Below are positions 1-64,000 of a stretch of DNA of 64,000 bases, in pieces. This DNA comes from Candidatus Eiseniibacteriota bacterium (lineage in GTDB: Bacteria > Orphanbacterota > Orphanbacteria > Orphanbacterales > Orphanbacteraceae), in contig JAJCZU010000004.1 in the NCBI GenBank assembly GCA_029262235.1, positions 930,001 to 994,000 on the forward strand. The letters are read 5' to 3'. Within the stretch, counting starts at the first letter, position 1. The number at the start of each line of letters is the position of its first letter. Under the pieces are notes generated by a model. The model saw nothing but the letters and a program-made list of their open reading frames with translations. It was not told where the DNA came from and did no database searches. Made by a program: the position numbers and the translations under genes.

Positions 1-836
1 GGGCGTTCGGCGTACGTCTTGTCGAGGATCAGGAACTGGATCAGCGTTTCGACGTAGGCCCGGACGCCGCGTTCCTTCGCGCGGAGCGCCTCGTCGAGCG
101 CCTCCTTGCACGAGAGATGCACGACATAAACGCTGGCGTCGGTCATCTCCGCGAACGTCATGAGGTGCCCTGTTCCTTCCGCCTCGACGATCGAAGGACG
201 TGACGCGTGATGAAATTCGGGCCCGGTTTTGCCGGCCGCCAGCAGATCCTTCTGCAGCTCGAGCACGAGGTCCGCGTTCTCACAGTGCGCCGTCGTGATC
301 GCGCCGAGCGACCGCGCGAGCTTCAGCGTGTGATACAGCTCCTCGTCCGTAACGCCAAGCGCGCCTTTGTATGCCAGGAACACTTTGAACGACGCGATGC
401 CCTCTTTCTCGACAATGTGCTGGAGCTGCTCCTTGATGCTGTCGTCATAGCGCGTGACCGCCATGTGATATGTGAAGTCGCAGGCGCTGTTGCCCTCGCT
501 CTTCTCGTTCCACGTATCAAACGCGTCACGCGGCTCTTCGTCACGCCCCGGGATGCAGAAGTCGACGAAGCACGTCGTGCCGCCGATCAGCGCGGCTTTG
601 CTCGCGGTGGTGTACGTGTCTTTCGCGTACGTCCCCATGAAGGGCAGGTAGATGTGCGTGTGGGGGTCGATGAAGCCGGGGAAGACGTACTGGCCCGACG
701 CGTCTACCGTTTCGTCGCCCGGCTTCGCCTCGATCTTCGTCGCGATCCGCGAAATCGTTTCGCCTTCGCAGTAGATGTCCGCGCGATAGCGTTCGCTCGG
801 GGTAACGATCTCCCCGTTCTGAATCAGAAGGCCCAT
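1..836 (-). CDS. hydA: Dihydropyrimidinase (C-terminal part beyond window edge)
   Basis: Cyclic amidohydrolase that hydrolyses dihydrouracil or dihydrothymine to N-carbamoyl-beta-alanine or N-carbamoyl-beta-aminoisobutyrate, the second step of reductive pyrimidine breakdown in the cytosol. The ATG is preceded by AAGGAG. The 278 visible residues show the metal-binding DPHTHI (57-62), the FKVFLAYKG stretch (150-158) holding the carbamylated lysine of the family, and two further metal-ligand regions, TAHCEN and YVVHLSC. Family members are about 460 residues, so roughly 40 percent is missing beyond base 1. It lies 33 bp downstream of mmsA and is the last visible gene of the pyrimidine operon. Hydantoinase is the alternative name, but the neighbours favour dihydropyrimidinase. 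Confidence 0.93.
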   Translation of the reverse strand, partial: MGLLIQNGEIVTPSERYRADIYCEGETISRIATKIEAKPGDETVDASGQYVFPGFIDPHTHIYLPFMGTYAKDTYTTASKAALIGGTTCFVDFCIPGRDEEPRDAFDTWNEKSEGNSACDFTYHMAVTRYDDSIKEQLQHIVEKEGIASFKVFLAYKGALGVTDEELYHTLKLARSLGAITTAHCENADLVLELQKDLLAAGKTGPEFHHASRPSIVEAEGTGHLMTFAEMTDASVYVVHLSCKEALDEALRAKERGVRAYVETLIQFLILDKTYAER

Positions 837-869
837 GAGTCGAATGCTCCTTGTGCGCAGCGCGGGTCG

Positions 870-2369
870 CTAATCCTTGTGCCAGATTTCGCCGTCGCCG
901 ATGCCGTGCCAGCGCGACGTGACCACTTTTTCGCGCGTATAGAACAGCACGCCTTCCTTGCCCTGCACGTGCAGGTCGCCGAAGAACGAATAGTCCCATC
1001 CCGAGAACGGGAAATAGGCGAGCGGTGCCGGAACGCCGACATTGATGCCGACCATGCCGGCCTGAATCCGATGTGCGAACTCGCGCGCGAGCTTGCCCGA
1101 ATTCGTGAAGATGCACGCGCCGTTACCGTACGATTGCTTGTTGGCCGTTTCGATCGCGTCGTCGAAGTCTTCGAAGCGCATCACGTTCAGCACGGGCCCG
1201 AACGTTTCCGTTTCGCAGATCTTCATGCCGTGCTTCACCTTGTCGACGATCGTCGGCCCGAGGTAGAAGCCGTTCGGCTGCGAGTCGACGCGCATGTTGC
1301 GGCCGTCGACCAGCAGTTCCGCGCCTTCTTTCACGCCTTCGTCGAGAATCTTGATGATGCGGTCGCGATGTTCGGGGTTGATCACGCCGCCCATCTTGGC
1401 CGTTTTATCGCGGTCGGTCGGGCCGAGCTTGAGCGCGCGCGTGGCGTCGGCAAGCGGCGGAAGATAGCGGTCGGCCATGTCGCCGACAACAACGGCCGTC
1501 GAGGCCGCCATGCAGCGCTGGCCCGCGCAACCGAACGCCCCGTCGATCATGCCCTCCACGGCTTTCGGCAGGTCGGCGTCGGGCATCACGAACACGAAGT
1601 TCTTCGCGCCGCCCGCGGCCTGCACGCGCTTGCCGTTCTGCGTGCCCGTTTCGAAGATGTATTTCGCGACCGGGCTCGAGCCTACGAACGAAATCGCCCG
1701 CACGAGCGGATGCGTCAGGATCGCGTCGACGCACTCACGCCCGCCGTGCACGATGTTCAAGACCCCCTTCGGCATGCCCGCTTCGATCAGCAGTTCAATC
1801 AGGCGAATCGACGTAAGCGGCACCTTCTCGCTCGGCTTCAGTACGAACGTGTTGCCGCACGCGATCGCCATCGGGTACATCCACATCGGCACGAGCGCCG
1901 GGAAGTTGTACGGGCAGATGCCGGCGCAGACGCCGATCGGCTGGCGAATCGTATGGCAGTCGATGCCCGACGCGATGTTCTCGAGCATGTCGCCCTTCAG
2001 CAGCTCGGTGATCGCGCACGCGTATTCGACGACCTCGATGCCGCGCCGAATGTCGCCGCGTGACTCGGTCATCGTCTTGCCGTGCTCACGCGTAATGCTC
2101 TCGGCGAGCGCCTCGAAGTTGTCTTCGAGCAGCATCTTGTAGCGGAACAGCACCTGAATGCGCTGCACGGGCGGCGTCTCTTTCCAGGTCTGAAACGCTT
2201 CGTGCGCGGACTGCACCGCCGCGTCGACTTCGTCCTTGCCGCACATCGGCGTGTGCGCGATCACTTCGCCCGTTGACGGGTTGTGCACGGGAAGCGTCTT
2301 CCCGGTCTTCACCTCGCGCCACTCGTTCCCTACGAGAATGGGGCAGGGCATGATAGTCGTTGTACCCAT
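870..2369 (-). CDS. mmsA: Methylmalonate/malonate-semialdehyde dehydrogenase (CoA-acylating)
   Basis: A 499-residue aldehyde dehydrogenase of the CoA-acylating MmsA/IolA family. It oxidises malonate semialdehyde or methylmalonate semialdehyde with NAD and CoA to acetyl-CoA or propionyl-CoA plus CO2. The catalytic cysteine is in GQRC (C286), and the cofactor-binding PYNFP and KPSE stretches are present. Length fits the family (about 490-500). Start ATG follows AAGGAG. In this operon the substrate is expected to be the semialdehyde made from beta-alanine or beta-aminoisobutyrate by the class III aminotransferase, so it closes the pathway into central metabolism. It could also serve valine or myo-inositol breakdown, but no genes of those routes are nearby. 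Confidence 0.95.
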   Translation of the reverse strand: MGTTTIMPCPILVGNEWREVKTGKTLPVHNPSTGEVIAHTPMCGKDEVDAAVQSAHEAFQTWKETPPVQRIQVLFRYKMLLEDNFEALAESITREHGKTMTESRGDIRRGIEVVEYACAITELLKGDMLENIASGIDCHTIRQPIGVCAGICPYNFPALVPMWMYPMAIACGNTFVLKPSEKVPLTSIRLIELLIEAGMPKGVLNIVHGGRECVDAILTHPLVRAISFVGSSPVAKYIFETGTQNGKRVQAAGGAKNFVFVMPDADLPKAVEGMIDGAFGCAGQRCMAASTAVVVGDMADRYLPPLADATRALKLGPTDRDKTAKMGGVINPEHRDRIIKILDEGVKEGAELLVDGRNMRVDSQPNGFYLGPTIVDKVKHGMKICETETFGPVLNVMRFEDFDDAIETANKQSYGNGACIFTNSGKLAREFAHRIQAGMVGINVGVPAPLAYFPFSGWDYSFFGDLHVQGKEGVLFYTREKVVTSRWHGIGDGEIWHKD

Positions 2370-2389
2370 GAGTTCGAATCTCCTTCAGA

Positions 2390-3700
2390 TCAAGGATGGG
2401 CGGGAATGGGATCCATGTCGCCGTCGGCGACGCGCTGCTGATATTCCTTCCAGCTCATCGGTTGTTTTTCGCTTTTCAGTTCGACCATGTCGATGCAGTT
2501 GTCGACCGGGCAGACGAGCGAGCAGAGATTGCAGCCGACGCAATCCACTTCGCGCACCTGAGGGATGAATTTTTCGGGGACGCGCCCGGGTCCGAGGCCG
2601 TAGCCCGCGGGATCGATCAAGTCGATGCATTGATGCGCGCCGTCTTCGCACGCCACGTAACACAAGTTGCAGCCGATGCATTTGTTGTAGTCGATGCGCG
2701 CCACGCGCTTGTAATTCAGGTTGAGGTTCTGCCAGTCGCCTACGTTCGGCACCGCGCGCCCGATCATGTCGTTGACGGACGAGAAGCCTTGCGCGTCGAG
2801 ATAATCGCTGAGGCCCTCTTTCATGTCTTCGACGATGCGAAATCCGTAGTGCATGATTGCCGTGCACACCTGGAGCGATGTCGAGCCGAGCGCGAGAAAT
2901 TCGGCCGCGTCGCGCCAGTTCCCGATGCCGCCGATCCCCGAGATCGGGAGGTCGAAGCCGGGGTCGGCCGCGCACTCGTGCAGCATGTTGAGCGCGATGG
3001 GTTTCACCGCCGGGCCGCAGTAGCCGCCGTGCGTGCTCCTGCCGTCGACGAGCGGTTCGGGCGCGAATGTTTCGAGGTTTACCTGCGTGATGCTGTTGAT
3101 CGTGTTGATGAGAGAGATCGCGTCGGCGCCGGCGTTCTTCGCGGCGCGCGCGGCGTGTTTCACGCTCGTGATGTTCGGCGTGAGCTTCACGATGACCGGG
3201 ATCTCGGCGACTTCCATCACCCAGCCCACGATCGTTTCGATCACTTCGGGGTTCTGGCCGACGGCGCTTCCCATGCCGCGCTCGCACATGCCGTGCGGGC
3301 AGCCGAAGTTGAGTTCCACGGCGTCCGATCCGCAGTCGGTCGAGCGCTTCATATAGTCGTGCCAGTTTTCGCGCGTGTCGGTCATGAGTGACGCGACGAC
3401 GACGCGGTCGGGCCACCGGCGCTTCACTTCGGCAATTTCGTCGAAGTTCGTTTCGGGTGCGCGGTCCGAGATCAGTTCGATGTTGTTGAAGCCGGCGATG
3501 CGCGTGTTGCCGAGATGCATGGCCGAGTAGCGAGACGCCGTGTTCACGATCGGTTCGCCGATCGTCTTCCATACCACGCCGCCCCAGCCCGCTTCGAACG
3601 CGCGGTTCGCCTGATAGCCCGTGTTGGCGGGCGGACCCGACGCGACCCAGAACGGATTCGGGGACCGGATCCCGGCGAAATTGATGGAAAGATCAGCCAT
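2390..3700 (-). CDS. preA: NAD-dependent dihydropyrimidine dehydrogenase, subunit PreA
   Basis: Catalytic FMN subunit (436 aa) that reduces uracil/thymine to the 5,6-dihydro form, first step of the pathway. The dihydroorotate-dehydrogenase-like barrel occupies residues 1-320. Two 4Fe-4S ferredoxin motifs follow: CIGCNLC from residue 341 and CVGCNLC from residue 387. The segment NFGCPHGMCERGMG carries the family active-site cysteine region. Length matches E. coli PreA (411) with a short C-terminal tail. Its start overlaps the end of preT by 8 bp, as expected for subunits made together. Confidence 0.95.
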   Translation of the reverse strand: MADLSINFAGIRSPNPFWVASGPPANTGYQANRAFEAGWGGVVWKTIGEPIVNTASRYSAMHLGNTRIAGFNNIELISDRAPETNFDEIAEVKRRWPDRVVVASLMTDTRENWHDYMKRSTDCGSDAVELNFGCPHGMCERGMGSAVGQNPEVIETIVGWVMEVAEIPVIVKLTPNITSVKHAARAAKNAGADAISLINTINSITQVNLETFAPEPLVDGRSTHGGYCGPAVKPIALNMLHECAADPGFDLPISGIGGIGNWRDAAEFLALGSTSLQVCTAIMHYGFRIVEDMKEGLSDYLDAQGFSSVNDMIGRAVPNVGDWQNLNLNYKRVARIDYNKCIGCNLCYVACEDGAHQCIDLIDPAGYGLGPGRVPEKFIPQVREVDCVGCNLCSLVCPVDNCIDMVELKSEKQPMSWKEYQQRVADGDMDPIPAHP

Positions 3701-5162
3701 TCGATGCTTCTCCCGCGCGAAAGGCGCGTTCGAGTTCCACTACGCGGACGGGCTTGTCGATACCGGCGCCGGTAGCGCCGTCCGGGGTGCCGAGGCGCGT
3801 CGTCTGTACGAGCTTCTCGGGCGCTTCGCCGGTGAAGCTGGCGTGCATGGCCGCCGCCGCACGCTTCCCCTCGGCAACCGCGTCCACGACTTCGCTGCCG
3901 CCGTTCGCCGCGTCGCCTCCCGCATAAATACTGCCGTGTTTCGTAATGCCCGTCGCGAAGTCGCGCTCGATCGAGCCACGCTTGTCGATCGTGATGCCGG
4001 GGAAGATCTTCGCGATCACGTCCCCGAGCTTCTGCTGGCCGAGCGCCTTGATCACCATGTCGAACGGTACGTCGAACTCACTCCCCGCGACGTTCTGCGG
4101 GCGCCCGTTCGCGTCCGGTTCCGTGCGAACCATGCGCAGTCCCTCGAGGCCGCCGGCCTTCGAGCCGAGGACTTCGACCGGCTGCGTGTGAAACAGAAAT
4201 TCGACGCCGTCGGTCTTCGCGAGTTCGTATTCGTATTCGAACGCAGGCATGTCCTCGGGGCCGCGGCGATAGACGATCGTGACGCGGTTCGCGCCGAGAC
4301 GCTTCGCCTGCGTGGCCGCGTCGATCGCGGTGTTCCCGCAGCCGATCACGGCGACATGGTCGCCAACGGCCACTTCGTCGAGCGGGTTCATGCGCAGCTC
4401 TTCGATGAACGCGAGCGCCTCGACCACGCCGGGGAGGTCTTCGCCCGGGATGCCGAGCGAGTACGTCGCCCCGAGGCCGATCGCGAGAAAGACCGCGTCG
4501 TAGCAGTTCAGAATTTCGTCCCCGGGCACGTCTTTCCCCACTTCGGTGCCCGTCAGAATCTCGACGCCGAGGCTCTGCACGAGGCGCACTTCCGCAAGTG
4601 CGACCGCAGGCTTCATCTTGTAGTACGCGATGCCGTATGTGTTCAGGCCGCCTGCCTTCTGGTGGCGTTCGTAGATCACGGCCTCGTGCCCGAGCTGGGC
4701 GAGTTCCGCCGCGCAGCTGAGGCCCGCAGGCCCGCCACCGATGATGGCAACGCGCTTCCCCGACTTCTTCGCGGGGGCGTGGAGCAGCGGGAGCGCGCTT
4801 TCGTAGGCGTGGTCCGTCGCGTAGCGCTGCAGTCGCCCGATCTTGATCGGCGTCTCGTCGCGGTCGAGCAGCACGCACGCGCCTTCGCAGAGCACTTCGG
4901 TCGGGCAGACACGCGCGCAGCTTGCGCCCAGCACATTCGCGCGCAGGATCGTGCGCGCCGCGCCGGTCACGTTGTCGTTTGCGATTTTCTTGATGAAGCC
5001 GGGAATGTCGATGCCGGTCGGGCACGAATGAATGCAGGGCGCGTCGAAGCAGTAGAGGCAGCGGTCGGCCTCGACCGTCGCTTCCTGCGGACGGTATGCG
5101 GGCTCGAGTTCGGCCATGTTCCGTTCGGCGGCCCGCTCACTGAGTTTCGGTTTGATCGCCAT
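3693..5162 (-). CDS. preT: NAD-dependent dihydropyrimidine dehydrogenase, subunit PreT
   Basis: Electron-input subunit (489 aa) that passes electrons from NADH through FAD and Fe-S clusters to PreA. The N-terminal cysteine-rich domain (residues 35-100: CLYC, CIHSCP, CARVCP, CEGAC) is the Fer4-type domain of the GltD/PreT family. An FAD-binding GGGPAG is at 142-147 and an NAD(P)H-binding GCGNTA at 274-279. Start ATG lies 11 bp after the aminotransferase stop. GltD-like glutamate synthase small subunits are the main alternative, ruled out by the adjoining preA and the pyrimidine operon. Confidence 0.94.
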   Translation of the reverse strand: MAIKPKLSERAAERNMAELEPAYRPQEATVEADRCLYCFDAPCIHSCPTGIDIPGFIKKIANDNVTGAARTILRANVLGASCARVCPTEVLCEGACVLLDRDETPIKIGRLQRYATDHAYESALPLLHAPAKKSGKRVAIIGGGPAGLSCAAELAQLGHEAVIYERHQKAGGLNTYGIAYYKMKPAVALAEVRLVQSLGVEILTGTEVGKDVPGDEILNCYDAVFLAIGLGATYSLGIPGEDLPGVVEALAFIEELRMNPLDEVAVGDHVAVIGCGNTAIDAATQAKRLGANRVTIVYRRGPEDMPAFEYEYELAKTDGVEFLFHTQPVEVLGSKAGGLEGLRMVRTEPDANGRPQNVAGSEFDVPFDMVIKALGQQKLGDVIAKIFPGITIDKRGSIERDFATGITKHGSIYAGGDAANGGSEVVDAVAEGKRAAAAMHASFTGEAPEKLVQTTRLGTPDGATGAGIDKPVRVVELERAFRAGEASNG

Positions 5163-5173
5163 GCCCTACCTTA

Positions 5174-6523
5174 TCATATTTCCGAAATGGCAGCGTCCAG
5201 GCAGTCGACCAGGAAGTCGGCGTCTTCAATCGTCATGCACATCGGCGGTTTGATCCGAATGATGTTGCCGCGAAGCCCGCCCTTGCCCATCAACAGTCCC
5301 ATTTCTTTCACGCGCTCGAGAATCTTCACGGTCTCTTCGGACGCCGGCGCTTTCGTCTCGCGGTCCTTCACGAATTCGATGCCGAGCATGAGACCGGAGC
5401 CGCGCGCGTCGCCGATCAGGTCGTGTTTGCCCATGAGCTCGCAGACGCGCTTCAGAATGTGGTCGCCGACCTTCTTCGCGTTCTGCATGAGCTTTTCGTC
5501 GTGGATCACGTCGAGCACGGCTTTGCCTGCCGCACACGAAACGGGGTTTCCGCCGAACGTATTGAAGTGAATGCGCGACGTGAGCGCCTGCGCGATTTCA
5601 GGCTTTGTGACGACGGCCGCGATCGGGGCTCCGTTCCCCATGCTCTTCGCCATGACGACGATGTCGGGCGTTACGTTGTACTTCTGGAAGCCCCAGAAGT
5701 GCGTGCCCGTGCGGCCGAACCCGGCCTGCACTTCGTCGGCGATGCATACGCCGCCGGAAGCGCGCACTTTTTCATAAACGCGCGGCAGGTAATCCTCAGG
5801 GTAGACCGTGACGCCGCCGACGCCCTGAATCGTCTCGGCGATGAACGCCGCGATCTGGCCCGGCGTTGCCATGTCGATGAGCTGCGCGACGTCATCCGCG
5901 TACTTCCTGCCCGCTTCTTTGTCGTCGCGTCCGAACGGGCCGCGATACGTGTCGGGAACGATCGCGTGATGCACGCCGAATCCCTGCGGCAGATTGTACT
6001 TCCAGGTCCCGTGCGCCGTGAGCCCCATCGCGGTCGTGACACCGCCGTGATACGCGTTTCGGAGCGCCACGATGTCATAGTTCCCGGTGTAGAGACGCGC
6101 CATCGTAAGCGCGAGATCGTTCGCTTCACTCCCCGAGTTCACGATGTACGCTACCGAGAGTTCGTCCGGCAGCGTGTCGGTCAGCGCCTTCGCGTACTCG
6201 GCGATGTTCGGATGCAGATAGATCGTGGTGGCGTGCTGCAGCGTGTCGAGCTGGTCCTTCATCGCCTTGTTGACGCGCGGGTGACAATGGCCGACGCCCA
6301 CCGTCGCGATTCCGCCGAGCCCGTCGAGATAGCGCTTGCCCGTGTGATCGTACAGGTACTGCATATGCCCTTCGACGATCATGATCGGCTTGGCGTACAT
6401 CGTGAGCAGCGACGGCGTCAGATGTTTTTTGCGAAGCGCCATCACCTCGTCGAACGAGGGGCCTTCGTATTTCTTCGCCTTGTGCGCGGTCGCCGGAAGC
6501 TGCGGTTGATTCGTGGTGTGCAT
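5174..6523 (-). CDS. Class III aminotransferase, probably beta-alanine/beta-aminoisobutyrate:pyruvate
   Basis: PLP enzyme of 449 residues resembling alanine-glyoxylate aminotransferase 2. It would transfer the amino group of beta-alanine or 3-aminoisobutyrate to pyruvate or glyoxylate, giving the semialdehyde used by MmsA. The class III signature is visible: NSGSEAND (129-136), IADEVQAGFGRTG (261-273) and the PLP-binding lysine in MAKSMGNG (K293). The ATG is preceded by AGGAGA. It sits between the permease and preT. Beta-alanine:pyruvate transaminase or AGXT2-like are both possible names; substrate is inferred from context. Confidence 0.9.
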   Translation of the reverse strand: MHTTNQPQLPATAHKAKKYEGPSFDEVMALRKKHLTPSLLTMYAKPIMIVEGHMQYLYDHTGKRYLDGLGGIATVGVGHCHPRVNKAMKDQLDTLQHATTIYLHPNIAEYAKALTDTLPDELSVAYIVNSGSEANDLALTMARLYTGNYDIVALRNAYHGGVTTAMGLTAHGTWKYNLPQGFGVHHAIVPDTYRGPFGRDDKEAGRKYADDVAQLIDMATPGQIAAFIAETIQGVGGVTVYPEDYLPRVYEKVRASGGVCIADEVQAGFGRTGTHFWGFQKYNVTPDIVVMAKSMGNGAPIAAVVTKPEIAQALTSRIHFNTFGGNPVSCAAGKAVLDVIHDEKLMQNAKKVGDHILKRVCELMGKHDLIGDARGSGLMLGIEFVKDRETKAPASEETVKILERVKEMGLLMGKGGLRGNIIRIKPPMCMTIEDADFLVDCLDAAISEI

Positions 6524-6570
6524 CGTTCGTCTCCTATTGTAAGGACCGGTGCTCGTGTGAGTGCCGGGGT

Positions 6571-6588
6571 CGCTCCTTAATGGGAGCG
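6571..6588 (-). terminator. Stem-loop between permease and aminotransferase
   Basis: A perfect 6-bp stem (CGCTCC / GGAGCG) with a 6-base loop lies just after the permease stop and inside the operon. There is no T-tract. It is more likely an mRNA processing or attenuation hairpin than a full terminator. Confidence 0.3.
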
Positions 6589-6603
6589 TGTTGTATTTCC
6601 GAT

Positions 6604-8115
6604 TCAGGCGCGGCTAGCGTGGCCGCGCATCAGGGCCCAGTAGATCGCAAACGCCAGCGAGAACCCGAGAAACCACGCGTACTGATAAAGCGTGGCGAAA
6701 ATCGCCGGCGCCTCGATCAGGCCGATCGTGCCGAGGAAGCCCGGGACGTTCGGGGCGATCGCGACCACGAGCGCGATGATCGCGGCCGGGTTCCAGCCGC
6801 CACTATAATGATACGCGAAAGTGCCGCCGGGCTCATAAAGATCCGCCAGTTTCAGATTCGTTCTGCGAATGACGAAGTAGTCGCAGATCAAAATGCCGCC
6901 GATGGGGCCGAGAAGGGCCGAATAACCGATGAGCCACGTGAAGATGTAGCCGCCCGGGTCCGCGACGAGCTTCCACGGCATCATGAGAATCCCGACGATC
7001 CCGGTCAGCACGCAGCCGAGGCGCATGTCGATCAGTTTCGGTGCGAGGTTCGAGAACGACGCGGCGGGGGAGACCACGTTCGCGGCCATGTTGGTCGTGA
7101 GAGTGGCGATTCCGAGCGCGAACATCGATACGAGCATGACGCCGACGCTGTCGAAGCGCGCGAGAAGGGCGACAGGGTCCCAGATCGCTTCGCCGAAGAT
7201 GACGACCGTGGCCGACGTAACGGCGACGCCGATAAACGCGTAAAACGGCATCGTGGTATTCAGGCCGAGCACCTGCCCGAGCACCTGGTCGCGCTGCGTG
7301 CGCACTTCGCGCGTGAAGTCGGGGATGTTGAGCGAAAGCGTGGCCCAGAAACCGACCATGGCCGTAAGGCTCGGGAAGAACACGGCCCAGAATTCGCCCG
7401 ATGTTTTGAACTGCGACGGTTGCGAGAGCATCGGCCCGAACCCGTCGGCTTTGACGTACGCCCATGCGAGAAGCGCGAGCCCGAGGCCGAGCAGCAGCGG
7501 CGCGCCCCAGTTTTCAACGGCTTTGATGCTGTCCATGCCGCGCCATACGAAGAGTCCGACGTTCAGCGCCCAGAACGCGAGAAAGCAGATGAACTGCGCG
7601 AGGTTGACTTCGATATGCTGGCCCGAAAGCAGGCCGAGCACGGGGCTGCTGCTGAGGCCGGGGGCGGCGAGCAGCGCGAGGCTGTAGATGGCCGAACCGC
7701 CGATCCACGTCTGGATGCCGAACCAGCCGCACGCGACGATCGCGCGCAGGATCGACGCCGCGTTCGCGCCGACCACGCCGAACGACGCGCGGGCGAACAC
7801 CGGGAACGAGATCCCGTACTTCGTGCCGGCGTGCGCGTTCAGAATCATAGGCACGACCACGATCATGTTGCCGAGAAAGACGGTCAGGATCGCCTGCCAC
7901 CAGTTCATGCCGCCGCCGATCAGGCTCGAGGCGAGCATGTACGTCGGTATGCACACGGACATGCCGATCCAGAGTGCGGCGATGTTCCACATGCCCCACT
8001 TGCGGGCGCTTGACGAGACGGGCGCGAGGTCGTCGTTATAGAGCGGACTCTTTCTGATCCGGGCTGTTACGTCCGGGGGAAGATCCGCATGAATGGCGTC
8101 CGCAGCCCCGGTCAA
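6604..8115 (-). CDS. NCS1-family pyrimidine (uracil/allantoin-type) permease
   Basis: Inner-membrane transporter of about 503 residues with roughly twelve hydrophobic segments, beginning near KWGMWNIAALWIGMSVCIP, the typical first helix of the NCS1 family (uracil, cytosine, hydantoin, allantoin carriers). The reading frame stays open far upstream, but that part is a shadow of the beta-ureidopropionase gene. I place the start at the TTG of TTGA overlapping that gene's stop, which gives a family-length protein and the same coupling seen elsewhere in the window. Placement in the operon makes uracil, thymine or a dihydro/hydantoin derivative the likely substrate. The start is uncertain by a few codons. 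Confidence 0.88.
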   Translation of the reverse strand: MTGAADAIHADLPPDVTARIRKSPLYNDDLAPVSSSARKWGMWNIAALWIGMSVCIPTYMLASSLIGGGMNWWQAILTVFLGNMIVVVPMILNAHAGTKYGISFPVFARASFGVVGANAASILRAIVACGWFGIQTWIGGSAIYSLALLAAPGLSSSPVLGLLSGQHIEVNLAQFICFLAFWALNVGLFVWRGMDSIKAVENWGAPLLLGLGLALLAWAYVKADGFGPMLSQPSQFKTSGEFWAVFFPSLTAMVGFWATLSLNIPDFTREVRTQRDQVLGQVLGLNTTMPFYAFIGVAVTSATVVIFGEAIWDPVALLARFDSVGVMLVSMFALGIATLTTNMAANVVSPAASFSNLAPKLIDMRLGCVLTGIVGILMMPWKLVADPGGYIFTWLIGYSALLGPIGGILICDYFVIRRTNLKLADLYEPGGTFAYHYSGGWNPAAIIALVVAIAPNVPGFLGTIGLIEAPAIFATLYQYAWFLGFSLAFAIYWALMRGHASRA

Positions 8116-8981
8116 GGCCTGACCAGCGCTTCGTAGGAGTCGGGTCGGCGATCGCGAAAGAACTGCCATACATTGCGCACTTCCGTGATCTGGTCCATGT
8201 CGAGATCGGCCACGATCACTTCGTCCTTGTCGCGGCTCCCCTCTGCGATGAACTGGCCGCGCGGGTCGCAGAAGTACGACTGCCCGTAGAACTCGCCGAT
8301 CTTCCACGGCTCTTCCATGCCGACGCGATTGATCGCACCGACGAAGTACGCGTTGGCGACAGCGTGCGCCGGCTGCTCGAGCTTCCAGAGATATTCGGAG
8401 AGGCCGGCGACCGTCGCGCTCGGATTGAACACGATCTCCGCGCCGTTCAGCGCCAGTGCGCGCGCGCCTTCGGGGAAGTGGCGGTCGTAACAGATGTAAA
8501 CGCCCACTTTGCCCACGGCCGTTTCGAATACCGGGTAGCCCATGTTGCCGGGACGGAAGTAGAACTTCTCCCAGAAGCCGGGCGCGCAATGCGGAATGTG
8601 GTTCTTGCGATATTTACCAAGGTAGGTGCCGTCCGCGTCGATCACGGCCGCGGTATTATAATAGATACCCGGCAGGTCGACTTCGTAGATCGGGACCACG
8701 ATCACCATGCCGAGGCGCTTCGCCGTTTCGCACATGAGCTGCGTTGTCGGGCCGTCCGGAATCTGCTCCGTGATGTCGTACCAGCGCGCTTCCTGCTCCG
8801 CGCAGAAATACGGCCCGTAGAACAGCTCCTGCAGACAAAGCACCTGCACGCCCTTCGCCGCGGCCTCTTCGATCAGGCCCATGTGCTTTTCGATCATCGC
8901 CTTCTTGATCTTGTCCGGCGACTCGGTCCCACCGTGCGTTACGGTCGTCTGAATCAGTCCCCCTCGAACCACTCGTGCCAT
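8112..8981 (-). CDS. Beta-ureidopropionase (N-carbamoyl-beta-alanine amidohydrolase)
   Basis: Nitrilase-superfamily amidohydrolase (289 aa) that cleaves N-carbamoyl-beta-alanine to beta-alanine, CO2 and ammonia, third step of the pathway. The catalytic triad is visible: Glu in QELF (E52), Lys in KYRKNHIP (K126) and Cys in ICYDRHFPE (C164). The ATG is preceded by AAGGGG. As the first gene of the operon it is preceded by a 154-bp intergenic region that should hold the promoter. I see an isolated TTGACA at 9006-9011 but no convincing -10. N-carbamoyl-D-amino acid hydrolase and N-carbamoylputrescine amidase are relatives; context decides. Confidence 0.93.
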   Translation of the reverse strand: MARVVRGGLIQTTVTHGGTESPDKIKKAMIEKHMGLIEEAAAKGVQVLCLQELFYGPYFCAEQEARWYDITEQIPDGPTTQLMCETAKRLGMVIVVPIYEVDLPGIYYNTAAVIDADGTYLGKYRKNHIPHCAPGFWEKFYFRPGNMGYPVFETAVGKVGVYICYDRHFPEGARALALNGAEIVFNPSATVAGLSEYLWKLEQPAHAVANAYFVGAINRVGMEEPWKIGEFYGQSYFCDPRGQFIAEGSRDKDEVIVADLDMDQITEVRNVWQFFRDRRPDSYEALVRP

Positions 8982-9083
8982 TGAAAACCCCTTAAGTGAT
9001 TAGCGTGTCAAGCGATAACGGTATTAACGTTTCATGGTAGCGCGGAACGGGGGATTCGCCAAGAGAAAGGGAAGGGGGAAGTG

Positions 9084-9089
9084 TATACT
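9084..9089 (+). promoter_or_regulatory. Candidate -10 box for the secreted-protein gene
   Basis: TATACT lies 46 bp upstream of the ATG at 9136. I see no matching -35, so this is only a weak promoter candidate. Confidence 0.25.
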
Positions 9090-9135
9090 GAACGAGACTC
9101 CAGGAGACAGAAGCCCTGATACTGAAGGAGTGACT

Positions 9136-9750
9136 ATGAAGACTTGCCAGCAAATTCCGACAATTCTCACCCTCATGCTCACACTGCTGGTACCGGCGGC
9201 CGCCGACAGTGACATGGTTACCGTCGAAATCAATTTCGTCGTCTCCGACTGGTGCCCCGGCAAGCTGTTTTATTTTGGATGTATCGACAACCCGGAACTG
9301 ATCCCGCCTCCCACTGACCCTGTGATCGGCAGCGCCTCGGCGCAGTACGATCCGGCTCTCGTGAATCCCGTCGGGACCACGCAATTCCCGGATCAGCCGC
9401 TTCTAACCCTCGACCTCACGATCGACGGATACGCCCATCCCCCGGGCGACGGATTCGCAGCTCTCAAGTTCGTGGACGGGGAACTGGAGGAGATGTATAT
9501 CGCCGGACTGATCGAGACGGGGGGCGATATCCCCGTGGCGGAGGAACACGACTACGTGTTCATATTCTATGTTGACAGCAATACCTCCCTCTACCATGTC
9601 TACACGTCCGAGAATTACAGTCCCGACAACTCGATCGGATTCCTCGGCGGATTTCGGTCCGAGACGGAAGAGATCGAGTTCGTGATCAACGGGGAACCTC
9701 TTGCAACCGAGCAGTCGTCATGGGGAGAAATCAAACAACTGTTCCGCTGA
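9136..9750 (+). CDS. Secreted protein of unknown function with WGEIKQLFR C-terminus
   Basis: A 204-residue protein I do not recognise. The ATG has a strong GAAGGAG. Residues 1-24 form a signal peptide (MKTC, hydrophobic TILTLMLTLLVPAAA), so it is exported. The mature part is acidic with few charges in patches, probably beta-rich, and contains a Cys pair (W-C-P-G and F-G-C-I). It ends in the aromatic/basic tail WGEIKQLFR, an unusual ending for an otherwise acidic protein and a possible sorting or anchoring signal. It is convergent with the next gene, one base apart. No function can be assigned. Confidence 0.8.
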   Translation: MKTCQQIPTILTLMLTLLVPAAADSDMVTVEINFVVSDWCPGKLFYFGCIDNPELIPPPTDPVIGSASAQYDPALVNPVGTTQFPDQPLLTLDLTIDGYAHPPGDGFAALKFVDGELEEMYIAGLIETGGDIPVAEEHDYVFIFYVDSNTSLYHVYTSENYSPDNSIGFLGGFRSETEEIEFVINGEPLATEQSSWGEIKQLFR

Positions 9751-9751
9751 A

Positions 9752-11767
9752 TCACTCCACCGCGAACAGCGCCACGCGATCGTCTTCATAGTACGGCGCC
9801 CCGCACCACTCCTCGAGCACGCGCCGGTACTGCTGCATGCGGTTGTGCGGGATGGAGCCCGTCACGGTCGTGTACTTCCAGTACCATTGCCCGCCGTCGG
9901 ATTCTTCCGGCCACGTCATCCCGGGCGGCGCGTGCCGCGTTTCATTCGCGTCGAAATCCTTGTGCAGCACGATGTCGCCGATCCCGAGCGCCGCAAATCG
10001 CGCGCGCGGATCCATGGCGGGCGGCGGGCCGAGGCGCAGGTCCTTGCCCTTCTCGGTAATCCATTCGAAGAACTCACCTTCTTCGCGAATCTTCCCGAAT
10101 GTCGGCGGCGGAATCGAAACGTACCCCGAAACGAGCGGGCGTTCGTGCAGCGTCTGGTACCACATGTAAATCGTGGCCTGCGATCCGAGAAAGAGCGGCA
10201 CGTCGAGAACGGCGCCCGTGTGCTTGCGCGCCAGCAATCGATCGGTCCACGCGGGCGTCCCCCATGGCATCGTCGAGATCGGCGGCGGGCAGTATTCGAA
10301 TACGAGCACGGCCGCGAGCGCGACTGCTCCCGCGCGCGGGGCAAGCCCGGAGCGTCGCCAGAGCGCGGCGAAGCCGGCTGCAACGAGCGGCGCGAGAAAC
10401 AGAATCGCGGGGATCAGAAAGCGGTTCGGCACGCGCAGAAAACGGAGCACCGGAATCTGCTGCAGAATCGCGTACGGAAGAGGAACGCCCGTCTCTTCGC
10501 CGATCGAAAACTGCAGTTTCGGCCCGAGCGCCAGAATCAGGAACCCGGTCCCCATCACGAAAAAGAAGCGTCGCTCGAACCGAGTGAAGCCGCGTGCGGG
10601 CGCGCCGTCGTTCGGTGGCGCACCTGGCTTCTCGCGCATCACGAGCCCGAGCACCGCGAGCGCCACCATCGCGAAACCGAGATACGCCGTTGCGCCGCGC
10701 GGGAGATGCTCGTAGTCCGGATTCCCCGCGCGCACGCGTTCCCCGAACACGGGGTGGAAGACGCTCGGCGAGACAATCGTTTCGATGCTGGCCGAGTGAT
10801 TCGGCCGGATCGTCTTGTACTGAAACGCGCCGCTCTCGCCACGCGCCGCAAGCGCCGGCAGCAGAATCGGCGCGATCAGTATCAAAAACAGCCCGATATG
10901 ACGCACGTACATCGCGAAGAGATGAGCTCGGGAAGGCGAGGCTCCTGATTCCCCTCGCCCCTCGTCCTGGCTCGACGGCCAATGGGCCTCGGGGCTCGGG
11001 GAACCCGGATCCTCGCCCTTTCCGGGCTCCGGACCCGCGCTTTCGAGGGCAGGCGTCGGGGTCTCTCCGGGCCCGCTCGGCCTCCGTAGTTGGCCAGTTT
11101 GGCCAGGACGAGCGGGTCCGGAGAGGCCTCGACGTCTGCCACCAAGAATCAGCACCACGAGCGAGCTAAGAATCAGCGCGTGCATCATGTACGTCCAGCA
11201 CGCGTAGGTTTGGATCGCGAGAAAGACGGACGCAATGATCACCTGCTTGATTGACGGCGCTCGCACGAGCCGTATCAGCGCGAGCAGATAGAACGGCAGA
11301 AACTGATGCGACGTCAGGTTCAGGTGTGAATAGATCTGGTCGAGATGATGGGGAAAAAACGCGTAGGCGAAGCCGGCCAGAAACGCGGCGCCGCGATGAT
11401 TCGTGAGCTCCATTGCAAGCAGATACATGCCCCACGCGGCGAGCGGAAACGCGAGAAAGAGCGCAAGGCCGAGAAGCGTGACCGGCGAGAGATGTCCGAA
11501 CGGCACGGCCCAGATCGTGTTCGCGAGCGAAAGCGTATGAAACGAGAGATCCGCGCCCCACGGATGCAGCAGGTCCATCGTGTAGAACGGCGTGCGCCCG
11601 AGTTCGGTGATCGCCTTTTTCACCCACCAGAAATTCCAGAGATTCTGAAACGTGTCGACGCGCGGCCCGGGGAGAGCGCGACCGATTTGCGCGCTGAACG
11701 GCAGAAGCACCACGAAGGAGAGGGCTGAATAGAAGAGAGGGACGAGGCGATCGAAACGGCGCATCAT
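9752..11767 (-). CDS. Multi-pass membrane protein, GT-C-like, with repeat-derived insert
   Basis: A 671-residue integral membrane protein with about ten hydrophobic helices and a C-terminal soluble domain (from about residue 500). An early RVDTFQNLWNFWW segment resembles the acidic first loop of GT-C membrane glycosyltransferases and YfhO-like proteins. I take the ATG at 11767 (MMRRFDR), because the upstream extension is repeat sequence. Residues about 208-278 (GLSGPARPG... to ...GRGESGASP) are hydrophilic, Pro/Gly-rich and coincide exactly with two long hairpin repeats in the DNA at 10935-11140. They interrupt the region between two helices without breaking the frame. It is probably a surface-glycan or lipid-linked sugar transferase, but no specific substrate can be named. 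Confidence 0.75.
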   Translation of the reverse strand: MMRRFDRLVPLFYSALSFVVLLPFSAQIGRALPGPRVDTFQNLWNFWWVKKAITELGRTPFYTMDLLHPWGADLSFHTLSLANTIWAVPFGHLSPVTLLGLALFLAFPLAAWGMYLLAMELTNHRGAAFLAGFAYAFFPHHLDQIYSHLNLTSHQFLPFYLLALIRLVRAPSIKQVIIASVFLAIQTYACWTYMMHALILSSLVVLILGGRRRGLSGPARPGQTGQLRRPSGPGETPTPALESAGPEPGKGEDPGSPSPEAHWPSSQDEGRGESGASPSRAHLFAMYVRHIGLFLILIAPILLPALAARGESGAFQYKTIRPNHSASIETIVSPSVFHPVFGERVRAGNPDYEHLPRGATAYLGFAMVALAVLGLVMREKPGAPPNDGAPARGFTRFERRFFFVMGTGFLILALGPKLQFSIGEETGVPLPYAILQQIPVLRFLRVPNRFLIPAILFLAPLVAAGFAALWRRSGLAPRAGAVALAAVLVFEYCPPPISTMPWGTPAWTDRLLARKHTGAVLDVPLFLGSQATIYMWYQTLHERPLVSGYVSIPPPTFGKIREEGEFFEWITEKGKDLRLGPPPAMDPRARFAALGIGDIVLHKDFDANETRHAPPGMTWPEESDGGQWYWKYTTVTGSIPHNRMQQYRRVLEEWCGAPYYEDDRVALFAVE
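10935..11017. repeat. Hairpin repeat element, copy A1 (inside a coding gene)
   Basis: Arms at 10935-10953 and 10999-11017 are reverse complements at 16 of 19 positions and enclose a divergent version of the family core (CCTGGC...GGCCAATGG, then CTCGGGGCTC). It lies within the gene at 9752-11767. Confidence 0.7.
11048..11140. repeat. Hairpin repeat element, copy A2 (inside a coding gene, opposite orientation)
   Basis: Arms at 11048-11074 and 11114-11140 pair at 23 of 27 positions; the four mismatches are all G-U type on the plus strand. The core TTGGCCAGTTTGGCCA, read on the minus strand, closely matches the core of the element at 18967-19094 for about 55 bp, although the outer arms differ. 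Confidence 0.75.
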
Positions 11768-11780
11768 GCGGTCGCCTGGT

Positions 11781-11902
11781 CGGTCGGATCGGGAATGTCG
11801 GACTCGGAACCGGATTCCCTCCGCCCCTCGGTCTGGCCAAATGGCCACCGCGGAGACCTCGGGGCTCCGGGAATCGGTTCCGTCGTCCGACTCGCCCGAC
11901 CG
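11781..11902. repeat. Hairpin repeat element, copy B (intergenic)
   Basis: Arms 11781-11819 and 11869-11902 share the complementary blocks CGGTCGG, GTCGGAC, CGGAACCG and GATTCCC with small indels. The core contains TGGCCAAATGGCCA at 11834-11847. It fills most of the 163-bp gap between two minus-strand genes. Confidence 0.75.
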
Positions 11903-11930
11903 ATGATGGGGAAGCGGGAGTTCTCCACTA

Positions 11931-13031
11931 CTATCCTTGCCCCCGCGCCCGCCAGGCGGTCAGCGCGTTCGTGAGCGCCGCGAGTCCGCCGCGCAAAGTT
12001 TCTTCGTCGCATCCGTATCCGACGCGAAAGCCGCCGGGCATCTGGAAGAAGCGTCCGGGAACGACGCAGACCGAATGCTCCACGCGCGCGTACTCGAGGA
12101 AGGCGTCGGCGTTTCCGCCCGCATCCGCGAGCCGCACGAACGCCGTGATGCCCGCGTCGGGCTCGGTCCACGCGAAGCCGGCGGTCGCGTTCACCCACTC
12201 CTTCACGACCGCGCGATTGCTGGTGCTCCGTTCGATCGCGCGGGCCTGCCACTGGCTCCGGCGCTCGATCGCGGCCGCCGTGAAGCGCACGGCCGGGCCG
12301 CTCAGATTTCCGATCGTATAGTCGTAAAGGGGTGCGGCGCGCGCGATGATCTCTTTGCTCGCAAGCATCCAGCCGGCCCGCAGGCGCGGAAATCCGTGCA
12401 CTTTGGTCAGGCTCGCGACCGAAATCAGGCGTTCTCCGTGCCGCAGCGCATGAATGGGCGGATCAGACGGCACGAAGTCCATGTACACCTCGTCGATGAG
12501 CATGTGAATGCCGCGCGCTTCGGCAAATGCGCCGAGCTTGTCACGATCCTGCATGCTGAGACGTATACCCGACGGATTGTGAGGATCGCTGAGAACGACG
12601 AGTTTGACGCCGGGCCCGCAGGCAGCCGCGAGCGCATCATGATCGAGCGCGAAATCGCCGGCTAGCGGGCGCTGGAAGCGCGTCACCCGCGCGCCGAGAA
12701 AGCGCGGGATTCCGAACAGCGGTTCGTACGCGGGCTCTTCGACGAGCACGGTGTCACCGGGCTCGATCACGGCGGCGCACGCGAGAAAAACACCGAAAGT
12801 GGTGCCGTTGACGGGAAGCACGTTTTCTCCGGATAGTCCGTAGGTGCGCGCGAGAAGCGCCTGCAATGTGGAAGACCCCCACATCAAGTTGTCGTGCGGG
12901 AGATGATCGCCCGGCGCCACGCCGAGTTCCGCGAGCGGGATTTCGGGCATCCCTGAAAGCGTCAGGTCGTAGCGAAAGGTGCGATCGAGTTCGCGAAACC
13001 AGCGGAGGTAGGCGATGTTCGGAAGGTTCAC
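11931..13031 (-). CDS. Class I/II pyridoxal-phosphate aminotransferase
   Basis: Fold-type I PLP aminotransferase of 366 residues. Visible signatures are SDPHNPSG (148-155), the DEVY pair (180-183) and the Schiff-base lysine in SLTKVHGFPRLRAGW (K210). The start is the GTG at 13031, preceded six bases upstream by GGAGGA; the longer open frame upstream has no ribosome site. Relatives include aspartate, aromatic and histidinol-phosphate aminotransferases and MalY-like lyases; the amino-acid substrate cannot be deduced. It stands alone on its strand, divergent from the membrane block starting at 13143. Confidence 0.88.
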   Translation of the reverse strand: MNLPNIAYLRWFRELDRTFRYDLTLSGMPEIPLAELGVAPGDHLPHDNLMWGSSTLQALLARTYGLSGENVLPVNGTTFGVFLACAAVIEPGDTVLVEEPAYEPLFGIPRFLGARVTRFQRPLAGDFALDHDALAAACGPGVKLVVLSDPHNPSGIRLSMQDRDKLGAFAEARGIHMLIDEVYMDFVPSDPPIHALRHGERLISVASLTKVHGFPRLRAGWMLASKEIIARAAPLYDYTIGNLSGPAVRFTAAAIERRSQWQARAIERSTSNRAVVKEWVNATAGFAWTEPDAGITAFVRLADAGGNADAFLEYARVEHSVCVVPGRFFQMPGGFRVGYGCDEETLRGGLAALTNALTAWRARGQG

Positions 13032-13104
13032 GCGGCGTCCTCCATTGTAAGAGACCCTGTTACAGTAGCAACAGCCCCTCGGCCGGACAAGTGAACATGA
13101 GTGC

Positions 13105-13133
13105 TTGACCGCACTTACGGCCGCCGGTACCAT
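13105..13133 (+). promoter_or_regulatory. Sigma-70-like promoter of the membrane-protein block
   Basis: TTGACC (13105-13110), a 17-bp spacer and TACCAT (13128-13133). Transcription would start about 13140, only a few bases before the ATG at 13143, so the first message could be nearly leaderless, consistent with the lack of a ribosome site there. Confidence 0.5.
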
Positions 13134-13142
13134 CATTTGACC

Positions 13143-13631
13143 ATGAGTTCCGATACCAGTCTTCCATGGAATGACGGGGTCTCCCGCGAGACGCCGGACC
13201 GGACCGAAGCGCGCTCCACGGAGCTGCTCGCCTGGTCATATCATCCTGCCGGCGAGAATCCGGCGCAGGCCGTCCTTGTGGCGCTTTTTGCCGTGCTGGT
13301 GCCTGCGGCGATACTCTGGATGTTCGGAGACCTGTTTCTGACCGGCCTCGCGGCGGTCATTTTCCTCGTTTCGCTCGCGCACTACTTCGTCCCCACGAAG
13401 GTGCGTCTGACGACCGAGGGAATCGAGCTCAGACGGTTCTGGGGGCGTCAGTTCCGCCCGTGGAGCCAGTTCCGGCGCTATGAATGTGATCGTACGCATT
13501 TTCGCGTGTGTACACTGAGCCGGCGTTCGCGTCTCGACCAGTTTCGCGGGCTTCTCGCCCGCTTCCCCGCCGACCGGGAGGCTGTGATTCACATCCTCCA
13601 GAATCAGATCAACACTCCTGAGAAGCGGTAG
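13143..13631 (+). CDS. Small membrane protein, PH-like
   Basis: A 162-residue protein with a polar N-terminus (1-35), a hydrophobic hairpin of two helices (about 40-85) and a basic C-terminal part reading VRLTTEGIELRRFWGRQFRPWSQF in segments. That last pattern is typical of bacterial PH-like (bPH2/YdbS-like) domains that follow a TM hairpin. No function is known. The ATG follows a near-leaderless promoter. It is five bases upstream of the next gene and probably heads the 13143-17659 block. Confidence 0.7.
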   Translation: MSSDTSLPWNDGVSRETPDRTEARSTELLAWSYHPAGENPAQAVLVALFAVLVPAAILWMFGDLFLTGLAAVIFLVSLAHYFVPTKVRLTTEGIELRRFWGRQFRPWSQFRRYECDRTHFRVCTLSRRSRLDQFRGLLARFPADREAVIHILQNQINTPEKR

Positions 13632-13636
13632 AAAAT

Positions 13637-14056
13637 ATGCGGCGAAATCCATTTGCAACCCTCACGCCTCCTCATGCGCCCGAGACGTACGCTTCGAAGG
13701 ACGAGGAGATGATCGACGCGATTGCAAACCGGGTCGTGCAGCTCGGCATGGCCGTTCCCGCCGTACTTTTCATCGAAATGGGAAAACCACTCTCTTATAT
13801 AAGCAGCCAGACGATGGTGTTCTTCGCGCCGATCGCGACCTCGCTCTTCCCGGGCGAAGGGTACGACCGGATGTCGCGCCTTCTCGAGGATCGCGACAAC
13901 GTGGAACGCCTCATGATGAGAATCGAAGAACTCGAAGACGAGCACCAGACCAGAATTCGTAATAACAAGAAGAAGCGAAAAGCGTCTCAGAAGCCGAAAC
14001 GGGGCCTGTTTGGCCTGTTCCGGTCGAAAGAGCGCGATTCGCAGGGCGATTCCTAG
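13637..14056 (+). CDS. Conserved hypothetical protein with coiled coil and basic tail
   Basis: A 139-residue protein I do not recognise. One hydrophobic stretch (VVQLGMAVPAVLFIEMGKP, about 32-50) and a second (SSQTMVFFAPIATSLF, about 55-72) suggest membrane association. Residues 76-105 (DRMSRLLEDRDNVERLMMRIEELED) should form an amphipathic helix or coiled coil, and the last 35 residues are strongly basic (NNKKKRKASQKPKR). It precedes the DUF6754-like protein by 13 bp, so it is likely a partner of that membrane complex. Confidence 0.7.
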   Translation: MRRNPFATLTPPHAPETYASKDEEMIDAIANRVVQLGMAVPAVLFIEMGKPLSYISSQTMVFFAPIATSLFPGEGYDRMSRLLEDRDNVERLMMRIEELEDEHQTRIRNNKKKRKASQKPKRGLFGLFRSKERDSQGDS

Positions 14057-14069
14057 AAAAGGAGTTTCC

Positions 14070-15290
14070 GTGAAGAAAAAAAGGCTATGGCTGAGCGCGA
14101 TCGCGCTGCTTGTTCCGCTCCTCGCCGTACCGGCGATGGCGCAGGACGATGCGGGCGGGGTGCAGGAGGCCGTGCAACAGGTAGTAGACCGACCACCAGC
14201 TGCGGTGACCGGACTGGCGTCGAACGACGCGCCGAACGACGCGGGGAGGCTCCTCATCGTCACGTTCGAGCGATCGGCCGACGACGGTGAAGGCGAAAAC
14301 GACGTGGCAGCGTACGAGATCTACCGGGGCGACAGCCTGATCTCGACGATCAGTCCGTCGGACGTGCTGGAACGGACGATCACGTACAGCGATAACTCGC
14401 CGCTGATTCAGAACGGCGTGATCTACAAGTATCGCGTCGTGACTGTCGACTCCGCGGGGAATCGATCCGAAGCGCGCGCGGACGGCGCGATGGCGAGCGG
14501 CCAGTGGTTCCACACCGGTCGTGTCAACATGCTGGTGTCGATCATTCTCATTTCGGCGTTCATTCTGTACTTCATTCGCAAAGCGCAAAGTGGAGCCGAG
14601 ATTTATCTGCGGCCGGTCGCGGGACTGAAGGCGTTCGACGAAGCCGTGGGGCGCGCGACCGAAATGGGCAAGCCGGTGCTTTACGTGCCGGGCATCATGG
14701 ATCTCGATCAGGTGGAAACGGTCGCCGGGATCATCATTCTCGGCTACGTGTCGAAGATGACGGCGCGCTACGAAACGGAGCTCGAAGTTCCGGTGTCGCG
14801 CTCGCTCGTCATGTCGAACGCGCGCGAAGTGTGCAAGTCGTCGTATCTCTCCGAAGGGCGCCCGGAGCTCTTCAAGGACGACATGGTTCACTATCTCACC
14901 GATGACCAGTTCGCTTACGCGGCCGGCGTCGACGGGATCATGCTTCGCAAGAAACCGGCCGCCTGTTTCTATCAGGGTAAGTTCTACGCCGAATCGCTGA
15001 TCCTGGCTGAAACGGGGAACTCGATCGGCGCCATTCAGATTGCGGGAACTGCTTCACCGACGCAGCTTCCGTTCTTTATTACTGCGTGCGACTACACGCT
15101 GATCGGGGAAGAATTCTTCGCCGCCAGCGCGTATCTCTCGCAGGATCCGAAACTCGTCGGGAGTCTCAAAGGCCAGGACTGGGGGAAGGCGATGATCATG
15201 CTGATCATCATCGTCGGCACGATTGTCGAAACCCTGCACGCCCTGGGTATCGTTCCCTTCACCATGATCCACCTGCTGGAAGCCGGGTAA
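14070..15290 (+). CDS. DUF6754-like membrane protein with Fn3-type periplasmic domain
   Basis: A 406-residue protein starting at GTG with GGAG upstream. Residues 1-24 are a signal peptide (MKKKRLWLSAIALLVPLLA). Residues 35-140 look like a fibronectin-III-type domain (DVAAYEIYRGD, YKYRVVTVDSAGN). A transmembrane helix spans about 151-170, followed by a ~200-residue cytosolic domain (LYVPGIMDLDQVETVAG, ACDYTLIGEEFFAASAYLS) and a C-terminal helix (IMLIIIVGTIVETL). I recall this cytosolic region as Pfam DUF6754; confirm by HMM search. Function is unknown. It is followed by three further membrane proteins in the same direction. Confidence 0.75.
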   Translation: MKKKRLWLSAIALLVPLLAVPAMAQDDAGGVQEAVQQVVDRPPAAVTGLASNDAPNDAGRLLIVTFERSADDGEGENDVAAYEIYRGDSLISTISPSDVLERTITYSDNSPLIQNGVIYKYRVVTVDSAGNRSEARADGAMASGQWFHTGRVNMLVSIILISAFILYFIRKAQSGAEIYLRPVAGLKAFDEAVGRATEMGKPVLYVPGIMDLDQVETVAGIIILGYVSKMTARYETELEVPVSRSLVMSNAREVCKSSYLSEGRPELFKDDMVHYLTDDQFAYAAGVDGIMLRKKPAACFYQGKFYAESLILAETGNSIGAIQIAGTASPTQLPFFITACDYTLIGEEFFAASAYLSQDPKLVGSLKGQDWGKAMIMLIIIVGTIVETLHALGIVPFTMIHLLEAG

Positions 15291-15302
15291 AGGAGGGCAA
15301 CG

Positions 15303-15992
15303 ATGTTCTGGAAAACACAAATACCTGTTTTCATTGTGTTCGTAGTAGGAATGCTGACGCTGCTCCAGTGGTTCATTCCGCATTATCCGCTGAATCAGAT
15401 TCAGGTGCACATGACGCAGTGGTTCGACATCATTGCGGTGTTCGCCATTGTGCTCGGCGGGCTGAACCTTCTCAAACTGCAGTTCGCGAAGATCACGGCG
15501 CGTCAGAAAGACTGGCAGTACGCGCTGGTCACGATCGTGAGCTTCTTCGTGATGCTGGTCTTCGGCTTCACGCGGATGGGGCTTTCGCCGGACGACGGCG
15601 TGCGGCTCGGATCGCATCTGCAGCAGGAAGGCAGCAATTTTCACTGGATGTTCTTCAACGTGTTTACGCCGCTTTCGTCGACGATGTTCGCGCTTCTGGC
15701 GTTCTTCGTCGCGTCGGCTTCGTACCGCGCGTTTCGTATTCGTAACGCGGAAGCGACGCTTCTGCTCGTCGCCGGGATCATTCTGATGCTGGGGCGCGTG
15801 CCGATCGGTCATCTGCTGACCGCATGGGCGCCGTCTTATCTTCAGCTGCCGGCGATTCAGGAATGGATCTACTCCGTTCCGAACCTCGCGGGGGCGCGTG
15901 CCATCATGATCGGGATCGGTCTCGGCATGGTCGCCACGTCGCTTCGTTTCATCCTCGGAATCGAGAAGAGCTTCCTCGGGGGGGATGAATAA
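15303..15992 (+). CDS. Six-helix membrane protein of unknown function
   Basis: A 229-residue, very hydrophobic protein with about six predicted helices (MFWKTQIPVFIVFVVGML at the start, then segments near 42-60, 75-95, 118-140, 150-165 and 190-215). Conserved-looking polar stretches are FNVFTPLSSTMFAL and AFRIRNAEAT. The ATG has GGAGGG upstream and lies 12 bp after the DUF6754-like gene. It shares one base with the next gene (TAATG), so the two are probably translated together. I do not recognise a transporter family in it. Confidence 0.75.
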   Translation: MFWKTQIPVFIVFVVGMLTLLQWFIPHYPLNQIQVHMTQWFDIIAVFAIVLGGLNLLKLQFAKITARQKDWQYALVTIVSFFVMLVFGFTRMGLSPDDGVRLGSHLQQEGSNFHWMFFNVFTPLSSTMFALLAFFVASASYRAFRIRNAEATLLLVAGIILMLGRVPIGHLLTAWAPSYLQLPAIQEWIYSVPNLAGARAIMIGIGLGMVATSLRFILGIEKSFLGGDE

Positions 15993-16819
15993 TGAAATTC
16001 TGGGAATTCATCGGCAGCCTCGATCGCCGGATCATCTTCCTGATCATCGGGCTCGCCGTCTTCATTCCGCTGCTCGCGCCGCTCAAGTTGCCGGTCATTA
16101 CGACGCCGACGACTGAAGACGTGTACAACGCGATCGACTCGCTCGAAGCGGGCTCGAAAGTGCTCGTTTCGTTCGAATACGGGCCGAGTACGCAGCCTGA
16201 AATCGAACCGATGGCAATTGCTCTCGCACGACACCTGTTTCGCAAGAAGTGCGAAGTGGTCGGCATGGCGCTCTGGCCGGACGGTCAGTTCATGTCGACA
16301 CTGGTGTTCGATCGCATCGCCGACAAGGAGTTCGGCCTCACATGGGGCAAGGAATACGTGAACCTCGGCTTCCGGCCGGGGGGCGAAGCGGTCATCAAGG
16401 GGATCGCGCGCGAGTTTCGCGCGAACTACACCCAGGATGTCCGCGGGAACTCAGTGAACGATCTGCCGATCATGGAAGGCGTTTACTCGGTGAAGGACTT
16501 CGACTTCATCTTCAGTCTGTCGGCCGGTTATCCCGGCACGGTGGAGTGGGTGCTCTACGCGGCTGATCCGTACAAGATCCCGATGTCATCGGGCACCACG
16601 GCCATTCAGGTGAACGAAGTCATTCCGTACGTGAAGGGCGGCCAGATCTACGGGATCCTGGCCGGGATGTCCGGCGCGGCGGAATACGAAACGCTCATCG
16701 CAACGCCGGACGACGCGACCAAGTTCATGGACGCGCAGTCGATCGCGCATCTGCTGATCGTAGTGTTCATCGTTGTAGGAAACATTTCCTACATCGTCCA
16801 ACGACGTAAACAGAACTAG
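15992..16819 (+). CDS. Bitopic membrane protein with large central soluble domain
   Basis: A 275-residue protein with a helix near the N-terminus (RIIFLIIGLAVFIPLLAPL, about 14-32) and one at the C-terminus (LLIVVFIVVGNISYIV, about 250-268). Between them lies an alpha/beta domain (VLVSFEYGPSTQPEIEPMA, CEVVGMALWPDGQ, FIFSLSAGYPGTVEWV) that resembles no enzyme I can name but has the look of a conserved ligand-binding or assembly domain. Its start overlaps the preceding stop by one base. Part of the 13637-17659 block. Confidence 0.75.
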   Translation: MKFWEFIGSLDRRIIFLIIGLAVFIPLLAPLKLPVITTPTTEDVYNAIDSLEAGSKVLVSFEYGPSTQPEIEPMAIALARHLFRKKCEVVGMALWPDGQFMSTLVFDRIADKEFGLTWGKEYVNLGFRPGGEAVIKGIAREFRANYTQDVRGNSVNDLPIMEGVYSVKDFDFIFSLSAGYPGTVEWVLYAADPYKIPMSSGTTAIQVNEVIPYVKGGQIYGILAGMSGAAEYETLIATPDDATKFMDAQSIAHLLIVVFIVVGNISYIVQRRKQN

Positions 16820-16834
16820 GGAGGAGGAAAAAGC

Positions 16835-17659
16835 ATGTCGAGAGACGTTTGGATTCTGGTCTCCCTGGGGCTCGTCGCCGCGCTGACGGCGGTGACCATC
16901 GGGTTTATCTCGTGGGGAGTCAGCAATCACGCCATCGGATTCGGATTCTGGATCGGGTCGCTCCTGACCCTCGGAATCTTTTCGTACCTGTACAAGGACA
17001 ACGCGTTTTACAAGTTCTCCGAGCATCTGTTCGTCGGAGTGTCCGCATCGTACTGGATCGCGACCTATTACTGGACGCAGATCGATACGAACCTGTGGGG
17101 GCGCCTTTTCCCGGCGCAGTTCCCGCATGCGGGGCATCAGCAGAACCTGTTCTACGTGATTCCGCTGATCCTCGGGCTCTTCATGCTTGCGCGCATGATT
17201 CCGTCGATCGGGTGGATCTCGCGCTGGTCGCTGGCATTCATTGTCGGTCTCTACGCGGGGCTGCGGCTTTACGGGTTTTTACAGTCGAACATCATGGAAC
17301 AGACGCGCGATTCGCTTCGCCCGCTCTACATTCCAGGCTCGTTCGTCGACTCGCTCAACAATACATTGATCGTGGTGGGCGTCATCTGCGCGCTGCTCTA
17401 CTTCTTCTTCTCGAGGGAGCACACAGGCGCGTTCGGGGTCGCTTCTCGTGTCGGGATCTTCTTCCTGATGATTTCGTTCGGCGCTTCGTTCGGGTTTGCG
17501 GTCATGGGGCGTATTTCGCTTCTGATCGGGCGCTTCAATTACCTGATCCAGGCAAGCGACGCCAGTACGGGGTACGCTTCGGCGGTGGTGACCGCCGGCA
17601 TGGTCCTGTTGCTCGGAATCGGGGCTTTGCGAAGTCGAGGCGATACGCAGGAAGCGTAA
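16835..17659 (+). CDS. Polytopic membrane protein of unknown function
   Basis: A 274-residue protein with about eight transmembrane helices and GGAGGA before its ATG. Charged or aromatic loops carry YLYKDNAFYKFSEHLFVGVSA and SREHTGAFGVASR, which may be conserved. The final helix (MVLLLGIGALRS) ends in a short polar tail. It closes the membrane block and is followed by a terminator-like hairpin. No transporter signature is evident; it is most simply a subunit of the same complex as the three genes before it. Confidence 0.75.
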   Translation: MSRDVWILVSLGLVAALTAVTIGFISWGVSNHAIGFGFWIGSLLTLGIFSYLYKDNAFYKFSEHLFVGVSASYWIATYYWTQIDTNLWGRLFPAQFPHAGHQQNLFYVIPLILGLFMLARMIPSIGWISRWSLAFIVGLYAGLRLYGFLQSNIMEQTRDSLRPLYIPGSFVDSLNNTLIVVGVICALLYFFFSREHTGAFGVASRVGIFFLMISFGASFGFAVMGRISLLIGRFNYLIQASDASTGYASAVVTAGMVLLLGIGALRSRGDTQEA

Positions 17660-17679
17660 GCTGATTCGTTGATTCTACA

Positions 17680-17725
17680 GGGCCCGGTCTTCCGTGCGCG
17701 CAGCGCGGCGGCCGGGTCCTTTCTC
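17680..17725 (+). terminator. Candidate intrinsic terminator/attenuator after the membrane block
   Basis: GGGCCCGG (17680-17687) pairs with CCGGGTCC (17712-17719) with one G-U pair and is followed directly by TTTCTC. It lies between the last membrane gene and the outer-membrane barrel gene, so the barrel may be expressed at a lower level or from its own start. Confidence 0.5.
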
Positions 17726-17743
17726 ATTGGAGGAGGGGATCTG

Positions 17744-18958
17744 ATGCGAAACGGAATGAAGAGTGTGGCGATGATGGCGATTGCGTTCGCCGTGATGGTG
17801 ATCGTGCTGGCGGCGCTCGTGCCCGGCGCGGCGATGGCGAGCGACGCGCGCATCGCGGCGATGGGCGGGAACCCGCTCATCATGAAAGACGACTACAACA
17901 TCTGGCTCTTCCCGAACGAGACGATCGACCACGCGAACCTCGCGATCGCGGGGTGGGGCGGAAGCGCGACGAGCGCGATCCTGCGCCCGCGCAATTTCGG
18001 CGCGATCTCGGGCGGCGAGTACGGCGGAACGCTCTTTCGCGTGACCGACAATCACGCCGTGGGGCTGTTCATCGACGGGCGCGAAGAATTTGCCGCGGGG
18101 TATCCGCAGTCGGCTGACCAGAAGCTCGACCTCTTCTGGGGCGGGCGATTCAGTGAGCGTTTTTCCGCGGGGCTTCACTTCGGTCGCGCGGCGTCGAAGA
18201 ATGTCGAGGCGGCGAAGACGGGGGACGTGCAGCATGAAGAGAGCCGTGTGGCGCGGAGCGCGATCGACGCCGGGATCGAGATCGGGTGCACGGAATCCGT
18301 GGCCGCCGAGATCGGCGTTTCGACCTGGTTCACGAGCTGGGACGAGTTCTTCGACGACACGGATCTGAACGGGCGCGAGGCTGACGGCTACCTGTTGACC
18401 GCCGTGCGAACGCGCGTGATCTGGGCGAAGGAGCGCAATACGCAACTCATTCCGTACTTCGATTTCATTCGCGACAAACAGGCGTGGAACGAGATTGCGG
18501 ACGGCGAAATCTCGCGCATGGACGAAACGGTCACGTCGCAGGTGAACGTCGGGATCGGCGTCAATCATCGCCCGAGCAAGAGCCTGCTTCTTGTAGGCAG
18601 CGTCGACGCCGCGTTCTACTCGAAAGAGGTGAAGTTCACCGAGACGGGAAGCCCCGAGCAGGTCGTGACCGACGACAAAATCGACAACATCCCGAGCGTC
18701 GCGATGGGGTTCGAGTATCGCGCGATGAAAGCACTGATATTGCGCGCCGGCGCGCAGAAGCGCATTTTCGACCGCGACCTGAACGGCGCGATCGCGACCG
18801 GAACGGCGTTCGCCTACAACATCGGCGCGGGGCTCAAAGTGAAAGACCTGCTGCTCGACTTCGTGGTCGATACGGAGTTCGCAAGGCGCGGCCCGTACTT
18901 CATCAGCGGCTCGGGCGGGGATTTCGCAACGCTGGTAACAGGGACTCTTCCGTTTTAG
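17744..18958 (+). CDS. Outer-membrane beta-barrel protein
   Basis: A 404-residue exported protein. The ATG follows AGGAGGGG. Residues 1-32 are a signal peptide ending AAMASDA. The rest alternates polar and hydrophobic residues in short strands, has turn-rich repeats (GRFSERFSAGLHFGR, VNVGIGVNHRPSKSLLLVGS, FAYNIGAGLKVKDLLLDF) and ends in a hydrophobic residue (LVTGTLPF), the C-terminal Phe typical of BAM-assembled barrels. It resembles the FadL/PorV-like or general DUF-type porin-fold proteins, but no family is certain. It follows the membrane block and may be the outer-membrane partner of that complex. Confidence 0.8.
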   Translation: MRNGMKSVAMMAIAFAVMVIVLAALVPGAAMASDARIAAMGGNPLIMKDDYNIWLFPNETIDHANLAIAGWGGSATSAILRPRNFGAISGGEYGGTLFRVTDNHAVGLFIDGREEFAAGYPQSADQKLDLFWGGRFSERFSAGLHFGRAASKNVEAAKTGDVQHEESRVARSAIDAGIEIGCTESVAAEIGVSTWFTSWDEFFDDTDLNGREADGYLLTAVRTRVIWAKERNTQLIPYFDFIRDKQAWNEIADGEISRMDETVTSQVNVGIGVNHRPSKSLLLVGSVDAAFYSKEVKFTETGSPEQVVTDDKIDNIPSVAMGFEYRAMKALILRAGAQKRIFDRDLNGAIATGTAFAYNIGAGLKVKDLLLDFVVDTEFARRGPYFISGSGGDFATLVTGTLPF

Positions 18959-18966
18959 GAATGAAG

Positions 18967-19094
18967 AACGGAGCAGAGCAGGAGAAGAACCCGTTACGTA
19001 TTCCCTCGACCCGCTCGGCTGGCCAAATGGCCAAGTACGGAGCCTCGCGGGATCCGGGAACACGCAACGGGTTCTTTCTCTGCCCTGTTTCGTT
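18967..19094. repeat. Hairpin repeat element, copy C (between convergent genes)
   Basis: Arms 18967-19005 and 19056-19094 are reverse complements at 31 of 39 positions, all mismatches being transitions. The core holds TGGCCAAATGGCCA (19020-19033) and GGAGCCTCG. It lies between the barrel gene and the end of the glycan operon, so it could also act as a bidirectional terminator. The rest of the 242-bp gap shows nothing else. Confidence 0.8.
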
Positions 19095-19200
19095 TTGAGG
19101 GTGTGGGGGGGAGGAAGAGGCGGACGGAAAAGACTTAGGAAGTAAGAACTTGGAGAACTGATCCGTTCGCAGGCGACATGCGTAGACGCGCGCGGGTCGG

Positions 19201-20337
19201 TCACTTCCTCTCGGCAAGTACATCCTCGTAGAGTTTCAGGACGCGATCGGTGCGGTGGGTGCGGTCGTAGTGTTGCGCGACGCGGGCGCGGGCGGCTGAT
19301 CCGAAGCGGGCGGCGCGGGCAGGGTCCGTAAGCACTTCGACCACTGCGTTGGCGAAACCTGCGGCATCATTCACATCATAGAGAAGTCCGGTTTCGCCGT
19401 GCACGACGAGTTCGGGGAACGCGCCGCTGCGTGCGGCGACGACGGGAAGGCCGGCGGCCATCCCTTCGAGCACCACATTGCCGAGGGACTCGGACTCGGA
19501 CGGCGCGACGAGCAGGGTGCAATGCGAGAGCACGGCCGGGACGTCGTCACGAAAGCCGAGTTTGTGGACGCGGTCTTCGAGCCCGGCGGCCGTAATCATC
19601 GCATCGAGATCGGCTGCGTATTCCTCTTCACCATCAGACACAGAACCGATCAACGCGAACTGAGTCTCGGGCGCGCGCTCCAGAATGGCGGGCGCGGCTT
19701 CGATCAGTTTCGTGTGGCCCTTGCCGCGCGAGATGCGTCCGAGCAGCGCCACGACGGGAGTGCCCGCGTCCCACGGTACAGTGCGGGCGGTGGCTTCGCG
19801 TGATGCGGGTGTTACGTCGTAGAGTGCCAGGTCGACGCCGTTCGGAATAACGACGATGCGCTCAGCGGGGACCGGGAAACGCTTCACGAGGTTCGCTTTC
19901 ACGACTTCCGAGATGGCAATCACGCGGTCGAGCGAACGGTAAAGAAGCTGGTGCGCGGGGTCCTTCTTGTCGACGGATGATTGCATGCGCTGCGTATAGA
20001 TGAGCCCCGGGCGCTGTTTCGCGGCGCGCGCGGCGGGTACGATCGTCCAGAGGTCGCGGCCGAGTTCGAGATGTACGATATCGATCCTGTGCTCGTCGAG
20101 AAGAGAGCGCACTTGTCTGATCGCGCCGATGTCGACGTAGCGCCCGCGGAGACACGGGACGACGCGACAGAGTGCGCGCGCTTCGGCTTCTACTTTCGTG
20201 CCGGCGGCGCAGAGTAACCAGACGTCGTGCCCGCGTTCGCGAAGCGCGCGGGCGGAGTGCACGCTCTGCATCTCGAGCCCGCCCCATGAAGGGGAAGAGC
20301 ATGCGATGGCGATGCGGAGAGGACGGTCGGCGGTCAC
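19201..20337 (-). CDS. GT4-family glycosyltransferase
   Basis: A 378-residue retaining glycosyltransferase with GT-B fold. The N-terminal half opens with IAIACSSPSWGGLEMQ, the usual GG-x-E acceptor loop. The C-terminal half has the nucleotide-sugar signature: LLGRISRGKGHTKLIEA and VAPSESESLGNVVLEGMAAGLPVVA (E-x7-E). The GTG start overlaps the preceding stop as GTGA. It is the last gene of the surface-glycan operon and probably adds a sugar to the LPS core or a related glycan; donor and acceptor are unknown. Confidence 0.9.
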   Translation of the reverse strand: MTADRPLRIAIACSSPSWGGLEMQSVHSARALRERGHDVWLLCAAGTKVEAEARALCRVVPCLRGRYVDIGAIRQVRSLLDEHRIDIVHLELGRDLWTIVPAARAAKQRPGLIYTQRMQSSVDKKDPAHQLLYRSLDRVIAISEVVKANLVKRFPVPAERIVVIPNGVDLALYDVTPASREATARTVPWDAGTPVVALLGRISRGKGHTKLIEAAPAILERAPETQFALIGSVSDGEEEYAADLDAMITAAGLEDRVHKLGFRDDVPAVLSHCTLLVAPSESESLGNVVLEGMAAGLPVVAARSGAFPELVVHGETGLLYDVNDAAGFANAVVEVLTDPARAARFGSAARARVAQHYDRTHRTDRVLKLYEDVLAERK

Positions 20338-21122
20338 GAGGGCGTCTCGTCCGCTTCGTCGTGACGCTGCCGCGCCTTGGCGTACTTGAGCGTCGTGTGC
20401 GCGGCGGAGAGAAACGAGATCACGAGCCCGCGCCAGCCGTCGAGAATCCCGCGACGAATGAAGTAGATCTTGATAAACGTGGACGGCGGCCGAATGATCA
20501 GATTCCAGATCGACCGGCCCGCGCCGGCCTTCACGAGATCGTCCGCGCCGTGATCGGTGAGCCGATCGATCGTGCGCAGGTGATCGGTCAAAGTTCGAAA
20601 CGAATAATGAATGAGCGGCGACTGCAGTTCGCTGACAGGGCCATCGACGGTCATGCCTTCGTGCACGGTGCCGCCGGTCCACCGCCCGCGCTCTTTCTGA
20701 TACAGGCGCAGCTTGCGGTCGGGCCACCAGGCGTGCTTTACGAATGCGCCGGCGTACCATGTGCGGCGCGGGATCGTGTAGCCGGCGGGGGCGCCATTCG
20801 GTGCGACTTCCTGCGCCAGTGCGCGTTCGATCTCGGCGCGCAGTTCCGGCGTTACGCGCTCGTCGGCGTCGATGTTCAGAATCCAGGGCCCGGCGGCGTT
20901 GTCGCTGGCGTGCTGCTTCTGCTCGGTAAAGCCCGTGAATGCGCGCTGCTCGACGAGGGCGCCGAGTTCGTGCGCGATTTCAATCGTGCGGTCGCTCGAG
21001 AACGAGTCGACGACGATGATCTCGTCCGCCCACGCGACCGACTCGATGCACTCGCGAATCTCGGCTTCTTCATTCTTCGTGATAATCGTAACGCTGATCT
21101 TCGGGCGGGTGTTTGCGTTCAT
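20334..21122 (-). CDS. GT2-family glycosyltransferase, LPS-core type
   Basis: A 262-residue inverting glycosyltransferase. It starts VTIITKNEEAEIRECIESV, has the metal-binding INIDADERV region (DAD near residue 88-90) and resembles the WaaE/KdtX-like LPS core beta-glucosyltransferases, which share the WADEIIVVDSFSSDRT pattern. A hydrophobic amphipathic region near the C-terminus may bind membrane. It overlaps the upstream gene by ATGA and the downstream gene by GTGA, so all are translationally coupled. Confidence 0.9.
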   Translation of the reverse strand: MNANTRPKISVTIITKNEEAEIRECIESVAWADEIIVVDSFSSDRTIEIAHELGALVEQRAFTGFTEQKQHASDNAAGPWILNIDADERVTPELRAEIERALAQEVAPNGAPAGYTIPRRTWYAGAFVKHAWWPDRKLRLYQKERGRWTGGTVHEGMTVDGPVSELQSPLIHYSFRTLTDHLRTIDRLTDHGADDLVKAGAGRSIWNLIIRPPSTFIKIYFIRRGILDGWRGLVISFLSAAHTTLKYAKARQRHDEADETPS

Positions 21123-22321
21123 CGCGCGCCTCCCGCGCCGGATTCGCGACCGCTGTCGTGTGTGCCACGCGCATCGTGCGCATCGTGCTCGTCCGGCGCG
21201 TCATCCGCGACATGGAGCGCGATCGACGCCGCGAACAACTCGCCGGGCGAGAGCAGGCTCATACACGGGTGGTGCGGGCAGCGCTCTTCGAGGCAGCGAA
21301 TACGCGCCGGGCACGAAACGTCGGGCTCGGGCGCGGCGGCGCCGATGCCCGGCAGCGGCCGCGGTCCCCAGCGTCCGGCGCGCTGCGACGGGAGCGGCGG
21401 ATACGGGGCCGACACGGGTACGCCGAGAGCGGCCGCAGCGTGAAGCGGCCCGGTACTCGGCGCGAGAAAGTGATCAAACTGGGCAAGTATCCCCAGAAAC
21501 GTGCGGAAGTCGTGATTGCCGGCGAGGGAGACGGCGACCGGCTGGGAGCGTTTGCCGGTACCGCTCGATGTGCCCGGCTTGCCGGAATCCTGTGCCAGGC
21601 CAGATGCCAGACCGCGCGCCATCCGCTCGGCGCCTGCGCGTTCGGATTCGCTTCCCGTGATCGCGACGGCGAATCCCGCATCGCGAAACAGGCGGGCGGT
21701 TTCGAGAAAACGATCGTCGCCCCATGCGAGTACGGAGCCGCCTGAGCCGGGGTGCAGTCCGAGCAGCATGGCGGGACGTTCACCGCCGAACGTCTCGCAC
21801 ACGATCACGAGTCCGCGCGCGCGTTCTTCGTCCGTAATGCGAATCTTCGGCGCCGGGATGTCGCCGCCCGCCCCCGCGCGCCCGCCGGTCACGAGCGCGG
21901 CGAAGTCCGCGTCCCACTCGGCCTGATGGCGCGTGCCGCGCGATCGCGCCTGGCGCACGCCGCGGTTCAGAAAGAAGAACGACGACGTCCGCGCGAGCGG
22001 GCCGGTGCGATACGGAATCCCGGCTTGCAAAACGCGCATTCCGGCTTCGACGCTCGGGTTCAGCAGAATCACCGCGTCGAACGCGCGCGACCGAAGCGCA
22101 GATGATGACGCCTCTTCGCTCTTCCAGATCAGCACGGTGTCGACGTCCTCGTTCCCTTCGAGAACGGGCGCGACGTAAGCGGGCACTACCACAGTCACTT
22201 CGCACTCGGGCGACGCGCTCTTGATCGCCGCAAGCAGCGGCGTCGACAGAATCATGTCGCCGATGCGGTCTGTCCGCACAACGAGCACGCGCTTTGCGTC
22301 GATCGGCCGGGGCGAACTCAA
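21119..22321 (-). CDS. GT9-family (heptosyltransferase-like) glycosyltransferase
   Basis: A 400-residue ADP-heptose:LPS heptosyltransferase-type protein. It starts RVLVVRTDRIGDMILSTPLL, the family N-terminal motif, and has the C-terminal LAPSTGPLHAAAALGVP nucleotide-binding site. I use the TTG start that overlaps the waaF stop (TTGA) and has GGGGAG upstream; the longer upstream frame is antisense-like shadow. The last ~45 residues are a His/Asp-rich tail (DAPDEHDAHDARGTHD), unusual for the family. A Cys-rich segment (CPARIRCLEERCPHHPC) before it could bind metal. Confidence 0.88.
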   Translation of the reverse strand: MSSPRPIDAKRVLVVRTDRIGDMILSTPLLAAIKSASPECEVTVVVPAYVAPVLEGNEDVDTVLIWKSEEASSSALRSRAFDAVILLNPSVEAGMRVLQAGIPYRTGPLARTSSFFFLNRGVRQARSRGTRHQAEWDADFAALVTGGRAGAGGDIPAPKIRITDEERARGLVIVCETFGGERPAMLLGLHPGSGGSVLAWGDDRFLETARLFRDAGFAVAITGSESERAGAERMARGLASGLAQDSGKPGTSSGTGKRSQPVAVSLAGNHDFRTFLGILAQFDHFLAPSTGPLHAAAALGVPVSAPYPPLPSQRAGRWGPRPLPGIGAAAPEPDVSCPARIRCLEERCPHHPCMSLLSPGELFAASIALHVADDAPDEHDAHDARGTHDSGRESGAGGAR

Positions 22322-23358
22322 ACGCGCTCCCCTTTGTGCTTGATCGCGCCGAGATCTTCGGCCGCCTCGACTACGCGCTCGGCGCTGATGCCGGGCATGC
22401 AGATCCAGTTCCCTTTCGGGCATTCGTCGTGGCCGTGGTCGGCGCAGGGGGCGCACGGCGCATCGCTTGTCAGAACGCGGACGAGATTGTCGAAGCGGAA
22501 CTGCTCGGGCCCGGTGGGTCCGAAGAGCGCGACAGCGGGTGTGCGTGTGGCGCGCGCCATGTGCAGCGTGCCGGAATCGTTCCCGATGAAGAGCGATGCT
22601 TTGGCGAGCAGCGCGGCGACTTCGGGGAGCGAGGTCGTGCCGGTCCAGTCGTGTGCGCCGCCCTTTTCGTGCGCGATGCGTCCGGCGTCCTTGTCGCCGG
22701 GGCCGCCGACGGCGATCGCGTCGAAGCCGTGCTCGCGCAGTTGCGTCGCGGCTTCCGCGAATCGCTCGGCAGGCCAGCGCTTCGTGGCCCACGCGCTCCC
22801 GACCGCGAGCACCGCGAACGGGAGCTTCTCCTTGCGCTCATCGAGGCGCGCCGCGATCTTTTTCTCCGTTTCTGGCGACCAGTGCAGCTCGGGGGTTTCG
22901 TTCTCTTCGAAAATATCGAGCGGCTCGAGCAGGCGCAGCTTTCTACGAATGAACGTCCCTTCCCATCGCGAGTACGGGACGATGTCCGTGTAGAAGTAGC
23001 GGCACTGCGCATGATCGAAGCCGATGCGTCGATGCGCTCCGGTGCGCCATGCGAGCAGCCCCGAGCGCACGGAACGATGCGGCGCGATCACGAGATCGTA
23101 CTTCGCCGCGCGCAGCCGCGCCGAAAGCTTCAGGAAAGGGCCGACGCCGCGGTCGGCGCCCTTCTTGTCGTACACGATCACTTCATTCAGGTGCGGGTTG
23201 TGCTCGATGATGCCGGCGCCGCGCGGCGCGGTCACGAGCGTGATGCGTGACTCGGGCGCATGCACGCGGAGAGCGCGGATGAGCGGCGTGGTGAGCACCA
23301 TGTCGCCCACGAATCCGGTCTGAATCAGCAGAATATTGTGATAGGGGCGTGTAGCCAT
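22318..23358 (-). CDS. waaF: ADP-heptose:LPS heptosyltransferase II-like (GT9)
   Basis: A 346-residue cytoplasmic glycosyltransferase of the inner LPS core. Family features are ILLIQTGFVGDMVLTTPLIRAL at the start, VGSAWATKRWPAERF in the middle and IGNDSGTLHMARATRTPAVALFGPTGP near residue 255-285. A Cys cluster (CAPCADHGHDECPKGNWIC) near the C-terminus is also common in WaaF-like proteins. The ATG overlaps the stop of the upstream gene by one base (TAATG). Its presence supports an LPS-bearing outer membrane. Confidence 0.88.
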   Translation of the reverse strand: MATRPYHNILLIQTGFVGDMVLTTPLIRALRVHAPESRITLVTAPRGAGIIEHNPHLNEVIVYDKKGADRGVGPFLKLSARLRAAKYDLVIAPHRSVRSGLLAWRTGAHRRIGFDHAQCRYFYTDIVPYSRWEGTFIRRKLRLLEPLDIFEENETPELHWSPETEKKIAARLDERKEKLPFAVLAVGSAWATKRWPAERFAEAATQLREHGFDAIAVGGPGDKDAGRIAHEKGGAHDWTGTTSLPEVAALLAKASLFIGNDSGTLHMARATRTPAVALFGPTGPEQFRFDNLVRVLTSDAPCAPCADHGHDECPKGNWICMPGISAERVVEAAEDLGAIKHKGERV

Positions 23359-25367
23359 TACCGGTTCCCCTCGGATCGTATGCCTTCGGCTTCGTTCGTG
23401 CCCGGTTCGTATTTCTCGGCGTTCCTCTGCTCCTGCAGCGAATAAATCGCCTTGAGCTGCGCTTTCGCGGCAGCGTTTCCGGGCTCGAGCGCCAGGATCG
23501 TCTCGATCTCACGCGCGGCTTCATCATACGCGCCCTGAGCGATCAGGTTCTCGGCACGATGTGCGCGCGCTTTGACGAACGCGGGGTCGAGCGAAATGGC
23601 GCGGTCGAATGCGGCCATTGACGGACCGATCGCGCCCAGATTGCGGAGCGCGAGGCCCTGGTTCACGAGGTACGTCGCCCGCGGCCAGAGCGCGGCCGCC
23701 CGCTCATACGCGCGGGCCGCTTCGGAGTAGTTCTCGCCCCGGTAGTGGACGCTGCCGAGCGTTGCCCACGCCTCATAATACGTCGAATCGATCGTAATTG
23801 CCTCGTTCAGGTCGCGGAGCGCCTCGTCCGTGCGCCCGGCGTCGCGCTCGATCAGGGCCCGGTTATGCAGCGCGAGCGGGTACCAGTTGTTGCCGGCGGC
23901 CACGCGTCCGTACGCTTCGAGCGCTTCATCGGCCCGCCCCGATTTCTGCGCTGCCCAGCCCACGTTGAACCATGACTGCGATTCGTCTGTCACGGCGCCG
24001 AGCGGGTTCCATTCGGCCAGAAGCAGCACGGCGACGAAAATGCTTCCCACGCGAACAAGCCGCGCACGGTCGCTGCGAATCGCCTGGACGATCGCAAGCA
24101 GGCCGAGGGAGGAGAAGGGAAGCAGAAACGGTACGACGGGGAGACGGTAGCGCGCGTTCACGAAGAAGATGACGATGCTGAGCGCATAGAAGCCGGCGAA
24201 GAGCAGCGTGAGAGAGCGCGCGTTCGTGAAGCGGCCGGCGCTCTTTCGCTTTCCGTGGTCGGTTCGATTCGACTGGTTGTCGCCGCGCGGCTGCCCGGCA
24301 CCCGCGAACACTCCCACGACCGCCAGTGCGAGCACGATCCCGAAGTTCGCGAAGAGCGGCCACTTGAGAAACGGCGATCGCGCGCGGTAAAAGTTCGGAT
24401 CTTTGACGTTCGGCATCTCGTAGCCCGAAACCAGCTGCACGCACTTGCGCGCCGTGAGGGCGAGAAACGCGCCCGGGCTCTTCATGACGAAGTCGCGCCC
24501 TTTCGCGAAATAGTGCCCGCTCACTTCGGCGGGCGAGAGCGGGCGCCCGGCTTCGATTTCCGCGAGCGCTTCCACTTTCTCGAACGTCCACTGGCGCATG
24601 CGCGGGAACGTCGAGTCGCGCCCCGTCGCCTCGGCGTTGTTCCCGATGTAGAAGTTGATCCCGCCGGTGCTCGAGACCCAGATCCAGTCGCCCGACTGCC
24701 TGTAGTTGTGGCCGGCAACGGGGAGCACGATCAGAATACCGGCTGCGGCGACGGCGAGCGCGTGGGCGATCTTGCGCTGCATGACGGCTGTCGTGAGCGC
24801 GACGAGCGCGAGAACGAGCAGGCCGTTCGGCCGCGTGATCGCCGAGAGGCCGAGAAACGCGCCGGCGGCGCCCGCGTGGATCAGGCCGTTCGTACCGCGT
24901 TCGTCCGAGGCGCGCAGCCAGAAGAGCAGGCCGGCGAGCAGAAGCGGGATCACGAGCGGTTCGACGAGCCATTCGCCCGCGAAGTAAACGAACGGCCAGT
25001 AAAGGGCGTAGAGAACGCCGGCGAGTAATCCGGTGGCCGTGTTGCCCGCGGCCCCGCCTCCGAGCCGCCTCCCGAGAAGAAACACGAGCGGCGCGCCGGT
25101 CGCCTCGATCGCCATCTGGAGCGCATGCAGTACCGTGAGGTTGCCGGCCGTGATCTTGTAGAGCGCGCCGAGCACGATGGGGTAGAGTGGTCCGAACGGG
25201 AGTGCGCCGTCGGGGAGCCCGCCGCCGGACGCCCAGCGGCCCGCGGCCGCGAGATACACCGCGCTGTCGACCATCGGGTACGCGAAGAGCGGGTCGCCGG
25301 CATGCGCGGCCAGATACGCGAGCCTGACGCCGAGCGCGAGCACATAGATAATGAGGAGAAGCGGCAT
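23358..25367 (-). CDS. GT-C membrane glycosyltransferase fused to TPR domain
   Basis: A 669-residue protein with 10-12 membrane helices (residues 1 to about 440) of the PMT/ArnT-like GT39/GT83 superfamily; the first loop carries an acidic pattern (FAYPMVDSAVYLAAAGRW). About six TPR units follow (from 470: WFNVGWAAQKSGRADEALEAYG, LHNRALIERDAGRTDEAL, AWATLGSVHYRGENYSEAARA). I choose the ATG at 25367; a GTG nine bases upstream is possible. The layout resembles eukaryotic TMTC O-mannosyltransferases. First gene of the glycan operon; a lipid-linked sugar donor and a protein or glycan acceptor are likely. Confidence 0.85.
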   Translation of the reverse strand: MPLLLIIYVLALGVRLAYLAAHAGDPLFAYPMVDSAVYLAAAGRWASGGGLPDGALPFGPLYPIVLGALYKITAGNLTVLHALQMAIEATGAPLVFLLGRRLGGGAAGNTATGLLAGVLYALYWPFVYFAGEWLVEPLVIPLLLAGLLFWLRASDERGTNGLIHAGAAGAFLGLSAITRPNGLLVLALVALTTAVMQRKIAHALAVAAAGILIVLPVAGHNYRQSGDWIWVSSTGGINFYIGNNAEATGRDSTFPRMRQWTFEKVEALAEIEAGRPLSPAEVSGHYFAKGRDFVMKSPGAFLALTARKCVQLVSGYEMPNVKDPNFYRARSPFLKWPLFANFGIVLALAVVGVFAGAGQPRGDNQSNRTDHGKRKSAGRFTNARSLTLLFAGFYALSIVIFFVNARYRLPVVPFLLPFSSLGLLAIVQAIRSDRARLVRVGSIFVAVLLLAEWNPLGAVTDESQSWFNVGWAAQKSGRADEALEAYGRVAAGNNWYPLALHNRALIERDAGRTDEALRDLNEAITIDSTYYEAWATLGSVHYRGENYSEAARAYERAAALWPRATYLVNQGLALRNLGAIGPSMAAFDRAISLDPAFVKARAHRAENLIAQGAYDEAAREIETILALEPGNAAAKAQLKAIYSLQEQRNAEKYEPGTNEAEGIRSEGNR

Positions 25368-25433
25368 GCGATTCACGAGCCCCGGGAGAAGAGAGTCACG
25401 AACTCGGGTGTGCCCCGGGAATTGGTTTGAGGT

Positions 25434-25458
25434 AATCGGAACAACTATGTTACCGATT
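25434..25458. promoter_or_regulatory. Inverted repeat in divergent promoter region
   Basis: AATCGG and CCGATT, 13 bases apart, lie in the 99-bp gap between the glycan operon and the divergent sulfatase-fold gene, next to overlapping TACAAT boxes on the minus strand. It is a candidate operator; no regulator gene is adjacent. Confidence 0.3.
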
Positions 25459-25466
25459 GTATTGTA

Positions 25467-26849
25467 ATGCTTTGCAATCGCGCCGTCATTTCGTTCCTGT
25501 TTGCCCCGCTCGCGCTGCTGGCGGGGCTCGCGGCGTTTGCCGGCTGCGGGCGGCAGGGCGCGGGGGACGCGGCTCCGGCCCGGAACGCGATCGTGCTGCT
25601 GATCGACACGTGCCGCTTCGACGAAATCGGCCGCAGAACCGCGCAGGGCCGCGTAACGCCTCAAATCGATCAATTCGTGGAGCGTGGGGCCACGCGTTTT
25701 CAGGCAGCGACCGCGCATGCCCCCTGGACGCTCCCTTCGGTGACTTCGCTTCTGACGTCCGCCTATCCCACCGTGCACGGCGCTGTTGGGCTCTATCCCA
25801 ATTTTTCGAAGCTGCGCGATGCCGTGCCGACCGGCGCGGAGCACTTGCAGGGCCATGGTTTCGAAACCGGCGCTTTCGTGAACTGCGCGTTTCTCGATCC
25901 GGCGCTCGGCCTCGATCGCGGTTTCGACGCCTACGACTACGTCCCCGCTTCGAATCGCAAGCTGCGCCGTGCCCCCGAAACGCTCGATCAGGCGCTCACG
26001 TGGATCGACGAACGCGACGGGCGCTACTTCCTGTTCGTGCATCTTTTTGACGCGCACATGGACTTCGACCCGCCGGAACCGTTTCTGACGCAGTTCCTGA
26101 CGGACATGCCGCGCCCGGCGGAACCGCCGTTCGGCGACGTGGCCCGCTGGCGAACGGAAGCGCCGACGGCCGAGATGGCGGCATTTGCGCGCGCGCTCTA
26201 TCGTGCGGAGATCGCGGCGGTGGACGCGGCGATCGGCGAGTTCCTGATCGCGCTCGAGCAGCGCGGCGCGCTCGCGAATACGGCAGTGGTGCTGACGTCG
26301 GATCACGGCGAGGAGTTCTGGGACCACGGCAACTTCGAGCACGGCCATTCGCTCTATGACGAACTGCTTCATGTACCGCTGATCGTGCATGCCCCGGGGC
26401 ACGAATGGGAGTCCGAGATCCATGCGCGCGTCGGGCTCGTCGATGTGCTGCCGACACTTTGTGAACTGCTCGGCGTCCCCGCGAACGAATCGTTCGAAGG
26501 CGAGTCGCTCGTCCCCGTCGCGCGCGGCGGGGAGCCGCAGTCCCCGTACCGCTTCGCCGAGTCCGTGCTCTACGGCTACGAGAAGAAAGCCGCGATGGAC
26601 GCACGCTTCAAGTATCTCTATCAGGACAAGGATCGCGTGAGCCTCATGTACGACCTCGTGGCCGACCCGCTCGAACGGCAGTCGATCGCCGTCAGCGATT
26701 CGACGCGCCGCCAGGAGCTCGCCGGTGAGCTGCTGCAGTGGTTTCAGCGCAGCCTGAAGCGCACGGAAGGGTCGCAGCGCGGCGAGGAAGTCGTCGACAT
26801 GGAAGAAGATGTGATGAAGAAGCTGCGCAGCCTGGGCTATGTGAATTGA
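25467..26849 (+). CDS. Sulfatase-fold lipoprotein with Thr nucleophile and LGY tail
   Basis: A 460-residue alkaline-phosphatase-superfamily protein. A signal peptide ends in a lipobox-like FAGC (C27), so it is probably a lipoprotein. Metal ligands are seen at LLIDTCRFD (D47) and SDHGE (D279-H280). The nucleophile position reads APWTLPSVTS (T88), not the Cys/Ser-x-Pro-x-Arg of formylglycine sulfatases, so it is more likely a phospho- or sulfo-transferase/hydrolase of the Thr type. It ends DVMKKLRSLGYVN, the tail shared with three proteins of the sat-cysC cluster. It is divergent from the glycan operon. Confidence 0.85.
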   Translation: MLCNRAVISFLFAPLALLAGLAAFAGCGRQGAGDAAPARNAIVLLIDTCRFDEIGRRTAQGRVTPQIDQFVERGATRFQAATAHAPWTLPSVTSLLTSAYPTVHGAVGLYPNFSKLRDAVPTGAEHLQGHGFETGAFVNCAFLDPALGLDRGFDAYDYVPASNRKLRRAPETLDQALTWIDERDGRYFLFVHLFDAHMDFDPPEPFLTQFLTDMPRPAEPPFGDVARWRTEAPTAEMAAFARALYRAEIAAVDAAIGEFLIALEQRGALANTAVVLTSDHGEEFWDHGNFEHGHSLYDELLHVPLIVHAPGHEWESEIHARVGLVDVLPTLCELLGVPANESFEGESLVPVARGGEPQSPYRFAESVLYGYEKKAAMDARFKYLYQDKDRVSLMYDLVADPLERQSIAVSDSTRRQELAGELLQWFQRSLKRTEGSQRGEEVVDMEEDVMKKLRSLGYVN

Positions 26850-26904
26850 GAGGGGCGCGATCCGGCTATCGATTTTCATCGATCCAGCCCAACCGCTCCC
26901 CTCT
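26849..26904. terminator. Bidirectional terminator-like hairpin between convergent genes
   Basis: AGAGGGG (26849-26855) pairs with CCCCTCT (26898-26904), enclosing a second stem ATCGAT-TTTC-ATCGAT. It fills the 58-bp gap between the convergent genes on either side. There is no T-tract. Confidence 0.5.
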
Positions 26905-26907
26905 GCA

Positions 26908-28119
26908 CTATCGCATATGTACGATTCGCTGCGTAGTCAGTGAACGGGCCGACCGCGCGCGCAGGAAGTAAACACCGCTCGCCAGGTTCGATGCGAGGAT
27001 CAGTTCACGCGGCGCCATGGTGCCCGGTCCATCCCAGACTGTCATGACTTCGCGGCCCCGAATATCGACGAGCGTGAGCCGGACACGTTCGGGCACGGGC
27101 GCGCCGAACGAGATCGTGGTTCTGCCGCGAAACGGATTCGGCGCAACCTGCATCGTGAGCCCTTCGGCGCGCTCGGGGCTGCCCGCGGCGACACCGGTCG
27201 TTGCTCCCGCCGTAACGTGCAGCACACGCTTCTGGATTCTCTGGCTTACGAACATATCGCCGGCGGCGTTGAATGCCACGTCCTGGGCGTCCGAGTCCGG
27301 CCCCGTCAGTATGGGCGTCTCTACTTTTGTTACCGGGTCGACGATAACGAGCTGGTCCGGGCGTGACACGACAATCCCGTCGAACGGCCCGCCGGCAGGC
27401 CCGACGGCGACGGCAATACCCGTCGCAAAAACGGAATCGACAAGGACGCCGTTTCTGTCGTACTTCGAAATCGTGGTCCCGCTCGTAACGTAGAGATCCG
27501 AACCGTCGATCGCGATCCAGCCGTTCCCGACTCCATCGATCAGTTTGAGCCAGGTCGCCGCGCCGGGATCATAGGCGCAGATACTTCCGCTGGCTCCGTA
27601 GTTCACCACGTAGAGGCGGCCGGAGTCGTCCTGCGCGAATTCGGCAATATTGGCGAGGCAGCTGTCCAGTGTGACGACGGTTGCCGGTTGACACCCTCCG
27701 AATTTGCCGATGTATCCCTGGACAGTCGTGCCGAGCTGGCCCCCGACCAGCACGTCACCCGCGTCCGCAAGGATCCCGTCGATGTCGACAAAGACGGCAT
27801 CGGGGTCGTCGGCATTGTCGTTGCACACATTCACGGATGAGTCGGCAGGGTCGATGCGCCAGATATCGGCCGGACCGTACGGAGGATTGTTGTCGTTGAA
27901 GTTGCCCACGTAGAGCTGGTCGCTCGCGTCGAATGAGATACCGCCGGGCCAGGTCGGGAATGTGGCGTAGACATGGAGTTCGCCGCCGTGAACGACATTG
28001 GGGAGCGCGAGGACTTCTGTGTGGAACGAGAGCAGCAGAAACACTGCAGAGAGCAGAATACCGGTCGCGGTGGCGCGTCCCGTCTCATGGCGAGTGGTCA
28101 TCGGGGTGGGTGGGATCAT
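26908..28119 (-). CDS. Secreted beta-propeller-like protein with T9SS-type C-terminal domain
   Basis: A 403-residue exported protein. The ATG at 28119 has AAAGGG upstream. A long signal peptide is present (hydrophobic ILLSAVFLLLSF). Residues 50-320 contain repeated NHL/SMP-like blades (GGISFDASDQLYVGNFN, DDSGRLYVVNYG, GWIAIDGSDLYVTSG), suggesting a six-bladed propeller. The final ~85 residues (VAPNPFRGRTTISF, VDIRGREVMTV, LASGVYFLRAR) are the FlgD/Por-secretion-tail type of C-terminal domain used for outer-membrane export or anchoring in FCB bacteria. Ligand or partner unknown. Confidence 0.82.
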   Translation of the reverse strand: MIPPTPMTTRHETGRATATGILLSAVFLLLSFHTEVLALPNVVHGGELHVYATFPTWPGGISFDASDQLYVGNFNDNNPPYGPADIWRIDPADSSVNVCNDNADDPDAVFVDIDGILADAGDVLVGGQLGTTVQGYIGKFGGCQPATVVTLDSCLANIAEFAQDDSGRLYVVNYGASGSICAYDPGAATWLKLIDGVGNGWIAIDGSDLYVTSGTTISKYDRNGVLVDSVFATGIAVAVGPAGGPFDGIVVSRPDQLVIVDPVTKVETPILTGPDSDAQDVAFNAAGDMFVSQRIQKRVLHVTAGATTGVAAGSPERAEGLTMQVAPNPFRGRTTISFGAPVPERVRLTLVDIRGREVMTVWDGPGTMAPRELILASNLASGVYFLRARSARSLTTQRIVHMR

Positions 28120-28299
28120 GTATGGCCCTTTCTGCGACTGAGATGATCGTGCGAAACCGTTGAAAGGGTCGTTTTGTGTGAGACGCAGATCTCCCGCTGA
28201 TCGTTGGAAATACGAATGGATCTTGCTGCGCCGGAGCCGCGTTTCCATTACCCTGTTCATACGGGATCAGCCTCAGGAGCGATGCTCCAGGAGGTCTGC

Positions 28300-28782
28300 A
28301 TGTCCGAATATACGGCCCGCGTCAGCTGGGCTCGTTCCGAATCCGAAACCTACATCGACAACAAGTTCAGCCGCGGTCACACGTGGTCGTTCGACGGCGG
28401 CTTGACCGTGCCGGCGAGCGCGTCCCCCCAGGTCGTACGCCCGCCGTTTTCCGTCGAGAAAGCGGTCGATCCCGAAGAGGCACTGATCGCCTCGCTCTCC
28501 AGTTGCCATATGCTCTATTTTCTGGCGTTCGCGGCAAAGGAGAAGTTCGTCGTGGACGAGTACATCGATGACGCCACGGGCACCATGGACAAGAACGCGG
28601 AAGGGCGATTCTGCATGACGAAAATTACGCTTCGGCCCATGGTGCACTTTGCGGGCGACTCTTTGCCGACGCAAAGCGAGATCCAGGCACTTCACGACAA
28701 GTCGCACCGGAACTGCATTATTGCGAACTCGCTCAAATCGGAAATCGTTGTCGAATTTGCGGGGTCGAACGCTACGGTGTAA
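28300..28782 (+). CDS. OsmC/Ohr-family protein
   Basis: A 160-residue thiol peroxidase-fold protein. The ATG is preceded by GGAGG. The OsmC signature appears as ALIASLSSCHMLYFLAFAA (C69), and a second Cys sits in HRNCIIANSLKSEI near the C-terminus, the pair that reduces organic hydroperoxides in characterised members. Length fits the family (about 140-160). It ends by overlapping 11 bp with the convergent lipoprotein gene. OsmC versus Ohr subfamily cannot be settled by eye. Confidence 0.88.
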   Translation: MSEYTARVSWARSESETYIDNKFSRGHTWSFDGGLTVPASASPQVVRPPFSVEKAVDPEEALIASLSSCHMLYFLAFAAKEKFVVDEYIDDATGTMDKNAEGRFCMTKITLRPMVHFAGDSLPTQSEIQALHDKSHRNCIIANSLKSEIVVEFAGSNATV

Positions 28783-29473
28783 GGGGGCGGAGTTCCACGA
28801 TCCTGCAATGGATCTGCACTTCCTGTTTCGCGGGGCTGTATCGAAACGCGGCGCCGTCGCCGTACGCGAACGGAACGACTTCGAACACGCCTTCGAACAG
28901 AGCGCCCGCGGGCGCGGCCGCGAGCCGTTCTGTCACGCCGGATTCCGTGCGGTCTGATGCGGCCACGCCGACGAGATGATCCAGGTCCGTGTGATAGCGG
29001 AACGTAAGCGCGGGCATCGCGGACGCCTCGAGCGAATATAGTCTTCCCGGCGCGGAGTCCCCGCGCGCGAGAACGAGTTCGCCGGGAGCATCGGCGCGTC
29101 GCGTGAATCGCGTGCCCGCGTCGCTCGCCAGCAGGGTTCCCGGGCTGTAGTGATCATCGAGCATCGCGAACGCTTCGGCGCGCATCTCCCGCACGCAGAC
29201 CGCGCACGATTCCGCGACGCTCTTTCCAAGAAGCGCGAGCGCTTCAGTCGGGAGGTCGCCGAGCGAAACGGTGGATGCCGGCCCCGGCTGCCTTTTGAAG
29301 GCGCCCTCTGCATCATTCGTTGCACTCCCCGGCGCCTTGCGCGTTTCGTTCGCCTCGCTCGATGCGCGATCGATCGCGGCTGCTTTGGCGCCGTTCTCCG
29401 TCGAGGAACACGCTGCCGCGACAAGCAGAACGAACACGCCCGCCGCCTTCAATAGCTCCTGCCCGCGCGCCAT
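28772..29473 (-). CDS. Lipoprotein of unknown function, DUF4105-linked
   Basis: A 233-residue protein with a signal peptide ending VAAAC (lipobox) and a low-complexity polar linker. The mature domain (LGDLPTEALALLGKSVAESCAVC onwards) contains a C-x-x-C pair and no motif I know. The ATG at 29473 lies a single base after the DUF4105 stop, so it is co-translated as the third gene of the DUF3015-DUF4105-lipoprotein operon. Function unknown; probably acts with these two at the cell envelope. Confidence 0.75.
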   Translation of the reverse strand: MARGQELLKAAGVFVLLVAAACSSTENGAKAAAIDRASSEANETRKAPGSATNDAEGAFKRQPGPASTVSLGDLPTEALALLGKSVAESCAVCVREMRAEAFAMLDDHYSPGTLLASDAGTRFTRRADAPGELVLARGDSAPGRLYSLEASAMPALTFRYHTDLDHLVGVAASDRTESGVTERLAAAPAGALFEGVFEVVPFAYGDGAAFRYSPAKQEVQIHCRIVELRPLTP

Positions 29474-29474
29474 T

Positions 29475-31391
29475 CTAGAAGAACGCATTGATACGTACCG
29501 TCGTTTCCAGCCGCGAAACATCGCGCGCCTCCGTTTGCGATACCGTGAGTGACAGGTTCGTGTTCGCGCCCGTTGCGACGCTCTGCCCCACGCTTGCCGA
29601 GAAGAGATTGTCGTCGTCCCCGAGACCGTGATAGACGTCGCGTACGAGCGCATGCAGTTTCCATCGGTCGGTCACGTTTCGCAGCATCCCGATCGAGCCC
29701 CCGGCGCCCGCGGAATAGCTGTGGTCGAGCGCGCCGCCCACGTGAAAATCCGTTTCGAACATCAAATACCAGATTCCCATGAGCCTGTTCTCCCATGCGT
29801 AGCCGAAACCGGGATTCAGTCCGTACACGATATGCTCTTTGCCGCTGGCCGCGGTCCTGCGAAGAAACCCCGTCCCGATCTTCCAGGAGGTGTGCTGGAA
29901 AAAATCGTCGCGCGGCGCAATCGAAACGATGTCGATCACGTCGATCGATTCCAGTTCGAACTCTTCGCTCCGGAAATAGTACCGCAGCGCGAAATCGAAG
30001 AACACGATCTCGGACCCCGATTTGTAGCCGCTTTCGTTGTCGAGCAGCTCATGATAGGCGGGGCGGAGCCGAATCTCCTGAAACGGCCTGTCGTCATCTT
30101 CGCCGTATCCGACGCCGAGCCGGTTCGAGCGATGTCCTTCGTCGGGACGCCCGGGCGCGGGAATCGAATCGCGCGCTTCGTTCGGATCCGCGAGATCGCT
30201 GCGCGTCTTGAGCGTGCTTAAGAAACGATGCCGGTACACGTCCCGCTCCATTTCCTTCTTCGCGTTCCTGTACTGCAGATACTCCCCGGCGAGGTCGAGC
30301 GTCGTGATCTTGTCGCGCAGCGGAATCGGGCGTTCCGCGAGTTCGGCCGGCTCCCTCTCACCGTCGGCGATCGCCAGCGCGTCCTTTCTTAAAGACCCCG
30401 GCAAGAGCGAGGCGAGATGTTTGATCTTCGTCGACTTGGACGGCCTGTAGATCACGTCGGTCACGAGGCCGCTGTTTCGAATGCTCCGGATCGTCTCGAG
30501 CGGAATCACCCACTTGCCGCATTCGTCCGTGAGGCGCAGGCCCGGCCGCGCGGCGTCGAGCAGAAACAGCAGATCGAACGAGCAGTTTTCGCTGAAGAAG
30601 AAATAGTCGGACCCGATCTCTTCGAGTTCGTACACGTGCATGATGAGACGGCGCACTTCCTCATGCGAGAGGTCGAGCGGATACTCCCAGATGTCGCGGT
30701 CGTTCACGTCGCTGTACTCCTGCAGCTTCGCGTAGTACGGCAGAATCGAAAAGTAGCCGGGGTAGAGGCCGAACAGCCCCTTCACGATATAGAGCGGGCC
30801 GAACGTTTCGTCCGTGAACGCCGAATAATTGACCGCATATGCCAGCAGTTTGCTCCGCGACGCGCTTTCGATCGTCAGAAGCGTGTGCCCGTACATCGAC
30901 GCGGGGCTGTTCATGTGAGACGTGGGAAAGATCAGCGTGGCCGCTTCGGGCTGAATGTCGCTCATGAGCGTCTCGAACGGCTCACACCGCGCGTAGGGAA
31001 GCCGGGATTCGTCGATCGCCAGCTGCTCCTTCAGCCACTCGAACCGCAGCACGAACCGGCACACGGGGTGCTTCTCGCCCTCCGCGGGCGGGCCCTGGAA
31101 GAACGAGCGCAGCGTCGCTTCGAGTTCGGCTGCGGGATCGTGCTTGCCGTTCTCGGCCGCGAAAAAGGCCGCGTCGTCCACGAGGCTGCGCGTTCCGAAC
31201 AGCCCCTTCTTATAATGAAGGATCGTGTGCCAGTAGGGATCACGCGCGAGCTCGGCTCGGCTCGCCTCATCGATCAGAAAAGCGAGATAGGAGTCGTCCT
31301 GCGCGTGCGCGGGCGGGGGAAGAAGAAGGGATGGAAGAAGCGCGATCAGAAAAACGAAAGGGAGCATGCGGATCAATCGTGTCGATCGCAT
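29475..31391 (-). CDS. DUF4105-family envelope protein with C-terminal barrel-like region
   Basis: A 638-residue exported protein. The signal peptide reads MRSTRLIRMLPFVFLIALL and is cleaved after AHA. Residues 130-330 match the DUF4105 pattern: FPTSHMNSPASMYGHTLL, KGLFGLYPGYFSI, SENCSFDLLFLLDAARPG (the N-C residues resemble a permuted papain-like NlpC/LRAT core). The last 220 residues are strand-rich (GYGEDDDRPFQEIRLRPAYH to TVRINAFF), end in Phe and look like an outer-membrane barrel. A start at 31391 is chosen because AGGGAG lies close upstream. DUF4105 function is unproven; an outer-membrane hydrolase or acyltransferase is conceivable. Confidence 0.85.
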   Translation of the reverse strand: MRSTRLIRMLPFVFLIALLPSLLLPPPAHAQDDSYLAFLIDEASRAELARDPYWHTILHYKKGLFGTRSLVDDAAFFAAENGKHDPAAELEATLRSFFQGPPAEGEKHPVCRFVLRFEWLKEQLAIDESRLPYARCEPFETLMSDIQPEAATLIFPTSHMNSPASMYGHTLLTIESASRSKLLAYAVNYSAFTDETFGPLYIVKGLFGLYPGYFSILPYYAKLQEYSDVNDRDIWEYPLDLSHEEVRRLIMHVYELEEIGSDYFFFSENCSFDLLFLLDAARPGLRLTDECGKWVIPLETIRSIRNSGLVTDVIYRPSKSTKIKHLASLLPGSLRKDALAIADGEREPAELAERPIPLRDKITTLDLAGEYLQYRNAKKEMERDVYRHRFLSTLKTRSDLADPNEARDSIPAPGRPDEGHRSNRLGVGYGEDDDRPFQEIRLRPAYHELLDNESGYKSGSEIVFFDFALRYYFRSEEFELESIDVIDIVSIAPRDDFFQHTSWKIGTGFLRRTAASGKEHIVYGLNPGFGYAWENRLMGIWYLMFETDFHVGGALDHSYSAGAGGSIGMLRNVTDRWKLHALVRDVYHGLGDDDNLFSASVGQSVATGANTNLSLTVSQTEARDVSRLETTVRINAFF

Positions 31392-31424
31392 GCTCCCTTT
31401 ACGAGAATTCAAAATGAAACGAAC

Positions 31425-31892
31425 CTAGCTCGACGACAGAATGGTCTCGAGATTGTTCAGCACGTCGATGTGCGTGACGTTCTCCGTCGGATAGATGGCC
31501 GTGAAGTTCGCCTGCAGCTTGCTGTACAGTGCCGGGCGTTCTTCCGCGGGAACATCCAGGAGTACGGCCAGCGTGAACAGGTACTCGCCGCTTCCCTTCG
31601 AGATGTCCATGGCCAGATTGTCCATGTTGTCGCCCACGAAGTCATTCAGCTGCTTCGAGGCGACGAGAGCGGATGCCTTTTCACATTCGAGCGTACCCGA
31701 AGTGATGCCGAAGGTCTGGTTCCCGAACGTGCCGTTCGTGGTCGCGGCGCAGACCTGCGACAGGAGCCCGTCTTTGCCTTCCCAGGCGATCGTTCCGAGA
31801 CCACATCCCGTGTTCGACCGACCGGCTTCGGCCAGTCCGCTGAAAGTCAGCGTTCCACAGATTGCAATGGCGAGTGCAAGACCATTTCTCAT
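31425..31892 (-). CDS. DUF3015-family exported protein
   Basis: A 155-residue secreted protein. The ATG follows GGGAGGATC. A signal peptide ends LAEAG, then the family hallmark NTGCGLGTIAWEGKDG (about residues 27-42) and a mainly helical C-terminal half. DUF3015 proteins are small periplasmic proteins of unknown function. The DUF4105 gene follows 33 bp downstream, so DUF3015-DUF4105-lipoprotein is an operon. I recall the two families sitting together in proteobacteria as well. Its 180-bp upstream region is shared with the divergent glycosylase gene and shows no clear promoter. Confidence 0.82.
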   Translation of the reverse strand: MRNGLALAIAICGTLTFSGLAEAGRSNTGCGLGTIAWEGKDGLLSQVCAATTNGTFGNQTFGITSGTLECEKASALVASKQLNDFVGDNMDNLAMDISKGSGEYLFTLAVLLDVPAEERPALYSKLQANFTAIYPTENVTHIDVLNNLETILSSS

Positions 31893-32072
31893 TGAGATCC
31901 TCCCGGGTGTTTCGGATGTTGGCGCCTCACGGCGCACGGGTTGATACTCTTGGCAATATGCTGGAGGGGGCATGAACTTGCAAGCGAATTGTGGGGCGCT
32001 TCCGGGCGAGATACGCCCGGTTTCTGGCGCGTGCGGACGTCTCCTGCTAGACTTCGATCAGAGGGAGAACCC

Positions 32073-32576
32073 ATGTCGCACGTCCGGAGTTTCGCGCCGA
32101 TCGCGGCGCCCGACGCCCGCGTTCTGATCCTCGGGTCGATGCCGGGGAAGGCGTCGCTCGAAGCGAATCAGTACTACGCTTTCGCGCAGAACCAGTTCTG
32201 GCCGATCATGGAAGCCGTGTACGGCGTCGCGGCCGATCTTCCCTACGAAGAGCGTTGCGCCGGATTGCTCGCGCAGCGAGTCGCCGTCTGGGACGTCATG
32301 AAAGCGTGCTTCCGTTCGACCAGTCTCGATGCGGACATCGACGAGTCTTCGATCGTGCCGAACGATTTCGCCTCGTTCCTGGGCGATCATCCCGCGATCC
32401 GGGGCGTCTTCTTCAATGGAACGAGAGCCGAGAAAGCCTACAGAAAACACGTAATCCCGAGCCTGCCGGACGCGCTCTGCGAACTCCCTCTCGTGCGGCT
32501 GCCCTCGACGAGCCCGACTCATGCCTCACTGTCGTTTCAGCTCAAGCTGGACGAATGGGAAGGGAAACTGCGATGA
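32073..32576 (+). CDS. Hypoxanthine/uracil-DNA glycosylase (HDG, UDG family 6)
   Basis: A 167-residue DNA repair enzyme of the UDG superfamily that excises deoxyinosine-type deaminated bases. Motif 1 reads LILGSMPGKASLE with the following QYYAFAQNQFWPIM, typical of the hypoxanthine-DNA glycosylase group; motif 2 region is LVRLPSTSPTHAS. Length fits (about 160). The ATG has GAGGGAG upstream. Its stop overlaps the start of the dioxygenase-like gene as ATGA, an unexpected coupling between DNA repair and a membrane-anchored oxygenase-like protein. Confidence 0.88.
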   Translation: MSHVRSFAPIAAPDARVLILGSMPGKASLEANQYYAFAQNQFWPIMEAVYGVAADLPYEERCAGLLAQRVAVWDVMKACFRSTSLDADIDESSIVPNDFASFLGDHPAIRGVFFNGTRAEKAYRKHVIPSLPDALCELPLVRLPSTSPTHASLSFQLKLDEWEGKLR

Positions 32577-34030
32577 CCGACCCCGCCCGCCTGCGCCCCC
32601 GGCTCATCCTGGCCGTCATTCTAATCGGATTGCTGGTGATCTTCGTTCTCGAAAAAGCGGGGGGCGAGCCGCAGGCGCCCGGCACGCGGACGGCGGATCG
32701 CGAGAATCGCGAAGGGCGCGAGGATCGCGAGGAGATCGTCGGGCTCCCGTGCGAAGGGTGCGAGGCTGTGTTCGAGGGGATGCCGCCGGCCGTGTCGCTG
32801 GCTTCCCGCGCGCGCATTGCTCCGGCGGATACGCCCGGCGAGGCCATGCGCATCGAAGGCACCGTCTTCGACCGCGAAGGGCGGCCCGCCCCGGGAGTGA
32901 TCGTCTACGCGTATCAAACCGACGCGGGCGGCATCTATCCGACGGACGACAGCATGCGTGGCAAAGCGGCGCATCGCCACGGCACGCTGCGAGGCTGGGC
33001 GGTTACGGACGGTGCGGGCGGCTATCGCTTCGACACGATCCGGCCGGCGGGATACCCCGGCACGAACATTCCCGCGCACGTGCACATGCACGTGATCGAA
33101 CCCGGCCGCTGCACGTACTACATCGACGACATCATGTTCGAACGCGATCCGCGCCTTACTCCGGCGAACCGCGCCATGCTTGCCCACGGGCGGGCGGGGA
33201 ACGGCATCGTGATGCCGTCGCGCGGAGAAGACGGCATGGTTCTGGTCCGCCGCGACATCGTGCTCGGTGAAATGATCCCGGGCTATCCGGAGGCGGCCGG
33301 CGCGCAGGCGACACCCCCCGCCGGCGAGGCTCCCGCCGCCGGCACAGCACCCGCGGCCCTTTCGACACCAGCCCTGCTCTACGAGCGCGCGCGCACGCTC
33401 TCGCTCGGGCTCTCGCTCGACGCCGCGATCCACGCGCTCCGTGCCGCGTTCGCGGCGGGCTACGAAACGCCGATGCAGGTAGTGACCGACTCGCGCCTGT
33501 TCTCGCTGATCGCCGATCCGGAGATGCGGCCGCTGCTGCGGGATGCGCTGCGCGATCATGCGCGCGAAAGCGTGGCCACGATGGTGTCGCCGGAGGAGCC
33601 GGGCGCCGTGCTCGCCTTCCAGGGCATTGTCGTGGACGAGAGGACGGGGGAGCCGGTGGCGGGCGCCCGCGTCGAGCTGGCGCAGGCGGACGCGATGGGG
33701 CTCTACGCGATGCAGACGGCAGCGTGGAATCCGCGCCTGTTCGCGTATCTCCGCACGGCGGCCGACGGTTCGTTCCGGGTGCGCACGATTCACCCGGCCG
33801 CTTACAAAGACGATGAGGGCGCCCTGGTCCCTTCGCACATTCACTTTTCGATCATGGCCGACGGGTACCGGCCTTACGACTCGGAAACCCCTCTGGACGA
33901 CGATCCCCTGCTTGTCGACAACGCGCGCGAGGAAGCGATGCGCGAAGGCCTGCCCGTAACGCGGGTGGAAGTCGTGGACGGAATCGCGACCGGCACGGTG
34001 CGCATCCCGCTGCAGGCGGTCGGCCGCTGA
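32573..34030 (+). CDS. Membrane-anchored protein with two intradiol-dioxygenase-like domains
   Basis: A 485-residue protein with an N-terminal membrane anchor (RLILAVILIGLLVIFVLEKA) and a polar linker. Domain 1 (about 95-245) has the intradiol fold signature: DAGGIYP, RPAGYPG and IPAHVHMHV, that is the Tyr, Tyr, His, His set that binds Fe(III) in the family. After a Pro/Ala linker and a helical segment (260-350), domain 2 (350-485) repeats the pattern: DAMGLYAM, HPAAYKD, VPSHIHFSI. Typical members have one such domain and are cytosolic. Aromatic-ring or cell-surface substrates are possible; function is unknown. Confidence 0.8.
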   Translation: MTDPARLRPRLILAVILIGLLVIFVLEKAGGEPQAPGTRTADRENREGREDREEIVGLPCEGCEAVFEGMPPAVSLASRARIAPADTPGEAMRIEGTVFDREGRPAPGVIVYAYQTDAGGIYPTDDSMRGKAAHRHGTLRGWAVTDGAGGYRFDTIRPAGYPGTNIPAHVHMHVIEPGRCTYYIDDIMFERDPRLTPANRAMLAHGRAGNGIVMPSRGEDGMVLVRRDIVLGEMIPGYPEAAGAQATPPAGEAPAAGTAPAALSTPALLYERARTLSLGLSLDAAIHALRAAFAAGYETPMQVVTDSRLFSLIADPEMRPLLRDALRDHARESVATMVSPEEPGAVLAFQGIVVDERTGEPVAGARVELAQADAMGLYAMQTAAWNPRLFAYLRTAADGSFRVRTIHPAAYKDDEGALVPSHIHFSIMADGYRPYDSETPLDDDPLLVDNAREEAMREGLPVTRVEVVDGIATGTVRIPLQAVGR

Positions 34031-34050
34031 CGATCGATTGACGGCACGCT

Positions 34051-34120
34051 ATCTGGTATCGGGCGGGCCATCCGGTATCGGCCCCGTCCTCTGGTATCGG
34101 GCACGCCATCTGGTATGATG
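34051..34120. repeat. Tandem repeat, 19-bp unit, 3.7 copies
   Basis: Units start at 34051, 34070, 34089 and 34108 and read approximately atctggtatcgggcrsgcc. The last, partial unit contains the candidate promoter of the LysE gene. The rest of the 134-bp gap shows nothing else. Confidence 0.85.
34111..34119 (+). promoter_or_regulatory. Extended -10 promoter of the LysE gene
   Basis: TGGTATGAT is an extended -10 (TGn plus TATGAT). It is formed at the end of the 19-bp repeat array, whose other units carry TGGTATCGG, so only the last unit has the better box. Start would be near 34126. No good -35 is seen. Confidence 0.5.
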
Positions 34121-34164
34121 TTGAGCGATACACTTCTTTCAACTTCAAGGAAGGATTGTTACGC

Positions 34165-34782
34165 ATGGACTCTCAGATTGTCGCTTTCGTTCTCGTCGCT
34201 GCTGCCCTAACGATCACACCGGGCGCGGATACACTGCTCGTCATCAAGAACGCCCTTCGGAACGGCCGGAATGCCGGCTGGGCCACGATGCTCGGGATCC
34301 TGAGCGGCACGCTTGTCCACGCCGTCCTCTCCGCGATCGGACTGTCCATCATTCTCATGCAGTCCGCGCTGGCGTTCCAGGCCGTCAAGATCCTCGGCGC
34401 CGGTTATCTTGTGTGGCTCGGCGTGCAGGCGATTCGAACGAGCAGGGATCCTGTCGGCGACGTCATGTCGCGCTCAGGTACCTCGTTCCGGAGTTCGTTT
34501 CGCGAAGGCCTCGTGACAAACGTTTTGAACCCAAAAGTCGCCATCTTTTATCTGGCGTTTCTGCCGCAGTTCATTTCGCCGGGAGACCCCGTTCTCGCGA
34601 AGTCGATTCTCCTCGCTCTCATTCATAACGCGATGGGCGTCGTGTGGCTCGGCGGACTCTCGATCGTTGTCGGGCGCGGAGGGGAGTGGGTACGGCGCCC
34701 GTCGGTCCGTACGGCGATCGCGCGCGTGTCCGGCGCCATGCTGATCGGGCTCGGTGTGCGGCTCGCGCTCGAAGAGCGCTGA
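34165..34782 (+). CDS. LysE/RhtB-family amino-acid exporter
   Basis: A 205-residue inner-membrane protein with six predicted helices. The family N-terminal pattern is present: LTITPGADTLLVIKNAL and GRNAGWATMLGILSGTLVH, then FREGLVTNVLNPKVAIFYLAFLPQF. LysE superfamily members export amino acids or related small molecules by proton exchange; the cargo is not predictable. AGGAAGG lies upstream of the ATG. It is probably monocistronic, with the glyoxalase-fold gene 42 bp downstream. Confidence 0.9.
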   Translation: MDSQIVAFVLVAAALTITPGADTLLVIKNALRNGRNAGWATMLGILSGTLVHAVLSAIGLSIILMQSALAFQAVKILGAGYLVWLGVQAIRTSRDPVGDVMSRSGTSFRSSFREGLVTNVLNPKVAIFYLAFLPQFISPGDPVLAKSILLALIHNAMGVVWLGGLSIVVGRGGEWVRRPSVRTAIARVSGAMLIGLGVRLALEER

Positions 34783-34824
34783 CCCTGAGATCGCCGGCTC
34801 GAAACGGCCCGGCAGGAGGTTGTT

Positions 34825-35184
34825 TTGCGTATCAATTATGCGATCGTTTTCGTAACTGACATGGCGGCTTCCGTTGCTTTCTACCGTGATGTAGTCGGCT
34901 TGCCCCTGCGGTTCGAGTCCCCTCACTGGACCGAGTTCGAAACGGAAGGCGCGACGCTGGCCCTGCATGTCGGAGAAGGGGAGAAACGCGATGTCGACGG
35001 GCCGCGTGAGCTTCCCGGCACCTGTCGGACGGGCCTGGAGGTACCGAGCCTCGACGATTTTCACGCGCGCATGATCGCGCACGAAGTACGATGCCTGCAG
35101 GAGCCCACGATGACCTTCGGCGCCCGAATCGCGCTCTACGCGGATCCCGACGGGCTGCCGCTCGGAGTCAGTGAGCCGCGCTGA
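34825..35184 (+). CDS. Glyoxalase/VOC-superfamily protein
   Basis: A 119-residue single-domain protein of the vicinal-oxygen-chelate fold: YAIVFVTDMAASVAFYRDVVGLPLRF at the start and LYADPDGLPLGVSE at the end. The start is TTG, supported by AGGAGG five bases upstream. Metal-binding residues expected at the start (His/Gln) and end (Glu) are only partly recognisable, so it may be a binding protein or resistance-type member instead of a glyoxalase. Confidence 0.85.
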   Translation: MRINYAIVFVTDMAASVAFYRDVVGLPLRFESPHWTEFETEGATLALHVGEGEKRDVDGPRELPGTCRTGLEVPSLDDFHARMIAHEVRCLQEPTMTFGARIALYADPDGLPLGVSEPR

Positions 35185-35267
35185 TTCCCGGAAGCCCGAC
35201 TGAAGCCGGGACCGGACCAGTCAGGAATCGATCGATCTGAACCTGCCACATGAACCGGGAGGCTCCC

Positions 35268-36173
35268 ATGACCGCGATCGCATGGCCTAAGAAGACCCGC
35301 GAACTCCACAATCACCATTTCGACTCGACGATCTGGAACGATTTCAAGTTTCGCGACGACGACATCGTCATTTCGACCTACGCGAAAGCGGGCACGACGT
35401 GGATGCAGCAGATCGTTTCGCAGCTGCTGTTCGACGGCGCAAAGGATCTCGAAGTAGCGGAGATGTCCCCGTGGGTCGACCTCCGCGTGCCGCCGAAGGA
35501 AGTGAAGCTGCCCATGCTCGAAGCGCTCGAGCACCGGCGCTTCATCAAGACGCATCTGCCGGTCGACGCGCTCGTGTTCTCGCCGAAAGCGAAGTACATC
35601 TATATAGGGCGCGACGGGCGCGATGTCGTCTGGAGCATGTACAATCACCACGCGAACGCGAACGAGGTATGGTACGGGGCGCTGAACGATACGCCGGGGC
35701 GCGTCGGACCTCCGATCGAGCCGCCGCCGGACGACATTCACGAGTACTGGAATGACTGGATGGCGAAAGACGGGCACCCGTTCTGGCCGTTCTGGGACAA
35801 CGCGCGCAGCTGGTGGGCCATTCGCGACCTGCCGAACGTGCTGTTCGTCCATTTCGGCAATCTGAAAAGGGACATGCCGGGCGAGATTCGTAAAATCGCG
35901 CAGTTCCTCGACATCCCGATCAACGAGGCGAACTGGGATGCCATTCTCGAGCACTGCTCGTTCGACTACATGAAGGCAAACGCGACGAAGTCCGTGCCGC
36001 TGGGCGGGGCGTTCTGGGACGCGGGCGCGAAGGTCTTCATCAACAAGGGCGTGAACGGGCGCTGGACCGATACGCTGACGAAAGCGGATTCGGCCGAGTA
36101 CGAAGCGCGCGCGGTAAAGGAACTGGGCGCGGCGGGCGCGCGCTGGTTTGCTACGGGCGAGGGAATGGAATAG
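35268..36173 (+). CDS. PAPS-dependent sulfotransferase
   Basis: A 301-residue cytosolic-type sulfotransferase (Sulfotransfer_1) that moves sulfate from PAPS to a hydroxyl or amine. The 5'-phosphosulfate loop is TYAKAGTTWMQQ (about 37-48), the 3'-phosphate motif YIGRDGRDVVWS (about 112-123), and the C-terminal FINKGVNGRW corresponds to the family RKGxxGDW loop. The ATG at 35268 follows GGGAGG; an earlier ATG 18 bases upstream lacks a ribosome site. It is the only sulfotransferase in the window and would consume the PAPS made by sat-cysC at 47834-50983. Acceptor unknown; small alcohols, steroid-like lipids or glycans are possible. Confidence 0.88.
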   Translation: MTAIAWPKKTRELHNHHFDSTIWNDFKFRDDDIVISTYAKAGTTWMQQIVSQLLFDGAKDLEVAEMSPWVDLRVPPKEVKLPMLEALEHRRFIKTHLPVDALVFSPKAKYIYIGRDGRDVVWSMYNHHANANEVWYGALNDTPGRVGPPIEPPPDDIHEYWNDWMAKDGHPFWPFWDNARSWWAIRDLPNVLFVHFGNLKRDMPGEIRKIAQFLDIPINEANWDAILEHCSFDYMKANATKSVPLGGAFWDAGAKVFINKGVNGRWTDTLTKADSAEYEARAVKELGAAGARWFATGEGME

Positions 36174-36225
36174 CAGGCGACAAACAGGGAGACGAGATGC
36201 GATCCACGCCCACGAAAGGCAAAGC

Positions 36226-36840
36226 ATGATACCGGCCGCGGAAGCGCTGGAACGACTGCGCAATGGGAACCGGCGTTTCGTAACGGAAAAGACATCCCGC
36301 GATTCGGGCAGTACGCGCTCGAGACGTGACGAGCTCATGTCCGGCCAGACGCCGTTCGCCGTGATCCTCGGCTGCTCCGATTCGCGCGTGCCCGCCGAGA
36401 TCGTATTCGATCAGGGGCTCGGTGACCTGTTCGTGATTCGCGTGGCCGGCAATATCGTGGCGCCCTCGCTGATCGGGAGCGTCGAGTTTGCGGTCGACCT
36501 CTTCGACACGAGACTTGTCGTCGTGCTGGGACATACGGAGTGCGGGGCGGTGACGGCGACGCTGGAAGAGCTTCGCCGCCCGACAGAGGAGCGATCGCCG
36601 AACCTGCAGTCGATTGTCGACCGGATCGTGCCGTCAGTCGAGGATCTGCTGGAAGACGGCATCGAGCGCACGCCCGAAGAACTTCTCGACGCGGCCGTGC
36701 GGGCGAATATTCATGCTTCGGTCGAAGGGCTGCGACACGGGTCGGAGCTGCTCGAAGCGGAACTCGACAATCACCACTTGAAGATCGTCGGGGCGGAGTA
36801 CTCGCTGGAAACCGGATTAGTCGATTTTTTTGATGTATAA
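36226..36840 (+). CDS. Beta-class carbonic anhydrase
   Basis: A 204-residue zinc enzyme interconverting CO2 and bicarbonate. Ligands and catalytic residues are all seen: CSDSRVP (C50, D52, R54) and GHTECGA (H103, C106). The start is the ATG at 36226 just after the sulfotransferase (52 bp), where AAAGGC is the best ribosome site. Length fits the beta class (about 200). It is convergent with the kinase gene. Confidence 0.94.
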   Translation: MIPAAEALERLRNGNRRFVTEKTSRDSGSTRSRRDELMSGQTPFAVILGCSDSRVPAEIVFDQGLGDLFVIRVAGNIVAPSLIGSVEFAVDLFDTRLVVVLGHTECGAVTATLEELRRPTEERSPNLQSIVDRIVPSVEDLLEDGIERTPEELLDAAVRANIHASVEGLRHGSELLEAELDNHHLKIVGAEYSLETGLVDFFDV

Positions 36841-36870
36841 ATGGATGACGTCGGGAACGGTTCCGACTGC

Positions 36871-37455
36871 TTAGCTCTTGTTCGCTTCCACGAGTTCCGG
36901 AAACTGCTTCTTGACCCAGTGCTCGACCTGATCGCGCAGATCCTGCAGGGTGCCGTCGTTATTCATCGTAGACTGCGAAAGCGCCGCGGCTTTGTCGATC
37001 CCGAAGATTTTCTCTTCGCGTTCGTCGTGCTCGCGCATTTCATCGATCGATTTCGGGTCCCGCGCGGTCCCGCGCCCCATCGCCCTCTTCAGGCGCTCAT
37101 CGTCGTCGGAAACGATCACGTTTACGAGAAAGAAGCGCTCGCCGTAGCGGTCGAGCAGTGTCTTGGCGTCGAGATACGTACGGATTCCCGTGACGACCGT
37201 GAACGGGGCGTCCGACTCATCGATCCGATCGCACACGATGCGGATGAAGTAGTCTTTCCCGTACTGCTCGAAATACTGCGCGGAAATTCCGTTCAAATTC
37301 GAACGGGTCGGCTCGATTCCCTTTTCCTTCGCGATATCGCGGACGATGTCGCCCATGGAAATGCTGGGAACGCCGTACTTGGCCGCGATCATGTCGAGAA
37401 TCGTGTCTTTGCCGGAGCCGTTCTTACCAACGGCGCCGATCACCTTCTGGTCCAT
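36871..37455 (-). CDS. P-loop nucleotide/dephospho-CoA kinase-like protein
   Basis: A 194-residue P-loop kinase. Walker A is GAVGKNGSGKDT (7-18), followed by ISMGDIVRDIAKEKG, the substrate-binding pattern of adenylate-kinase-like and UPF0200-type enzymes, and a lid rich in Arg (ERLKRAMGRGTARDPKS). It is similar in layout to archaeal UPF0200 and to dephospho-CoA kinases, but the specific substrate is open. GAGGAG precedes the ATG. It follows a GT2 gene on the same strand by 50 bp. Confidence 0.8.
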   Translation of the reverse strand: MDQKVIGAVGKNGSGKDTILDMIAAKYGVPSISMGDIVRDIAKEKGIEPTRSNLNGISAQYFEQYGKDYFIRIVCDRIDESDAPFTVVTGIRTYLDAKTLLDRYGERFFLVNVIVSDDDERLKRAMGRGTARDPKSIDEMREHDEREEKIFGIDKAAALSQSTMNNDGTLQDLRDQVEHWVKKQFPELVEANKS

Positions 37456-37505
37456 GCGTTAAAACTCCTCGATTGGACGGCCGGTAAGGCCAAACGGGAA
37501 GTGTA

Positions 37506-38525
37506 TCACTTATCGCGGGCGGATACGACAGGCGAATCGACCTCGGGCGCGAGCCCGGGAACGAGGCGCGCAAGGAGCTCCATGGAGCCCGCGCGGAGGG
37601 CGGCGAGGCCGAGTGTGACCCCGAGCACGTAATCGATTCCGAGAAACGGAAAGAAGTCGAGCGGGCGCCGTTTCAGCACCAGAATCCAGAAATCCGCGTT
37701 GGCTGCCAGGTAGGCGAGCAGAAGCGCGCCTCCCGCGATCGCTGCCGGCGGATAGAGGGGGCTCAGCAGGAACGCGGGCACCGAGGCGAACGCCGCGAGG
37801 CGCGAAAAGCCGCGGCGGCGTGTATGGAGATAGTTGTCGAATCTCTTGTGCCGGAAGAAAAGCCGCACCCAGAGCGCGCCGCGATCGAAATGATCCTTGA
37901 TATTGCGCCTCAGCGTGCTCGGAAACTCGTGCCGCACGACCACGCGCCGGTTCAGATAGATCTGGGTCTGTTGCGTAATACGGCGTCCGAGCTCGAGATC
38001 TTCCATGCTCGGCCGCGTGAACGATTCGTCGAAGCCGCCGAGCGATAGAAAGAGCTCGCGCCGGATCGCGGTCTTTGCCGCCCATAAGAGACTGACCGCG
38101 CTGATCTCATCGTGATTCTGATAGAAAGAGAAGCATTGCAGCGCTTTGTAGCGGGGCAGCAGCCCCTGGTTGACCGGCTCGGACGAATACACGCCGATCA
38201 TGGCGTGGCGGTCGGGATGCGCCTCAAAAAATCGTTCGACTTCCAGCAGGGAGCCCGGTTCGAGCACGACGTCGTCGTCGAGGAACAGCAGGATGTCGCC
38301 GCTCGCGAGGCGCGCGCCCAGATTGCGGGCCGTGGCGGGGCCCGACTGCCGCGGCGTACGCGCGATCCGGATCGCAAAACGCGCGGCGGTTTCCTTGAGG
38401 CATTCGCTCGAAGAATCGTCGACCACGAGGATTTCCTTTTCCTCGACGCCGGATTCCGCAATAGACTGGAGCAGTCGTTCCAGTTTATGGCCCGGATTAT
38501 GGGTCGGAATGATGATCGAGATCAC
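37506..38525 (-). CDS. Membrane-associated GT2-family glycosyltransferase
   Basis: A 339-residue inverting glycosyltransferase. Catalytic features are SIIIPTHNPGHKL (N-terminus), ILLFLDDDVVLEPG (DDD near 98-100) and SFTRPSMEDLELGRR (ED plus R-type motif). Two to three hydrophobic helices near the C-terminus (VPAFLLSPLYPPAAIAGGALLLAYLA and LGVTLGLAAL) attach it to the inner membrane. It is divergent from the methyltransferase/GT-C pair at 38583-41269, with which it may build the same glycan. Confidence 0.88.
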   Translation of the reverse strand: MISIIIPTHNPGHKLERLLQSIAESGVEEKEILVVDDSSSECLKETAARFAIRIARTPRQSGPATARNLGARLASGDILLFLDDDVVLEPGSLLEVERFFEAHPDRHAMIGVYSSEPVNQGLLPRYKALQCFSFYQNHDEISAVSLLWAAKTAIRRELFLSLGGFDESFTRPSMEDLELGRRITQQTQIYLNRRVVVRHEFPSTLRRNIKDHFDRGALWVRLFFRHKRFDNYLHTRRRGFSRLAAFASVPAFLLSPLYPPAAIAGGALLLAYLAANADFWILVLKRRPLDFFPFLGIDYVLGVTLGLAALRAGSMELLARLVPGLAPEVDSPVVSARDK

Positions 38526-38582
38526 GAGCAGGTTACCTCCGGGCCAGACGATACGCGGGTTTCACGAGGGCGGGCAAGGGAA

Positions 38583-39392
38583 ATGTCGGACGAACTCGGC
38601 AGACAATACTGGGATTCCGTGGCAGACGCGATGCAGGGGCGGTATCACCTCGACCCGGTGATGGCGGAGCATAAACGTCGTATTCACCTCGACTTGCTGC
38701 GGGAGTGGCTGCCGGGAGAGCGACTTGCGGGCGCCCGCATTCTCAAAACGGACGTCTTCGAGGAGGCGCACGGACCGGACCAGGTTCTGCTCGACTGGCC
38801 CGGCAATTCGAATGCGTCCGTCGTCGCGATGGACCTTTCGCCTCGCATGTGCGCGCTGGCACGCGACCGGATGCGGGAGGGCGGGCGGGCTGTCGCCGTG
38901 ACAGCCGCCGACAACCGGGCGCTTCCGTTTCGCGACGGCACTTTCGATGTCGTTTACAGCTGTTCGACGCTCGACCATTTCGAAAGCATCGGTGATCTCA
39001 TGGCGGGCCTGCGCGAAACCGCACGCGTGGTCGCTCCGGGCGGGGCGCTCCTGCTGACGCTCGACAATCCCGAAACGCGCTTCTATCCGCTTGTCCGCAC
39101 GCTCGAACGGCGCGGTCTCGTGCAGTTCAAACTCGGCGAAACTCTGCCCGGCGATGAAATTGCGAAGAAGGCGAACGAACTCGGACTGTCGCTTGAGAAA
39201 CTGCGCCCGATCTATCACGTGCCGCGCGTTCTCGTGACAGCGGCGCTTCGTGCGGCGCGCGTCGTTCCCGGAAACGCGCTCCCGAACCGCATCGGGCGGT
39301 GGCTCGTCGCAGCCGAAGTGAAGGGCTGCACGCGCCGCGATCGAAAAACCGCGTGGTACACGGCCGCGCTTCTGCGCAAGGGGATGACGTAA
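38583..39392 (+). CDS. SAM-dependent methyltransferase with atypical motif I
   Basis: A 269-residue class I methyltransferase-like protein. The C-terminal side is normal: NRALPFRDGTFDVVYSCSTLDHF and LRETARVVAPGGALLLTLDNPE are motifs II-III of the Methyltransf_11 type. But the expected glycine-rich motif I (DxGxGxG) reads RILKTDVFEEAHGPDQVLLD, so SAM binding would differ. The ATG follows AAGGGA. It is coupled to the GT-C/TPR gene by TAATG. Substrate unknown, perhaps a sugar or lipid carrier. Confidence 0.8.
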   Translation: MSDELGRQYWDSVADAMQGRYHLDPVMAEHKRRIHLDLLREWLPGERLAGARILKTDVFEEAHGPDQVLLDWPGNSNASVVAMDLSPRMCALARDRMREGGRAVAVTAADNRALPFRDGTFDVVYSCSTLDHFESIGDLMAGLRETARVVAPGGALLLTLDNPETRFYPLVRTLERRGLVQFKLGETLPGDEIAKKANELGLSLEKLRPIYHVPRVLVTAALRAARVVPGNALPNRIGRWLVAAEVKGCTRRDRKTAWYTAALLRKGMT

Positions 39393-41269
39393 TGGCGGCG
39401 GCGTCCCGGCCATTTTCCGTCGCGCGTTTCGGGCCCGTGGCGTGCGGCGCGCTGGCGCTGCTCGCGCTCGCGTTCTTCGCCGGGCGTCCGCCCACATGGT
39501 TCTACGCGCTCGGCTGGGCGGCGGATCTCACGCCCGGGATCCGATTCACCTGGATCGCCGTTTCCCTGGCGCTGCTCGCGATCGCCGTAATGCCGGCCTG
39601 GCAGCTTCGTCTCGCCCGCATGGCGCGCCCCGTGCCCCCGTTTCTGCTGATGGCCGTTCCGCTCGTGCTGCTCGCTGTTCGGTTTCGGTCCGTCACGCAT
39701 TTCTGGGGAGACGGATGGCTGATCCTGACGTTCATCGAAGATGAGCCCCCCGGTCGGCTGCGCCCGGGGCTCGGCACCATATACGCCCTGCGCGCCCTGT
39801 ATCGCGCCGTCATCGCCATGGGGCTGCCGAATCCGGGGGAGACCACGTTTCTCATCGCCGGAATCGCGGGGGCGCTGCTGACGGCCTGGGCGATCGTGCG
39901 CCTGATCCGGGCCACCGGCGCCGCGTGGATCGCGCCGCTCGTATTGACGACGGCTTCCGTTCAGCTTTTCTTCGGCTACATCGAAAACTACACGCTCGCC
40001 ACCGCGTTTCTGGCGGCGTGGGTCGTCGAGACCCTTCTCGAAGTTCGCGGGGGCAAGCGCCCCGGCCTGTCGTGGCTCTGGCTCCTGCTCGGGGCGGGGG
40101 CGCATGCCGCGGTGCTGCTCATGCTGCCGCTCCAGATCCTGCGCTACTTTCCGGCGCGCTATCGCGTACGTCTGGCGCTGCTCATGGCGCCGCTCTTTTT
40201 CCTGGCGACGCCGACCGCGATCGAGCTCGGCATGCGCGGCTACTTCGTGGCCTGGACAATGACGACGCGGGCGGGGAAGGAGCTCGGGTTTCTTTCGATG
40301 CCGCACTTCCGGTTCATTGCAAATCAGTTCATCTGGTTCGTACCCGCCGTGTTGCTGTTCGGGGCATGGACACTGGGCCGCGTGCGAAGCGCCGCGAAAG
40401 GCCCGGACCGGGAGCGCGAGACCGAACAGTGGGCGTTCGCCATCGCGCTGCTCTGGGTCGCGTTCTGTATCACCGTGCGTCCGTGGCTCGGCGCCCGCGA
40501 CTGGGATCTCGTTTCGTGGTTTTCGATTCCACTCGCGGTCGCGGTGGGACTGCGCATGCTGCGGCTTCCGAAGATCGAACACGCCTCGCTCGTATGGAGC
40601 GCCCTCGCTCTCGGTTTCGTGTTCGTGTTTCCCTGGGTGGCCGGGAACGCACCCGATGGCAAGGGAGACGACCGCGTTGCCCGCCTCGTGATTCACGACG
40701 AGCATCACTTCATCTTCGGAAAGAAGGCGCATCTTCCCAAGCTCGCCTGGCTCTACTTTGAAATGGGGCGGGAAGATCTCGGACGCATGCTTTATGAGGA
40801 AAGTGTTCGTCGGGTGCCGAACTCCTCGATCGGGCGCGGCAACTGGGGCATTCTGTGCTGGCTCGACGGGAACTACGCCGAGGCCGAGGAGAACCTCGCA
40901 TTCGCGGCGCAGGATCTCGACGACTCGCCCCCGATCCACTACTATCTCGGCGCTGCAAAATTTCATATGCAGAAGGAAGATCTCGGCGAGAGCGATTTCC
41001 GGCGATTCCTCGCCCTCGATCCCGGCAATCCGTCGGGCGCGAGCTATCTGGGACGAGTCTGCCTCGTGACCGGGCGTTGGAACGAAGCGATCGATCAGCT
41101 GCTTGTCGCGTACGGGCAGTTCCCGACCGACCCCGACCTCAATTACTGGATCGCGCGCGCGCAGTACGGGGCCGAGAACTTCGGGCAGGCGCGCGAGTTC
41201 GCGGAGCGGGCGCTTCGCCTGCGCCCGGGTTTCGAAGAGGCGGAACGGATCGTGCGCGCGACGCAATAG
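39392..41269 (+). CDS. Membrane protein fused to TPR domain, GT-C-like
   Basis: A 625-residue protein with about eleven hydrophobic segments (1-425) followed by a soluble TPR region (from 435: PKLAWLYFEMGREDLGRMLYEES, GRGNWGILCWLDGNYAEAEENL, YLGAAKFHMQKEDLGESDF, YWIARAQYGAENFGQAREFAERAL). An acidic loop (THFWGDGWLILTFIEDEPPG) after early helices fits GT-C glycosyltransferases. Same architecture as the protein at 23358-25367, though the sequences differ clearly. The ATG overlaps the methyltransferase stop by one base. Confidence 0.8.
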   Translation: MAAASRPFSVARFGPVACGALALLALAFFAGRPPTWFYALGWAADLTPGIRFTWIAVSLALLAIAVMPAWQLRLARMARPVPPFLLMAVPLVLLAVRFRSVTHFWGDGWLILTFIEDEPPGRLRPGLGTIYALRALYRAVIAMGLPNPGETTFLIAGIAGALLTAWAIVRLIRATGAAWIAPLVLTTASVQLFFGYIENYTLATAFLAAWVVETLLEVRGGKRPGLSWLWLLLGAGAHAAVLLMLPLQILRYFPARYRVRLALLMAPLFFLATPTAIELGMRGYFVAWTMTTRAGKELGFLSMPHFRFIANQFIWFVPAVLLFGAWTLGRVRSAAKGPDRERETEQWAFAIALLWVAFCITVRPWLGARDWDLVSWFSIPLAVAVGLRMLRLPKIEHASLVWSALALGFVFVFPWVAGNAPDGKGDDRVARLVIHDEHHFIFGKKAHLPKLAWLYFEMGREDLGRMLYEESVRRVPNSSIGRGNWGILCWLDGNYAEAEENLAFAAQDLDDSPPIHYYLGAAKFHMQKEDLGESDFRRFLALDPGNPSGASYLGRVCLVTGRWNEAIDQLLVAYGQFPTDPDLNYWIARAQYGAENFGQAREFAERALRLRPGFEEAERIVRATQ

Positions 41270-41321
41270 CGCACAGCGCGGCACGGCTGGCTACGGCGTC
41301 GCGCTGCATTCCGTAGCGCTC

Positions 41322-44201
41322 CTACCGCTTGGTCGAAGTCTGCTGGAGGTCGATCACCTTGGTCGGGCTCTCGACGTCGAAGTGAAAGCTGAAGTCGCTC
41401 GAAACCCCGTCGATCGCCGGCGGGGCGGTCGAGGTCACGCGGTAATGATACGTCGCGTCGTGTGTCGGGAAGATCGTGATCGAATGATTCGTGACATACG
41501 CGGGATCGTAGGCCGATCCGGTATAGCTCGCTGTCGAACCGTACTCCACCTGCGAATCCGACGGGATGTCCGTGGTCCATGTGATCGTGACGGCGTACGT
41601 GCCGACGCCGGACGCGTAGGCGATGACCCCCGTAATCTGAATCGCGGACGGGGGCGGTCCGATGGCGGTGCCGTCGTCATTGAATGCGAGGATGCCCGCG
41701 TTGGACGAGGTCGGTGCCGGCGTGATCAGTTCGTCGATCCCGGCGCCCGGATTCGGCATGCCGTCCTGGCGAATGTAAATCGTGGCGCCCGAGCGATACA
41801 CCCGGTACGTCGTATTCTTTTTCAGATTGCAGATCATGTGCAGGGCGGCCGTGTCATGCCCCGCCACCGTGTACGTCACGGAATCGAGACCGGCGAGTTC
41901 CGCACGCGAGAACAGGATCACGCGGTCGTTCACGATTTCGGCGCCCACCATCTGACTCGTTTCGATCAGGTTCGTTTCCGGGATGTTCTGCACCGTGTTG
42001 TCGACCGGGTAGAGCACGTTCAGAAACAGGTCGTCCGTCCGCGGCGTTGAAGCTTCGACTTCGATCCGTCCCCAGCCCGGCGTCGCGCGTGTCGTCAGGA
42101 AGTTCTCGTTGTACTCGTTGCCCGCGGTCCAGTCGCCCCAGTAGTAGTTCGCGCCCTGCGTGGGATCGTAGCGGCCCTGACCGTCGAACCCGCCCATCCA
42201 GTACGCGTATCCGTTGTCAGAGCGGTTCCGTCCGCCGATCTTGCGCATCACACGTTCCTTCGGAAGCAGCGCCTTCAGGAAAATCGAGCCGTTGTCGTGC
42301 ATGTCGTTTCCGTCGGTGGCCTTCGCAAGGCTCCCGCCCGGGTAATCCCAGATGCCGGCTTCGCTGTCGCCCGCGCGCTGTACGCCGCCCGATCCGAAAA
42401 TCTGCGGATCGGCGGTCACGTGCATGTTCCAGACCTTCGTGAAGTTCGGATTCGTCGAAACGACGCGATCATAGACGACGAAGAAATTCGGACGTAAATA
42501 GACGAACTCTCTTGTGTAGCTGTCGATCTTCGTCGGGTGAGAGGGGGCGTTTCGCGACGCGGCGAATGCCTCGTAATCATAGGCGCCGAAGAGATCGGCC
42601 TGCGAGTACGTGTATTCGTTGTTCGTTTCGAACGCGAGCATCTCCCCGGCGTGGTACACAGGGTCGTTCTTTACGGTGTTGTAGCTGGGGCCGCTTGAAG
42701 GCATCGGCTGACCGCCGTCGTTCGACACGGCACCGGAAGAGAGACTGGCGGCTCCCCAGTAGAAGTTCTCGCCCGGATCGTAGATCGCCATGCAGTTGTG
42801 CGCGGTCGAACGCTGATAGTAGTGCTTGGCGTGCGATGCCCCTTTGACCGAGCGGTACTGGCCGAAGTAGCCGCTGTCCACGATCAGGTCGCCTTTGCGA
42901 TGGATCGTAAACGAGCCGGCGTCCTTGTGCTGATGGCCGTAGAACAGCTTGCCCGCTTCGAACGATGCCCAGGTGGCGTCGCTGTTCCCCAGTTCGCTCA
43001 TCATATAAACGTGGTCCATGCCGCCGGCTCCGAGTCGCACCGCTTTCGGCATGTTGGGCGGATCCGCCTCCGGGACCGTGGGATCGTAGAAGATCACGAA
43101 GCTCCAGACCCCGGCGTTCTTGTAATGCCCCGGGGACCGGCTCAGAATATTGTCCCACGAGCGATTCGTATGGCGCTGATTCCAGGGGTCGCGCATCCGT
43201 GTCGCCATGATGGCCATGTTCTTCCAGCTGTCGCCGAAAATCGGGTTGTTGTAATCCTGATTCTCTTCGAGCGTGCCGCGGTGCGGGGGCGTCGAGTAGT
43301 AGGTCCACGCCGAATACTCCGCGCCGTATTTCTGCGCGATCGCCCATCCGTTCACACCGGTCGCGCTCGTGAAAGCTTCGAGAAGCCAGACACGTTCGTC
43401 GACGTTCGACGTGGCGTACACAGGGCCGTTCCAGCCGGGTCCGCCCGCGAAGTCGAGCGCTTTCGCGTATACGTCTTCGATATAAGCGCAGACGCGCTGG
43501 TATTCGTTTGCATAGCTGCCGTTGTCTACCGAGGAGCCCGCAAGCAGCAGCCCGCGGAAGATCGACGTGCAGACCCAGTAGGAGGTCCCGCCGCGCCAGG
43601 TCTGCCCGTCGGCGAAACTCGTCTGCGCCGCTCCGTAGTTCGTTTTCACCTCGGCCAGGTCGCTGGCAGACAGCTTCTCCCAGATCCAGTCGGTCGCCAT
43701 GGCATATTCGGCGCCGCCTCCGTCGATCGGCCAGGCCGGGCCGATCACGGCGTTACGAACGAAGGTCCAGTAGGCGTCCTCTTCGAAGCCGCCGCCGCTG
43801 TAGTTCGTATCGTTCCAGTATTTATGAATCTTGTAGGTAAGCGAAATGTTCGGAAGGTCGGCCGCCGCCTTCTTGTTGTTGTTGATCGCGTAGTCGGCGT
43901 ATTCCTTCAGCTCGACGTAGAACGCGCGATGCGTGCCGCCCGGCTTGCACCGCTCGGCGATCGTCGCGATGGTCGTCGACGTAAAGAAGATACGAGGGTG
44001 GGTCGCGTTCAGCTGATAGGCACTCGCCGGCGACGCCACGGCCAGAAGGCCGGCCACGACCGCAAGTGCGGGCAGGAACGCCGCCAGTCGCGCGGCAGAC
44101 CGCGAAATCGGCGCGGCAGACCGCCGAGCCTGGTGCCTGAACCGTTTTAAATCGTTGTAAATCAACCGAATCCTGCGCGGAAGGTCCATCATCCCCCACA
44201 T
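41322..44201 (-). CDS. Large secreted heparinase II/III-like polysaccharide lyase with Fn3-like C-terminus
   Basis: A ~959-residue exported protein. Several ATGs are possible; I use 44201 (MWGMMDLPRR) with GAGG upstream. The signal anchor (FLPALAVVAGLLAVASPASA) lies unusually far in, about residue 40-60. Residues about 70-400 form an alpha-helical barrel typical of alginate/heparin lyases; the beta-sandwich part has the hallmark FYGHQHKDAGSFTIHRKGDLIVDSG and STAHNCMAIYDPG. The C-terminal ~100 residues (ITWTTDIPSDSQVEYG, TYHYRVTS) are fibronectin-III-like. It should cleave an acidic polysaccharide outside the cell. Confidence 0.82.
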   Translation of the reverse strand: MWGMMDLPRRIRLIYNDLKRFRHQARRSAAPISRSAARLAAFLPALAVVAGLLAVASPASAYQLNATHPRIFFTSTTIATIAERCKPGGTHRAFYVELKEYADYAINNNKKAAADLPNISLTYKIHKYWNDTNYSGGGFEEDAYWTFVRNAVIGPAWPIDGGGAEYAMATDWIWEKLSASDLAEVKTNYGAAQTSFADGQTWRGGTSYWVCTSIFRGLLLAGSSVDNGSYANEYQRVCAYIEDVYAKALDFAGGPGWNGPVYATSNVDERVWLLEAFTSATGVNGWAIAQKYGAEYSAWTYYSTPPHRGTLEENQDYNNPIFGDSWKNMAIMATRMRDPWNQRHTNRSWDNILSRSPGHYKNAGVWSFVIFYDPTVPEADPPNMPKAVRLGAGGMDHVYMMSELGNSDATWASFEAGKLFYGHQHKDAGSFTIHRKGDLIVDSGYFGQYRSVKGASHAKHYYQRSTAHNCMAIYDPGENFYWGAASLSSGAVSNDGGQPMPSSGPSYNTVKNDPVYHAGEMLAFETNNEYTYSQADLFGAYDYEAFAASRNAPSHPTKIDSYTREFVYLRPNFFVVYDRVVSTNPNFTKVWNMHVTADPQIFGSGGVQRAGDSEAGIWDYPGGSLAKATDGNDMHDNGSIFLKALLPKERVMRKIGGRNRSDNGYAYWMGGFDGQGRYDPTQGANYYWGDWTAGNEYNENFLTTRATPGWGRIEVEASTPRTDDLFLNVLYPVDNTVQNIPETNLIETSQMVGAEIVNDRVILFSRAELAGLDSVTYTVAGHDTAALHMICNLKKNTTYRVYRSGATIYIRQDGMPNPGAGIDELITPAPTSSNAGILAFNDDGTAIGPPPSAIQITGVIAYASGVGTYAVTITWTTDIPSDSQVEYGSTASYTGSAYDPAYVTNHSITIFPTHDATYHYRVTSTAPPAIDGVSSDFSFHFDVESPTKVIDLQQTSTKR

Positions 44202-44307
44202 CCCCCTTTTCCTCATCCATCGACCGATCCGGTCGTCGCCTGAATTCCAATTGTGCGTGGTTTTAAGCGGCTCTCGCCACATTGACCGGAGTGGGAAACC
44301 AACCATA

Positions 44308-45378
44308 TCACGGCCGGTGCGCGGGGTTCGCCAAAAAAGAGCTGTCGGTCAGCGTATGCAGGAAGGCGACCAGGTCGTCCACGTCCTGATTCGAGAGGTC
44401 GAAACCCGTCCCGGTCGGGATCAGGGGGTCGACATTCGGCCCCCGCACTCCGCCGGACCGATAGTGCTCGATCACGTCTTCCAGCGTGGCGAAACGCCCG
44501 TCGTGCATGTAAGGGGCCGTGACGCCGATGTTGCGCAGCGTGGGCGTCTTGAACAGCCCGTCGTCAAGCGTGTTTCCGGTGATGACTCCGCGCCCGCGGT
44601 CGATGAGCGGGTTCTCGAGTCCGATGGAATGAAAATCGTCGTCGGTCAGAAGATCGTTCACACCGTGACAATGAAAACATTCGGCCTGCTCGCTGAAGAA
44701 CAGATTGTGGCCGCGCCGCTCCGATTCCGTCAGCTCGACCTCGAACCGCTTCCAGCGATCGTATTTCGATTCGAACGAAACGAGCGTGCGTTCGAACTGC
44801 GCGATCGCCATCCGGATGCGGGACTCCGTGATGACAGTTGATCCGAATGCGCGCCCGAAGAGCGCCGGGTATTCGTCGTGCGCCTGGACGCGCGCGACGG
44901 CCTCGTCCCAGGGGAGGTTCATCTCCTCCTCGTCCATGACGGGGCCGATGATCTGGTCCTCGAGCGAGAGGCCGCGACCGTCCCAGAACAGAAGATCGTT
45001 CCATCCGGCATTGATGATCGGAGGCGCGTTGCGTATGCCGAGCGCGCCGTCCACGCCGGGCGTGATGACCGCGCTGTCGCCGAACGCGAACTCCGGCTTG
45101 TGACATCCGGCGCACGAAAGCGTGCTGTCGAGGCTGAGCAGGGGGTCGAAGAAGAGGCGCTTTCCGAGCGCGATTCCCTGCAATGTGAGCGGATTCCCCG
45201 GGGCGGCGTTCATGGGCGGCAGGCCCTCGATCGCGATCGTGATCGTGTCACGCGGGGGGAACGTATCCGCGGGCGCGCCCCCCTGCGGGCTCGCGGGCCC
45301 CGAGTCGCCGCATCCCGCCAGCAGCAGAAAGGCCGAAATCAGCGTGGCATGCATTGCTCGACGGAATATGAGGGTCAA
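44308..45378 (-). CDS. Di-haem cytochrome c peroxidase/MauG-like lipoprotein
   Basis: A 356-residue periplasmic di-haem protein. Haem-binding CxxCH motifs are CAGCH and CFHCH, with the Ca-site-like region ALGIRNAPPIINAGWNDLLFWDGRG between them. A third conserved stretch, FKTPTLRNIGVTAPYMHDGRFATLEDVIEHY, is the CCP/MauG C-terminal signature. The TTG start at 45378 gives MTLIFRRAMH plus a hydrophobic core and lipobox LLAGC, and has GAGG upstream; an ATG at 45354 would lack the positively charged n-region. Role: hydrogen peroxide reduction or protein oxidation. It lies upstream of the lyase gene, 106 bp apart. Confidence 0.88.
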   Translation of the reverse strand: MTLIFRRAMHATLISAFLLLAGCGDSGPASPQGGAPADTFPPRDTITIAIEGLPPMNAAPGNPLTLQGIALGKRLFFDPLLSLDSTLSCAGCHKPEFAFGDSAVITPGVDGALGIRNAPPIINAGWNDLLFWDGRGLSLEDQIIGPVMDEEEMNLPWDEAVARVQAHDEYPALFGRAFGSTVITESRIRMAIAQFERTLVSFESKYDRWKRFEVELTESERRGHNLFFSEQAECFHCHGVNDLLTDDDFHSIGLENPLIDRGRGVITGNTLDDGLFKTPTLRNIGVTAPYMHDGRFATLEDVIEHYRSGGVRGPNVDPLIPTGTGFDLSNQDVDDLVAFLHTLTDSSFLANPAHRP

Positions 45379-45524
45379 TGAAGGCCTCGATGGGATGGCG
45401 GAGTTGAACGGGGGTAACACGCTACAATCTAGTGTATTCTCGATTCCTGCTCCGGACAAGGGGTCCGTTCTCTCATCATTCGGTCTGTTTTGCCGATGAT
45501 TCGACAGATACAGAGAGGCTATGT

Positions 45525-47459
45525 GTGGAAGATCGAAGTGTTCGACAAAAGGCGCTGTTGCTGCTCGCCCTCGTGGCGGCGACGGCGATCTACGCGTGGA
45601 TCCTTCCGCAGCGCTACGTAACGCCTGACGAAGGCGCCCATCTCATGAGCGCCCGCCGCATTCTGCTCGGCGAGTTCCCGTGCGTCGACTATTCTTCGCG
45701 CCAGCCGTTTTACGTTCTCGTTCACGCGATCCCCCAGATCTTTTTCGGACAGAGCCTCGACGCGGGGCGCTGGGTCTCGGTCTTCATGACGATCGGGGCG
45801 GGGCTTCTGGCATTCAGCATGGCGCGCGGCAGAAATGATCTCGCCGGACCGCTGGCCGCCATGTTTTTTCTGTTCTCGCCGCTGACGATTCACTACGCAA
45901 CCGTAGTCCAGACGCAGCCCGTCGTGATCGTAACGAGCGGTCTTGCCATATTGCTCTCGATTCGAAAGCGGGGGAACTGGGACTATCTCGTCGGACTTCT
46001 GCTGGCCGCTTCCTTCTATGTGCGCGAATCGGGGCACGCGGCGACGGCGGCGATTTTCTGCGTGTTTCTCTTCTCGCGCGAATGGCGTCGCATGCGCACG
46101 GTGGCTCTCGGCTATGTGGGCGGCATTTTTCTCTGCTACCTGATCTACGCCACGCGGATTTCGCCTCTCGCATTCTGGGATTCCCGTTTGAACCCCGTCT
46201 GGCTCGTTGTATACAGCATGCGGAAGCTCATGTGGAAGTTCGCCCCCGGCGGTGCGGACGATTCGATGGACGAAACGGAAATCATGAACGATGCGACCGA
46301 AACGGGCGGCGACTTCCTGTTCGAACCCGACAGCTATCTCTTCCTGATCGTTGCCGCGCGGATGCTCTTCGGTCCGATCGCGCTCTTCGTGGCGGGCTGG
46401 TCGCTCGGCATTCCCGCGAAGCTCGGCGAGCAGGGCCGGCGTACCGCGATCATGATCACGACATGGATTTTCTTCCTGACTCTCTTCTATACGTACTGGT
46501 ATCTCGTGCGCGGTTTCTATCCCGGTTATCTGCGTGAGTTCGAACTGCCGATGGCCGTTCTCGGCGGGATGGTGGTCGGGCATACGATCCAGAAGACGGG
46601 GCTCCGCTTCTGGCACGCCGCTCCGCTTGCGGCGTTTCTCGTTGTTGCCGTGCAGATCACGCGGCTTCGGTTCCCGGTCTGGATCGAACCGCTCACGCTT
46701 GCCTTTGCGGGCGCGATCGGCCTGATCGTGCTTGCCCGCGGCATTCCGCGTGAACGGGACGACTGGATGCGCATGGCGGCCGCGATCGGTACGCTCGGTG
46801 TCGTGTTCGTGCTTCGGCGTGCGGGGGGCCCGCTTGCGCACATGGCGCACGGACCGCTCCTGTTCTTGATTCTGCTGCTTGCGGCCATGCTGCTTCTTCT
46901 TGCGGGACGGCGATCGGACCAGGGCCGCCAGGGGCGCCTTCTGGCCGCGCTTGCATTCGCCGGGATCATTGTCGCCGCAGACTCGTGGTACCAGAAGGGG
47001 GGCATGAGTTTTCACGGCCGGTGGACGCGGAGTATGGTCGATGAAGTATCCGCGGTAGTCCGTGAGAATTCCAATCCAGACGACGAAGTCATGTCGGGCG
47101 GCATGATCTGGACGTTTCTCGCCGATCGCAAGCCCTTCCAGAACGCGAACCACCCGCTCGGCTTTTATGATGTCGATATCGACTCCCCCGAGTCGGACTA
47201 CTGGTTCGAGCACTACAGGAATCATCCGCCCGCGATCGTCGTGCTCGACTCCTATACGGAGCGCATCTTCTTCAAGAGTACGGCGCTGCACGAAGCGATC
47301 GAGCGGGACTATCGCCCCGTATTCGAAAAAGGCGACGATCCGCACGTGACGGTTCTGCTTCACAGGAGCCGCGGACTTCCCCTTTCGAAGGCCCCGGCGC
47401 CATCCGAACCGGCGCCATCCGAACCGGCATCGCTTGCGAATCAGGCCGCCTCTCACTGA
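45525..47459 (+). CDS. GT39/PMT-like membrane glycosyltransferase
   Basis: A 644-residue integral membrane protein. Start GTG with AGAGAGG upstream. About twelve helices follow. The first periplasmic loop has RYVTPDEGAHLMSARRILLG, the Asp-Glu pattern of PMT-type (GT39/GT83) enzymes that use a polyprenyl-linked sugar. Further loops carry SSRQPFYVLVHA and a C-terminal globular part (GFYDVDIDSPESDYW, DSYTERIFFKS). The tail repeats PAPSEPAPSEPAS. It lies 146 bp upstream of the sat-cysC cluster and could transfer a sugar in the same surface pathway. Confidence 0.85.
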   Translation: MEDRSVRQKALLLLALVAATAIYAWILPQRYVTPDEGAHLMSARRILLGEFPCVDYSSRQPFYVLVHAIPQIFFGQSLDAGRWVSVFMTIGAGLLAFSMARGRNDLAGPLAAMFFLFSPLTIHYATVVQTQPVVIVTSGLAILLSIRKRGNWDYLVGLLLAASFYVRESGHAATAAIFCVFLFSREWRRMRTVALGYVGGIFLCYLIYATRISPLAFWDSRLNPVWLVVYSMRKLMWKFAPGGADDSMDETEIMNDATETGGDFLFEPDSYLFLIVAARMLFGPIALFVAGWSLGIPAKLGEQGRRTAIMITTWIFFLTLFYTYWYLVRGFYPGYLREFELPMAVLGGMVVGHTIQKTGLRFWHAAPLAAFLVVAVQITRLRFPVWIEPLTLAFAGAIGLIVLARGIPRERDDWMRMAAAIGTLGVVFVLRRAGGPLAHMAHGPLLFLILLLAAMLLLLAGRRSDQGRQGRLLAALAFAGIIVAADSWYQKGGMSFHGRWTRSMVDEVSAVVRENSNPDDEVMSGGMIWTFLADRKPFQNANHPLGFYDVDIDSPESDYWFEHYRNHPPAIVVLDSYTERIFFKSTALHEAIERDYRPVFEKGDDPHVTVLLHRSRGLPLSKAPAPSEPAPSEPASLANQAASH

Positions 47460-47515
47460 ACCCGGGCATGATCCCCCCGCGCGCATGGCGAACCCCGATT
47501 TTCCCCTCCGGACGC

Positions 47516-47544
47516 TTGACCCTGTGTTCTAAATGGGCTACTAT
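47516..47544 (+). promoter_or_regulatory. Sigma-70-like promoter of the sat-cysC cluster
   Basis: TTGACC (47516-47521), a 17-bp spacer and TACTAT (47539-47544), one of the best promoter matches in the window. Start would be near 47551, giving a ~55-base leader before the RHH gene. Confidence 0.65.
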
Positions 47545-47572
47545 TGGAGCCTTGTCAGAGTGTAATTAGAAC
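47526..47572. promoter_or_regulatory. Candidate operator flanking the -10 box
   Basis: GTTCTAA (47526-47532) and TTAGAAC (47566-47572) are perfect inverted 7-mers, 40 bp centre to centre, on both sides of the -10. A direct repeat ATTGGAG occurs at 47544-47550 and in the leader near 47588. The first gene codes for an RHH protein that could bind here; this is inference. Confidence 0.35.
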
Positions 47573-47605
47573 CCAAACGGTAATCTGATTGGAGTCCCGA
47601 GCCTC

Positions 47606-47827
47606 ATGGCCGATCCACGTGTCACCATCAAAATCCCACGCCAGCTGTACAACAAGATCGGCGAAGTGATTGCGGATTCGGGGTTTAGCTCCCCAACCGA
47701 CTTCATCGTCTTCGTCTTGCGGGACCTGGTGGGAGGGGCGTCCATCGAGCCGTCCCGCGACGGGGAGTCTCCCGAGGAGATTCACGACATCCGGCAGAAG
47801 CTCAAGAACCTCGGTTACCTGGAGTAA
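47606..47827 (+). CDS. Ribbon-helix-helix protein with LGY tail (first of cluster)
   Basis: A 73-residue protein. Residues 5-42 form a CopG/MetJ-like ribbon-helix-helix: a short strand (RVTIKIP), helix 1 (RQLYNKIGEVIADSG) and helix 2 (SPTDFIVFVLRDLVGG). RHH dimers normally bind operator DNA, so it may regulate its own operon. The C-terminal part ends in the tail PEEIHDIRQKLKNLGYLE, shared with CysC, the second RHH protein and the lipoprotein at 25467. It lies six bases upstream of sat. A non-DNA-binding scaffold role is possible. Confidence 0.8.
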   Translation: MADPRVTIKIPRQLYNKIGEVIADSGFSSPTDFIVFVLRDLVGGASIEPSRDGESPEEIHDIRQKLKNLGYLE

Positions 47828-47833
47828 ATCAAC

Positions 47834-48997
47834 ATGATCAAAGCGCACGGCGGGAAGCTCATCAATCGCGTCCCGGAAGGAAAAGAACGCGAAGCACTCG
47901 AGGAACTCGCTCCGAGTCTTCCGAAGATTCATCTGAACGAACGCGAGCTCGCGGACTTCGAAATGATCGCCATCGGCGCGTTTTCGCCGCTCGAAGGATT
48001 CATGACCGAAGACGACTATCTCGCCGTCCTCGATCTGAAGCGCCTCGCGAAGGGACTCCCGTGGACGATCCCGGTCACGCTGTCCGTCAAAGGTGACGAC
48101 GACTCCGCATTCGAAGAAGGCGCCAAAGTCGCGCTGGTCGGCCCGGGCGAGGAAATCCTCGGCGTCATGCAGATCGATCAGAAGTTTCACTTCGACAAGG
48201 TCGCGGAAGCCGAAAAGGTGCTCCTGACGAACGACGAAGCGCATCCCGGCGTCCGGTACCTCGGCACGATCGGCGACAAGTATCTCGGTGGTCCGATCTG
48301 GATGCTGCACCGCCCGAAGCACCACAGCTTCGAGAACTACCGTCTCGATCCGAAAGAAACGCGCGTGCTGTTCAAGGCGAAGGGGTGGGACACGATCGTG
48401 GCGTTCCAGACGCGGAACCCGATCCACCGCGCGCATGAATATCTGCAGAAGTGCGCGCTCGAAGTCACCGACGGCCTGCTGATCCATCCGCTCGTCGGAC
48501 AGACGCAGAAGGGCGACATTCCTGCCGACATCCGCATGGATTGTTACAAGCTGCTGCTCGAGCACTACTATCCGAAGACGCGCACCGCGCTCTCGATCTT
48601 CCCGGCCGCCATGCGCTACGCCGGCCCGCGCGAAGCCGTTTTTCACGCCCTGGTTCGCAAGAACTACGGCTGCTCGCACTTCATCGTCGGCCGCGACCAC
48701 GCGGGTGTAGGCAGCTATTACGGCACGTACGACGCCCACTATATCTTCCTGGAATTCGACCGTTACGAGATCGACATCACGCCGATGTTTTTCGATCACT
48801 CGTTCTTTTGCAGGAGATGTGGGAATATGGGGTCGCAGAAGACGTGCCCGCACGACTCGTCCGATCACGTGTTTCTCAGCGGCACGAAAGTGCGCGAAAT
48901 GTTAAGTGAGGGGATCATGCCCCCGTCCGAATTCACCCGGCCGGAAGTGGCGGAACTCCTGATGAGCTACTACACGAAGGAGAAGGAGACCGCATGA
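47834..48997 (+). CDS. sat: Sulfate adenylyltransferase (ATP sulfurylase)
   Basis: A 387-residue cytosolic enzyme making adenosine 5'-phosphosulfate (APS) from ATP and sulfate, homo-oligomeric Sat type (not CysDN). Motifs include the active-site QTRNPIHRAHEY, HPLVGQTQKGDI and GRDHAGVGSYYGTYDA. The C-terminal CRRCGNMGSQKTCPHD resembles the zinc-binding cysteine set of bacterial/archaeal Sat. Its end overlaps the first phosphodiesterase by four bases (ATGA). With cysC downstream and no APS/PAPS reductase, its product is probably destined for sulfation, not reduction. Confidence 0.96.
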   Translation: MIKAHGGKLINRVPEGKEREALEELAPSLPKIHLNERELADFEMIAIGAFSPLEGFMTEDDYLAVLDLKRLAKGLPWTIPVTLSVKGDDDSAFEEGAKVALVGPGEEILGVMQIDQKFHFDKVAEAEKVLLTNDEAHPGVRYLGTIGDKYLGGPIWMLHRPKHHSFENYRLDPKETRVLFKAKGWDTIVAFQTRNPIHRAHEYLQKCALEVTDGLLIHPLVGQTQKGDIPADIRMDCYKLLLEHYYPKTRTALSIFPAAMRYAGPREAVFHALVRKNYGCSHFIVGRDHAGVGSYYGTYDAHYIFLEFDRYEIDITPMFFDHSFFCRRCGNMGSQKTCPHDSSDHVFLSGTKVREMLSEGIMPPSEFTRPEVAELLMSYYTKEKETA

Positions 48998-50367
48998 GCC
49001 GTCTCGCACTGCTTGGTTTTGACGGGCTCGACCCGGAACTCGTCGAACGCTGGCTCGGCGATCTGCCGAACCTGAGCGAACTGATGTCCGAAGGGATTCA
49101 CGGCAAGCTCGAGTCGACGTATCCCCCGACCACGATTCCGGCCTGGACGTCGATGATGACGTCCCAGGATCCGGGTCAGATCGGGCTTTACGACCGGCGC
49201 CGCAGAATTGGTCGCAGCTACAAATACGAAACGGTCGACTCGATGGCCATTCGCCAGAAGACGATCTGGAATTACACGTCGCGCGTGCGCCTGGAAGCGC
49301 TGCTTGTCGGCGTGCCGCAGACGTTTCCGCCGAAGCCGCTCAAGGGCTCGCTCGTTTCGGGACTGCTGACTCCGAACAAGGAACTGCAGTGGACCTACCC
49401 GCGCGAACTCGCGAACGAAGTCGAGAACGCGGTCGGCGGCGACTTTCCGTTCGACGTCTACGGCTATCAGACGAAGAACAAAGACTGGCTCGTCGAGAAG
49501 GTGTACGACATGACGCGGAAGCGTCTCGGCACGTTCCGCCATTTCGCGCGCAAGCGTGAGCACGACCTTCTGATGATGGTCGAGCACGGCGCGGACCGCA
49601 TCCAGCACGGTTTCTGGCGGCATATGGACGAAGAGCATCCGAACTTCGTGCCGGAGTCCCGCTTCGCGGAGGTCATTCACGACTACTACGTGTTTCTGGA
49701 CCAGGAGATCGGCAAGCTGCTCGAAGACCTGCCGCGCGACACGTCGGTCATGCTCGTTTCGCCGTTCAGTTCGCAGCCCTTGAAGGGGTGCGTGCGCCTG
49801 AACGAATGGCTTCAGCAGGAAGGCTACCTCGTTCTGAACGAGGAGGCGAAAGAGGGCGAACCGCTCGATCTGAAGCAGGTCGACTGGACGCAGACGGAAG
49901 CGTGGGCGGACGGCGGCGCGGTCGGCCAGATCCATTTCAACGTGCACGGGCGTGAGCCGAACGGCTTCGTTCCCGCGGAAGAAATCGAGAATCTGAAGAA
50001 CGACATTCGCGAGCGCGTCATGACGATCGAACAGGACGGCGCGCGCGTTTCGAGTATTGCGGAAGCGCCGGAGCAGATGTATCGCGCGGCGAACGGCAAC
50101 GGGCCCGACCTGATCGTAAAGTTCGAAGATCTCACGTATCTCGTCTCCCCCGTGATGGGCGGCGAGATCATTCAGTCCGAGAACGACGCCGGTCCCGACG
50201 ACACGACGCATCGAGGAGAAGGGCTTTTCATCTGGGATCATCCCGCGAAGATGGAGCCGAAGAAAAAAGACACGTATTCCATTTACGACATCGCTCCCAC
50301 GATTCTGACGTACTTCGGGATCGACGTTCCGGAGCACATGATCGGCGAGAGTTTGATCTCGCTTTGA
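48994..50367 (+). CDS. Alkaline-phosphatase-superfamily phosphodiesterase with degenerate metal site
   Basis: A 457-residue protein of the type I phosphodiesterase/nucleotide pyrophosphatase family (PF01663 type). It has D10 (LLGFDGLDP), a T47 nucleophile (PPTTIPAW) and the ADRIQH pair. But where paralogues have S-D-H-G-F, this one reads S-P-F-S-S (residues 256-260), losing one Asp and one His ligand. No signal peptide, so cytosolic. It is wedged between sat and cysC by a 4-bp overlap and a 13-bp gap. It may be a scaffold or regulator of PAPS synthesis, or an enzyme with one metal. Confidence 0.85.
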   Translation: MSRLALLGFDGLDPELVERWLGDLPNLSELMSEGIHGKLESTYPPTTIPAWTSMMTSQDPGQIGLYDRRRRIGRSYKYETVDSMAIRQKTIWNYTSRVRLEALLVGVPQTFPPKPLKGSLVSGLLTPNKELQWTYPRELANEVENAVGGDFPFDVYGYQTKNKDWLVEKVYDMTRKRLGTFRHFARKREHDLLMMVEHGADRIQHGFWRHMDEEHPNFVPESRFAEVIHDYYVFLDQEIGKLLEDLPRDTSVMLVSPFSSQPLKGCVRLNEWLQQEGYLVLNEEAKEGEPLDLKQVDWTQTEAWADGGAVGQIHFNVHGREPNGFVPAEEIENLKNDIRERVMTIEQDGARVSSIAEAPEQMYRAANGNGPDLIVKFEDLTYLVSPVMGGEIIQSENDAGPDDTTHRGEGLFIWDHPAKMEPKKKDTYSIYDIAPTILTYFGIDVPEHMIGESLISL

Positions 50368-50380
50368 GGGAGAAACAACG

Positions 50381-50983
50381 ATGAAGGGCTTCACGCTTTG
50401 GTTCACCGGACTGTCCGCGTCCGGCAAGACGACACTCGCGCGCGAGGTGGAAGAGATTCTGCTCGAACGCGGCCTGCCGGTCGAGATTCTCGACGGCGAC
50501 GTCATTCGCACGAACCTCTCCAAGGGACTCGGCTTCTCGAAAGAGGACCGCGACGAAAACATCAAGCGCATCGGTTTCGTATGCCAGCTGCTGAGCCGGA
50601 ACGGCGTCGCGACGATCGCCAGCGCCATCAGCCCGTACGCCGAAGCGCGCGATTCCGTCCGCGACAAGATCGACAACTTCGTCGAGGTGTACGTCAAGTG
50701 CCCGCTCGAAGTGCTGATCGAGCGCGACGTGAAGGGGCTTTACAAGAAGGCGCTCGCAGGCGAGATCACGGGCTTCACGGGCGTCGACGATCCGTACGAA
50801 GAGCCGGTCAAGCCGGAGATCCTGATCGAATCCGACAAGGAGTCCGAAGCCGAGAGTGTCGCGAAGATCGTGCGCACGCTCGAGCTCATGGGCCTCATTC
50901 CGGGCGCCGACGCGAACAAAGACTTCTCCGATGAAGAAGAGGAGAAGATCAAGCAGCGCCTGAAGGACCTCGGCTATATTTAG
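50381..50983 (+). CDS. cysC: Adenylylsulfate kinase (APS kinase) with LGY tail
   Basis: A 200-residue cytosolic enzyme that phosphorylates APS to PAPS, the sulfate donor for sulfotransferases. P-loop GLSASGKTT, substrate motif DGDVIRTNLSKGLGFSKEDR and the lid region YKKALAGEITGFTGVDDPYE are canonical. Bacterial CysC is usually about 170-200 residues. The last ~20 residues, FSDEEEEKIKQRLKDLGYI, are an extra helix and carry the tail shared with the two RHH proteins and the sulfatase-like protein. GGGAG lies before the ATG. Confidence 0.96.
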   Translation: MKGFTLWFTGLSASGKTTLAREVEEILLERGLPVEILDGDVIRTNLSKGLGFSKEDRDENIKRIGFVCQLLSRNGVATIASAISPYAEARDSVRDKIDNFVEVYVKCPLEVLIERDVKGLYKKALAGEITGFTGVDDPYEEPVKPEILIESDKESEAESVAKIVRTLELMGLIPGADANKDFSDEEEEKIKQRLKDLGYI

Positions 50984-51056
50984 GTTCGGAAAAAAATCGA
51001 GGAGGGTATGTGTCTTCGGCATCGACGGAGTACCGCATACCCTCCTTGCCCGTTTC

Positions 51057-52280
51057 ATGCAGGAAGGCGTGATGCCCCGCGCGAAGGAAATCTTTGCGCG
51101 CGGATCGCTCCGTAAAATGAAGGTGACGCTCCCCGAAATCTCGTCTGTCAGCTGGACGAGTTTCATGACCGGCATGGCGCCCGGCGAGCACGGAATCTAC
51201 GGCTTCACCGATCTGAAACCCGACAGCTACGACATGACGTTCCCCTCTTACCCCGATCTGCCTGTCAAAACGCTCTGGGAGCGTCTGGCTGAGAAGGGGA
51301 AGCGGAGCGTGGTGATCAATCAGCCCGCCACGTATCCGGCGCGCCCGATCGAGGGGGCGCTGATCTCCGGGTTCGTGGCGATCGACCTGCGCCAGGCCGT
51401 GCATCCGAAATTTCTGTACGCGAAGCTCCAGCAGCTCGGCTACGAGATCGATATCGACGCGCAGGAGGGCGGGAAGAACGCCGATTCCCTCTTCAAACAG
51501 CTCGAAACGGGCCTCAGAGGGCGCAGGAAGGCGTGGGATTACCTCTGGAACCGTGAGAAGTGGGACTACTTTCAGGTGGTCGTAACGGGCACGGACCGCC
51601 TCATGCACTTCCAGATGCCGGCCGCCTATGACCCCGCCCATCCCGAATTCGAGCGATTTCGTGCGTATTATTCCGCCGTAGACTCTTTTCTCGGAGAGGT
51701 GTTTGAGCGATACGTAGAGAAGACCGGGGACGAGGCAGGCGAGGGCTTCTGGGTCCTCTCCGATCACGGTTTCTGCGCGATCGAGCAGGAGTTCTATGTG
51801 AACGCCTGGCTCAGGAGCGAGGGGTATTTGAGCTTTGAAAACGATCCGGCGAAGTCGCTGGGCGAGATTACGCCGGAAAGCCGCGCATTCGCGCTCGACC
51901 CGGGGCGCATTTACGTGCACCGGTCGGACCGCTATCCGAAAGGGTCGGTCGCGCCGGCCGACGCGGCGGGCGTGGCAGACGAGATCCGCGCGAAGCTGCT
52001 GGCGCTCGAGCACGGCGGGGCCGCGGTCTGCCAGGCGGTGCACCAGGGCGAGGAATTGTACTCGGGAGCGCACGCGAACCGCGCGCCGGATCTGGTGCTC
52101 ACGGCCCGGGATGGTTATGATAGTAAGGGATGGCTCGGTCCATCCGAGCCGTTCGGCCGGAGCCATTTCACGGGAATGCACAATTGGGACGACGCGTTCG
52201 TGTGGAACGCGTCCGAGCTGCCGGAGTCCATGGTCATCACGGACATCGCTCCCCGGATCGAATCACGGCTGTCGCAATAA
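51057..52280 (+). CDS. Phosphodiesterase paralogue, apparent frameshift at start
   Basis: A 407-residue open frame from ATG 51057, but homology starts upstream: bases 51012-51056 in the same frame encode VFGIDGVPHTLLARF, which includes the metal-binding Asp needed for catalysis. No start codon exists in that frame; the ribosome site GGAGGG and an ATG at 51008 are in another frame. A two-base loss in the TGTG stretch after the ATG would explain this. The rest is intact: SSVSWTSF (Ser nucleophile), TDRLMH, LSDHGF and TGMHNW. It is cytosolic-looking without a signal peptide. Confidence 0.7.
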   Translation: MQEGVMPRAKEIFARGSLRKMKVTLPEISSVSWTSFMTGMAPGEHGIYGFTDLKPDSYDMTFPSYPDLPVKTLWERLAEKGKRSVVINQPATYPARPIEGALISGFVAIDLRQAVHPKFLYAKLQQLGYEIDIDAQEGGKNADSLFKQLETGLRGRRKAWDYLWNREKWDYFQVVVTGTDRLMHFQMPAAYDPAHPEFERFRAYYSAVDSFLGEVFERYVEKTGDEAGEGFWVLSDHGFCAIEQEFYVNAWLRSEGYLSFENDPAKSLGEITPESRAFALDPGRIYVHRSDRYPKGSVAPADAAGVADEIRAKLLALEHGGAAVCQAVHQGEELYSGAHANRAPDLVLTARDGYDSKGWLGPSEPFGRSHFTGMHNWDDAFVWNASELPESMVITDIAPRIESRLSQ

Positions 52281-52302
52281 TAAGAATCGTACCAGGAGTA
52301 TT

Positions 52303-54480
52303 TTGCACGTGTTCTCTCGTCACTTTCGAACTCTCGCCTGGGTCTTTGCACTCACGGCGATCTTTTTCTGCGCGGATCCTGCCGAAGCGTACATCGGACC
52401 GGGTGCGGGTTTCGCGTTCCTGTCGTCCTTCATGGTGCTCTTCGTCACGTTCATTCTCGCGTTCGTCTCGATCCTGCTCTGGCCGATTCGTTTCGTCTGG
52501 AAGCTGATCTTCAAAAAGCGGCCGCCGAAGACGGATGTGGATCGCGTGATCGTGGTCGGCCTCGACGGCTTCGACCCGAACCAGTGCAGGAAATTCATGG
52601 CCGAAGGGAAACTGCCGCACTTTCAGAAACTGGCCGACCAGGGCACATTCGATGAACTGCAGACGGTTTTCCCCGCGATGTCGCCGGTCGCCTGGTCTTC
52701 GTTCGCGACGGGCGTCGACCCCTCACGGCACAATCAGTTCGACTTTCTGAACCGCGATCCGCGAACCTATCTTCCTGACCTCGCGTCCGTCTACATCGGG
52801 AATGTTTCGCGCGTGCTGAATCTCGGGAAATACAAGCTGCCGCTCGGCAAGCCGGTCATTCGTCTGCTTCGCAAGTCGCAGCCGTTCTGGAAGATTCTCG
52901 GCGAGTACGGCATCTTCTCGCATATTCTGCGCGTGCCGATCACGTTCCCGCCCGAGAAGCACAACGGCCTTCTGCTTTCGGCCATGTGCGTACCCGACAT
53001 CAAGGGGTCGCAGGGAACGTTTACGTATTACACGACGGACGAAAGCGAAGTGGGCGAGGCAACGGGAGGCGTCCGGCGCGTCGTGAAGCGGAACGGCAAT
53101 ACGGTAGAAGGCGACATTCTCGGTCCGTCGAATTCGATGACGAAGGACGAGGAAGAGCTGACCGTACCGTTCAAGATCACGATCGACGACGCGAAAGCGC
53201 TGGCCACGATCGACTACAACGGCGAAAAAATTCCGCTCAAGCAGGGCGAGTACTCCGAGTGGATCCGCACGCCCTTCAACGCCGGTATGGGCGTCAAGGT
53301 CTGGGGTCTCGTGCGGTTCTATATCATGGAGATGGGCGAGCACTTCAAACTCTACGTTTCGCCGATCCAGATCGACCCCGAAAAGCCGGCCATGCCGATT
53401 TCTCACCCCACGTTCTACTCGATGTATCTTTCGAAGCTGCTCGGAAGCTTCGCGACGCTCGGCTTCTGCGAGGACACCTGGGGGCTGAACGAGCGCGTGA
53501 TCGACGAAGACGCGTTCCTGAAGCAGACCTGGATCACGCACGAAGAGCGCGAACGCATGCTCTTCCATAGTATGACGCAGGTGAAGAAGGGCTTTCTCGT
53601 GTGCTGCTTCGACGGCACCGACCGCGTACAGCACATGTTCCAGCGCTATCTGATGCAGGGCCATCCCGCCAACGCGAAGCTCGACGAGAGCGCGTACAGT
53701 GACGAAATCGAAAAGCTCTACATCCGCATGGACGAGATGATGGGCCGCGTGATGGACAAGGTCAAAGACGACAGCAAGACCGTCCTGATGGTCATGTCCG
53801 ATCACGGTTTCGCGCACTTCTCGCGCGGCGTCAATCTGAATTCGTGGCTCGTCGAAAACGGGTACATGGTCATGAAGGACGGCGGCAGGACGTGCAAGGA
53901 CTGGTTCCGCGGCGTCGACTGGGAGAAAACGAAAGCGTACAGCTTCGGGCTCGTCGGCATTTATTTGAACATCAAGGGTCGCGAAGGCCAGGGAATCGTG
54001 GAGCCTGGTGAAGAAGCCGCGGCGCTCCGCCAGGAGATCAAGGAGAAGCTGGGGGCGCTGGTCGACCCGAAGACGGGCGCGAAAGTCATGAACGACGTCT
54101 TCAAAACGGAAGAAATCTACACGGGACCCTACGCGCAGAACGGTCCCGACCTTCTCCCCGCGTTCGACGAGCATTACCGGCAGTCGTGGGAAGCCGCGGT
54201 CGGGAAAGCGGAGCCGGAAGTCATTATCGACAACGTGAAAGCATGGTCGGGCGATCATTGCCTCGACTGGCGCATCGTGCCCGGCGTTCTGTTCTCGAGC
54301 CGCAAACTCGCGCGCAAAAATCCCGGCATCATGGACATGAGCGCGTCGATTCTCGACCTCTTCGGGATTCAGCGACCGGGTTATATGCTCGGGCGCTCAT
54401 TCTTCCGCGAAGATTCGTCCGACGCCGGGCAAACGCAGAAACAGTCACCCCCTGAAGAGAGAGAAGTCGCGAATGCGTAA
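52303..54480 (+). CDS. Membrane-anchored phosphodiesterase (alkaline phosphatase superfamily)
   Basis: A 725-residue protein. N-terminal signal-like helix then a second helix (about 38-75: AFLSSFMVLFVTFILAFVSILLW) anchor it in the inner membrane. The catalytic domain shows VGLDGFDP, the nucleophile region SPVAWSSF, TDRVQH, SDHGFAHF and SGDHCLDW, i.e. all metal ligands. A ~150-residue insert (GSQGTFTYYTTD onward) is shared with the next gene. TTG at 52303 is used (AGGAG four bases upstream); GTG at 52309 is an alternative. Substrate unknown; lipid- or glycan-phosphodiester is plausible. Confidence 0.85.
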   Translation: MHVFSRHFRTLAWVFALTAIFFCADPAEAYIGPGAGFAFLSSFMVLFVTFILAFVSILLWPIRFVWKLIFKKRPPKTDVDRVIVVGLDGFDPNQCRKFMAEGKLPHFQKLADQGTFDELQTVFPAMSPVAWSSFATGVDPSRHNQFDFLNRDPRTYLPDLASVYIGNVSRVLNLGKYKLPLGKPVIRLLRKSQPFWKILGEYGIFSHILRVPITFPPEKHNGLLLSAMCVPDIKGSQGTFTYYTTDESEVGEATGGVRRVVKRNGNTVEGDILGPSNSMTKDEEELTVPFKITIDDAKALATIDYNGEKIPLKQGEYSEWIRTPFNAGMGVKVWGLVRFYIMEMGEHFKLYVSPIQIDPEKPAMPISHPTFYSMYLSKLLGSFATLGFCEDTWGLNERVIDEDAFLKQTWITHEERERMLFHSMTQVKKGFLVCCFDGTDRVQHMFQRYLMQGHPANAKLDESAYSDEIEKLYIRMDEMMGRVMDKVKDDSKTVLMVMSDHGFAHFSRGVNLNSWLVENGYMVMKDGGRTCKDWFRGVDWEKTKAYSFGLVGIYLNIKGREGQGIVEPGEEAAALRQEIKEKLGALVDPKTGAKVMNDVFKTEEIYTGPYAQNGPDLLPAFDEHYRQSWEAAVGKAEPEVIIDNVKAWSGDHCLDWRIVPGVLFSSRKLARKNPGIMDMSASILDLFGIQRPGYMLGRSFFREDSSDAGQTQKQSPPEEREVANA

Positions 54481-56509
54481 ATTCTGGCCAGGCTGGTCCC
54501 GTTTCGGGATCGCGACGGGGATCCTTGCGGGCGGCGTGCTGATCGCCCTCGTGACCGGCCCCGGGTTTGCCGACTCGAAAAAGAAAATGATGGTGATCGG
54601 ATTCGACGGCATGGATCCGAAGCAGCTTCAGCAGCATATCGACAACGGATACATGCCGAACTTCAAACGCCTGATCGAGAAGGGGAGCTTTACGACGCTC
54701 GGGACGAGCATCCCGCCGCAGAGTCCCGTCGCCTGGTCGAACTTTATTTCGGGTAAGAATCCGGGCGGCCACAATATCTTCGACTTCATTCATCGTGATC
54801 CGAAGACGTACCTGCCGTTCCTGAGCACGTCGGAAGCGGTCGGTTCTTCGAAATCGATCGAGCTCTGGGGCGACTGGCAGCTGCCGCTCGGCGGCGGCGA
54901 GGTCGTGCTGCTCCGCGAAGGGCGCGCGTTCTGGGAACTGCTCGAGAAGGCCGAAGTGCCCACGACGATCTTCAAGATCCCGGCGAACTACCCGCCCGTG
55001 CAGACGAATGTCCGTACGCTGTCGGGGATGGGCACGCCCGACATGCAGGGGACGCCGGGAACGTTCACGTACTTTACGACGCATCCCCCGGAGAACGCCG
55101 ACGACATTTCCGGCGGCGCGGTGGTCGACATCTATTTCGATCGCGACAAGAGCGAAGCTTCGATACCCGGCCCGCCGAACCCGTTCCACAAGAAGGGCAA
55201 GGAGACCGGCGCGAAAGTCACGATGTATCGCGACAAGGAGAACCAGGTCGCGAAGATCGTAACGGGCGACGAAGAGGTCATCATGAAGCCCGGCGAGTTC
55301 AGCGAATGGGTGCCGGTCGAGTTCTACATGCTCGGCGACGAAGGTTTCGGCGATAAAATTCGTCCCGCCGCCGCGCCGATGGGACTTGCGATCGGCGGAT
55401 CCGTACGCTTCTATCTGAAGTCGGTCTATCCCGAGTTCAGCCTGTATGTCACGCCCGTGCAGATCGATCCGCTGAAGCCGGCCCAGCCGGTATCGACGCC
55501 CGATGACTGGTCGCAGAAGATCGCCGAGCGGACGGGGCGCTTTTACACGCAGGGCATGCCCGAAGATACGAAGGCGCTCGAAGGCGGCGTGTTCACGGAC
55601 GGCGAGTTCCTGCAGCAGGCGACGCTCGTTCTCGACGAACGCATGAAGCTCTTCGAAACGATGGTCAGCGATTTCGCACAGGATGAATGGGGCTTCCTGT
55701 TCTTCTATTTCTCGTCGCTCGATCAGCAGACACACGTCATGTGGCGCACGATGGACCCGAGCCACCCGGGAACCGACTCGCTCGCGCTGCAGTATCCGGA
55801 CGCCATCCCGAGTATCTTCAGGCGGCTCGACAAAGCCGTGGGCGTTGCGATGGATCAGCTCGGCGACGACGCCACGCTCGTCATCATGTCGGACCACGGG
55901 TTCGCGCCCTGGTACCGCGAAGTGCATCTGAACTCGTGGCTCGCGGACAACGGCTACCTGACGCTCAAGGACAATTCGGAGAGCGTGCGCGCCTCGTCCG
56001 ACTTCTTCATGAACGTCGACTGGCGCCGCACGAAAGCGTACGCGCTCGGCATCAACGGGCTTTACATCAACGTGCGCGGCCGCGAGAAGAACGGCACCGT
56101 CGCACCCGGGAAAGAGCGCGATGATCTCATGAACGAGCTGATCGCGAAGATGAAAGAGCTTCGCGACCCCAAAACGGGCGAGCTCGCGATCAAGGAAGTC
56201 TACAAGAGCGAAGAAGTGTTCCAGGGACCGTACGTGAAGAACGCGCCCGACTTGAACGTCGGTTACGCGTACACTTTCCGCGGCTCCAACGAGTCGGCGC
56301 TCGGCGAGTTCCCGATGGAGTGGTTCGCGGACAATACCGGCAAGTGGTCGGGCGATCACTGCATCGCGGCGGACCTCGTCCCCGGTATCCTGATCTCGAA
56401 CCGCAAGGTGAAAAAAGAGGGCGCCGCGCTTTACGATCTTACCGCGACGATTCTTGCCGAGTTCGGTGTGGACAAGGATGAAGACATGATCGGATCGCCG
56501 GTCTTTTAG
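54473..56509 (+). CDS. Exported phosphodiesterase (alkaline phosphatase superfamily)
   Basis: A 678-residue paralogue overlapping the previous gene by 8 bp. A signal sequence (MRKFWPGWSRFGIATGILAGGVLIALVTG, cleaved near FADS) sends it to the periplasm. Metal ligands: VIGFDGMDP, SLDQQTH, SDHGFAPW and SGDHCIAA; nucleophile region SPVAWSNF. It shares the GTPGTFTYFTTHPP insert with the 52303 protein and is the most complete of the four. In the superfamily such proteins hydrolyse or transfer phosphodiesters. Confidence 0.87.
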   Translation: MRKFWPGWSRFGIATGILAGGVLIALVTGPGFADSKKKMMVIGFDGMDPKQLQQHIDNGYMPNFKRLIEKGSFTTLGTSIPPQSPVAWSNFISGKNPGGHNIFDFIHRDPKTYLPFLSTSEAVGSSKSIELWGDWQLPLGGGEVVLLREGRAFWELLEKAEVPTTIFKIPANYPPVQTNVRTLSGMGTPDMQGTPGTFTYFTTHPPENADDISGGAVVDIYFDRDKSEASIPGPPNPFHKKGKETGAKVTMYRDKENQVAKIVTGDEEVIMKPGEFSEWVPVEFYMLGDEGFGDKIRPAAAPMGLAIGGSVRFYLKSVYPEFSLYVTPVQIDPLKPAQPVSTPDDWSQKIAERTGRFYTQGMPEDTKALEGGVFTDGEFLQQATLVLDERMKLFETMVSDFAQDEWGFLFFYFSSLDQQTHVMWRTMDPSHPGTDSLALQYPDAIPSIFRRLDKAVGVAMDQLGDDATLVIMSDHGFAPWYREVHLNSWLADNGYLTLKDNSESVRASSDFFMNVDWRRTKAYALGINGLYINVRGREKNGTVAPGKERDDLMNELIAKMKELRDPKTGELAIKEVYKSEEVFQGPYVKNAPDLNVGYAYTFRGSNESALGEFPMEWFADNTGKWSGDHCIAADLVPGILISNRKVKKEGAALYDLTATILAEFGVDKDEDMIGSPVF

Positions 56510-56522
56510 TAAGGAGGAAATC

Positions 56523-56717
56523 ATGTTCGGTGGACCCAAAGTAAAACTGACGAAAGATCTTTTCGAACGAGTCAAGAAGTACGCCCAGCTTGCGGGCTAC
56601 TCTTCGGTCGACGAATTCGTCGTGCACGCTCTCGAAAAAGAGCTGGGCGGACTCGAAGACAGCGCGTCGGAAGAAGAGATCAAGAAAAAGCTCCAGGGCC
56701 TCGGCTACATCTCGTAG
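56523..56717 (+). CDS. Small ribbon-helix-helix-like protein with LGY tail (second)
   Basis: A 64-residue protein, AGGAGG before the ATG. Residues 6-42 (KVKLTKDLFERVKKYAQLAGYSSVDEFVVHALEKEL) have the strand-helix-helix layout of RHH proteins and resemble the first cluster protein at 47606. The end EEEIKKKLQGLGYIS is the shared tail. Lys/Arg on the strand could contact DNA, but the short length and tail also fit an adaptor peptide. Confidence 0.72.
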   Translation: MFGGPKVKLTKDLFERVKKYAQLAGYSSVDEFVVHALEKELGGLEDSASEEEIKKKLQGLGYIS

Positions 56718-56735
56718 CCCGTCCTTAAACGAATC

Positions 56736-56753
56736 GGGCCTCGCATGAGGCCC
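56736..56753 (+). terminator. Perfect hairpin after the second RHH gene
   Basis: GGGCCTC-GCAT-GAGGCCC, a perfect 7-bp stem, lies 18 bp after the RHH stop and before the membrane gene. No T-tract follows; it may be partial termination. Confidence 0.4.
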
Positions 56754-56782
56754 TGCCAGCGAAGCGAAGGAACCGTCGTCAC

Positions 56783-57601
56783 ATGTGGCCTATTGTTCAG
56801 GCGTTTACCAAGTTTTTCGATCTTGCGATCGCGCTCTTTCAGTCGATGCACCCCATTGTCGGGCTCACTGTGATCTCAGTCCTGACCGGCGCCGTGATGC
56901 TCGTGGTCTGGAAGTTCACGTCGAATCAGGATGCGATCGCGCGTTCGAAATCGAAGATCGCGGCTTATATCCTCGAAATTCGTCTCTTTCCGGACGACAT
57001 GCGCGCGCAGTTCGCGGCCCAGGGGCGTGCGCTCGGCGCGAACTTTCGCTATATGACGTACGCCATTCCGCCGATGCTGATCGTCCTGCTCCCCGTCGTC
57101 GCGATTCTCGTGCAGCTCGATGTGCGTTATCAGCGCCGGCCGCTCGAGCCGGGTGAAGTGACTCTGCTCAAGGTGAAGGTCGCGGAAGAAGTCGACCTGG
57201 CAAGTGTGACGCTCGACGCGCCCGCCGGCATCTTCGTGGAAACTCCCGCCATGCGCGTCGTGGCCGAGGATGAAGTCGACTGGCGCCTGCGGGCCGACAC
57301 GCCTGGCGAGTACGACGTCAAAGTCACCGCGGGAGCCACGGTCGAGACGAAACGAATCGTGGTCGGTGAGCGCCTCACGAAGCTCGCCGAGTTCCGGGAG
57401 CAGTCGAACTTCCTGACCATCTGGATGGCGCCCGCAGAAAAACCGCTCCCGAAGGGATCCCCGATCCACGAGATCCGGCTCACCTATCCGGAACGCGAAA
57501 TGAAGCTGGCCGGCATCTCCATGCACTGGCTGCTCGTCTTTTTCGTGGTGTCCGTGCTGTTCGGATTCGCGATCAAGGGAATCGTAGGCGTCGAAGTCTG
57601 A
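56783..57601 (+). CDS. Membrane protein with beta-sandwich domain, EMC3/TMCO1-like fragment layout
   Basis: A 272-residue protein. Helix 1 (about 25-45), a charged helical hairpin (SNQDAIARSKSKIAAYILEIRLFPDDMRAQFAAQGRAL), helix 2 (about 95-113), an extracytoplasmic strand-rich domain (125-240: EPGEVTLLKVKVAEEVDLASVTL) and a C-terminal helix (WLLVFFVVSVLFGFAI). The charged hairpin between helices reminds me of Oxa1/EMC3-type proteins, but this is only a layout likeness. Family and function are unknown. It ends the cluster and meets the M28 gene head-on. Confidence 0.75.
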   Translation: MWPIVQAFTKFFDLAIALFQSMHPIVGLTVISVLTGAVMLVVWKFTSNQDAIARSKSKIAAYILEIRLFPDDMRAQFAAQGRALGANFRYMTYAIPPMLIVLLPVVAILVQLDVRYQRRPLEPGEVTLLKVKVAEEVDLASVTLDAPAGIFVETPAMRVVAEDEVDWRLRADTPGEYDVKVTAGATVETKRIVVGERLTKLAEFREQSNFLTIWMAPAEKPLPKGSPIHEIRLTYPEREMKLAGISMHWLLVFFVVSVLFGFAIKGIVGVEV

Positions 57602-60037
57602 TTAGCGGACGAGTGTGATCTTTCTCGTCTCTTCCGTATCCCCGTTGTCGATCTTGATGAGATAAACGCCGGCGGCGACAGACTCGCCGCCGGTGTCGCG
57701 TCCGTTCCATTCGAGAACACCCACGCGATAGGCATCCTGGCGATCGGCGGCCAGTTCGCGCACGAGCCGCCCCGACGGCGAGTAGATCGAGACGCGGACC
57801 TCGCTTCCGAGTCGCGCGATCTTGCTCGGCGAAGCCGACTGATACGGAATGAAGACGGTACTGCCGGTCGAAGGGTTCGGGTAGGGCTTCATGCTTTCCG
57901 GGATCGAGACGATCGTCACGGTTCCCGCGCCGCTTGTAAGCGCGCCCGATTCCGCCGCAATCGTATAGTTCCGCTCCCCGCAGCATGCTCCGGTATCGCG
58001 ATACTCCCGCACACTGCCCGCGACTTCCGCAATCAGTACGCCGTTCCGCTCGATCCTGTAAGAGGTGGCGCCCGGCACTTCGTTCCATGAAAGAAGTACG
58101 TCGAGTCCGTCATTCGCAGCGCTCAGCACGGGCGCCGCGAGCGCGAACGGACCGGCGAGGTCGTGCGTCAGCGCGGCGATGAGCTTCACCGCATTCTCGG
58201 CGAAGTCGAGTTCGAGATGGCCCAGCGTATCGCCGAGCGTATGAAGCGGATTCGTCGCAATGTCGATCGTCTCGCTGATCTGGACCGCCGGGTATCCGTT
58301 CGCCCAGAAAGAGGCATGGTCGCTGTAGACCTGCTCGGGGGCGACCTGAAGCGCCACGCTGAACGCGCTTGTCGAGTCGGGCACGAAGGGTGCCGCGCGC
58401 TCGAGCAGCCAGTCCGAAGCGTCGTTCGCGATCACGCGCAGAGGTTCTCCGAGCGGATACGCGATCATATCGACCTGCACGTCGGCGTACACGGCATCGC
58501 CGCCGGCCCGCGCGTCTCTCGCGTACACCGTGCTTCCGAGAAGCCCCAGCTCCTCGCCGGAAAAGAACAGAAAGCGCACGGTGCGATCGGTCGGGTAGTC
58601 GGCCAGCACGCGCGCGGTTTCGAGTGCCGCCGCGATGCCGCTCGCGTCATCGTCCGCGCCGGGGGCCGGATCGCTCAGGCGCCGCTGGTTGATCGAATCG
58701 TAATGCCCCGAGAGAATGACCATCTCCCCGGGCTTCGCAGCCCCGACCTTGTCCGCGTATACATTGCGGCTCGCGTGCGACACTTCCGGCGGCAACGGAG
58801 GGAACGTCCAGGGGGCGGCGGGCCCGGCGCGGCGCACGAGAAATCCCTCGAAACCGCCGATGAAGACGGCGCCGCCGGGGGGAGTATGCAGCGCCTCGAC
58901 CGGACGCCAGAGCAGTCCGAACGGGAACGTGATTTCCTGTGTCGTGGCGCCCCGATCCCCGGACGAATAGACATGCGTGAGCAGCAGGTCGTCCCTCGTT
59001 CCGAACCAGAGCGTCGAGTCTCCGGACGCCTGTACGTGGCTCAGAAATCGTGCGTCGACATTCTGGCCCGTCCAGGATGACCCGTCCCAGATCAGCACGC
59101 GCCCTTCGCTGATGGCGGCCGCGCCCCACGTGCCCGCTTCGTTGAAGTCGATGTCGACGACCGGAAGAAACGTCGGCGTGGACTCGAGCGCCCAGTTCGC
59201 GCCGTTCCATTTCCAGATGCGTCCGCTGGAGCCGCAGGCGAACGCGAGCGAGTCCGCCGGGTACGCGATGTCGAACAGCACGCTCTGGGTAATCGACGTG
59301 TCGCTCCAAGAATCGCCGCCGTCCCCCGTTCGATAGATCGTCCCGCGACGCGCCGCCGCGAAACCGTTCGCGTTGTCCCGAAACTCGATTCCCTCGAGTC
59401 GCTCGCTTCCGAGCGTATCGCGAAGCGACCACGTTCCCGCCGCGCGATGAAGCACCCGTCCGCCGGCGCCGCATGCCCAGACGTGATCGGGCGAAGGCGC
59501 CGACACGGCATACAGACCGAAGTCCGCCAGGTAGTCCGTCGTCCAAGTCTCGCCGCCGTCGGTCGAGGCGAGCACCGCGCCCGAATCGTTGTCGCCGCCC
59601 TGCTTCAATACCATCCACGCATTGTCACCCTGAAAGGCCGCGCCCTGCACGTCCCAGTTGCTGAGCCGGTAATCGTGAAAACGAGGTTCGTAACCAAGAC
59701 CTGCCAGGCGCCCGGCGAGATACTCTGCGGCGTCTTCCTGCCCCTGCGAAAATTCGTAGCGCGTTCCGAAGTTCTGGAGGTCTTCGATCGTGCGATAGAG
59801 GGAATCGCGGGAGACGTTGTCGATCGCTTCGAGCCATGGCGCCTCGGTCTTCGAGCGGGGCGGCCCGAGGCGTCTCACGGTTCGCTCCACAGGGACCGGC
59901 ACCTCGCAGAAGTGGGGGATCGGGCCCTTCAGATCGTGCCAATCGGGATTGCCGCCCGCGGCCACGAACGGCGGGTCCGAACAGGCGGCGAGCGAAGTGG
60001 TGAGCGAAGCCAGCGCGATCAGAATCGTGAGCATCAT
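57602..60037 (-). CDS. Secreted M28 metallopeptidase lipoprotein with internal propeller
   Basis: A ~811-residue exported protein. The signal peptide ends in lipobox SLAAC. M28 N-terminal part (about 55-125), then a YCF48/BNR-like propeller of about 240 residues (STDGGETWTT, RTGDGGDSWSD, IWKWNGANWA, RVLIWDGSSW), then the catalytic core: SGHYDSI, GADDDASG, FFSGEELGLLGS, QVDMIAY, SDHASFW, with the two Zn ligands His, Asp, Glu, Asp, His. A Fn3-like domain and a FlgD/T9SS-type end (YPNPSTGS, AAGVYLIKI) follow. ATG at 60037 chosen; 60055 is possible. Confidence 0.88.
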   Translation of the reverse strand: MMLTILIALASLTTSLAACSDPPFVAAGGNPDWHDLKGPIPHFCEVPVPVERTVRRLGPPRSKTEAPWLEAIDNVSRDSLYRTIEDLQNFGTRYEFSQGQEDAAEYLAGRLAGLGYEPRFHDYRLSNWDVQGAAFQGDNAWMVLKQGGDNDSGAVLASTDGGETWTTDYLADFGLYAVSAPSPDHVWACGAGGRVLHRAAGTWSLRDTLGSERLEGIEFRDNANGFAAARRGTIYRTGDGGDSWSDTSITQSVLFDIAYPADSLAFACGSSGRIWKWNGANWALESTPTFLPVVDIDFNEAGTWGAAAISEGRVLIWDGSSWTGQNVDARFLSHVQASGDSTLWFGTRDDLLLTHVYSSGDRGATTQEITFPFGLLWRPVEALHTPPGGAVFIGGFEGFLVRRAGPAAPWTFPPLPPEVSHASRNVYADKVGAAKPGEMVILSGHYDSINQRRLSDPAPGADDDASGIAAALETARVLADYPTDRTVRFLFFSGEELGLLGSTVYARDARAGGDAVYADVQVDMIAYPLGEPLRVIANDASDWLLERAAPFVPDSTSAFSVALQVAPEQVYSDHASFWANGYPAVQISETIDIATNPLHTLGDTLGHLELDFAENAVKLIAALTHDLAGPFALAAPVLSAANDGLDVLLSWNEVPGATSYRIERNGVLIAEVAGSVREYRDTGACCGERNYTIAAESGALTSGAGTVTIVSIPESMKPYPNPSTGSTVFIPYQSASPSKIARLGSEVRVSIYSPSGRLVRELAADRQDAYRVGVLEWNGRDTGGESVAAGVYLIKIDNGDTEETRKITLVR

Positions 60038-60066
60038 GATCTGAGTATATAGCATGTGGCCGCTTG

Positions 60067-60343
60067 GTCCGGCCTTGTGGACGGCGTGCCGGATGCGCGG
60101 CATCGCGATCCCTGGCCGGTCCGCCCTTGATGATGGGGGCGTTGGCCGGTTCGGTGGATGGCGTGTCAGATGCGCGGCATCGCGATCCCTGGCCGGTCCG
60201 CCCTTGATGATGGGGGGTCGTTGGCGGGATGATTGCTGACTTCTGTTGCGGGAAGCGGCAGAGGAGGTCGGTACGCCGAAGGGCTCCCCGGCTCAAGGTT
60301 GGTCTCGCTCGCCGCGCATCCGGCACGCCTTCCACGGCCGGAC
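60067..60343. repeat. Long inverted repeat in the 538-bp gap
   Basis: 60067-60101 and 60311-60343 are reverse complements over about 33 bases with two small indels. Together with the direct repeats inside, it makes a ~277-bp palindrome-like region. Confidence 0.8.
60092..60216. repeat. Tandem 77-bp repeat, two copies
   Basis: The 48-bp stretches 60092-60139 and 60169-60216 are identical; flanks are diverged copies, giving a period of 77. No gene overlaps beyond the possible M28 start region. Confidence 0.9.
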
Positions 60344-60421
60344 AAACTTTGGAGGGGCGGAAGGAATCCGGAGGGCGGGGCGGGAGGAATCCGGAGTTTG
60401 GAGGGGAGGGAAGAGGGGAGC

Positions 60422-60452
60422 GGGAGGAGCGGGAGCGGGAGGAGCGGGAGGG
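60422..60452 (+). other. G-rich quadruplex-prone repeat
   Basis: The purine tract contains GGG at 60422, 60431, 60437 and 60446 with loops of 6, 3 and 6 bases, meeting the usual G-quadruplex pattern. It is part of a GAGCGGGAG tandem stretch 124 bp upstream of the M1-like gene. The remaining gap sequence up to 60575 is G-rich and shows no promoter I trust. Confidence 0.5.
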
Positions 60453-60575
60453 TCGGAGGGGAGCGGGAAGAACCGGGGGGCGTGGGGAGGGTGTAGACAC
60501 AGGCGCGATCGGCCTGTTCAGGGCGCTCAAAAGGTCGTGGAAGAGTCTCTGACCCTCGGGTACATTAAACCCAAC

Positions 60576-62765
60576 ATGCGGAAAACGATGATTCATAAGC
60601 ATATCCCGGCCCTGGGGCGTTTCTGGGCGCCCGGCGTGACTTCAGTCACGCTGGCGCTTCTCGTTGGGTCAGGTGCCGGCGGACTGTTCGTGGCGCGCGC
60701 GGAAGCTGCTCCGACGATCACCGAACACAGGATATCGCTGGAGCTCGACCCGCGGCGCTCGGAGATTCGCGTCAACGACACGTTCCTGTTGAGGGGCGCC
60801 GCCACGAGTTCGGTGCGCTTTTTTCTGCACGCGGGCCTCACGATCGAGTCGATGAGCGCGGGGGGGCGGTCGCTCACCTGGAAGAAGGAATCTCACGACG
60901 ACCCGGACTGGGAACATGCCGCGCGTTATCGGGCCGCGCTGCCGTCCACTTCGGACGAGGACGTGGAAATCCAGATCAAGTACGCGGGCAGCATCGTCGA
61001 CAGCGTCGCGGACGGCACGACGGGCACGATCGAGAAGCAGGGCGCGTTCCTTTCGAGCGAAACGGCCTGGATCCCGACGATCCCCTCTTCGCGCTACACG
61101 TTTTCGATGATCGCGGTCACGCCGCAATCCTGGGAGATACTGACGCAGGGTAGGCTCGAGGCGCGCTCGGACGGCGGCGGAAGAAAGACGACGCGCTACG
61201 TGTCCGAAATCCCCATGGACGAAATCTACTTCGTCGCCGGGCCGTACCGGTTCTACGAATCCGACCACAGGGGGATCCGGATCGTCGGGCTCCTCTATCA
61301 GGCGGACGACGCCACGGAACTCTGGGAAACGTACCGGGCCGCTGCAATGCGCTACCTCGATCTGTACGGCGGACAGATCGGGCGCTATCCGTATACGAAA
61401 TTCGCTTTCGTCGAGAACTTCTGGGAGACGGGATACGGCATGCCCTCGTTCACGCTTCTCGGCAGCAAAGTGCTGCGCCTCCCCTTTATTCCGGAGACAT
61501 CGTTCCGGCATGAAGTGCTGCACAACTGGTGGGGGAACAGCGTGTTTCTCGACCCGGATCAGGGAAACTGGTGCGAGGCGCTCACGAATTACATGGCCGA
61601 CTTCGCGAAATCCGAAGAGGAAGGCGAGGAGGCGGCGCGGCGCCACCGTCTGCGCGAGCTGCAGCGCTTCTGGAACGAGCAGGAAAAGAACCGGGCGGTA
61701 AGCCTCGCGGAATTCCAGCAGGGGGCCGACGAGGACCAGACCGCGATCGGGTATACGAAGGGCGCGTTCTTCTTCCATATGTTGCGCGAGCACGTGGGCG
61801 CGGTACCGTTTGCGCGGTCGATGCAGCGCTTTTATGCCGCGTACCGCGGGAAGGTCGCCGGCTGGGATGAGCTGCGCGCGGCGATCGCGAAGGATACGGG
61901 AACGAACCTCGACAAGTTCTTCGAGGAGTGGGTCGATCGAAAGGGGGCGCCCCGGCTCGAACTCGCGGGCGTTTCCCGCTCCCGTGACGACGGCGTTCAT
62001 GTGACGACGATTACGATCCGGCAGTCCGAGCCGTTCTACGATCTTGACGTTCCTGTGGAAATCGAAACGGAGGACGGGGCGCGACAGGAAGGGTTCGTGA
62101 TTCTCGTTCGGAAGGAGGGGACGCTCGAATGGCGGAGCGAGAGCCCGGTGCGGCGCGTCACTCTGGACCCGAAGTACGATCTGTTCCGACGCCTGAATGA
62201 GAACGAAATACCGCCGAGCGTGTCGACCGTGTTCTCCGGCTCCCGGTTCGGCGTCACGCTCCCCGACACGAGCACGATCTGGCGGGACGCCGTGACGCAG
62301 TGGGACCCGAAGGGGCTCGTTGCCGTGCGCGGGCATGACGAAGGATCGGAGATCGGGGCATCTGATGCCGGCGCGCGGAGCGGGGTCACGATCGATCTCT
62401 GGGACGGCGCCGAATCGTGGACCGCGGCGCACGGTGGTGTCGGTGAATCCGCCGGCGCGGATGGCGGCGGCACGCCTGCGTCCGACTTTCCGATCGCGCG
62501 CAACGATTCCGGCTGGGTCGTGAACGGCGAAGCGATCGGCGACGGCACGCTTTTCTACGTTGCGAAGACGGGAGCACGCAACGCGCGAGGGAACGCTCCC
62601 GGACTGCAGGCCGCAATCGTGGCAAAGCCGGGTGACGATGTCGTCGATATCACGCGCCGGATTCCGTACTACGGTTATTACGGGACGATCCTGTTCCGGG
62701 ACGGCGAGGTCGTGTTCAAGGGCGAATGGGACGCCACGCCTCCGGAATGGAAGGCGCCTGAATGA
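60576..62765 (+). CDS. M1-like (gluzincin) metallopeptidase, exported
   Basis: A 729-residue exported peptidase. Signal peptide in residues 1-45 (VTSVTLALLVGSGAGGLFVARAEA). The zinc site is RHEVLHNWWGN (H312, E313, H316) with E334 in NWCEALTNYM, spacing as in M1. The substrate-binding GAMEN motif of classical aminopeptidases is replaced by YGMPSFTLLG. The ~250-residue C-terminal part (from 480) is not the usual M1 helical domain and ends in a lipocalin- or PDZ-like strand-rich region. The open frame upstream to 60246 is repeat-derived, so ATG 60576 is preferred. Confidence 0.85.
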   Translation: MRKTMIHKHIPALGRFWAPGVTSVTLALLVGSGAGGLFVARAEAAPTITEHRISLELDPRRSEIRVNDTFLLRGAATSSVRFFLHAGLTIESMSAGGRSLTWKKESHDDPDWEHAARYRAALPSTSDEDVEIQIKYAGSIVDSVADGTTGTIEKQGAFLSSETAWIPTIPSSRYTFSMIAVTPQSWEILTQGRLEARSDGGGRKTTRYVSEIPMDEIYFVAGPYRFYESDHRGIRIVGLLYQADDATELWETYRAAAMRYLDLYGGQIGRYPYTKFAFVENFWETGYGMPSFTLLGSKVLRLPFIPETSFRHEVLHNWWGNSVFLDPDQGNWCEALTNYMADFAKSEEEGEEAARRHRLRELQRFWNEQEKNRAVSLAEFQQGADEDQTAIGYTKGAFFFHMLREHVGAVPFARSMQRFYAAYRGKVAGWDELRAAIAKDTGTNLDKFFEEWVDRKGAPRLELAGVSRSRDDGVHVTTITIRQSEPFYDLDVPVEIETEDGARQEGFVILVRKEGTLEWRSESPVRRVTLDPKYDLFRRLNENEIPPSVSTVFSGSRFGVTLPDTSTIWRDAVTQWDPKGLVAVRGHDEGSEIGASDAGARSGVTIDLWDGAESWTAAHGGVGESAGADGGGTPASDFPIARNDSGWVVNGEAIGDGTLFYVAKTGARNARGNAPGLQAAIVAKPGDDVVDITRRIPYYGYYGTILFRDGEVVFKGEWDATPPEWKAPE

Positions 62766-64000
62766 TGCCTTTCCACGCCCTGACGAAACGATTTCGCCTG
62801 GCGCGCCATTGCAGGGGCGCGCTTTCGCTGATGGCGGGCTGCGTCCTTCTGCTGAGCCTGTCGTTCGGATGCGGCGGCGCGAAGCCCGAACCCACCGGCC
62901 TTCGCGTTGCCGTGATCGGGCTCGACGGCGCCACGTTCGACCTGCTCGATCCGTGGTTCGCGGAGGGTCTGCTTCCGAATCTGGCGACGCTCCGCTCGTC
63001 CGCATTCAGCGCCACGCTGGAGTCGGTGATCCCGGCGCTTTCGGCACCGGCATGGACCTCGGCCGTGACCGGGGTCAATCCCGGCAAGCACGGCGTGTTC
63101 GACTTCGAACTGCTGAACAGGGACGAGTTCATCACGGAACCGGCCACCTCGCTCGACCGCGAAGCGAAAGCAGTGTGGGAATACCTCACAGACAGCCACC
63201 GGAGCTCGGTTGTCGTCAGCATTCCTCTGACTTCGCCTCCCGACTCGATCGACGGACTCATGATCTCGGGCTTCCCGCATCTCCGTCCGACCGGGTATAC
63301 GTGGCCGCCGGAACTCGAGAACCAGCTCCGCGCGTACCGGCTCGACAAATACGGCGAGTATCTTCCGCCGGACGGCGAGGACGCGTTCCTCGCGAATCTG
63401 AACGCCACGCGTGAGGCGCGTTATCGTACGGCGATCGAATTCTTCAAGAATGAAGAATGGGAACTGTTCTGGACCGTCTTCATGGGCAGCGACAAGATTC
63501 AGCACTTCTACTGGCAGTTCATGGATCCCGAGGGGCGCGATGTCGATCCGGTGCTGCGGGAGCGCTACCAGCACGCGATACGTGACCATTGGATCCGCGT
63601 CGACGAAATTGTGGGTGAGTTTCTTGCGGCGCGTGACGAGAACACGGTCCTGTTCGTCGTGTCCGATCACGGCTTCGTGCCCGTAACGCGCGAGCTTCCG
63701 CTGCTTCGCTGGATCTGGGACGAAGGATACTGCAGCGCGAATCCGAAGAAATCGCGCGTACTCTACTTTCCGCATCTCGGCGGGCGGCTCACGATCAATA
63801 CGAAGGGCGCGTTCGATGACGGCGTCGTTTCGCCGGGCGAAGAATACAACGCGCTCCGCGATGAACTGCGCGAGAAACTGCTGGCGATCCGCGATCCCGA
63901 CAATGGAAAGCAGGTCGTGAAGAACGTATACTTTCGAGATGAAGTGTATACGGGGCGGTTCGTCGAGAACGCGCCCGACATTCTGATCGAAGGGGAACGC
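62762..64000 (+). CDS. Phosphodiesterase lipoprotein (alkaline phosphatase superfamily), 3' end beyond window
   Basis: The visible 413 residues begin at ATG overlapping the peptidase stop (ATGA). A signal peptide with lipobox-like LSFGC (C37) makes it a lipoprotein. VIGLDGATFD (D55), SAPAWTSA (S94), SDKIQH and VSDHGFVP are the metal and nucleophile motifs. It is the fifth member of the same family in the window, after four in the sat-cysC cluster, but lies 5 kb away and next to a peptidase. No C-terminal tail can be judged because the gene is cut off. Confidence 0.87.
   Translation, partial: MMPFHALTKRFRLARHCRGALSLMAGCVLLLSLSFGCGGAKPEPTGLRVAVIGLDGATFDLLDPWFAEGLLPNLATLRSSAFSATLESVIPALSAPAWTSAVTGVNPGKHGVFDFELLNRDEFITEPATSLDREAKAVWEYLTDSHRSSVVVSIPLTSPPDSIDGLMISGFPHLRPTGYTWPPELENQLRAYRLDKYGEYLPPDGEDAFLANLNATREARYRTAIEFFKNEEWELFWTVFMGSDKIQHFYWQFMDPEGRDVDPVLRERYQHAIRDHWIRVDEIVGEFLAARDENTVLFVVSDHGFVPVTRELPLLRWIWDEGYCSANPKKSRVLYFPHLGGRLTINTKGAFDDGVVSPGEEYNALRDELREKLLAIRDPDNGKQVVKNVYFRDEVYTGRFVENAPDILIEGER

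Follow-up and report, generated by a model that had tools for sequence, protein, structure and literature searches.

A candidate Sat-PDE1-CysC assembly for PAPS synthesis and a C-terminal tail shared by kinase, ribbon-helix-helix-like and AlkP-superfamily proteins

Sulfate activation is a well studied and thermodynamically unfavourable step, and yet a protein family linked to it, here called PDE1, appears to be undescribed. We met it in a 64,000-nucleotide stretch of DNA from Candidatus Eiseniibacteriota bacterium (the window), in which the genes for ATP sulfurylase (Sat) and APS kinase (CysC) are interleaved with four phosphodiesterase-like genes (PDE1 to PDE4) and two genes for small ribbon-helix-helix-like (RHH) proteins. 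Why should the synthesis of PAPS keep such company? The original prediction had described a sat/PDE/cysC/RHH cluster running in one direction, and this holds: nine genes lie on the + strand at 47606-57601 in the order RHH1-sat-PDE1-cysC-PDE2-PDE3-PDE4-RHH2-membrane protein, separated by 6-65 bp or overlapping by 4 and 8 bp, and the order recurs in relatives and in other phyla. We found no published description of the arrangement, or of the tail discussed below, in the open-access literature. The features are as follows.

35250-36173, + strand: PAPS-type sulfotransferase (Sulfotransfer_1), a likely PAPS consumer
45432-47459, + strand: GT-C-like polytopic protein without a Pfam match, a conserved upstream neighbour in the family
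47516-47544, + strand: promoter-like site TTGACC-17-TACTAT, no more frequent than in shuffled sequence
47606-47827, + strand: RHH1, 73 aa, ribbon-helix-helix-like (5/16 family members match PF01402), with a C-terminal LGY tail
47765-47824, + strand: C-terminal tail of RHH1 (ESPEEIHDIRQKLKNLGYLE), found on 17/17 RHH1
47834-48997, + strand: Sat, ATP sulfurylase by Pfam and TIGR family matches, sole genome copy
48994-50367, + strand: PDE1, cytosolic, PF01663, NPP-fold (Pfam, alignment, orthologue model), metal site 2 degenerate in the window's genus
49756-49776, + strand: VSPFSSQ of PDE1, which is VSDHGA in other phyla; the metal-binding D-H pair is lost
50381-50983, + strand: CysC, APS kinase by family matches, intact P-loop, C-terminal tail, sole full-length genome copy
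50924-50980, + strand: C-terminal tail of CysC (FSDEEEEKIKQRLKDLGYI)
50976-52280, + strand: PDE2, PF01663, cytosolic, metal ligands complete, a Ser as the likely nucleophile; start not certain, about 50976-51009
52303-54480, + strand: PDE3, TTG start, a predicted signal-like segment and TM helix, then a PF01663 domain
54473-56509, + strand: PDE4, PF01663, with a predicted export-type N-terminus
56523-56717, + strand: RHH2, 64 aa, RHH-like (profile comparison, Pfam on family members), C-terminal tail
56667-56714, + strand: C-terminal tail of RHH2 (SEEEIKKKLQGLGYIS), found on 21/22 RHH2
56783-57601, + strand: membrane protein; membrane helices, a long helix and, at residues about 118-197, an Ig-like domain are predicted

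The full gene order is repeated in three further loci of the window's family, L032, L033 and L035, each with the GT-C-like gene upstream of RHH1 as in the window, while two more members (L034 and L036) keep the order with PDE4 absent at this place. Outside the family, one locus has the complete order (L038), one lacks RHH1 (L037) and one lacks Sat (L150). Because the order is repeated both within the family and beyond it, it goes beyond chance. The "one good promoter" claimed earlier fares less well: the site is there, but two such sites were found against 2.4 expected in shuffled sequence, so that it is no evidence by itself, and we dropped it as support for the operon. No RNA families were found within the 64-kb window.

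Pfam recognises ATP-sulfurylase with PUA_2, APS_kinase and four PF01663 domains in the operon. Sat belongs to PF01747 (2e-97), with TIGR00339 and NF003166 above cut-off, and CysC, whose P-loop is present, to PF01583 (1e-61), with TIGR00455 above cut-off; from this family membership, Sat would make APS and CysC would make PAPS. The genome, which is 95.5% complete, has one ATP sulfurylase and one full-length APS kinase, both encoded here, and the operon is thus its only source of PAPS. What is the PAPS for? The genome contains no PF01077 (NIR_SIR) match and hence no sulfite reductase, nor any CysH; its single PF01507 (PAPS_reduct) match is a PP-loop protein that resembles DndC and is encoded next to a DGQHR gene. 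Since these reductases are missing, the only Sat and APS kinase lie here, and several sulfotransferases are encoded, the PAPS is for sulfation, as the original prediction had proposed before cysH and cysI were looked for in the rest of the genome. The absence of the reductases also ruled out PDE1 as a partner in assimilation. PHP- or DHH-domain genes accompany the pathway in several other loci, and they are better candidates for the removal of PAP.

The earlier reading depended on PDE genes co-occurring with sat and cysC in other genomes, and PDE1 does so: many bacterial phyla, and two Asgard-type archaea, have it adjacent to cysC, to sat or to both. In nine Chloroflexota-type loci it is fused to Sat (one fusion, L158, is also tailed), and because of these fusions we place PDE1 in sulfate activation itself, as an NPP-fold partner of PAPS synthesis. 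A sequence search of the PDB gave no match for PDE1, nor for PDE4; a model of the PDE1 orthologue from L163 nonetheless has the NPP fold, with a Z of 29.7 to Xac NPP (7n1s) over 348 residues at an rmsd of 3.5. Most other phyla keep all seven catalytic residues of the two-metal site (D, T, D, H, D, H, H), and such a PDE1 probably hydrolyses PPi or an adenylyl anhydride. In the window the site reads DTDHPFH and is incomplete, a D-H pair of metal ligands having been lost; the VSPFSSQ variant is also found in a second species of the genus, and within the family metal ligands have been lost in several different ways. With the D-H pair gone, PDE1 is scarcely credible here as the enzyme acting on PAP or on a lipid, and in the window's genus it has most likely been kept as a scaffold.

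It might be supposed that PDE1 is a plain pathway enzyme, a pyrophosphatase or an APS, PAPS or PAP hydrolase co-transcribed with sat and cysC, whose associated tail is structural and does not dock. The NPP fold with its seven residues in most phyla fits this supposition, as do the Sat-pyrophosphatase fusions of stramenopiles and haptophytes (PMC2275785; see also PMC3734648) and the lack of a family-I soluble pyrophosphatase in the genome. A membrane pyrophosphatase is encoded, however, and the catalytic residues that this family has lost speak against PDE1 being essential for PPi hydrolysis here, while the retention of PDE1 with variously lost metal ligands would go unexplained. So would the distribution of the tail, both its presence on CysC, two RHH proteins and P-loop-less APS-kinase-like proteins and its move to PDE1. 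We therefore hold a plain enzyme to be unlikely.

The tail, [YF][ST]xEExxxIxx[RK]LxxLGY[IL], is common to the ends of CysC, RHH1 and RHH2 and is preceded by a variable linker. Twenty frames carry it in this genome: RHH1, CysC, RHH2 and 17 AlkP-superfamily proteins, and no others. Since many of these 17 have lipoprotein-like N-termini, the tail is not confined to cytosolic use with CysC; the sulfatase motif C/S-x-P-x-R is absent from all tail-bearing (PF00884) frames of the genome. Over 1631 called genes, the tail occurs on 17/17 RHH1, 21/22 RHH2, 51/65 CysC and 46/238 AlkP-superfamily proteins, but on 0/40 Sat, 0/21 membrane proteins and 6/1228 of all others. APS-kinase-like proteins that have no P-loop retain it (L153, L159, L172 and L174). 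Small tailed proteins in L067, L122, L142 and L156 were considered as degenerate APS kinases and left uncounted, because their homology outside the tail was not significant.

Which partner carries the tail follows a pattern. Beside a tailless PDE1, CysC is tailed in 36 cases and tailless in 8 (10 were counted, and the two cut by contig ends were left out), whereas in 9/9 genomes with a tailed PDE1 the CysC is bare (Fisher 5e-6, or 7e-4 when five lineages are counted, in a small sample of tailed PDE1 in which five of the nine genomes are Armatimonadota-like). The CysC tails and the PDE1 cis tails have a near-identical 19-residue consensus. In G104 CysC and PDE1 are both tailed and there is a second, tailless PDE1; some Chloroflexota have the tail on neither, and in genomes without a PDE1 match 1/8 CysC loci are tailed. 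The model of the L163 PDE1, which has a cis tail, gives the tail helix a pLDDT of about 91, and the linker before it one below 50.

Could the tail instead serve as a general tag for address or turnover, recognised by some third protein, so that CysC, RHH and AlkP proteins are brought together or degraded jointly? Its position after a variable linker would suit a tag, and so would its presence both on cytosolic proteins and on AlkP proteins that are exported and lipoprotein-like. On the other hand, we identified no receptor or shell candidate, and the CysC-versus-PDE1 pattern together with the cis-tail model points to the NPP domain itself, which makes a tag quite unlikely.

The window copies of RHH1 and RHH2 alone gave no profile match, and their putative RHH identity comes from their families: PF01402 (RHH_1) is matched by 5/16 RHH1 and 6/17 RHH2 members (best 4e-4 and 6e-5), and a comparison of the two profiles by hhalign shows homology (98.1%, E 1e-13). 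RHH1 is probably a dimeric adaptor and perhaps also an autoregulator. Two loci, L130 and L206, encode fusions of CysC, an RHH-like segment and the tail. An RHH domain joined to an enzyme can nevertheless retain DNA binding, as in PutA.

These fusions bear on the reading that we started from, in which the PDEs of cytosol and envelope act on a lipid or glycan, sulfated or phosphorylated, that comes from a pathway dedicated to sulfation, and in which the RHH proteins serve as transcription factors; the RHH-tail segment on CysC speaks against it. PAPS that is not used for assimilation is in keeping with such a pathway, as are the membrane anchor predicted for PDE3 and the export signal predicted for PDE4 (Tat-like in L037, L062 and L067); the PF01663 domain of PDE3 is probably on the cytosolic face, judging from its sequence. 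The location of other PDE paralogues of this genome beside PMT_2 and LPG_synthase_TM genes also favours it, as does the sulfotransferase gene after PDE2 in L138. PDE1, however, is fused to Sat elsewhere and degenerate here, and PDE3-PDE4-RHH2-membrane protein is also found without sat and cysC, as a distinct module of the envelope that can be separated from the rest and in which this type of tail recurs. That every PDE acts on a sulfated lipid or glycan, or on PAP, finds no support in that form, and the reading as a whole is very unlikely. The coiled segment between two TM helices of the membrane protein had suggested an EMC3/Oxa1/DUF106 insertase; fold searches gave Ig-like domain matches only, which speak neither for nor against this possible identity.

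We rather favour, by a narrow preference over its being wrong, an assembly of Sat, PDE1 and CysC that makes PAPS for sulfation and is linked by an exchangeable docking tail. Within one multi-protein assembly, Sat would produce APS and CysC would convert it to PAPS, with PDE1 joining at the sulfate-activation step; some phyla have it as a Sat fusion, for which the Sat-pyrophosphatase fusions (PMC2275785, PMC3734648) are precedents, and most have it paired with CysC. Towards CysC the link would be the C-terminal tail, borne by CysC and RHH1 or, in other lineages, by PDE1 itself. The tail helix would dock on the NPP-fold domain, either in trans, when it belongs to CysC or RHH1, or in cis, when it belongs to PDE1, a step suggested by one single-chain model and the gene patterns. 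In most phyla an intact PDE1 would hydrolyse PPi or an adenylyl anhydride and so pull or trim sulfate activation; in the window's genus it would stay on as a scaffold after the loss of two metal ligands. RHH1 would serve as the dimeric adaptor, perhaps regulating its own operon too, and PDE3-PDE4-RHH2-membrane protein would work separately in the envelope with the same type of tail. More tentatively, and with slightly more doubt than belief, we suggest that a portable docking tail on unrelated folds (APS kinase, P-loop-less APS-kinase-like, RHH and AlkP superfamily) assembles Sat-PDE-CysC in many phyla and in archaea, and has passed from one partner to another in the course of evolution. Should the tail prove to be a docking tag, it would provide a simple genetic mark of cooperating AlkP-superfamily, kinase and RHH proteins, and one could then test directly how PAPS synthesis and sulfation are organised in bacteria. 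This extends to organisms such as anammox bacteria, Chloroflexota and Asgard-type archaea, about whose sulfated products little has been learnt.

How does this compare with known systems? As in PAPS synthase, or in separate Sat and CysC, the ATP sulfurylase and APS kinase are of standard families; here an NPP-fold protein is added, interleaved or fused to Sat, and CysC has an extra C-terminal tail. The stramenopile and haptophyte fusions (PMC2275785) likewise join a phosphohydrolase-type partner to ATP sulfurylase, but theirs is a conventional inorganic pyrophosphatase, whereas ours is an NPP-fold AlkP-superfamily protein, a putative hydrolase that is degenerate in this genus. Fungal ATP sulfurylase has a regulatory APS-kinase-like domain (PMC2275785), a non-catalytic relative of APS kinase like the four P-loop-less proteins described above, which are instead separate, end in the LGY tail and lie next to PDE1. 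To the NPP family, such as the Xanthomonas NPP (2gsn/7n1s), PDE1 is alike in its predicted fold and, in most phyla, its seven catalytic residues, but it has no visible signal peptide, is about 15% identical, is linked to sat and cysC and has its own or a partner's tail. Finally, choline sulfatase, also of the AlkP superfamily, has a C-terminal tail through which the enzyme oligomerises and which extends to the active site of the neighbour (PMC5870055); that tail is longer and belongs to the enzyme itself, whereas here one short motif is carried by kinase and RHH proteins as well.

Nine genes lie on one strand of the window, at spacings of 6-65 bp or with short overlaps, and their coordinates (47606-57601) bear out the tightly packed run of the original prediction:

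47606-47827, +, RHH1, small ribbon-helix-helix-like protein
47834-48997, +, sat, ATP sulfurylase
48994-50367, +, PDE1, NPP-fold protein
50381-50983, +, cysC, APS kinase
start uncertain, end 52280, +, PDE2, PF01663 protein
52303-54480, +, PDE3, PF01663 protein
54473-56509, +, PDE4, PF01663 protein
56523-56717, +, RHH2, small ribbon-helix-helix-like protein
56783-57601, +, membrane protein

The promoter proposed ahead of this run fared less well: the string TTGACC-17-TACTAT is present at 47516-47544, but its frequency does not exceed that in shuffled sequence. Sat and CysC are certain from Pfam and NCBIfam, Pfam assigns PF01663 to all four PDEs, and RHH1 is homologous to RHH2 by profile comparison, with some members of each family matching PF01402 (RHH_1). 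The PDE2 start is uncertain because the first ATG, at 51057, falls after the aspartate of the conserved VFGIDG; between the end of CysC and this metal-binding residue (50976-51057) no standard start codon was found, and the start region has GTA in the window versus GTG in the sister species.

PDE1 belongs to sulfate activation. Sat and PDE1 are a single polypeptide in nine Chloroflexota-type loci, and at locus L158 the fusion is followed by a C-terminal tail too. A PDE1 relative occurs in 43 of 116 genomes, and a scan of genome contigs confirmed at least 571, the best 80 of which come from, among others, Chloroflexota, Zixiibacteriota, Methylomirabilota, Planctomycetota including Brocadia, Acidobacteriota, Latescibacteria, Dadabacteria, Eisenbacteria, Armatimonadota, Melainabacteria and two Asgard-type archaea. 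The complete gene order recurs in three more family members (L032, L033, L035) and, whole or in part, in other families (L037, L038, L150); L034 and L036 have no PDE4 at the corresponding place. Two modules can also occur alone. One is Sat-PDE1-CysC-PDE2, in some loci together with RHH1 (examples of this module are L042, L045, L048 and L175); the second is PDE3-PDE4-RHH2-membrane protein (for example L047, L054, L059, L061). In the second, a signal-like segment and a transmembrane helix with positive residues after it suggest that the catalytic domain of PDE3 faces the cytosol; the PDE4 N-terminus is of export type (Tat-like in L037, L062, L067), and the membrane protein is modelled with a long helix and an Ig-like domain in addition to its membrane helices. 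Elsewhere in the same assembly (L065, C3, ~382-393 kb), two YfhO-like proteins, a PF01663 PDE, PMT_2 glycosyltransferases and an LPG_synthase_TM protein are clustered.

The PDE1 orthologue of L163 is modelled (mean pLDDT 94.4) as an NPP fold, matching Xanthomonas NPP with Z 29.7 and rmsd 3.5 over 348 residues at 15% identity. Its metal and catalytic set (D, T, D, H, D, H, H) is intact in nearly every aligned PDE1 outside the window's family. Within that family it has been lost in several different ways, reading DTDHPFH in the window, DMDHCYH in L032, DMDREHH in L034 and L036 and DTDRAYH in L035, and is intact in L033. The stretch VSPFSSQ also occurs in PDE1 of the genus's second species and is therefore no sequencing error. 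Being degenerate, the window PDE1 likeliest has a structural role. PDE2 keeps every metal ligand, with serine the likely nucleophile.

What the PAPS serves is best judged from the whole genome (95.5% complete), in which ATP sulfurylase and full-length APS kinase are each single-copy and lie in the operon. Looking there for cysH and cysI found no sulfite reductase, and the only PAPS_reduct match is a DndC-like PP-loop protein adjoining a gene with a DGQHR motif (L031, C3, ~241 kb), a pair that is possibly a DNA sulfur-modification island. Candidate PAPS consumers are the six Sulfotransfer_3 matches, among which is the Sulfotransfer_1 protein at 35250-36173; in L138 a sulfotransferase follows PDE2. 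PHP enzymes act on 3',5'-bisphosphates; a PHP-domain gene follows CysC in L142 and L143 and, judged by sequence, in L122, L144 and L155, while a DHH gene precedes PDE1 in L173. The reading first proposed, that the PAPS is for sulfation, therefore stands. A pAp phosphatase, DHH-type or other, would remove the sulfotransferase by-product; pAp is described as inhibiting sulfotransferases (PMC8268124).

CysC (FSDEEEEKIKQRLKDLGYI), RHH1 (ESPEEIHDIRQKLKNLGYLE) and RHH2 (SEEEIKKKLQGLGYIS) end alike, in a tail [YF][ST]xEExxxIxx[RK]LxxLGY[IL]; the window's PDE1, PDE2, PDE3 and PDE4 lack it. A degenerate DNA pattern for C-terminal L..LGY matched this genome 21 times versus 2 in the reversed control, and 20 reading frames end in the tail: 17 alkaline-phosphatase superfamily proteins (AlkP; PF00884 or PF01663), RHH1, CysC and RHH2. 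Among 1631 genes called in the loci compared, which describe the PDE1 neighbourhood rather than all genomes because they were selected for PDE1, the tail ends RHH1 in 17/17, RHH2 in 21/22, CysC in 51/65, AlkP in 46/238, Sat in 0/40, the membrane protein in 0/21 and others in 6/1228. The genome's tailed PF00884 proteins (L078-L098) are probably not true sulfatases, since the formylglycine motif C/S-x-P-x-R is absent from them. One PF00884-family protein in the window (25467-26849, +) has a lipoprotein-like N-terminus and the tail LRSLGYVN; a further PF01663-type paralogue of 532 aa (62762-64000, running on to ~64360) has no tail. At L069 (1260-2057, +) a CysD-like PP-loop protein of the PAPS_reduct family, in one gene run with a PDE3 homologue, ends in MMQKLRSLGYM.

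Eleven loci, L055 among them, carry the tail on PDE1 itself; in nine of these genomes the APS kinase found is tailless, in G123 no APS kinase was found, and G104 combines a tailed CysC with two PDE1 copies, one tailless. Beside a tailless PDE1, CysC is tailed in 36 cases and tailless in 10 (36 and 8 without L113 and L152, cut by contig ends). The contrast with the nine genomes above has a Fisher value of 5e-6 by genome and 7e-4 over five lineages, grouped by us without a tree. The 19-residue consensus is almost identical between CysC and PDE1 tails, which are closer to each other than either is to the genome's AlkP tails. APS-kinase-like proteins without a P-loop keep the tail (L153, L159, L172, L174), and in L130 and L206 CysC is fused to a segment that is RHH-like by sequence, plus the tail. 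Among control CysC loci from genomes without a PDE1 match, 1 of 8 has it.

The analysis shows the order of the genes, the fusions, where the tail occurs, which residues are lost and what fold is predicted; beyond this we infer that Sat, PDE1 and CysC would form one assembly, with the tail docking onto the NPP-fold domain. The one structural hint of docking is the L163 model, whose tail helix is predicted at pLDDT ~91 after a linker below 50.

No published account of the arrangement or the tail was found in the open-access literature searched. PAPS synthesis is already known; what sets this operon apart is the NPP partner and the common tail. For the partner, the parallel is the algal Sat-pyrophosphatase fusions (PMC2275785, PMC3734648), in which another enzyme is joined to Sat as PDE1 is in the nine Chloroflexota-type loci; by this analogy an intact PDE1 could plausibly pull the reaction via PPi, and our genome encodes a membrane pyrophosphatase, with no family-I enzyme found. 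For the tail, choline sulfatase and phosphonate monoester hydrolase offer a precedent for docking, their C-terminal tails promoting oligomerisation and reaching toward the neighbour's active site (PMC5870055).
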